From Candidatus Margulisiibacteriota bacterium (GTDB lineage: Bacteria; Margulisbacteria; WOR-1; O2-12-FULL-45-9; XYB2-FULL-48-7): DNA of 33,465 nucleotides. The notes beneath the pieces were generated by a model. The model worked only from the letters and a program-made list of their open reading frames with translations. It ran no database searches and had not been told where the DNA came from. The position numbers were made by a program, and so were the translations under genes. The stretch spans positions 1-33,465 of the forward strand of contig JAHJKL010000030.1 of the NCBI GenBank assembly GCA_018822365.1. The letters run 5' to 3'. Below are positions 1-33,465 of the stretch, piece after piece (positions within the stretch are counted from its first letter, which is position 1; every line of letters begins with the position of its first letter).

Positions 1-10
1 AAATACCTTA

Positions 11-39
11 TTGACAACTTTTTCCGATTGCAGTACAAT
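11..39 (+). promoter_or_regulatory. sigma70-type promoter upstream of the superoperon
   Basis: A perfect -35 hexamer TTGACA (11-16) is followed by a 17-nt spacer and a -10 hexamer TACAAT (34-39), one base from consensus. Transcription would start near 46. It is the only convincing promoter before rpmG and the following cluster. The sequence left of it is outside the window, so read-through from an upstream gene cannot be excluded. Confidence 0.75.
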
Positions 40-56
40 AATATAGTTAAGGTACC

Positions 57-108
57 GTTTGGGATAACGAGCCAGTCCTTCTGCCGATGAATTAGAAGGA
101 TCACAAAT
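57..108 (+). promoter_or_regulatory. structured 5' leader with a possible antiterminator fold
   Basis: A 7-bp hairpin is visible: TCCTTCT (76-82) pairs with AGAAGGA (94-100) around an 11-nt loop. Outside it, GTTTGGGAT (57-65) can pair with 100-108, with one G.A mismatch and one G.U pair. That outer helix would use the CACAAA strand (102-107) that forms the base of the terminator at 102-161, so the two folds compete. This is the usual logic of transcription attenuation. No known riboswitch or r-protein leader class was recognised. The hairpin is seen directly; the switching role is inference. Confidence 0.35.
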
Positions 109-161
109 CTCCCTATTTTTCCCCGATGAAGTCGGGGAGCGGGGGAGTTTGTGTTTTTTTT
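102..161 (+). terminator. intrinsic terminator just upstream of rpmG
   Basis: CACAAA (102-107) pairs with TTTGTG (148-153) and CTCCC (109-113) with GGGAG (143-147), with T108 bulged. An inner hairpin CCCCGA/TCGGGG (121-126/132-137) stacks inside. Eight T residues follow at 154-161. This is a strong Rho-independent terminator. Only 13 nt separate it from the rpmG start codon, which leaves no room for another promoter. Transcription of rpmG and the downstream cluster must therefore read through it, so it probably acts as a regulated attenuator. It could also end an upstream transcript or a small RNA of about 115 nt. Confidence 0.8.
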
Positions 162-174
162 ATGGGAGTAAACG

Positions 175-324
175 ATGCAGGAAATTATTACGCTTGTTTG
201 CGGTGAATGTAAAAGAAAAAATTACACCACTACTAAGAACAAGAAGAACACTAAAGAGAGGATCGAGTTGACGAAGTATTGCAAGTGGGACCGGAAGCAT
301 ACAGCGCATAAAGAGGAAAAATAA
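175..324 (+). CDS. rpmG: 50S ribosomal protein L33
   Basis: This 49-aa protein has the L33 pattern: a first zinc knuckle C9-x2-C12, the [11 protein letters not shown] stretch, and the C-terminal RKHTAHKE signature. L33 sits near the E-site tRNA on the large subunit. A Shine-Dalgarno GGGAG at 164-168, immediately after the terminator T-tract, sets the ATG at 175. The second knuckle is altered: the family pattern CPxCRKHT reads C36-K-W-D39-R-K-H-T here, so the fourth zinc ligand is Asp rather than Cys. The gene lies first in the rpmG-tRNA-secE-nusG order found in many bacteria. The identification is secure; the zinc status is uncertain. Confidence 0.95.
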
Positions 325-347
325 TTTCTCTTTGTCGGCAACGCTCT

Positions 348-418
348 GGGAGTGTCGGTTAATGGCAAACCACTGGTCTCCAAAACCAGGACTGGGGGTT
401 CAAGTCCCTCCACTCCCG
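348..418 (+). tRNA. tRNA-Trp (anticodon CCA)
   Basis: A complete cloverleaf can be drawn. The acceptor stem GGGAGTG (348-354) pairs with CACTCCC (411-417), with discriminator G418. The D stem is GGTT/AACC, the anticodon stem CTGGT/ACCAG (373-377/385-389), the loop CTCCAAA with anticodon CCA at 380-382. The variable loop has 4 nt and the T arm is 394-410 with loop TTCAAGT. The 3' CCA is not encoded and must be added enzymatically. The gene lies between rpmG and secE on the same transcript, so tRNA maturation would cut the mRNA there. Confidence 0.96.
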
Positions 419-433
419 GTTTTAAATTATTGA

Positions 434-619
434 ATGAAAAATAAGATAGTTAATTACTTTAACGAGACTCTGGCGGAAATGAAGAAGGTCGCCTGGCCGG
501 ATCGGCAATATGTTACCGCGGCGACCGTGATAATTTTAGTGATCGTTCTGATGACCGGTTTTTTTGTGTTGTTCGTCGATTATGTGCTCGGTTCGGTGTT
601 TAAATTAATATTGGGTTGA
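434..619 (+). CDS. secE: preprotein translocase subunit SecE
   Basis: This 61-aa single-span membrane protein clamps SecY in the SecYEG channel. The cytoplasmic amphipathic helix (residues 5-20) leads into the signature MKKVAWPDR (16-24). One transmembrane segment spans about 29-57. It is the short, one-helix form found in most bacteria outside the enterobacteria. The ATG at 434 lies only 15 nt after the tRNA-Trp and has no recognisable Shine-Dalgarno. It is followed by nusG in the conserved secE-nusG pair; secY lies about 21 kb downstream in the same cluster. Confidence 0.96.
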   Translation: MKNKIVNYFNETLAEMKKVAWPDRQYVTAATVIILVIVLMTGFFVLFVDYVLGSVFKLILG

Positions 620-629
620 TGATTAAATA

Positions 630-1238
630 ATGAATGATAACCAAGAACATTTGACAAGTGAGCCAGAAGAGAACGCGGCCCCAGCACCGGAAGAAGTAAA
701 ACCGGCGCCGGCTGGCGATAAAAAGTGGTATGTGATCCAAACCTTGACCGGCCAGGAAGACCGGGCCAAGCTGGCAATTGAACAGGCGATCGAATCCGAA
801 GGTTTAAAAGATAAGATTATTCAGGTCCTGGTCCCGATTGAGGAAACAATAGAGATCAAAGGCGGCAAGCGCTATGAACGCATCCGCAAGATGTTCCCCG
901 GTTACGTTTTCCTCGAGATGATCCTGGACGAAGAAACCTGGTACGTGATCCGGCAGACGACCGGCGTCGCCAGATTTATTGGGACTAAAACGCAGCCAAC
1001 CCCGGTATCCGACCGGGAAATGGCCCGGGTCTTGAAACAGCTTGGTAAAGAAGAAAAACTGGAAGTCTTTTTTGAGAAGGGTGAGGCGGTCAGGATCATT
1101 TTTGGTCCGTTCCGCGGCTACACCGGCAATGTCGATGAGATCAATCCGGAAAAAGGGAAGCTCAAAGTCCTGATCAATATTTTTGGTCGGGACACGCCGG
1201 TCGAGGTCAATTTTGAGCACGCCCAAAAATTAGTCTGA
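630..1238 (+). CDS. nusG: transcription elongation/antitermination factor NusG
   Basis: NusG (202 aa) binds the RNA polymerase clamp and links it to Rho or to ribosomal S10. The NGN domain starts at KKWYVIQT (31-38) and includes the [10 protein letters not shown] stretch. A linker leads to the C-terminal KOW domain at about 152-180 ([11 protein letters not shown]). Residues 1-30 form an extra Glu/Pro/Ala-rich tail before the NGN domain. No other start codon lies between 630 and the core, so the tail is real if the protein is made. Both NusG partners in transcription-translation coupling, RNA polymerase and S10, are encoded in the same cluster. Confidence 0.97.
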
Positions 1239-1248
1239 AGGGAAGGCC

Positions 1249-1677
1249 ATGGCAGCTAAAAAAGAACTTTTAACTAAAGTAAAATTGCAGATCAAAGCGG
1301 GAGCCGCTAATCCCGCCCCTCCGATCGGTCCCGCGCTCGGCCAGCACGGCCTCAACATCATGGAATTCTGTAAACAATATAATGCCGCGACCAAAGATAA
1401 AGGGGATATGGTCATCCCGGTCGAGATCTCGATCTTCAAGGACCGCTCCTTTACCTTTATATTAAAGACCCCGCCTGTGGCCGACCTTTTAAGAAAAGCG
1501 GCGGGCGTGGAAAAAGGGTCCGGCGTTCCCAACAAGAACAAAGTAGGCGCCGTCTCCAAAGCCAAGGTCAAGGAAATTGCCGAACTTAAATTGCCCGACC
1601 TCAATGCCAACGACGTCGAAGCCGGGATGAAAATTGTTGAAGGGACCGCCCGGAGCATGGGGATAAACGTACAATGA
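1249..1677 (+). CDS. rplK: 50S ribosomal protein L11
   Basis: L11 (142 aa, standard length) forms the base of the GTPase-associated centre with 23S rRNA helices 43/44. The N-terminal Pro-rich segment [13 protein letters not shown], target of thiostrepton in the family, is intact, as is the C-terminal rRNA-binding domain with [21 protein letters not shown] ribosome binding site precedes the ATG at 1249. The stop overlaps the rplA start in an ATGA arrangement, indicating translational coupling of L11 and L1. Confidence 0.97.
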
Positions 1678-2369
1678 GCGGAAAAAAATTCAACGAAAAG
1701 AACAAACTGGTCAATAGCGACAAAAAATATACCCTCCAGGAAGCGGTTGCCATGTTAAAGCAGACTGCCTGGGCCAAGTTTGACGAAACAGTCGACCTGG
1801 CGATCAAGCTTGGGGTCAACACCACCAAGAACCCCTCGATCCGCGGCGCTGTTTCCCTCCCTTCCGGGAGCGGCAAAAGCAAAAAGATCGCGGTCATTAC
1901 CAGCCCTGCCGGCGTCAAAGAGGCCGAAAAAGCCGGCGCGGCCGTAGCCGGTTCGGAAGACCTGGTAGAAAAGATCAAGGGGGGCTTCCTCGATTTTGAT
2001 ATTCTGATCGCTTCACCAGATATGATGGTCTCGGTCGGCAAGCTTGGAAAAATGCTGGGCCCCAAAGGGCTGATGCCTAACCCCAAGACCGGCACTGTCA
2101 CAGAGGATGTGGCTAAGGCGGTCGCGGAATTCAAAGGGGGGAAAGTTGAGTTCAAGATGGACAAAGGCGGCGCGGTCCATATGGTTATCGGGAAAGTTTC
2201 ATTCGCGCCTGAAGCGCTGATCAAGAATTTTAAGACCTCGCTGGAAGCGATCAACCGCCAAAAACCTTCCGGGCTTAAAGGTGTATACATCAAATCTATC
2301 ACCCTTTCCTCGACGATGGGGCCGGGGATCAAGCTGGACACGCGTAAAACTTTGGAAGAGGTTGAATAA
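1674..2369 (+). CDS. rplA: 50S ribosomal protein L1
   Basis: L1 (231 aa) builds the mobile stalk that escorts deacylated tRNA from the E site. The signature [14 protein letters not shown] is present, along with the domain I region ending in [15 protein letters not shown]. The usual DPRKAD stretch before the VRG/LPxGxGK segment reads [10 protein letters not shown] here, a modest departure. In many bacteria L1 represses its own operon by binding the leader mRNA. No such leader exists before rplK, where the gap from nusG is 10 nt. rplJ starts in the TAATG overlap at its end. Confidence 0.97.
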
Positions 2370-2899
2370 TGAGCGAAAAAGCGATCGCGCGGAAAAAAAT
2401 TGTTGTCGATGACCTGAAGGACCGGATCTCCAGATCCAGCTTGCTGGTGATCACCGATTATGTTGGCTTTACCGTCAAGGATCTGACCGGTTTGCGCAAG
2501 AAACTCCGGCCCACCGGCGGCGAGCTGAAGATCATCAAGAACACCCTGATCCACCGGGCGGCGAGCGAATGCGGCTATGATGGGCTGGAAGACAAGCTCA
2601 AAGGTTCTACCGCTTTGCTTCTGGGCTACGACGATCCTGTCGCCCCGCTCAAGGTCATGGTTGAATACTTTAAAGAGATCGAAAAAGGGGCGATGCGCGC
2701 CGGGATCGTCAGCAAATCTGTTTTTGACGAAAAGCAGCTCAAAGAAATATCCAAGCTGCCGCCGCGCGATATTCTGCTCGGTAAAGTTGTCGGCGGCCTC
2801 CAGGCGCCGATCTCCGGTTTGGTTAACGTCTTGCAAGGTCCGATCAGGAAACTGGTCTACGCCCTGCAAGCGATCAAAGACAAGAAAGGAGGGGAATAA
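2369..2899 (+). CDS. rplJ: 50S ribosomal protein L10
   Basis: L10 (176 aa) anchors the L7/L12 dimers of the stalk. The N-terminal rRNA-binding domain carries ITDYVGFTVKDLTGLRKKLR and the KNTLIHRA segment. The C-terminal helix for L12 binding follows after about residue 130. The start codon overlaps the rplA stop by one base, so the L10 leader that normally binds the L10-L12 complex has no room upstream. Any feedback control must use sequence inside rplA or act elsewhere. Confidence 0.96.
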   Translation: MSEKAIARKKIVVDDLKDRISRSSLLVITDYVGFTVKDLTGLRKKLRPTGGELKIIKNTLIHRAASECGYDGLEDKLKGSTALLLGYDDPVAPLKVMVEYFKEIEKGAMRAGIVSKSVFDEKQLKEISKLPPRDILLGKVVGGLQAPISGLVNVLQGPIRKLVYALQAIKDKKGGE

Positions 2900-2902
2900 G
2901 AA

Positions 2903-3280
2903 ATGTCAAAAGTACAGGAATTGATCACGTCAGTTGAGTCGATGACCGTTCTCGAACTGTCCGAGCTGGTGAAAGCCCTTGAAGAAAAGTTCGGGGTAAC
3001 CGCCGCCGCTCCGATGATGATGGGGGGTGGGATGATGCCGGGTGCCGGCGCCGCCGCTGAAGCTCCGAAAGATGAGTTCGACGTCGTGCTTACCGCTGCC
3101 GGAGACAAGAAGATCCAGGTGCTCAAGGTTCTCCGCGAGCTGACCGGTCTTGGTCTCAAGGAAGCAAAAGATCTCGTTGACGGCGCGCCCAAGACCGTCA
3201 AAGAGAAAATAAAGAAAGAAGAAGCTGAAGAGATTAAAAAGAAACTCGAAGCTGAAGGGGCAAAGGTAGAGATCAAATAA
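2903..3280 (+). CDS. rplL: 50S ribosomal protein L7/L12
   Basis: L7/L12 (125 aa) is the multi-copy stalk protein that recruits translational GTPases. The N-terminal dimerisation domain (1-32) is followed by a flexible hinge (about 34-55) and the C-terminal domain with [20 protein letters not shown]. The hinge is rich in Met and Gly (Met38-40, Met44-45) rather than mainly Ala/Pro. A very strong Shine-Dalgarno, AAAGGAGGGG, begins at 2885. This may help provide the several copies needed per ribosome, since no separate promoter or rplL-rpoB attenuator is present. rpoB begins in a TAATG overlap. Confidence 0.97.
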
Positions 3281-6200
3281 TGACTGGTAGAAGGAAATTT
3301 TTTCAAACACGAAGCAGAAAGGTCATTGAGCCGCCGGATCTTTTGGAACTGCAGAAGGATTCTTTCAAGTGGTTCCTGGAAGAAGGGCTGCCGGAAGAAT
3401 TAAGGCTGGTCTCTCCCATCAAAGGTTATCAGGGGGGATTGGAGCTTTCGTTCACCGGTAAGTGCAGCTACGGCAAGCCAAAATACCCGACTGAAGAGTG
3501 TTTGATCCGGGAAACGACTTATTCCGTGCCAATGAAGGTTGAAGCTCGTTTGCTCAACAAGGAGACAAAGGAGATCAAGTCGCAGGAAGTGTTCATCGGC
3601 GACCTGCCGATGATGACCGATCGCGGCACTTTCATTATTAATGGGGCGGAACGGGTCATTGTTTCCCAGCTGGTCCGTTCTCCCGGCGTTTATTTCCGCG
3701 AATCAAAGCGGAACGAGCGGACCGGGAAGGTCATTTTCTACGCGATGGTCGTTCCCGACCGCGGTGCCTGGCTGGAGATCGAAACGGACGCTTCCAATTC
3801 GCTCTCGGTTAGGATTAACCGTGCCCGCAAGATCCCGATAACCATGTTCCTGTCAGCGATCGGCGCGACCGAAGAAGAGGTCCTCAAAGCTTTACCGGAA
3901 GGGGAGCATCGGCGCAAATCCCTTAAGGATTGCCCGATCCTGCCGCGCGATGAAGCGCTGATCGAGATCTACAAACGGCTCCGCCCGGGAGATCCGGTAA
4001 CCCAGGAAGGGGCTCAGGTTTATCTGAACAATCTTTTCTTCAACGCCAGACGCTATGACCTGGGGAAGGTCGGCCGCTACAAGCTGAACCGCCGCCTCAC
4101 CGTCAAGATCGAAGAAGACAAGACCATGCTGACCAAGATCGACATTTTGGCCATGGTCGAAAATCTGGTAAGCATTAACAATGGCGACGGTATGCCTGAC
4201 GATATCGACCACCTTGGCAACCGCCGCATCCGCGCCGTCGGAGAGCTTTTGCAGCGCCAGATCCGGGTCGGTTTTGCCCGGGTTGAAAAGCTGGTCAAAG
4301 AGCAGATGATGATCAAAGGAGCGGAGCCGCTGACCCCGGGACAACTGGTCAATGTCCGGCCGCTGCAAGCGGTGATCAAAGAATTTTTCGGCTCCAGTCA
4401 GTTGTCGCAATTCATGGACCAGACCAATCCTTTGGCCGAATTGACCCACAAGCGGCGTTTGTCGGCCCTTGGCCCCGGCGGTTTAAGCCGGGAGCGGGCG
4501 GGCTTTGAGGTCCGCGACATCCATCCGTCCCACTATGGCCGCATTTGTCCGATCGAAACACCGGAAGGTCCGAACGCCGGTCTGATCGGCTCCCTCTCGA
4601 CCTACGCGAGGGTCAACAAATACGGTTTTATCGAATCCCCTTACCGCAAGGTGGAAAAAGGGCGGATCACCAATAAAGTAGAATACCAAACCGCTGACGT
4701 CAGCGACTTTTTCAGGATCGCTTCGTTCGACGTCAAGCTGGACGACGACGGCAAGATCACCGACAAGAATTGCACCGTCAGCTATAAACGCAAATTTATT
4801 CTGGCGACCCCGGACGAGATCGACTACATGGCGGTCGCCCCGGAGCAGATCATCGGCGTGACCACCGCCATGATCCCCTTTGTTGAACACGACGACGCCA
4901 ACCGCGCTTTGATGGGGGCCAACATGCAGCGCCAATCGGTGCCGCTCCTTTCCCCGGAAGCCCCAATCGTTGGGACCGGCTGGGAAGCTCGGGTCGCCAA
5001 AGATTCCCGTTCGCTGGTTACCGCCAAGAACCCGGGCAAAGTTATCAGGGTTGATGCCAATGAAGTGGTTATCCAGCGCGACAACAAAACCAAAGATACT
5101 TACAAGCTGACCAGCTTTGGCCGGAGCAACCAGGATACCCTGGTCCACCAGCGGCCGCGCGTCAAACTTGGCCAGTCGGTCAAAGTTGGCGAACCGGTCG
5201 CCGACAGCTCCGCGACCAAAGACGGCGAACTGGCGCTGGGCAAAAATTGCCTGGTCGCCCTGATGCCGTTCGAAGGTTTCAACTATGAAGACGCGATCAT
5301 TCTCTCCGAACGCCTGGTCAAAAAAGATGTTTTCACTACCGTCCATATCCAGCGGCTGGAAGTCGAGGTCCGTGCCACCAAGCTGGGAATGGAAGAGATC
5401 ACCCGCGAGATCCCCAATGTCGGCGAAGAAGCGATCGCCAATCTCGACGACCGCGGAGTGATCGTCGCCGGCTCCGAAGTTGAACCGGGCGATGTCCTGG
5501 TTGGCAAGGTTACTCCAAAGGGAGAAACCGAACTGCCGGCCGAAGAAAAGCTCCTTCGCGCCATTTTTGGCGATAAGGCCCGCGATATGCGCGACACCTC
5601 GCTCCGCGTTCCGCCCGGAGAGACCGGAAAAGTTATCGCGGTCCGCTCTTTTTCCCGCGAGAACGGGGATGAGCTGCCGCCGGGAGTGCATGAACTGGTC
5701 AGGGTTTATATCGCTCAATTGCGCAAGATCAGTGTCGGTGACAAGATCGCCGGACGGCACGGGAACAAAGGGGTTGTCGCCAAGGTCCTGCCGGAAGAAG
5801 ATATGCCTTACCTGCCGGATGGTACCCCGGTTGATGTTATTTTAAACCCGTTGGGCGTTCCTTCCCGTATGAATATCGGCCAGATCTTTGAATTGATGCT
5901 TGGCCAGGCCGGCTGGTCGCTTGGCCGGAAATACGAAATGCCCCCGTTTGACGAAGCGTTTGAAGAGAACGCTTCGCTCAACACGATCGAGAACGAACTG
6001 CAGGAAGCTTCGACCCGCAAAGATTTTCCGTGGGTCAACAAGAGCGGAAAAGTCGATCTGATCGACGCCCGCACCGGCCGGCCGTTTGGCCGCAAGGTCG
6101 CGGTCGGCAAGATGTACCTGATGAAGCTGATCCACTTAGTTGACGACAAGATGCACGCCCGCTCGACCGGCCCTTATTCGCTTATCACCCAGCAGCCGCT

Positions 6201-6547
6201 GGGGGGTAAAGCCCAGTTCGGCGGACAGCGCTTCGGAGAAATGGAGGTCTGGGCCCTTTACGCCTACGGCGCCGCCCACACGTTGCAGGAGATCCTGACG
6301 ATCAAATCCGACGACGTGGTTGGCCGCTCCCGCGCCTATGAAGCGATCCTCAAAGGTAAATCAATGAGCAAACCAGGCATGCCGGAGTCGTTCAAAGTCC
6401 TGCTCAAGGAATTGCGCGGATTGGCTCTCGACATGAAGACCGTCACCCGTGAAGGCAAAGAGATAAACATTGACGAAGATACCAGATCAGCGCGCGAGCG
6501 AACGCCGCAGATCTTTGGCCGATCACGGTCATCAGGAGGAGAGAAAC

Positions 6548-6558
<11 letters not shown>
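3280..6558 (+). CDS. rpoB: DNA-directed RNA polymerase subunit beta
   Basis: The beta subunit has 1092 aa, close to the cyanobacterial length and well below the roughly 1340 of E. coli, so lineage-specific insertions are absent. The rifampicin region is intact: [13 protein letters not shown] begins at 369, with D380, H390 and S395 matching E. coli D516, H526 and S531, the drug-sensitive consensus. The catalytic-core segment [17 protein letters not shown] and the C-terminal [24 protein letters not shown] region (here with TQQ) are present. The gene starts in the overlap with rplL and its end overlaps rpoC by 11 nt. Confidence 0.98.
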
Positions 6559-10698
<4,140 letters not shown>

Positions 10699-10699
<1 letters not shown>

Positions 10700-11088
10700 T
10701 GCCGACAATCAATCAATTGATCAGAAAAGGGAGGGGCTCTAAGAAAACCAGGAGCAAGGCTCCGGCGCTCAAGTGTTGCCCTTTAAAACGCGGTGTTTGC
10801 ACCAGGGTCTATACCACTACCCCCAAAAAGCCCAACTCGGCGCTGCGCAAAGTCGCGCGCGTCAAGCTGGCCGGCGGAATAGAGGTCAGCGCTTACATTC
10901 CGGGCATTGGCCACAATCTTCAGGAACACTCGGTCGTTTTGGTCCGCGGCGGCCGTGTTAAAGACCTGCCCGGTGTCAGATATCACATTGTGCGCGGCGC
11001 GTATGATACCGCCGGCGTGGAGAAACGGAATCAGAGCCGTTCCAAGTATGGAGCGAAACGGCCGAAGGGGGGTAGCGCCAGTGCCTAG
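10699..11088 (+). CDS. rpsL: 30S ribosomal protein S12
   Basis: S12 (129 aa) lines the decoding centre. [11 protein letters not shown] begins at 41 and [14 protein letters not shown] at 83. K43 and K88 have the residues typical of streptomycin-sensitive S12, and D89 is the residue that is methylthiolated in some bacteria. The start lies in a TAATG overlap with rpoC, preceded by AGGAGGAGG. The C-terminus is a few residues longer than in E. coli. With rpsG and fusA it forms the str cluster, fused here to the RNA polymerase genes. Confidence 0.97.
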
Positions 11089-11551
11089 GTATGGAAGGGT
11101 CCCCAAACGTAAAATTGTTCCGGATCCAATTTACAGCAGTGCCATGGTCCAGCGTTTTATCAACAAGATGATCCAGGACGGGAAGAAGAGCAAAGTCGAA
11201 AAGATCTTCTACGACGCCATGGAAATTGTCGAAGGTAAATTGAAAAAGCCGGCGCTGGAGATCTTTACCAAATCGATCGAGAACCTGACCCCGTTGCTTG
11301 AGGTCAAGCCCCGGCGTGTCGGCGGAGCGACTTACCAGATCCCGGTCGAGGTTTCCAAGCTGCGCGGCGAAGCGCTGGCCATGCAATGGCTGCGCGAATC
11401 GGCCCGGGAGCGGAGCGGCCGCTCGATGGCGGAAAACCTGTCCGGTGAAATGATCGATGCTTACAACGGCGGCGGCAACGCGATGAAAAACAGGGAAACG
11501 CTGCATAAGACGGCCGAAGCTAATAAAGCTTTCGCGCACTTCAGGTGGTAA
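11081..11551 (+). CDS. rpsG: 30S ribosomal protein S7
   Basis: S7 (156 aa, standard length) nucleates the small-subunit head and contacts E-site tRNA. The GTG at 11081 is preferred: it gives [18 protein letters not shown], the normal S7 N-terminus. The longer reading from 10907 lies inside rpsL. Key segments are [30 protein letters not shown] and the C-terminal [15 protein letters not shown]. The start overlaps the end of rpsL by 8 nt with a purine-rich AGGGGGG upstream, suggesting coupled translation. Confidence 0.97.
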
Positions 11552-11557
11552 AAGAAA

Positions 11558-13636
11558 ATGCCTAGAGAATGTCCGATAGAAAAATATAGAAATATGGGAT
11601 TCGCGGCTCACATTGACGCCGGGAAGACCACGACCACGGAGCGGGTGTTGTTTTACAGCGGCCGGCTCCACCGGATCGGCAATGTTGATGACGGTAATAC
11701 CGCCATGGACTGGATGGTCCAGGAAAAAGAGCGCGGCATTACCATTACTTCGGCCGCGACCACGACCTTCTGGCGCGACCATCGGATCAATATTATCGAT
11801 ACCCCGGGACACGTTGATTTTACCGTCGAAGTAGAGCGCTCCATGCGCGTTCTCGACGGAGTGGTGGTTATTTTCTGCGCCGTTGGCGGGGTTCAGCCGC
11901 AGTCGGAGACCGTCTGGCGGCAGGCAATGCGCTACAAGGTTCCCCGGATGGCGTTTGTCAATAAAATGGACCGGCTTGGGGCCGATTTTTACCGGGTGGT
12001 TGGTCAGATCAAGGACCGTCTGCTGGTCAGGCCGGTGGTGATGCAGCTGCCGATCGGCGCCGAGGAGAATTTTAAAGGTGTGGTTGACCTGGTTGAGATG
12101 GAAGCGGTTATTTACGACGATGAGCAGGGGATGAAGTTCCATAAGGAGCCGATCCCCGCTGATCTGGCGGACAAAGCCAAACAATACCATGACCAGTTGG
12201 TTGAAGCGGCGGCTGAAGCCGACGACGCGACCCTGGAAAGATATTTGTCCGGTACCCCGTTAACCAAAGAAGAGGTCAAAGCGGGGATCCGGAAGCTCAC
12301 CGTCGACGCCGCCATCGTGCCGGTCTTCTGCGGCTCTTCTTTTAAGAACAAAGGGGTTCAGCCCCTGCTTGACGGGATCGTCGACTACCTGCCGTCGCCT
12401 CTGGACAAGAAAGCGGTGGTCGGGACCGATCCGAAAAACGGGGAAGAGATCACCCGCGAACCAAGCGACGAAGCGCCGTTCTCGGCGTTAGCCTTCAAGA
12501 TCGCGACCGATCCATTTGTCGGCCGGTTGACCTTTTTCCGGGTCTACTCGGGGGTCTTGAGCACCGGTTCATATACTTTCAACTCTTCAAAGGACCGGAA
12601 AGAGCGGATCGGCCGCTTGCTGCAAATGCACGCCAACAAGCGCGAAGAGATCAGCGAGATCTATGCCGGCGACATTGGCGCGATCGTTGGGCTCAAAGGG
12701 ACGATGACCGGAGACACTTTGTGCGATGGCGATAAACAGATCATCCTGGAGTCGATCCAGTTCCCGGAGCCGGTTATTTTTGTGGCGATCGAGCCCAAGA
12801 CCTCGGCCGACCAGGAAAAACTGGGCCTCTCACTTTCCAAACTCGCGGAAGAAGACCCGACTTTCCGGATCAAGACCGATCCCGAGACCGGCCAGACCAT
12901 TATTTCCGGGATGGGGGAGCTCCATCTGGAAATTATCGTCGATCGGTTATTACGGGAGTTCAAGGTTGAAGCCAACGTCGGCAAACCGCAGGTCGCCTAT
13001 AAGGAGACCATCCTTGGTTCAGCCGAAGTGGAAGGCAAATTTATCCGCCAGACCGGCGGCCGCGGACAGTACGGCCACGTCTGGCTGAAGATCGAGCCGC
13101 TTGAAGCGGGTAAGGGATACGAGTTCGTCAACAAGATCGTCGGCGGAGCGATCCCCAAGGAATATATTCCGGCGGTCGATGCCGGTATCAAAGAAGCGAT
13201 GCTGACCGGAGTTCTGGCCGGCTATCCGGTTATCGATATGAGGGCGACCTTGTTTGACGGTTCTTATCACGACGTCGACTCTTCCGAGATCGCGTTCAAG
13301 ATCGCCGGTTCAATGGCTTTCAAGAGCGGTTTTATGAAGTCAAAACCGATCCTGCTTGAACCGATCATGAAAGTTGAAGTTGTCGTTCCCGAACAGTACA
13401 TGGGGGATGTGATCGGAAATTTGAGCAGCCGCCGCGGCCACGTTGAGGAAATGTCCCCGCTGGCCGGCATGCAGACGATCAAGTCCAAAGTTCCGCTGGC
13501 GCAGATGTTCGGTTATTCGACCGACTTGCGTTCGCTGACCCAGGGACGGGGGAACTACACAATGGAATTCTCTGAATACCGCGAAGTTCCAAACAACATC
13601 GCGACTCAAATAATTGAAAAGGCACAAGGGAAGTAA
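11558..13636 (+). CDS. fusA: elongation factor G
   Basis: EF-G (692 aa) is the GTPase that drives tRNA-mRNA translocation. G1 is AHIDAGKT (17-24), the switch region includes ERGITI (58-63), G3 is DTPGH (81-85) and G4 NKMD (135-138). Domain II, the ferredoxin-like domain III ([19 protein letters not shown]), domain IV with [10 protein letters not shown], and domain V follow in order. Both the switch and domain IV motifs match the canonical translocase, not the ribosome-protection type. tuf, which normally follows fusA, is absent; rpsJ begins 3 nt after the stop. Confidence 0.98.
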
Positions 13637-13639
13637 AAA

Positions 13640-13951
13640 ATGAAGAAACAAAGGATCAGGATCAAGTTAAAGGCCTACGATCACCGGGTTCTGGATAAGT
13701 CGGCGGAAAAGATAGTGGACACGGCCAAACGGGCCGGGGCGCTGGTTTCCGGGCCAATTCCTTTGCCGACCCAGAAGCAAAAATGGTGTGTCCTTCGCTC
13801 TCCTCACGTCGACAAAAAATCAAGGGAACATTTTGAAATGCGGACCCACAAGCGCCTGATCGATATCCTGGAGCCGCCGCCGCAAACGGTTGACGCGCTG
13901 ATGCAGCTCGACCTGCCGGCCGGCGTGGATGTCGAAATAAAAATGGATTAA
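13640..13951 (+). CDS. rpsJ: 30S ribosomal protein S10
   Basis: S10 (103 aa, normal length) is a small-subunit head protein and, as NusE, a partner of NusG in antitermination. [11 protein letters not shown] at the start and the [20 protein letters not shown] loop are typical. The tip loop normally reads [12 protein letters not shown] and does so here. It starts the S10 cluster but follows fusA by only 3 nt, so there is no S10 leader for L4-mediated attenuation. Confidence 0.97.
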
Positions 13952-13962
13952 GGAAAAAAGAT

Positions 13963-14502
13963 ATGCTAGGTATAAAAAAAGGAATGACCCAGGTTTATGA
14001 CGAAAGCGGCAACCAGCTCGCCGTGACGGTTGTGGAGGCGGGCCCGTGCGTCGTTTCCCAGATCAAGACGGTGGAAAAAGAGGGTTACGCCGCGATCCAG
14101 ATCACCTTTGGCAAAGTGAAGCGGGAGATCAGGGTCGACGATCCGGCCGAATTTAAAGTCGGCCAGGAGTTCAAGGTTGACGCTTATAAGGCTGGCGACA
14201 TGATCGAAGTTTCCGGCACCACCGTCGGCAAAGGTTTTGCCGGCCGGATCAAGCGCTACCATCAGCATCGCGGTCCCATGTCGCATGGTTCCAAGTTCCA
14301 CCGGATCCCCGGCTCCATCGGTTCCGGCACCACGCCGGGACGGGTCTGGAAAGGGAAACAGATGGCGGGACGAATGGGGAATTGTCAGGCGACCAATAAA
14401 GGGTTGAAAGTGATCCAGGTTATCCCGGAAAAAAATCTGATCCTGCTGCAGGGTTCGGTGCCGGGCAAACGGGGAAATAAAGTTTTCATAAGGAAGGCAT
14501 AA
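13963..14502 (+). CDS. rplC: 50S ribosomal protein L3, compact form
   Basis: L3 reaches from the subunit surface into the peptidyl-transferase region. The N-terminus LGIKKGMTQVYDE and the GSIGSGTTPGRVWKGKQMAG loop identify it. At 179 aa it is about 25-30 residues shorter than usual. The segment normally between the first strand group and RVDD (family pattern GHFKKAGVxPKRxLREF) is missing, so IQITFGKVKREI runs straight into RVDDPAEFKVG. The C-terminus is also short. The frame is intact, so this is a real compaction and not a frameshift. Confidence 0.96.
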   Translation: MLGIKKGMTQVYDESGNQLAVTVVEAGPCVVSQIKTVEKEGYAAIQITFGKVKREIRVDDPAEFKVGQEFKVDAYKAGDMIEVSGTTVGKGFAGRIKRYHQHRGPMSHGSKFHRIPGSIGSGTTPGRVWKGKQMAGRMGNCQATNKGLKVIQVIPEKNLILLQGSVPGKRGNKVFIRKA

Positions 14503-14503
14503 C

Positions 14504-15073
14504 GTGGAAAAGAGCAAGATATTCAACGAAGAAAAAAATACCGCGGTCGTGCACGAAGTCGTGCGCTGGCTGCAAGCTTCGGCGCGGCGGGGGACCCATT
14601 CGGCCAAGACCCGGACCGAAGTCAGCGGCGGCGGCAAAAAGCCGTGGAAGCAAAAAGGGACCGGACGGGCCCGGGCCGGCAGCAATCGCTCGCCTCTCTG
14701 GCGCAAGGGCGGGGTTATTTTTCCTCCCAAGCCGCGCGATTACGGCTACGCTTTGCCGAAGAAGGTTCGCTCTTTGGCCCTGCGGGTCGCTCTTTCGGAG
14801 TTTAACCGCGAATCCAAACTAACGGTTGTTGACGACTATAAACTGGCCGCGGCCAAGACCAAAGAAGGGGTCAAGCTGTTGAAGGAGCTTGGGGTCAGCG
14901 GCAAGGTCACCGTGATCCACGCTGATCAGGATGACCTGGCCAAATCGGTCCGCAATATCGCCGGAGTGACCGTTGCCCGGGCGATCGACGTCACAGTTAT
15001 AGATCTGTTGAAATCGAAGTGGCTGGTTATCGATAAGAGATCTGTCAAGATATTAGAGGAGAGATTAAGTTAA
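14504..15073 (+). CDS. rplD: 50S ribosomal protein L4, N-terminally short
   Basis: L4 (189 aa) lines the exit tunnel. Its loop signature RRGTHSAKTRTEVSGGG...KKPWKQKGTGRARAGS is clear. The GTG at 14504 follows AAGGAAGG with a 6-nt spacer. An in-frame stop at 14489 leaves no room for a longer N-terminus. Relative to the usual L4, which begins about 20-25 residues earlier with a beta-strand hairpin, the chain starts close to the HEVVRWLQA helix. In E. coli L4 also represses its own operon at the S10 leader, which is absent here. Confidence 0.95.
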   Translation: MEKSKIFNEEKNTAVVHEVVRWLQASARRGTHSAKTRTEVSGGGKKPWKQKGTGRARAGSNRSPLWRKGGVIFPPKPRDYGYALPKKVRSLALRVALSEFNRESKLTVVDDYKLAAAKTKEGVKLLKELGVSGKVTVIHADQDDLAKSVRNIAGVTVARAIDVTVIDLLKSKWLVIDKRSVKILEERLS

Positions 15074-15074
15074 A

Positions 15075-15356
15075 ATGGAAGTTGAAAACGTAATTTTAGG
15101 AGTGGTCGTGACCGAAAAATCGATGGGGAACCGTCCTCTGGGAGGCTATGTTTTTCGCGTTAATCTTGACGCGACGAAGATCATGGTCAAACAGGCGGTT
15201 GAACGGCTGTTCAAGACAAAAGTAAAAGCGGTGAACATGGTCAATGTCCGTCCCAAACGCCGGGTCGTCGGCCGCAGCATCGGCGAAACTCGGAGATGGA
15301 AAAAAGCTTATGTGACCCTGCATAGCGGACAAACAATAAAGGAGCTGGAAGCGTAA
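15075..15356 (+). CDS. rplW: 50S ribosomal protein L23
   Basis: L23 (93 aa) sits at the tunnel exit and docks trigger factor and SRP. The start [12 protein letters not shown], the [20 protein letters not shown] helix-strand and the [20 protein letters not shown] segment match the family. It begins 1 nt after the rplD stop and ends 1 nt before rplB, inside the conserved L3-L4-L23-L2 order. Confidence 0.96.
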
Positions 15357-15357
15357 C

Positions 15358-16188
15358 ATGGCTTTGAAGAGAAGGAACCCAACCAGTCCCGGAACCAGAT
15401 TTCAAATTGTCGACGATTATTCGGATATCACCAAGGATTATCCGGAGAAAAAACTACTGGCGAGAAAAAACCAGAAATCAGGCCGCGACTGGCGCGGTTT
15501 TGTTTCCATGCGCCATCGGGGCGGCGGCAACAAAAAACATTATCGCCTGGTCGATTTTATCCGCGACAAGGATAATGTCGCCGCCAAAGTGGTGGCGATC
15601 GAGTACGATCCCAACCGGAACTGCCGGATCGCGCTGATCGAATATTCGGATAAAATCAGAAGTTATATTCTGGCTCCGCTCGGGTTAACTGTTGGCGACG
15701 ACATTATGTCCGGGGCCGAAGCCGATATCAAACCGGGCAATGCTTTGCCCCTGTCGTCCATCCCCATCGGGACCACCGTCCACAATGTTGAGATCGATCC
15801 GGGCCGCGGCGGCAAATTGGCCCGCTCCGCCGGCGCCGGATTATTGCTGTTGGCAAAAGAGGGAAATTATGCTATTGTGAAGATGCCATCCGGCGAGCAA
15901 AGGATGATCCTTATTTCCTGCCGGGCGACTGTCGGCCAGGTTGGGAATCTGGACGCCAAGAACGTTGTTCTTGGTAAAGCCGGCAAGAAGCGGCACTTAG
16001 GGCGTCGGCCGGAAGTTCGCGGCGTTGTAATGAATCCCTGCGATCACCCGCACGGTGGTGGCGAGGGTAAGTCCGGCATCGGGAGAGAACATCCTGTTAC
16101 CCCTTGGGGCAAACCTACTTTGGGTAAGAAAACTAGAAAAGCAAGACTACGCAGTGAGCGATTTATTCTGTCCAGGAGGAAAAAGTAA
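15358..16188 (+). CDS. rplB: 50S ribosomal protein L2
   Basis: L2 (276 aa, standard length) is required for subunit association and peptidyl-transferase activity. The [10 protein letters not shown] segment of the RNA-binding domain and the C-terminal signature [14 protein letters not shown] are present. H230 corresponds to the conserved E. coli H229. C228 replaces the more common Val or Ile next to that motif. The stop overlaps the rpsS start (TAATG). Confidence 0.97.
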
Positions 16189-16472
16189 TGGCGCGTTCGA
16201 CGCATAAAGGGCCGTTTGTTGAAGAAAAATTGTTGCGCAAGGTCCAAAAGGCCCAGGCGACCAACGATAAAAAAGTGATCAAGACCTGGTCACGGAGCTC
16301 GACCGTGATCCCCGATATGGTCGGCCTGACCCTGGCGGTCCATAACGGGAACAAGCATATCCCGATCTACATCACGGAAAATTATGTCGGGCACAAACTG
16401 GGCGAATTCGCCCATACCCGGACTTTCCGCGGACACAGTTCGCCGGCCAATAAAACGGAGTCGCCAGCTTAA
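16188..16472 (+). CDS. rpsS: 30S ribosomal protein S19
   Basis: S19 (94 aa) lies in the small-subunit head next to S13 and the A-site finger. [18 protein letters not shown], the [14 protein letters not shown] segment and [16 protein letters not shown] are the family signatures. The start codon shares a base with the rplB stop. Length and sequence are ordinary. Confidence 0.97.
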
Positions 16473-16474
16473 TT

Positions 16475-16813
16475 ATGGTTAACGTAAAAGCCAGATCAAA
16501 ATGGGTCAGGAGTTCTCCCCGCAAGATCATGCGGGTGATGGACGAAGTTCGCGGAAAATCGGTCGCCGAAGCGATTGCCTTGCTCCGGTTCATGCCGCAA
16601 AAAGCGGCGCGGGTGCTGGAAAAGACCGTGCTGTCGGCGGTCGCCAACGCCAGGAATAATTACAAGATGGATGAATCAAAATTAGTGCTGGGAGAAGTTT
16701 TCGTGACCAAGGGTTTTGTGATGAAGCGGTTCCAGCCGCGCGCGCGCGGCCGGGCTTTCCCGATCCAAAAGAGAACAAGTCATGTTACTGTCTCCGTGCA
16801 GGAGGGGAAATAA
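16475..16813 (+). CDS. rplV: 50S ribosomal protein L22
   Basis: L22 (112 aa) contributes a long beta-hairpin to the exit tunnel near the macrolide site. The [22 protein letters not shown]-terminal helix pair and the hairpin region [21 protein letters not shown] are intact, with no insertion or deletion of the kind linked to macrolide resistance. It starts 2 nt after rpsS and overlaps rpsC in TAATG. Confidence 0.96.
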
Positions 16814-17490
16814 TGGGTCAAAAGGTCCACCCAAAAGGTTTGCGGCTCGGGATCATCGAAGAGTGGGATAGCGTTTGGTACGCCGATGATCAAAGCTTCA
16901 AGAAACTGCTTCAGGAAGATATTGAGCTTAGGAGCTACCTGAAAAATTTACTTTACAAAGCGGGGATCTCCCGGATCAAGATCTTGCGGAAAGCCAACCA
17001 GATCGAAGTTGATCTTTACACCGCCAAGCCGGGTTTGATCATTGGCAAGGGGGGGAAAGAAGTTGCCGCCCTGCGTGAACAGTTGATCAAAAAAGTCGGC
17101 AAACAGGTCCAGCTTAACGTTCACGAGGAATCAAACCCTGATTCCTGCGCGATCTTGATGGCTGAAAACATTGCGCAGCAGCTGGAAAAACGCATTTCCT
17201 TCCGCCGGGCGATGAAGCAGGGGGTTTCCAGATCATTGCGCGCCGGTTCCAAAGGGATCAAGATCATGTGCGGCGGCCGGCTTGACGGCTCCGAGATCGC
17301 CAGAAGCGAATGGTACCGCAACGGCCGGGTGCCGCTGCAAACTCTGCGCGCCAGGATCGATTATGGTTTTGCCGAGGCGATGACCATGTACGGGAAGATC
17401 GGCATTAAAGTTTGGATCTACAAGGGTGAAGTTTTACCGCCGGCAAAGGAGACCAAGAGTGGGCCTAATACCATCGAAGCAAAAGTTTAG
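16813..17490 (+). CDS. rpsC: 30S ribosomal protein S3
   Basis: S3 (225 aa) forms the mRNA entry pore with S4 and S5. [13 protein letters not shown] opens the chain. The type-II KH domain carries its GxxG loop at G78-K79-G80-G81, and the C-terminal domain includes GWxx-type [24 protein letters not shown] strong AGGAGGGG precedes the ATG. Its last 32 nt overlap rplP, whose ribosome binding site lies within the rpsC coding sequence. Confidence 0.97.
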
Positions 17491-17869
17491 GAAACACCAG
17501 CGCCGCCGGCTGAAAGGCTGTGCGTCGCGGGGAAATACCCTGCATTACGGCGAGTTCGGGCTGCAGTCCGAAGAGTGCGTCTATTTGACGACCAACCAGA
17601 TCGAATCGGCCAGAAAAGCGATGACCCACTTCTTTAAAAGAGGGGGAAAGATCTGGCTTAGGGTTTGCGCCGACAAAGTTGTCACCGCCCGGGCGGCTGA
17701 GACCAGAATGGGTGGAGGCAAAGGGGCGCCGGTCAAATTTGTGGTGCCGATCAAACGGGGCCACATTATTTTTGAAATTGCCGGGGTTAGCCTGGAAGAC
17801 GCGAAACAAGCCTTTACTTTGGCCAGCTACAAGCTCCCCATGGCGGTTAAACTAGTGGTGAAGCAATAA
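17459..17869 (+). CDS. rplP: 50S ribosomal protein L16
   Basis: L16 (136 aa) organises the A-site region of the large subunit. The GTG at 17459 follows AAAGGAG (17445-17451) and gives [20 protein letters not shown], in register with the usual L16 start. A longer reading from 17426 is only rpsC sequence in another frame. [10 protein letters not shown] corresponds to the GKGxP loop. The following WVAVVKPG stretch typical of the family reads KFVVPIKRG here, a mild divergence. It overlaps rpsC by 32 nt and rpmC by one base. Confidence 0.95.
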
Positions 17870-18087
17870 TGAATACCAAAGAATTACGCGAACTGACGAT
17901 AAACGAGCTGGTCAAGAAGGTTTCTGACCTTCGGCGGGAGCTATTTAACCTGCGGCTCCAAAAATCAAACCAGCAGGTCAAGAATCCCCTGAAACAGAGG
18001 GAGCTGCGCCGGACGATCGCCAGGGTCTTGACGATCACCGCTCAAAAGAAAAATGTCCAACCGGTCAAATCCAAGGAGGCTAAATAG
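17869..18087 (+). CDS. rpmC: 50S ribosomal protein L29
   Basis: L29 (72 aa) is a two-helix protein beside L23 at the tunnel exit. The pattern [29 protein letters not shown] and the [13 protein letters not shown] second helix are typical. A short Lys-rich tail follows. Both ends overlap their neighbours by a single base, rplP before and rpsQ after. Confidence 0.95.
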
Positions 18088-18347
18088 TGGAAAGAGGGAA
18101 TCCCAAAGTCAGACAAGGGGTCGTGGTCAGCGACAAGATGCAGAAGACCGTGGTTGTTAAAGTTGAACGGGTTTTCCGGCATCCGAAATATCATAAGATA
18201 ATCCGGACGGCGAAAAACTTCAAAGCGCATGATGAGCAAAATCAGTGCAAAGCCGGCGACCTTGTGGAGATCATGGAAACAAGGCCGATCTCCAAGGATA
18301 AACGGTGGCGCGTAGTCAGGAGGGTTAACGTTGATTCAGCCGCGTAG
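18087..18347 (+). CDS. rpsQ: 30S ribosomal protein S17
   Basis: S17 (86 aa) is an OB-fold protein bound to the 5' domain of 16S rRNA. It shows [37 protein letters not shown] and [20 protein letters not shown]. The start is GTG with AAGGAGG at 18073-18079 and a 7-nt spacer. Its 3' end overlaps rplN by 17 nt. Confidence 0.96.
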
Positions 18348-18699
18348 TATATGTAAAGTTGCCGACAACAGCGGGGCCCGGACCGTTATGATCATTAGAT
18401 GCCTCGGGGGATCTAACCGCAAGTTTTCCGAAATTGGCGATATGGTTGTTGCGGTGGTCAAAGAGGTCCTGCCGAACATGACCGTCAAAGACGGCGAGAT
18501 CGTCAACGCGGTAGTGGTCAGGACCAAGAAGAAGCGCCGCCGGAGCGACGGGTCCTTTGTTTGTTTCGACGATAACGCTGTCGTGATCGTGGCGAAAGAC
18601 AAAAATCCCCGCGGCACCAGGGTGTTCGGCCCGATCGCCAGGGAATTGCGAGAGAGAGACTACATGAAGATCATTTCTCTGGCTCCGGAAGTGGTGTAA
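18331..18699 (+). CDS. rplN: 50S ribosomal protein L14
   Basis: L14 (122 aa) lies at the intersubunit face and binds the silencing factor RsfS in many bacteria. [17 protein letters not shown] is the canonical N-terminus, which fixes the start at TTG 18331 with CAGGAGGG upstream. The later [24 protein letters not shown] and [14 protein letters not shown] segments are standard. The 17-nt overlap with rpsQ and the weak TTG codon suggest coupling. Confidence 0.96.
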
Positions 18700-18710
18700 A
18701 GGTGAAAAAA

Positions 18711-19031
18711 ATGGCAAATACCAGAATAAAAAAAGGCGATACGATCATTATGCTTTCCGGCAAGAACAAAGGAAAGAAGGGAAAGGTCATTAAGGTTTTT
18801 CCGGAGAAGATGACGATCGTTGTGGAAGGGATCAACGTGGCCAAGCGCCATCAGAAGCCGATGCAAAAGAGCCCGGGAGGCATTATTGATAAAGCGCTTC
18901 CATTTGCCGTGTCAAAGGCGATCCTGGTCTGTCCGCGCTGTGGCAAGCCGACCCGGATCTCGGTCACCAATATCGATGGAAAGAACCGGCGGACTTGCCG
19001 GAAATGCAAAGAAATAATGGACAAGGTATAA
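18711..19031 (+). CDS. rplX: 50S ribosomal protein L24
   Basis: L24 (106 aa) initiates large-subunit assembly. The KOW motif falls in [20 protein letters not shown] (7-26). C74-x2-C77 and C96-x2-C99 form a zinc-ribbon-like four-Cys set in the C-terminal half, a variant seen in part of the family. I prefer ATG 18711 with the AAAGGTG site just after the rplN stop. The GTG at 18702 would add three residues and sits within that site. Confidence 0.94.
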
Positions 19032-19035
19032 GAAC

Positions 19036-19584
19036 ATGAAAGATCTGCAGCAGGAATATCAAAAACATATCATTAAAAAGCTCCAAGACAAGCACAAATA
19101 TGCCAACGTCATGTCGATACCGCGGCTGAAAAAGGTCGTGATCAATCGCGGCGTCGGTGAGGCGCGCGAAAATGCCAAAGCGATCGATGTTTCGGCGGCG
19201 GAGCTCTCCAGCATAGTCGGCCAGAAACCGCTTATCATCAACAGCAAGAAGGCGATCGCCGCGTTCAAGCTCAAGGGGAATATTCCCATCGGTTTGAAGG
19301 TCACGCTTCGCGGCAAGCGGATGTGGCAGTTCCTGAACAAATTGATCAGTATTTCTTTGCCAAAGATCCGTGATTTTAAAGGGGTTAATCCCAAGTCGTT
19401 CGATGGCCGGGGAAATTATTCCCTTGGGATCAAGGAACAGTTGATCTTCCCGGAAGTTGATTATAACAAGGTTGACGCGGTTCGGGGAATGGATATTACA
19501 TTTGTGACCACGGCGAAGACCGATGCCGAGGCCAGGGACCTGCTGGAAGCATTTGGCATCCCATTCCGGACCCATGACGCGTAA
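19036..19584 (+). CDS. rplE: 50S ribosomal protein L5
   Basis: L5 (182 aa, normal length) binds 5S rRNA and the P-site tRNA elbow. [37 protein letters not shown] and [20 protein letters not shown] are the recognisable conserved blocks. It lies 4 nt after rplX in the spc gene order. Confidence 0.97.
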
Positions 19585-19596
19585 GAGGAGAAAATG

Positions 19597-19782
19597 ATGG
19601 CGAAAAAATGTTGGCTTGAAAGATTAAAGCGCGAGCCGAAGTTCTCGACCAGGACGGTCCACCGCTGTTTCATGTGCGGTAGGCGCCGGGCCTACATCAG
19701 GAAGTTCGGTTTGTGCCGCATGTGCTTTAGAAAAATGGCCCACCAGGGACAGATCCCCGGCGTGGTCAAATCAAGCTGGTAA
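19597..19782 (+). CDS. rpsN: 30S ribosomal protein S14, zinc-binding type Z
   Basis: S14 (61 aa) is a small-subunit head protein. The short zinc form is shown by C24-x2-C27 and C40-x2-C43 and the end [11 protein letters not shown]. Two tandem ATGs are present at 19594 and 19597. The second gives the canonical MAKK start and a 6-nt spacing from GAGGAG (19585-19590), so I chose it. The zinc form is placed, as usual, between rplE and rpsH. Confidence 0.96.
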
Positions 19783-19800
19783 TTAAAGGAGTAATTGTCA

Positions 19801-20190
19801 ATGGATCCAATAGCTGATTTGTTAGTCAGGGTAAATAACGCGATCAAAGTCAAAAAAGAGGCGGTCGATATTCCTCATTCCAGCGTCAAAGAAGGGATCG
19901 TCAAGATCCTGCAGGAAGAGGGATTCGTCGGCAAATTTGACATTGTCGCCAGGATGAACAAGAAGGTTTTGCGGGTTGCCTTGAAATACAATGAAAACCG
20001 CAAGAGCCCGATCGTCGGGGTCAAGCGGATCAGCACTCCCGGCCGCCGGGTCTATGTCGGCAGCCAGGCCATTCCGCGGGTCCAGTCCGGTTTCGGGCTG
20101 GCAATTATTTCTACCCCAAAAGGGTTAATGACCGACGACAACGCCCGCCGGCAGAAGATCGGCGGCGAAGTCTTGTGTTTCGTTTGGTAG
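19801..20190 (+). CDS. rpsH: 30S ribosomal protein S8
   Basis: S8 (129 aa) binds the central domain of 16S rRNA. DPIADLLVRVNNA near the start, ISTPGRRVYVG in the middle and the C-terminal GGEVLCFVW identify it. ATG 19801 is 9 nt after AAAGGAG (19785-19791). The TTG at 19795 would be only 3 nt from it and is unlikely. In E. coli S8 represses the spc operon at rplE; no comparable site was looked for beyond inspection. Confidence 0.96.
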   Translation: MDPIADLLVRVNNAIKVKKEAVDIPHSSVKEGIVKILQEEGFVGKFDIVARMNKKVLRVALKYNENRKSPIVGVKRISTPGRRVYVGSQAIPRVQSGFGLAIISTPKGLMTDDNARRQKIGGEVLCFVW

Positions 20191-20200
20191 GGAGAAAAAA

Positions 20201-20758
20201 ATGGGAAGAATAGGTAAACGAATATTGGAAGTTCCCAAAGGGGTTGAGATCAAACTCGCTCCTGATGGGACTATCAGCGCCAAAGGCCCCAAAGGGACCA
20301 TTGCTTTTGTGATGAAGCCGGTCGTTAAAGTTGAGATCGATAACGGCAAGCTCACCACGGTTTTGGCTTCGACCGATCGACAGGCGCTGGCGATCCAGGG
20401 CCTCTACAACAGCATGATCGAGAATATGATCACCGGAGTGACCAAAGGGTTTGAAAAGGAACTTGACCTGGTCGGGGTCGGATATCGTGCCACGATGGCG
20501 GGGAAAAAGCTGCAGTTGCAGCTTGGCTACTCCCATCCGGTCGAGTTTGAGCCGCCCCAGGGTATTGATTTTGAGGTTCAGGGGGGGACCCGGGTCAGGG
20601 TCAAAGGGATCGACGCGCAAAAAGTAGGACAGATCGCCGCGGAGATCAGGCTGACCAGAAAAGTTGAACCTTATAAAGGAAAAGGGATCCGCTACGTTGG
20701 CGAAAAAGTCAGGCGTAAGGCCGGTAAAGCGGCCAAGGCGACCTCGGGAGGCAAGTAG
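20201..20758 (+). CDS. rplF: 50S ribosomal protein L6
   Basis: L6 (185 aa) lies near the sarcin-ricin loop. MGRIGKRILEVPKGVEI, the duplicated fold with ELDLVGVGYRATMAGKKLQL, and the C-terminal EPYKGKGIRYVGEKVRRKAGK are conserved. A short Ala/Lys tail extends the chain a few residues past the usual end. The ATG follows GGGAGAAAAAA. Confidence 0.96.
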   Translation: MGRIGKRILEVPKGVEIKLAPDGTISAKGPKGTIAFVMKPVVKVEIDNGKLTTVLASTDRQALAIQGLYNSMIENMITGVTKGFEKELDLVGVGYRATMAGKKLQLQLGYSHPVEFEPPQGIDFEVQGGTRVRVKGIDAQKVGQIAAEIRLTRKVEPYKGKGIRYVGEKVRRKAGKAAKATSGGK

Positions 20759-20761
20759 AAA

Positions 20762-21079
20762 ATGGCGATCAGAAAAAAGAAAGTATTTGGGACTATGGAG
20801 CGGCCGCGATTATCAGTTTTTCGCGGGATCAGGAATATCCATGCCCAGGTCATTGTCGATAGCGAAAGCCGGACCCTGGTTTCCGCTTCGACGGTTGAAA
20901 AAGGGCTCATCAAGAACGGCGGCAATCTTGCCGCGGCCAAAAAGATCGGGAGCTTGATCGCCGAGCGGGCGAAAGCCAAAGGGATCAAGCGGGTGGTCTT
21001 TGACCGTGGTTCGTTCATTTATCACGGCAGAGTCAAGGCTCTGGCCGACGCGGCTCGAGAAGGAGGACTGGAATTCTAA
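20762..21079 (+). CDS. rplR: 50S ribosomal protein L18, N-terminally short
   Basis: L18 (105 aa) binds 5S rRNA in the central protuberance. [31 protein letters not shown] and the end [19 protein letters not shown] are diagnostic. The usual arginine-rich N-terminal arm (RRxRRHxRVR) is missing; only MAIRKKKVF precedes GTMERPR. An in-frame TAG at 20756-20758 rules out an upstream start. The shortening is therefore genuine and would reduce contacts with 5S rRNA. Confidence 0.95.
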
Positions 21080-21080
21080 T

Positions 21081-21587
21081 ATGAGACCTCAAGACAGGGA
21101 TTCTGAATTTAAAGAAAAGGTTGTCAGCATTGCCCGGGTTACCAAGGTCGTTAAAGGGGGCAAAAAAATGGGCTTCCGGGCCGTTGTCGTTGTTGGCGAT
21201 ATGAAGAACCGGGTCGGCCTGGGGATCGGGAAAGCGGCGGAAGTTTCGGCCGCGATCCGCAAAGGGGTTGAAGCGGCCAAAAGAGGGATCACCTCGGTGC
21301 CGATCATCAACGGTTCTATTCCCCATGACGTTCACGGTAAATTTTCGGCCAGCAAAGTGGTGCTCCGCCCGGCGCCGCGGGGGACCGGCGTTATTGCCGG
21401 AGGGTCGGTCAGGACGATCCTGGAATTAGCCGGGGTTAAAAATATCGTCGCCAAAAAAATTGGCTCGGCCAATTCGATCAATGTCGCCAGAGCAACGCTT
21501 AACGGGCTTAGCCTTCTCAAGCGGCTCGAAGCAATCACCCAGGAAAGAGGAAAGGAACCAAACGTAAAATATGTTAAATCTGAGTAA
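21081..21587 (+). CDS. rpsE: 30S ribosomal protein S5
   Basis: S5 (168 aa) helps form the mRNA entry pore and influences fidelity. The N-terminal dsRBD-like domain has VTKVVKGGKKMGFRAVVVVG and the C-terminal domain VVLRPAPRGTGVIAGGSVR. ATG 21081 gives a normal S5 start (MRPQDRD); AGGAGG is at 21061-21066, a longish 14 nt away. The upstream reading from 21000 is rplR sequence in another frame. Its end overlaps rplO by 17 nt; no rpmD follows. Confidence 0.96.
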   Translation: MRPQDRDSEFKEKVVSIARVTKVVKGGKKMGFRAVVVVGDMKNRVGLGIGKAAEVSAAIRKGVEAAKRGITSVPIINGSIPHDVHGKFSASKVVLRPAPRGTGVIAGGSVRTILELAGVKNIVAKKIGSANSINVARATLNGLSLLKRLEAITQERGKEPNVKYVKSE

Positions 21588-21966
21588 TTTGCGGCCCCAG
21601 ACGGGCTCAAAGAAAAGAAAAAAACGGGTCGGCCGCGGGACCAGCTCCGGACTTGGCAAAACTTGCGGCCGGGGACACAAGGGCCAGACCAGCCGTTCCG
21701 GCGGGACCAAGGGATCACGCTTTGAAGGGGGACAAACCCCGCTTTACCGCCGTTTGCCAAAACGCGGCTTCAAGAACCATCCGTTCCGGGTCGTTTACCA
21801 GGTGTTCAACCTGTTCGAATTGGATAAAGCGAAGAAAGCGACCGGATTGATCAAGATCCTCGGTTCCGGCGAAGTGACCGGGCCGGTCGAGGTCAAAGCT
21901 CACAAGGTCAGCGCCACGGCCAGAAAGAAGATCGAAGCGGCCGGCGGGAAAATAATTAATGCTTAA
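21571..21966 (+). CDS. rplO: 50S ribosomal protein L15, compact form
   Basis: L15 (131 aa) is a late-assembly large-subunit protein. The Gly/Arg-rich N-terminus RVGRGTSSGLGKTCGRGHKGQ and the C-terminal VKAHKVSATARKKIEAAGG match the family. It is roughly 15 residues shorter than usual: the stretch around the family pattern TPELLxEKGLI is condensed to KAKKATGLIKILGSGEV. It overlaps rpsE (17 nt) and secY (8 nt). The direct rpsE-rplO junction shows that the L30 gene is missing here. Confidence 0.95.
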   Translation: MLNLSNLRPQTGSKKRKKRVGRGTSSGLGKTCGRGHKGQTSRSGGTKGSRFEGGQTPLYRRLPKRGFKNHPFRVVYQVFNLFELDKAKKATGLIKILGSGEVTGPVEVKAHKVSATARKKIEAAGGKIINA

Positions 21967-23221
21967 TTTTGTTTCCGGTTTGGTCAACATTGCCGATCTG
22001 AGAAAAAAGTTTTTGTTCACGATCGGGATGATCGTTCTGTTCCGGGTCGGGGTCCATGTCCCGGTCCCGGGGATCGATACGGTCAAGCTGCAGCATCTGT
22101 TTGGCGGAGGCAATATCCTTGGTTTCCTGGACCTGTTCACCGGTGGAGCGTTCATGCGATTCTCGCTTTTTGCGATGGGGATCGTTCCTTACATCAACGC
22201 TTCGATCATCATGCAGCTGATGCAGGTCGTTGTCCCCCAGCTCGAAGAGCTGGCCAAAGAAGGGGACTCCGGACGCAAGCAGATCGCGAGTTATACTCGA
22301 TATTTAACGGTCGTTCTGGCCGCCTTTCAGTCTTTCGGTATGTCCTTCTGGCTGCGGGGGGTCATGGTTGACGGCTACAGTTTCGGTCTTTTCCTGCTGG
22401 GAACGGTTGTTTCCCTGACCGCAGGCAGTACCTTGGTAATGTGGTTTGGCGAATTGATCACTGAACGCGGGATCGGCAACGGGGCTTCGGTCCTGATCTT
22501 TGTCGGTATCGTCTCCCGGATCCCGACCTATATCGGACAGACGGTGACCCTGGTCAGGGGTGGAGCTTCATTTTTTGGCGTGATCGTCCTTCTGGCCGCC
22601 TTTTTGGTGATGATCGTGGCTATCGTGCTGGTCCAGGAGGCGCAGCGCCGGATCCCGGTGCAGTATGCCAAGAGGATCATTGGCCGGAAGATGTACGGCG
22701 GGCAGTCTACCTACATTCCGATGAGGATCAATCAGGGTGGGGTGATCCCGATCATTTTTGCTTCTTCGGTCCTGCTCTTTCCGGCGACCGTGGCTCAGTT
22801 CATCCCGAATCCGGTCGTGCAAAAGCTGGTCCAGATGATCTCGCCGTCAGGAAGTTTGTATATGGTATTTTACTTTATCCTGATCTTTTTCTTTACTTAC
22901 TTTTATACGGCGATCACGTTCAATCCGAACGACCTGGCCGAGAACATCAAGAAATACGGCGGATTTGTTCTGGGGATCAGGCCGGGCAAGCCGACCGCCC
23001 AGTATCTGGAATACGTTATTACCAGGCTGACCCTGGTCGGTGCCCTTTTCCTGTCGCTGGTCGCGGTCATTCCGACAATTGTCGAGAGCCTGACCCACGT
23101 GACTTCGTTCCAGGGGCTGGGGGCGACCGCGCTGCTGATCATGGTTGGCGTGGCTCTTGACCTGGTCAGGCAGATCCAGACCCATTTGGTGTCGCGTCAA
23201 TATGAAGGGATAATCGCATGA
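21959..23221 (+). CDS. secY: preprotein translocase channel subunit SecY
   Basis: SecY (420 aa) is the ten-helix protein-conducting channel of the inner membrane. RVGVHVPVPGID after the first segment, the plug-region GGAFMRFSLFAMGIVPYINASIIMQL stretch, the loop RRIPVQYAKR and the C-terminal DLVRQIQTHLVSRQYEG are all standard. It overlaps rplO by 8 nt and adk by the ATGA arrangement. Together with secE near the left end, the cluster encodes the two essential channel subunits; secG is not in the window. Confidence 0.97.
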   Translation: MLNFVSGLVNIADLRKKFLFTIGMIVLFRVGVHVPVPGIDTVKLQHLFGGGNILGFLDLFTGGAFMRFSLFAMGIVPYINASIIMQLMQVVVPQLEELAKEGDSGRKQIASYTRYLTVVLAAFQSFGMSFWLRGVMVDGYSFGLFLLGTVVSLTAGSTLVMWFGELITERGIGNGASVLIFVGIVSRIPTYIGQTVTLVRGGASFFGVIVLLAAFLVMIVAIVLVQEAQRRIPVQYAKRIIGRKMYGGQSTYIPMRINQGGVIPIIFASSVLLFPATVAQFIPNPVVQKLVQMISPSGSLYMVFYFILIFFFTYFYTAITFNPNDLAENIKKYGGFVLGIRPGKPTAQYLEYVITRLTLVGALFLSLVAVIPTIVESLTHVTSFQGLGATALLIMVGVALDLVRQIQTHLVSRQYEGIIA

Positions 23222-23874
23222 TCTTAGTTTTACTTGGACCGCCCGGATCGGGCAAAGGGACCCAGGCCAAATTGATCGCCGAGGCGAAGAAACTGCCTCA
23301 CATCTCTTTGGGGGACCTGTTGCGCGAAGAGGTCCGCGGCGAGACCGAGATCGGTAAAAAAGCGAAAGAGTTTATGGACTCGGGCAAACTGGTGCCTGAC
23401 GAATTGACCATCGAACTGGCTAGAAAAAGAGTTAGCCGGCCCGATTGTCAGATCGGCTTTATTATGGACGGATTTCCCCGTTCAGCGGCCCAGGCGGAAG
23501 CGTTTGACCAGATGCTGAGGGAACTGGACCGTTCGATCGATTTTGTTTTGTACTTTAAGATCTCTCAGGAAGAGGTGGTCAGCCGGCTTTCCGGGAGGCG
23601 GAGCTGCAAAGATTGCGGCGCCGTTTATCATTTGGAGCACAGCCCGCCAAAAGTTTCCGGCAGGTGCGACTCTTGCGGCGGCGAACTTATCCTGCGCAAA
23701 GACGATGATCAGGGAGTGATCAGGACCAGGTTTGAAGTTTACGACAAGTCAACCAGACCGTTGGTCGATTATTACGGGAAGACCGGAAAAATGGTGGAAA
23801 TTGACGCTTCTCTGCCGATCGAAAAAGCGTTCAATAACGTGCTCAAGATCCTGGCAAATGCCACTGCTCTTTGA
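23218..23874 (+). CDS. adk: adenylate kinase (zinc-lid type)
   Basis: Adenylate kinase (218 aa) interconverts ATP + AMP and 2 ADP in the cytoplasm. The P-loop GPPGSGKGT is at 7-15, the AMP-binding DGFPRSAAQA at 84-93. The long lid carries C130-x2-C133 and C150-x2-C153, the four-Cys zinc site seen in many non-enteric bacteria. The start overlaps the secY stop (ATGA), and the stop shares a base with the map start. The secY-adk-map-infA order is widespread. Confidence 0.97.
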   Translation: MILVLLGPPGSGKGTQAKLIAEAKKLPHISLGDLLREEVRGETEIGKKAKEFMDSGKLVPDELTIELARKRVSRPDCQIGFIMDGFPRSAAQAEAFDQMLRELDRSIDFVLYFKISQEEVVSRLSGRRSCKDCGAVYHLEHSPPKVSGRCDSCGGELILRKDDDQGVIRTRFEVYDKSTRPLVDYYGKTGKMVEIDASLPIEKAFNNVLKILANATAL

Positions 23875-24626
23875 TGTCGAAAATATCGATAAAAACTGAT
23901 CAAGAGATCAAGTTGATGCGGGAAGCTGGCCGGATCGCGGCGGAAGCGCTGGCGGTATTGAAAAAAAACCTGCGGGCCGGCTTGACTACTTCAGAGCTGG
24001 ACGCGGCAGGCGAAGATTTGATCCGCGGTCGGGGGGCGGAGCCGGTGTTCAAAGGATATCGGGGTTATCGGCACGCGACCTGTATCTCGGTCAATTCTGA
24101 AGTGGTCCATGGGATCCCCGGCGGCCGGCTTATCAAAGATGGCGACATTGTCAGCATTGACGTTGGAGTCAGGTACAAGGGTTTTTGCGGAGATAACGCG
24201 GCGACTTTTCCGGTTGGAACGGTTTCCAGCAAAGCGACAAAGCTGCTGCGGGCCGGTAAAGAAGCGCTTGCGGCGGGGATCAAACAGGCCAGAGTCGGCC
24301 GGCGGTTGGGAGATCTTTCCCACGCGATCCAAAAAGTCAGCGAGAAGCAGGGGTTTTCCGTGGTCAGGGAACTTTACGGACATGGGATCGGACGGGACCT
24401 GCACGAAGATCCGCTGATCCCTAATTTTGGCTTTCCCGGAGAGGGGATCCACCTGCAGGCTGGAATGATCATCGCGATCGAGCCGATGCTCAATACCGGG
24501 AGCTGGCGGATCAGGACTTTAGACGATGGCTGGACAGTGGTTACCGAAGACGGTGGGCTCTCAAGTCATTTCGAGCACACGGTATTGATCACCAGCGGTG
24601 ATCCGGAGATATTGACACTATGGTAA
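23874..24626 (+). CDS. map: methionine aminopeptidase, type I
   Basis: MetAP (250 aa) removes the initiator methionine from nascent chains. The two-metal site is complete: D96, D107, H170, E203 and E234, with the substrate-side H79 and H177. There is no N-terminal zinc-finger extension. ATG 23874 overlaps the adk stop (TGATG); the TTG at 23871 would add one residue and is less likely. Its last codons overlap infA by 7 nt. Confidence 0.97.
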
Positions 24627-24841
24627 AAGATAAAGACGTAATTGAGCTGGAAGGAGAGGTAACGGAGGCTTTGCCGAGCGCTCTTTTCAGGGTGAAGATC
24701 GAGACGGGCCAGCTGATCCTGGCCCATGTTTCGGGCAAGATCCGAAAGAATTATATTCGGATCCTTCCCGGCGACAAAGTTCGGCTCGAGCTCTCGCCGT
24801 ATGATTTGACCAGGGGAAGGATCACTTACCGTTTAAAGTAA
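24620..24841 (+). CDS. infA: translation initiation factor IF-1
   Basis: IF-1 (73 aa) is a single OB-fold that occupies the A site of the 30S subunit during initiation. [39 protein letters not shown] and [14 protein letters not shown] are near-consensus. The ATG lies inside the end of map, with AAGGAG-like sequence absent nearby, so coupling to map is likely. rpmJ follows 14 nt later. Confidence 0.97.
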
Positions 24842-24855
24842 GTGGGGAGAAAAAA

Positions 24856-24969
24856 ATGAAAGTAAGATCGTCAGTTAAAAAAATATGCGACAAATGCAAG
24901 ATCGTCCGCCGGCGGGGCCGGGTTTACGTCCTGTGCGAAAACCCGAAGCACAAGCAGCGGCAAGGTTAA
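24856..24969 (+). CDS. rpmJ: 50S ribosomal protein L36
   Basis: L36 (37 aa) is the smallest large-subunit protein. [14 protein letters not shown] opens it, and the zinc ligands are C11, C14, C27 and H32, ending in KHKQRQG. This is the zinc-containing form. GGGGAGA stands just before the ATG at 24856. It occupies the standard place between infA and rpsM. Confidence 0.96.
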
Positions 24970-24984
24970 TAAAAGGAGGAATAG

Positions 24985-25365
24985 ATGGCACGTCTCATTG
25001 GTATCGATCTGCCGGCGAATAAAAGGATTGTTATTGGCTTGACATATATTTACGGGATCGGGGAGACCCTTAGCCAGGAGATCCTGGCTAAAGCGAAGAT
25101 CGACCCTGAAATGAAGGTTAAGGACATGACCGACTCTGAAATTGTCGCGATCCGCGACGTTTTAAAGGATTACCGTCTTGAAGGGGACCTCCGCAAGGAT
25201 ATCTCCATGCACATCAAACGATTGATCGACATCGGTTCCTACCGCGGCTCGCGCCATCGCAAAGGGCTGCCGGTCCGCGGCCAGCGGACCAGGACCAACG
25301 GCCGGACCCGCCGCGGGAAGAGAAAGACCGTCGGGCTCGGAAAGAAAAAGGAGGAAAAGACATAA
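24985..25365 (+). CDS. rpsM: 30S ribosomal protein S13
   Basis: S13 (126 aa) bridges the head to L5 and contacts P-site tRNA through its tail. [20 protein letters not shown], the helix-hairpin-helix around IYGIG, and [19 protein letters not shown] with the basic C-terminal tail are canonical. AAAAGGAGG precedes the ATG. It begins the alpha-operon set with rpsK, rpsD, rpoA and rplQ. Confidence 0.97.
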
Positions 25366-25368
25366 ACC

Positions 25369-25773
25369 ATGGAAGAAGCAGCTGCTAAACCTAAAGCGCC
25401 AAAGAAAAAGAAAGATAAACGCAAGGTCCCCTCTGTCGGGGTGGCTCACATTCAGGCGACATTTAACAACACGATCGTTTCTATTACCGACACCCATGGC
25501 GCTATTGTCTCCTGGTCATCGGCTGGCGCCAACGGCTTTAAAGGGACCAAAAAGGGAACTCCGTTCGCGGCTTCAGCCGCCGCCGAAAAAGCTGCCGCTA
25601 AAGCGATCGAGCTTGGCATGCGCGAGGTCAGTGTTCTGGTCAAGGGGCCGGGTTCGGGCCGGGAAACGGCGATCCGCTCTTTGCAGGGGGCCGGCCTTGA
25701 GATCAGTTCAATTAAAGACGTGACCCCAATCCCGCACAACGGGTGCCGCCCTCCCAAGAGGAGGAGAGTCTAA
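25369..25773 (+). CDS. rpsK: 30S ribosomal protein S11
   Basis: S11 (134 aa) forms the platform near the E site and the mRNA exit. [22 protein letters not shown] (in part), [15 protein letters not shown] and the end [13 protein letters not shown] identify it. Residues 1-20 form a Lys/Ala-rich leader before the core, a modest extension common in the family. The stop overlaps rpsD by one base. Confidence 0.97.
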
Positions 25774-26390
25774 TGGGAAGACACATTGAAGCAAAATGCA
25801 AACTCTGCCGCAGGGAAGGAGAAAAGCTTTTCCTGAAAGGTGAAAAATGCTACACCGAGAAGTGCCCGTATTCGCGGCGCTCTTACCCCCCTGGACAGCA
25901 CGGGAAGCTCCCGGCCCGCGTTTCTGAATACCAGATCCGGTTGCGCGAGAAACAGAAAACCCGCCGCATCTACGGCTTGACCGAGGGGCAGTTTGCCGGA
26001 TATTTTGAAAAAGCGTCCAAACGTAAAGGGGTGACCGGCGAACAGCTGCTGCAGTATCTGGAGCGGCGGCTGGACAACGTGGTCTATCGCCTTGGTTTTA
26101 CCACTTCCCGGCAGGCGGCGCGGCAGATGGTCCGCAACGGCGGGATCCTGGTTAACGACAAAAAAGTAAATATCCCTTCATTTTCCGTGAAGATCGGTGA
26201 AGTGATCAGGGTCAGCCCGAAGATCGTAAAACTGGCGAAAGAAGCGCTCGAGAAGTTCCCTGACAAGGTGACCCCAAAGTGGCTCTCCTTGTCCGGTGAG
26301 GCGGAGGGGAAGATCGTAGCCCTGCCGACCAGGGACGAAGTCGACGCGGCGATCGCCGAAAATCTTATCGTTGAGTATTATTCACGGTAA
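25773..26390 (+). CDS. rpsD: 30S ribosomal protein S4, zinc-containing
   Basis: S4 (205 aa) is a primary 16S rRNA binder. The N-terminus has C9-x2-C12-x13-C26-x4-C31, the zinc form of S4. YPPGQHG and the S4 RNA-binding domain, about 93-155 (ERRLDNVVYRLGFTTSRQAAR), are clear. ATG 25773 shares its first base with the rpsK stop; the extra residues from 25743 are rpsK sequence out of frame. In E. coli S4 represses this operon; no leader space exists before rpsM here. Confidence 0.97.
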   Translation: MGRHIEAKCKLCRREGEKLFLKGEKCYTEKCPYSRRSYPPGQHGKLPARVSEYQIRLREKQKTRRIYGLTEGQFAGYFEKASKRKGVTGEQLLQYLERRLDNVVYRLGFTTSRQAARQMVRNGGILVNDKKVNIPSFSVKIGEVIRVSPKIVKLAKEALEKFPDKVTPKWLSLSGEAEGKIVALPTRDEVDAAIAENLIVEYYSR

Positions 26391-26415
26391 GCGGTTGGTT
26401 TAAGGAGGTAAATTA

Positions 26416-27363
26416 ATGGTAACTATTGGAGACAAGCCCTGGGTGAAGCTGGCAGAGGTTACGGATAATTTTGGAAAATTTGTGGTGGAGCCTCTTCCCA
26501 GAGGTTACGGACAGACGCTGGGGAATCCCCTGCGGCGCATTCTGCTTTCCTCCCTGCCGGGAGCGGCGGTAACCGCGATCAAGATCGATGGGGTGGCGCA
26601 TGAATTTTCAACGATGAACGGGGTGACCGAAGATGTTTTGCATATTATTCTGAACTTAAAGGAATTGGTGGTCAAATCCCATTCCGACCAGCCTAAGACC
26701 ATTACCCTGAAAGCCAAAGGGGCGGGTGAGGTCAAAGCGGGGGATATTGAGCATGACAGTGAGGTCGAGATCGTCAATCCGGACCTGGTCATTGCTACCC
26801 TTGATTCGGGTGGCAAGCTGTCAATGGAGATGATCGTCGAGCGGGGACACGGCTATATCTCGTCCCAGCAGAACAAAAAGGCGAGCCTGCCGGTCGGTTT
26901 TATCCCGACCGATTCGATCTTTACTCCGGTGACCAAGGTGAACATCGCGACCGAAGAGATCCGCGTCGGCCAGGAGATCAATTATGACCGCCTGGTCCTG
27001 ACCGTTTGGACCAACGGTAGCATTCGGCCGGACGAAGCGATCAAAGAGAGCGCCAAGATCATGGCCCGCCACATTGACCTGTTTGTGCACGCCGGTGAAA
27101 AATCCGAAGCGGCTGCCATGGAATTGGGCGGAAAAGAAGAATCGGCTTCCGGCGTTCTGGAAATGAGCGTGGAAGACCTGGAGTTTTCTTCGCGGTCGCT
27201 CAACTGCCTGAAGAAGGCCGGGATCAAGTCGGTTGGCGAACTGATCAATTATTCGGAACCGGAGCTGATGAAGCTGGACAACTTTGGCGAGAAATCGCTG
27301 ACCGAGGTCCGCGCCCGCCTTTCTGAATACAAACTGCATCTAAAAGGAGAGTCAGGGGAATGA
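26416..27363 (+). CDS. rpoA: DNA-directed RNA polymerase subunit alpha
   Basis: Alpha (315 aa) dimerises to start polymerase assembly. The N-terminal domain includes GYGQTLGNPLRRILLSSLPG. A linker leads to a full C-terminal domain from about 250. R260, N263 and C264 match E. coli R265, N268 and C269, so UP-element DNA contacts are probably retained. A perfect AAGGAGGT (26402-26409) with 6-nt spacing precedes the ATG, and the 25-nt gap before it is the longest from secE to rpsI. alpha, beta and beta' are thus all on one cluster. Confidence 0.98.
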   Translation: MVTIGDKPWVKLAEVTDNFGKFVVEPLPRGYGQTLGNPLRRILLSSLPGAAVTAIKIDGVAHEFSTMNGVTEDVLHIILNLKELVVKSHSDQPKTITLKAKGAGEVKAGDIEHDSEVEIVNPDLVIATLDSGGKLSMEMIVERGHGYISSQQNKKASLPVGFIPTDSIFTPVTKVNIATEEIRVGQEINYDRLVLTVWTNGSIRPDEAIKESAKIMARHIDLFVHAGEKSEAAAMELGGKEESASGVLEMSVEDLEFSSRSLNCLKKAGIKSVGELINYSEPELMKLDNFGEKSLTEVRARLSEYKLHLKGESGE

Positions 27364-27710
27364 GACACCGGAAAGGGAACAAAAAACTAAGCAAACCGGC
27401 CGACCAGCGGCTGGCGATGCTCCGCTCGATCGTCAGGTCGCTTTTTATCTATGGCCACGTTAACGTTACGGTTACCCGGGCCAAAGAAGCCAGGCGGATG
27501 GCCGAAAAGCTGATCACCTGCACCAAAACCAACGATCTTTTTGCCCGCCGCAAAGTGGAGAGCGTATTGCACGACCAGTCGGTGGTCACGACTATTTTTA
27601 AAACTTTTCCGGAAAGGTTCGAAGGCCGGCCGGGGGGTTATACCCGCATTATCAGGATCGGCCGGCGCCGGGGAGACTCGGCCCCGCTGGCCAGATTGGA
27701 ACTGGTGTAA
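27360..27710 (+). CDS. rplQ: 50S ribosomal protein L17
   Basis: L17 (116 aa) sits near the tunnel exit. MRHRKGNKKLSKPADQRLAMLRSI (in part), the VTRAKEARRMAEKLIT helix, and GGYTRIIRIGRRRGDSAPLARLELV are characteristic. It starts in an ATGA overlap with rpoA, the usual pairing, and lies 11 nt before rplM. Confidence 0.96.
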   Translation: MRHRKGNKKLSKPADQRLAMLRSIVRSLFIYGHVNVTVTRAKEARRMAEKLITCTKTNDLFARRKVESVLHDQSVVTTIFKTFPERFEGRPGGYTRIIRIGRRRGDSAPLARLELV

Positions 27711-27721
27711 GGAAGGAAACC

Positions 27722-28153
27722 ATGAAAAAGAACAATACGATATTTGCCAACAATAAAATGGTCAAGCGGAAATGGTACCGGGTCGACGCCACGGGCAAAG
27801 TCCTGGGGCGGCTGGCGACCAAGGTAGCGGTTTACCTGCGCGGCAAGCACAAGACCCTGTATACTCCGCAAACCGATTGCGGTGATTATATCGTCGTGGT
27901 CAATGCCGACAAGGTCAGGGTGACCGGCAATAAGCTTGAAGGGAAGACCTATTTTACCCACTCGGGCTATCCTGGGGGGGACAAGACGGTCAGCCTGGAA
28001 AAAATGATGCAGACCAAGCCGGAGCAGGTTATCCGCCTGGCAATTACCGGGATGATCCCCCATACCAGGCTTGGCGCGCAGATCGTTAGAAAACTGAAGA
28101 TCTTTACCAAGACCCCGGCGCAATACGCGAAAATTCCTGAACTTGAGGTGTAA
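27722..28153 (+). CDS. rplM: 50S ribosomal protein L13
   Basis: L13 (143 aa, standard) is an early-assembly protein. KWYRVDATGKVLGRLATKVA, GDYIVVVNADKVRVTGNK and the HSGYPGG motif are present, as is GMIPHTRLGAQIVRKLKI. Here rplM-rpsI follow rplQ directly, resembling the cyanobacterial order except that truA is missing between them. Confidence 0.97.
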   Translation: MKKNNTIFANNKMVKRKWYRVDATGKVLGRLATKVAVYLRGKHKTLYTPQTDCGDYIVVVNADKVRVTGNKLEGKTYFTHSGYPGGDKTVSLEKMMQTKPEQVIRLAITGMIPHTRLGAQIVRKLKIFTKTPAQYAKIPELEV

Positions 28154-28159
28154 AAAAAG

Positions 28160-28687
28160 ATGAGTGAAACAAAAAAGGCTCCGGTCCATCATAAAAAAGC
28201 GACGGCCAAAGGAGAAGAAGGGGCAACTGCTTCCCACGCGGCAGCTTCCCACCATCATTCGCACGCGAAAAAAGAAAAAGTAAAGGTCAATGACGCTTCG
28301 GTCAAATATTACGGGACCGGACGCCGCAAAGAAGCGATCGCCAAGGTTTGGCTTGTTCCCGGTAAAGGGAGCATGTCGATCAACGGGAAGAGCCTTTTGG
28401 AGTATTTTTGCGGCCGGCGGACCCTGGAATTCAAGATCAACAAACCTTTTGTCGTGACCGGGACCACCGGCAAATACGACGTTATTGTCCGGGTCCTGGG
28501 GGGAGGCGTTCCGGCCCAGGCGACCGCGATGAGCCTGGGGATTTCCCGGGCGATGATCATTGCCAACCCGGAATTCAAGGTTTTATTGAAGCGGGAAGGG
28601 CTGATGACCCGCGATCCAAGAATGAAGGAACGGAAAAAATACGGCCTCAAGCGCGCCCGCCGCGCCTTCCAGTTCACCAAGCGCTAA
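28160..28687 (+). CDS. rpsI: 30S ribosomal protein S9 with His-rich N-terminal extension
   Basis: S9 reaches the P-site tRNA with its C-terminal tail. The core from about residue 44 shows YYGTGRRKEAIAKVWLVPG and ends FQFTKR, close to the usual SKR. The protein has 175 aa against about 130 normally. Residues 1-43 are an extra low-complexity tail of Lys, Ala and seven His (10, 11, 26, 31-33, 35). No in-frame start lies between the tail and the core, so it would be translated. It could bind metal or rRNA; that is only a guess. Confidence 0.96.
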   Translation: MSETKKAPVHHKKATAKGEEGATASHAAASHHHSHAKKEKVKVNDASVKYYGTGRRKEAIAKVWLVPGKGSMSINGKSLLEYFCGRRTLEFKINKPFVVTGTTGKYDVIVRVLGGGVPAQATAMSLGISRAMIIANPEFKVLLKREGLMTRDPRMKERKKYGLKRARRAFQFTKR

Positions 28688-28714
28688 AACTTATTTTTCA
28701 GGGAGGGATTTGCT

Positions 28715-29053
28715 ATGAGCGGACCGATCGAGAGACATTACGAGGATTTTATGAAACCCAAGAAAGTGGAAGAAGGGGGGCTCATTAAACTTAGCGGATC
28801 TTTCCTGCTTGACCATGAGAGTGACCTGATCAACCTGATCAATAATGAAGGAAAGCAAGCGCAAGCGCACGACGCCAAGGCCTGCTTGCTGTCGGTCGAG
28901 AAAAAGGACGGGGCGATCTGGGCCAAAACCTCGACCCACAACCTGGCGATGCATATTGGCAAAGCTTTGAACCACGCCTATAAAGGGAAGCACGAGTTCA
29001 AATTCCTTGATGGCGAAAAGTTCGTTGAGGTCCTCTGGGAACGCAACGACTGA
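28715..29053 (+). CDS. small protein resembling the C-terminal part of BCAM0308-type proteins
   Basis: This 112-aa protein has no signal peptide or membrane segment. GGLIKLSGSFLLDH (21-34) and NLINNE (40-45), followed by KTSTHNLAMHIGKALNHAYKG (71-91, in part) and FVEVLW, recall conserved blocks of BCAM0308/NMD3-like bacterial proteins, identified from memory. Those usually have an N-terminal zinc ribbon with CxxC pairs. Here only one Cys (C57) occurs, and an in-frame stop 27 nt upstream excludes a longer start. GGGAGGG (28701-28707) precedes the ATG. It sits 27 nt after rpsI with no terminator between, so it is probably on the ribosomal transcript. Its function is unknown; an RNA- or ribosome-related role is inferred only from position and family. 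Confidence 0.6.
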   Translation: MSGPIERHYEDFMKPKKVEEGGLIKLSGSFLLDHESDLINLINNEGKQAQAHDAKACLLSVEKKDGAIWAKTSTHNLAMHIGKALNHAYKGKHEFKFLDGEKFVEVLWERND

Positions 29054-30516
29054 TCCTTAATAAATCGCTTTATAAGGATGGCCTCCGCTGTTTAAAGCTC
29101 CTCTGGCATAAATTCCATCATAAACGCGACCTCCCCAAACCCGATCTTTTGCTCCGCTCGATCATGAACGACGGCCGCCGGGTGGAAGAGCTGGCCCGCC
29201 GCCTCTATCCAGACGGTATCATGATCAAAAAATGTTTTGAACTTTCCGAAACCGATGCCCTCTCCAGGGAAGCGCTGTTGTTGCGCAAGCCGCTGTTTGA
29301 GGCGGGTTTTTTAGTTGAACATGCTTTTGCCAGGGCCGATATCCTCCTCCCGATTGGTGAAGACGAGTGGGAGCTGATCGAGGTCAAAAGCTCGACCGAC
29401 ACCAAGGCGGAGCATTATTACGACGTCGCTTTTCAAAAGTATGTTTACCAAACCGCCGGACTCAAGATCGCCCGCTGTTCCCTGATGCATATCAACCGGG
29501 AATATGTTAAACGGGGAGAGCTTGACGTCAAAGCTCTTTTTATAAAAAAAGACCTGGGAGAAAAAGTCGCCGAGATCCTCCCCGAAGTTCCCGAAAATAT
29601 CGGGGCGATGATCGCTTTGCTGGGAAAAGATGATCTGCCGGCAATTACCCCCGGCCGCCAGTGCGACGAGGTCAGGGAGTGCCCGCTGGAAAAAGAGTGC
29701 TGGTCTTTCTTGCCGGCGGAAGGGGATGTTTTTACCCTGCATCGCGGGGCAAAGAGCGCCTTTGAACTTTTTGATCTGGGGGTGCTCGACATTAAAGGGA
29801 TCCCGGCCAATTTTAATTTGACCGACAAGCAGGCGATCCAGCGGAGAGCGGTCCAGAGCGGCCAACCGCATGTCGACCGGGAAGCGCTTGACCGGTTTTT
29901 CGCGAAACTTCATTATCCTCTGTATTTTCTTGATTTTGAGACGATCTCGCCGGTTATTCCGATCTACGACAACTCCAGTCCTTATGAAGAGATCCCCTTC
30001 CAGTTTTCCCTGCATGTGATAGAGAAAGAGGGGGGAGAGGCAAAACATTATTCTTTTTTAGCCGATGGCGCGGTCGATCCCCGGCCGGAAGTTTTGCGTC
30101 GCCTAAAGGAACTCTTGGGAGACACGGGGACGATCCTGGCTTATTATGCCCAATACGAAATGAAGGTCATAGAACGTTCCTGCCGCGCTTATCCGGAATA
30201 TGCCGGACATTTCTCGTCGGTCGAAAAAAGGTTCGTCGACCTGCTCGAGGTATTTCAGGACTTTGCTTTTTACCATCCCGGGCAGGAGGGGCGGCTCTCG
30301 ATCAAAAAAGTCCTGCCGATCTTAACCGGCAGGAGCTACTCCGGGATGCGGATCGAGGACGGCCGGACCGCCAGCGTGGAATATGCCCGGGTCACTTTTG
30401 ACCCTCAAACTGACCCGGCCGAACGGGCCGAAATCCGTGCCGCGCTTGAGCTCTACTGCCAGCTTGACACCCAGGCGATGATCGATATCCTCTCCGCGTT
30501 AAAAAACCTGAAATAG
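29050..30516 (+). CDS. DUF2779 protein: Cas4-like nuclease domain plus DEDD-type exonuclease-like domain
   Basis: The 488-aa protein has two nuclease-like halves. The N-terminal PD-(D/E)xK part has D97, E111-x-K113 and the QxxxY motif Q129/Y133. C14, with C205, C211 and C217, forms a four-Cys set like the Fe-S cluster of Cas4/AddB proteins. The C-terminal DUF2779 half has PLYFLDFET (D295, E297), E370 and Y469-x3-D473, resembling a DEDDy exonuclease site. The conserved start KSxYxxGLxCxKLLW lies upstream of every ATG, GTG or TTG in this frame. An in-frame TGA at 29026 limits the choice, so I place the start at CTG 29050, overlapping the previous stop as CTGA. ATC 29053 is an alternative; TTG 29149 would lose C14. 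The substrate is unknown. Confidence 0.75.
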   Translation: MILNKSLYKDGLRCLKLLWHKFHHKRDLPKPDLLLRSIMNDGRRVEELARRLYPDGIMIKKCFELSETDALSREALLLRKPLFEAGFLVEHAFARADILLPIGEDEWELIEVKSSTDTKAEHYYDVAFQKYVYQTAGLKIARCSLMHINREYVKRGELDVKALFIKKDLGEKVAEILPEVPENIGAMIALLGKDDLPAITPGRQCDEVRECPLEKECWSFLPAEGDVFTLHRGAKSAFELFDLGVLDIKGIPANFNLTDKQAIQRRAVQSGQPHVDREALDRFFAKLHYPLYFLDFETISPVIPIYDNSSPYEEIPFQFSLHVIEKEGGEAKHYSFLADGAVDPRPEVLRRLKELLGDTGTILAYYAQYEMKVIERSCRAYPEYAGHFSSVEKRFVDLLEVFQDFAFYHPGQEGRLSIKKVLPILTGRSYSGMRIEDGRTASVEYARVTFDPQTDPAERAEIRAALELYCQLDTQAMIDILSALKNLK

Positions 30517-30532
30517 CGACAAAAAATAGCTG

Positions 30533-30562
30533 TTGCATTCAAAATATCCGCGGTGCTATAAT
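30533..30562 (+). promoter_or_regulatory. sigma70-type promoter for the surface-protein gene
   Basis: TTGCAT (30533-30538), an 18-nt spacer and a perfect TATAAT (30557-30562) lie in the 111-nt gap after the DUF2779 gene. Transcription would begin near 30569, leaving a leader of about 60 nt. No intrinsic terminator is seen in the gap, so read-through from the left is also possible. Confidence 0.65.
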
Positions 30563-30613
30563 TTCATCACCTAATAACATCATGCCCATAAAAATATGCA
30601 CTAACTTTGGAGC

Positions 30614-30625
30614 CTTTATATAAAG
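30614..30625 (+). promoter_or_regulatory. perfect 12-nt palindrome over the start region
   Basis: CTTTATATAAAG reads the same on both strands and ends 2 nt before the ATG at 30628. It covers the place where a Shine-Dalgarno should be, and none is apparent. It could be a protein-binding site or chance in AT-rich sequence. Confidence 0.25.
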
Positions 30626-30627
30626 AA

Positions 30628-33465
30628 ATGAGGCATAACAAGCGACCGAATAAAAAATGGTTGTTGGGTGCCGTAATCTTTATTACCCTGCTGGTCTTCT
30701 CCCTCCCTTCTTTCGCGGCGATTTATTATGTCAAACCAGCCGGTAGTGACAGCAACACTGGTCTTTCAGAAGGACAAGCCTGGCGGACAGTCTACCACGC
30801 TTCTCAAAATACAACTTCCGGTGATATCGTTCGGATCCTGTCCGGGACCTATAATACCAGTTCAGGAGAATATTTCCCGATATATGTCCCAACCGGCGTT
30901 ACCATGGTGAAGTACGGCGGTGGCACGGTCTCAATTGAAGAGTCTGTTGGCAATAACTCGCATACTTTTTGCCTTTACAGCAATTCTCGCCTTGAGGACC
31001 TGACTATCGTGAATAATGATGGGGGCTATTATGGAGTATTTTTTTTATATGGGGCCAACGATGTCGCGGTGGTTAATTGTTCAATAGAGGTAAACACGTC
31101 AACTTCATACGGTCTTTATGTTTATGGCAATACTAACAGTTTGATTTCTGGTTGCACAATCAGCGGACAGGGATATTACGGCATCAACGTTTATTATTAT
31201 AATACCAATATAACTGTAGAATCAAATACTATTAACGGCAGTTTTTCTGAAGGTGGAATATATGTCAATTACAACAATACCGGCATAAATCTAAATCATA
31301 ATAAAATAATTGGTTCCGGCAGTTACGGAATTAATGCTTATCGCTCAAGTTTTGAAATCAGGTTTAATGAGATCAGAGGGTTTGGTTACGGTATATACAG
31401 TTATTATTATAGTTCGGGGAACGCCTTCAACAACACGATTATTAAATGTACCAGCCCGATATACCACTACTATAATTACGGCAATTATTTATACGTAAAA
31501 AACAATATATTGAGCCGAAACCCTGATGCCGCTGGCGAAAATGATTATGGAGTTTTTAGTTATGGTTTATATTCTTATCAATACACATACCGTCTTACTT
31601 CTTCTTATAACAACACTTATGGCAACTACTATTCATACGGCAATGTTTCCTCCGGGACTGGTGATATTCACGTGAATGCCGCGTTTCGAAACACAGCCGC
31701 TGATGATTATTATTTAACCGCCAGTTCTGTTTGTCGGGGGGCTGGAGAGGGTGGGGCTGATCTGGGCTGTTATCCTTATGTTGAGCCGGTCACCTTGATT
31801 TCACCCAATGGGGGTGAAACCTGGGAAGCAGGTAGCCGGCATCAAATTAGATGGTCGTCTGATGGGGCCAGGACGGAAATTAATTTATACTACACTACCG
31901 GGGAAGCTTACCAGGTAATTGCGACCGGTTTGAGCGATACCGGAAGTTATAACTGGCTGATTCCCGACTCGCTCACGTCTTCAGCTAAGGTCAGTATCGA
32001 GGGTGTTGGGGTTGGCGGGGATGTCGCGACCAGGGAGAGCGCTACGACCTTTTCTATTGTTTCGGTTTACGATTACCCAAGCGTTGAAGTCTATACCCCG
32101 AATGCCGGCAGTAAGGCTGGCGGCGGTTTGCTGTTCAATATTACCTGGCGGGCGACCGATGAAGGGGGGATCGCTGAGATCCAATTGTATTACACGACCG
32201 GTGAAGGGTGGCAGACGATCGCGACCGGAGAACAAAACGACGGAATTTATTCCTGGACCGCCCCAATTATTGATACCGGTGAAGCGATTGTGGCTGTCTT
32301 GGCCCTTGATGATTCAGCCGCTCATAATGTGGGGAGTGCGGAGAGCGCTTATTTTATTATTGACAGCGCTCCACCATCGGTCCCCAGCTTGGCAACCCCG
32401 GCCAACGGAAGCACGACGACCGAAGGAAAACCGACCTTTACCTGGGAAGCAGCGAGTGACAATCTTAGCGGTATCGTCAGCTATGAAGTCATGGTCAATG
32501 GTGTTTCTTACGTTGTCGGCAACGTTCTCTCTTATACGCCAGGCGCTAACCTTCCGGACGGGACTATTACCTGGGAAGTCCGGGCCAAAGATGGGGCAGG
32601 GAACTGGGGGGGCTGGAGCTCAATTTTTAACTTTACCCATAACGATACCGATCCGCCGGTGGTTGAGGTGCTGGTCCCGGATGGCGGGGAGATCTGGAAC
32701 GGCCTGGCGACCCATGAGGTCACCTGGACGGCGACCGATGAGAGTGGAATCAGCGAGATCAGGATCAATTACACGATCGGCGATGGTTGGACCTCGATTA
32801 TTACAAATGAATCCAATGATGGAGTCTACAGCTGGTATCTTCCCGGATTAAACAGCGCCGAAGCTTTGGTCAGTATTGAAGCGTTTGATAATTCCCCTCT
32901 CCGCAACCTGGGGACAGCTCAAAGCGCCGATTATTTCACGATCGACAGCCAGCCGCCGTCGGTCCCTGTCCTGGAAGGTCCGGCCAGTGGGGAGGTTTTG
33001 GGATTTGCTCCGGAAATCTCCTGGTTTGAATCAACTGATAATTTGAGCGGGGTCGCGGCTTATGAGCTGACCTTTGACGGGGTTGTGGTTGCTACCTTTG
33101 ACGCTTTCGACCTTTCAACCGGAACGCCGTTTATCCTTGGCGAGCATAGCTGGAAGGTCAGGGCGCAGGACAATGCCGGCAACTGGAGCAATTACAGCGA
33201 AACCTGGACCTATACTATTACTTCCGATGTTTTTGTCGACGCGGTCAACGGAAGCGACGGGAATACCGGGACCTCGGAAGCGCAGGCGTGGCAGACCCTG
33301 ACCAACGCGTTTGACAATGTCGGAGCGGGGCAGAGTGTCTGGGTTAGGGCCGGGTTGTATGACGATGTCGCTCTTGGTGAAAACTTCCCTTTATATATTC
33401 CCGACGGAGTGAGAGTTTCATCATATAACAATGAGCCGGTGACGATCGAGGTCAGCGCCGGATAT
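30628..33465 (+). CDS. large modular secreted surface protein (beta-helix, Kre9-like and Fn3-like modules), partial
   Basis: The reading frame is open from ATG 30628 to the window edge: 946 codons without a stop, 3' end missing. Residues 1-30 are a signal peptide (basic K5-K10, hydrophobic 12-24, cleavage likely after SFA at 28-30). A DUF1565-type opening (YYVKPAGSDSNTGLS, 33-47) leads into a Tyr/Asn/Gly-rich right-handed beta-helix to about 385. Then come Kre9-like modules at about 387-478 (SPNGGETWEAGSRHQIRW), 484-580 and 676-773, and Fn3/Ig-like modules at 582-672 and 775-865 (AGNW motifs). A second DUF1565-type opening starts at 868. No catalytic residues were recognised. It is probably an extracellular adhesin or carbohydrate-binding protein; the role is inferred from architecture only. 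Confidence 0.85.
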   Translation, partial: MRHNKRPNKKWLLGAVIFITLLVFSLPSFAAIYYVKPAGSDSNTGLSEGQAWRTVYHASQNTTSGDIVRILSGTYNTSSGEYFPIYVPTGVTMVKYGGGTVSIEESVGNNSHTFCLYSNSRLEDLTIVNNDGGYYGVFFLYGANDVAVVNCSIEVNTSTSYGLYVYGNTNSLISGCTISGQGYYGINVYYYNTNITVESNTINGSFSEGGIYVNYNNTGINLNHNKIIGSGSYGINAYRSSFEIRFNEIRGFGYGIYSYYYSSGNAFNNTIIKCTSPIYHYYNYGNYLYVKNNILSRNPDAAGENDYGVFSYGLYSYQYTYRLTSSYNNTYGNYYSYGNVSSGTGDIHVNAAFRNTAADDYYLTASSVCRGAGEGGADLGCYPYVEPVTLISPNGGETWEAGSRHQIRWSSDGARTEINLYYTTGEAYQVIATGLSDTGSYNWLIPDSLTSSAKVSIEGVGVGGDVATRESATTFSIVSVYDYPSVEVYTPNAGSKAGGGLLFNITWRATDEGGIAEIQLYYTTGEGWQTIATGEQNDGIYSWTAPIIDTGEAIVAVLALDDSAAHNVGSAESAYFIIDSAPPSVPSLATPANGSTTTEGKPTFTWEAASDNLSGIVSYEVMVNGVSYVVGNVLSYTPGANLPDGTITWEVRAKDGAGNWGGWSSIFNFTHNDTDPPVVEVLVPDGGEIWNGLATHEVTWTATDESGISEIRINYTIGDGWTSIITNESNDGVYSWYLPGLNSAEALVSIEAFDNSPLRNLGTAQSADYFTIDSQPPSVPVLEGPASGEVLGFAPEISWFESTDNLSGVAAYELTFDGVVVATFDAFDLSTGTPFILGEHSWKVRAQDNAGNWSNYSETWTYTITSDVFVDAVNGSDGNTGTSEAQAWQTLTNAFDNVGAGQSVWVRAGLYDDVALGENFPLYIPDGVRVSSYNNEPVTIEVSAGY
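30961..31740 (+). other. AT-rich island encoding the Tyr/Asn-rich beta-helix
   Basis: Codons here are dominated by TAT, AAT, ATT and TTT, with runs of Tyr codons. At 31561-31620 only 16 of 60 bases are G or C, against 33 of 60 at 32581-32640 in the same gene. The frame continues unbroken on both sides. The shift may reflect amino-acid composition, a separate origin of this domain, or both. Confidence 0.6.
31786..32946 (+). repeat. degenerate tandem Kre9-like and Fn3-like module repeats
   Basis: Three Kre9-like copies (about 31786-32061, 32077-32367, 32653-32946) share the order PNGGE-type opening, ITWxATDE, INLYYTTGE-type strand, IATG, and YxW. DNA similarity is visible between 31888-31927 and 32188-32227. 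The Fn3-like copy at 32371-32643 lies between copies two and three; another follows at 32950-33222. This suggests growth by module duplication. Confidence 0.7.
33229..33465 (+). repeat. second copy of the DUF1565-type beta-helix opening module
   Basis: Residues 868-946 repeat the protein's own N-terminal module. NGSDGNTGTSEAQAWQTL matches AGSDSNTGLSEGQAWRTV (38-55). VRAGLYDD matches ILSGTYNT, and NFPLYIPDGV matches YFPIYVPTGV. The copy is cut by the window edge. A second beta-helix presumably follows. Confidence 0.75.

Follow-up and report, generated by a model that had tools for sequence, protein, structure and literature searches.

A conserved structured leader RNA ahead of the rpmG-led ribosomal and RNA polymerase superoperon in the WOR-1/Saganbacteria class

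Uncultured bacteria of the WOR-1/Saganbacteria class keep a short structured leader RNA in front of rpmG, and the output of the operon behind it is probably set by this leader. The window, meaning the whole 33,465-nucleotide stretch of DNA that was analysed, contains one such leader (Table 1). Judged by sequence comparison, the feature conserved in the class is a hairpin-masked SD-like strand followed by an RTG codon, rather than a terminator. The leader is best read as being of a kind hitherto undescribed. With moderate confidence, it may be regarded as a class-specific cis-regulatory 5' RNA that controls translation entry and, in the window's genus, also attenuates transcription.

Table 1. 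Features of the leader and of the operon behind it (positions are those of the window)
Feature	Positions	Strand	Basis or remark
Sigma-70 promoter TTGACA-N17-TACAAT	11..39	+	11/12 consensus match
5' domain hairpin (GGU..GCC, CGUU-UGGGAU-AACG)	51..73	+	family f1 counterpart UAAUCGGGGAUACGACU
Middle hairpin UCCUUCU...AGAAGGA	74..100	+	computed fold
Terminator-like hairpin, also masking the leader ORF's SD-like tract and GTG	102..153	+	dG -29.2; counterpart in relatives
SD-like GGGGGAG in hairpin 3' arm	141..147	+	counterpart tract in relatives
Putative leader ORF GTG TTT TTT TTA TGG GAG TAA (M F F L W E stop)	151..171	+	
T8 tract of terminator	154..161	+	read from the sequence; congener G001 has T7, the other relatives mostly a poorer tail
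rpmG (ribosomal protein L33), first superoperon gene	175..324	+	
tRNA-Trp(CCA), between rpmG and secE	347..419	+	
secE, nusG, rplKAJL, rpoBC, rpsLG, fusA, S10-spc-alpha clusters, rplM, rpsI	434..28687	+	nearly gapless

The first-pass annotation had described a near-perfect promoter in front of a superoperon of about 28 kb, and both descriptions hold. The promoter is the top-scoring sigma-70 match within the first 20 kb, and the run from rpmG to rpsI has main intergenic gaps of at most ~27 nt, the tRNA-Trp gene excepted. Ten of the proteins were named through a family search and the remainder from gene order and size. The L33 of the window's genus carries CxxC and then CxxD, not a second CxxC, and the sister family mostly keeps CxxC. 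The leader RNA, from about position 46, comprises a small 5' hairpin, a middle hairpin and a long hairpin followed by T8 (fold z of the whole leader, -3.1). The GGGAU of the 5' domain shows no change across the eight members of the window's family (f1), and by a hand count the pairing of the closing stem survives changes such as A-U/U-A/C-G (L015, L020, L012). The middle-hairpin stem is retained in the congener G001, where the changes are one-sided. The window is the first part of contig C30. Contig C28 (G000:C28:6821-6949) shares 129 bases with window positions 1-129; ahead of this overlap lie genes that, from their translations, are prs- and hom-like, which places the promoter in the space after hom. 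The assembly break between C28 and the window falls inside the leader, and strain variation or a k-mer overlap is the probable cause of the shared bases.

Leaders were gathered upstream of rpmG across the class (31 genomes). A TTGACA-type promoter with a leader of 77–175 nt precedes rpmG in 27 class members; three members of a different lineage within the phylum (L022, L024, L026) have a short leader only. The upstream neighbour varies, being hom in the window's family and a purD-like end in several members of the sister family, while the leader stays; the leader therefore belongs to rpmG, and the earlier proposal of a promoter and leader tied to the superoperon gains support. With shuffling confined to the sequence ahead of the SD-like strand, leaders up to the RTG fold better than their shuffled versions, with a mean z of -2.2 and a Stouffer z of -11.3 from relatives that are not independent.

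Leader sequences differ widely outside the last hairpin. The conserved 3' strand of that hairpin reads GGUGGAGGGG and is followed by ~3–10 AU-rich bases and then GUG; it is nearly fixed, roughly UUUUGGUGGAGGG(G), with C or U usually following the GUG. The opposite strand varies yet stays complementary, with 84.7% of cells paired versus at most 68% when the strands are slid. Compensatory change occurs in 5/11 consensus hairpin pairs within the window's family, and outside it the near-invariance of the 3' strand leaves little covariation (double changes in two pairs, no more than in shuffles). A covariance model built from 16 leaders places the rpmG leader as the top match in most class genomes outside family f1, whose leaders, the window's included, are too divergent for it. 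The model also matches leaders not used in building it, in G029 (E 0.012) and G014 (E 0.13), with E-values that are rough, since an extra match in G030, lying inside other genes and probably due to chance, scored E 3.7e-4.

The conserved strand has the makings of a translation start. A GGAGG/GAGGG-type tract lies upstream of the RTG in ~25 of 27 leaders, and the 16S 3' ends carry CCTCC. The RTG, at a fixed place after the SD-like tract, is mostly GTG, with ATG in L027 and the f7 family (L030, G029) and TTG in L050; the L021 leader is without one. Some of the ORFs continue into rpmG or end after two codons. In 8/27 leaders the first stop in the RTG frame ends no more than 3 nt from the rpmG start, versus 2/54 for the other frames (Fisher p 0.0018), at a threshold set after seeing the data; the excess shrinks at looser thresholds (p 0.048 for 6 nt, 0.009 for 9 nt). 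A difference of one T in the T-run (T8/T7) between the window and G001 shifts the frame, yet both ORFs stop at the rpmG start (TAA ACG ATG; TAATG). An SD and start, with a stop near the downstream start, are thus the pattern found, with modest statistics and a post hoc threshold, and this supports a real but tiny putative leader ORF coupled to rpmG. At this position GTG greatly outnumbers ATG, unlike at an ordinary start. In several leaders the GUG(C) can also pair with an upstream GCGC, GCAUG or CAC, so the GUG may be constrained by pairing as well as by initiation.

The same hairpin has become a terminator in the window's genus. The strong intrinsic terminator noted in the first pass, with a T-tract ending 13 nt before the rpmG ATG at 175, is borne out by a hairpin (CACAAA-CUCCC...GGGGGAG-UUUGUG with an inner CCCCGAU/GUCGGGG stem) of dG -29.2 followed by T8, and its tail score is -5.4, where the E. 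coli trp attenuator, a yardstick whose sequence was entered by hand, scores -5.1. A canonical terminator occurs only in the window and G001 (dG -29.2/-26.3, tail scores -5.4/-5.0, T8/T7), and these two have the GC-rich hairpin and T-tract between promoter and first gene that mark an attenuator. In the other members of the family the hairpin is mostly followed by TTTGTGTGTTTGG, and many other relatives have short or interrupted T-tails. Because the T-tails are weak in most relatives, the terminator is not a class-conserved feature; attenuation by termination is likely in the window's genus, going by these sequence features, and less certain elsewhere.

A strong hairpin and T8 immediately before rpmG might by themselves suggest a pure transcription attenuator, in which a regulated terminator is opposed by an antiterminator formed from 57-65 and 100-108. 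The letters of these two segments do pair as had been proposed, at eight of nine positions with one G-A mismatch, but the resulting fold is not competitive. Forced folds and growing-chain folds were both compared. In the complete leader the antiterminator reaches -32.5 versus -46.1 kcal/mol for the terminator fold, 13.6 kcal/mol weaker, and before the 3' arm of the terminator exists (RNA up to 115-120) it reaches -11.2 versus -14.9 kcal/mol, 3.7 weaker than the local fold. The covariation suggested as a check is not seen either: the pairing is invariant in the only congener, G001, and absent from other family members, which lack its GUUUG/CAAAU portion. Neither the folds of the window leader nor the family f1 sequences yielded a mutually exclusive, conserved antiterminator of comparable stability. 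In favour of an attenuator, the 5'-loop GGGGA (GGGA in the window) of family f1 could pair with UCCCC (UCCC) in the 5' arm of the long hairpin, and all 8 members retain this 4–5 bp GGGA/UCCC potential (61-64/110-113). Forcing this pairing carries a penalty of 1.0 kcal/mol at length 115-120 and a far larger one as the chain grows further, and it offers no covariation to test because both strands are conserved. No alternative fold is competitive, so any switch in the leader is hypothetical; a ligand-dependent one is possible. With poor T-tails in most of the class as well, a pure attenuator is unlikely.

The lack of a competing fold, together with the wide sequence variation outside the last hairpin, is what would be expected of a switchless element, either a constitutive weak or partial terminator giving a fixed ratio or an mRNA-stabilising 5' hairpin protecting the transcript. 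This explanation is possible but somewhat doubtful, as the conserved 3' strand with its SD-like tract and RTG, and the conserved 5' domain in family f1, suggest that there is more to the leader. Autoregulation by NusG, with the nusG operon controlled at a NusG-dependent pause or terminator made of the hairpin and T-tract, draws on B. subtilis, where NusG pausing follows a rule of TTNTTT at -11 to -6 and a hairpin 11–12 nt upstream of the 3' end, and where a leader terminator stimulated by NusA controls nusA (PMC12288461). Several leaders fit GGGG-TTTTTT-CGTGC, but only about half of the leaders have a TTNTTT at any point in their last 60 nt, at no fixed distance, and WOR-1 NusG has Q/E-T or Q-S at the B. 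subtilis N-T. With this inconsistent motif and these residue differences, a NusG-dependent pause site was rejected, and NusG autoregulation is very unlikely. Least probable is an independent small RNA gene of ~115 nt that merely precedes rpmG: a promoter and terminator do bracket a short unit in the window's genus, but a second promoter for rpmG would not fit, the unit accompanies rpmG class-wide as upstream genes change, most relatives are without a good terminator, and there is no Rfam match.

Antitermination of the rrn type and rRNA mimicry were also considered. The genomes' own rrn boxA is near ATCTTTGAAAACTA, from which the leader motif GTGCTTTT differs, and this candidate was rejected. 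Local alignment of the leaders to 16S and 23S, including the L1 site, did not rise above shuffles; a GUAGCA...GGUG(G)GAG in about six leaders resembles the region near the L1 stalk by eye only. In the complete WOR-1 genome G001 the 16S (at 1566789) and 23S (at 431380) lie far apart, and some class 23S matches span >3,200 bases, suggesting insertions. None of boxA, rRNA mimicry, NusG pausing or a small RNA gene is better supported than the reading as a cis-regulatory leader.

Under that leader reading, the near-consensus promoter just upstream of rpmG would make the leader RNA, and the last hairpin, as the comparison shows, buries the SD-like strand and the RTG ~3–10 nt further on. The RTG would start a very short leader ORF often ending at the rpmG start, so that opening of the hairpin would let ribosomes load and reach rpmG by coupling. 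Because the hairpin is a full terminator (T8-T7) in the window's genus, some transcripts should end near 160 and others should read through to the superoperon. Candidates for shifting this balance would be an r-protein, the NusA/NusG level or ribosome loading. A more specific version, in which this class-specific RNA, whose hairpin masks the leader ORF and in this genus has turned terminator, is a sensor of ribosome loading or of an r-protein, is distinctly unlikely; if true, one leader would gate a nearly gapless operon for most of the ribosome and RNA polymerase alpha, beta and beta'. Other bacteria use L10-type and S10-type leaders. Here the rif, str, S10, spc and alpha clusters are joined with almost no spacers, leaving little room for leaders of these types, and a single entry leader would thus be a natural feedback point for ribosome and RNA polymerase synthesis. 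The comparison singles out bases worth testing: the SD-like strand, the RTG, the hairpin arms and the GGGAU loop.

Regions upstream of rpmG in other bacteria have features of their own. Many Lachnospiraceae (L095, L098, L099, L101, L105, L129, L133) have a T8-9 run followed by ATGCC, GTG or TTG, ~20 nt after the -10 box of the rpmG-secE-nusG promoter, possibly a leader ORF start or a promoter-proximal pause or slippage site. In Acholeplasma-type bacteria and related Bacilli (L112, L113, L116, L121, L123, L128, L134, L137), the promoter is followed after ~20–30 nt by a short hairpin, for example ACCACAGAGGTGG, with T6-T8 behind it, which either overlaps the SD of rpmG or sits immediately upstream.

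In an Rfam search of the window only the tRNA reaches its gathering score, with no T-box, riboswitch or other leader family, in agreement with the earlier statement that the leader belongs to no recognised class. No described rpmG leader in this group was found in the open-access literature, and L33 is absent from a list of new r-leaders published in 2020 (PMC7247131). Like the known r-protein leaders (Rfam L10_leader, L20, S10/L4 attenuators; PMC7247131), the WOR-1 leader is a structured 5' leader before an r-protein operon that could act via terminator formation or SD masking; it differs in having no Rfam match, rpmG as first gene and no rRNA similarity above shuffles. As with the B. subtilis nusA leader attenuator, which works by NusA-stimulated intrinsic termination (PMC12288461), a transcription-factor operon has an intrinsic terminator in its leader, although the WOR-1 hairpin is not a good terminator in most relatives. 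Compared with leader ORFs that act by translational coupling through overlapping or adjacent stops and starts (PMC6728339), the WOR-1 ORFs are extremely short, with no conserved peptide and a hairpin-masked SD-like strand, but their stops likewise adjoin or overlap the rpmG start (TAATG, TGATG, TAAATG) in several genomes.
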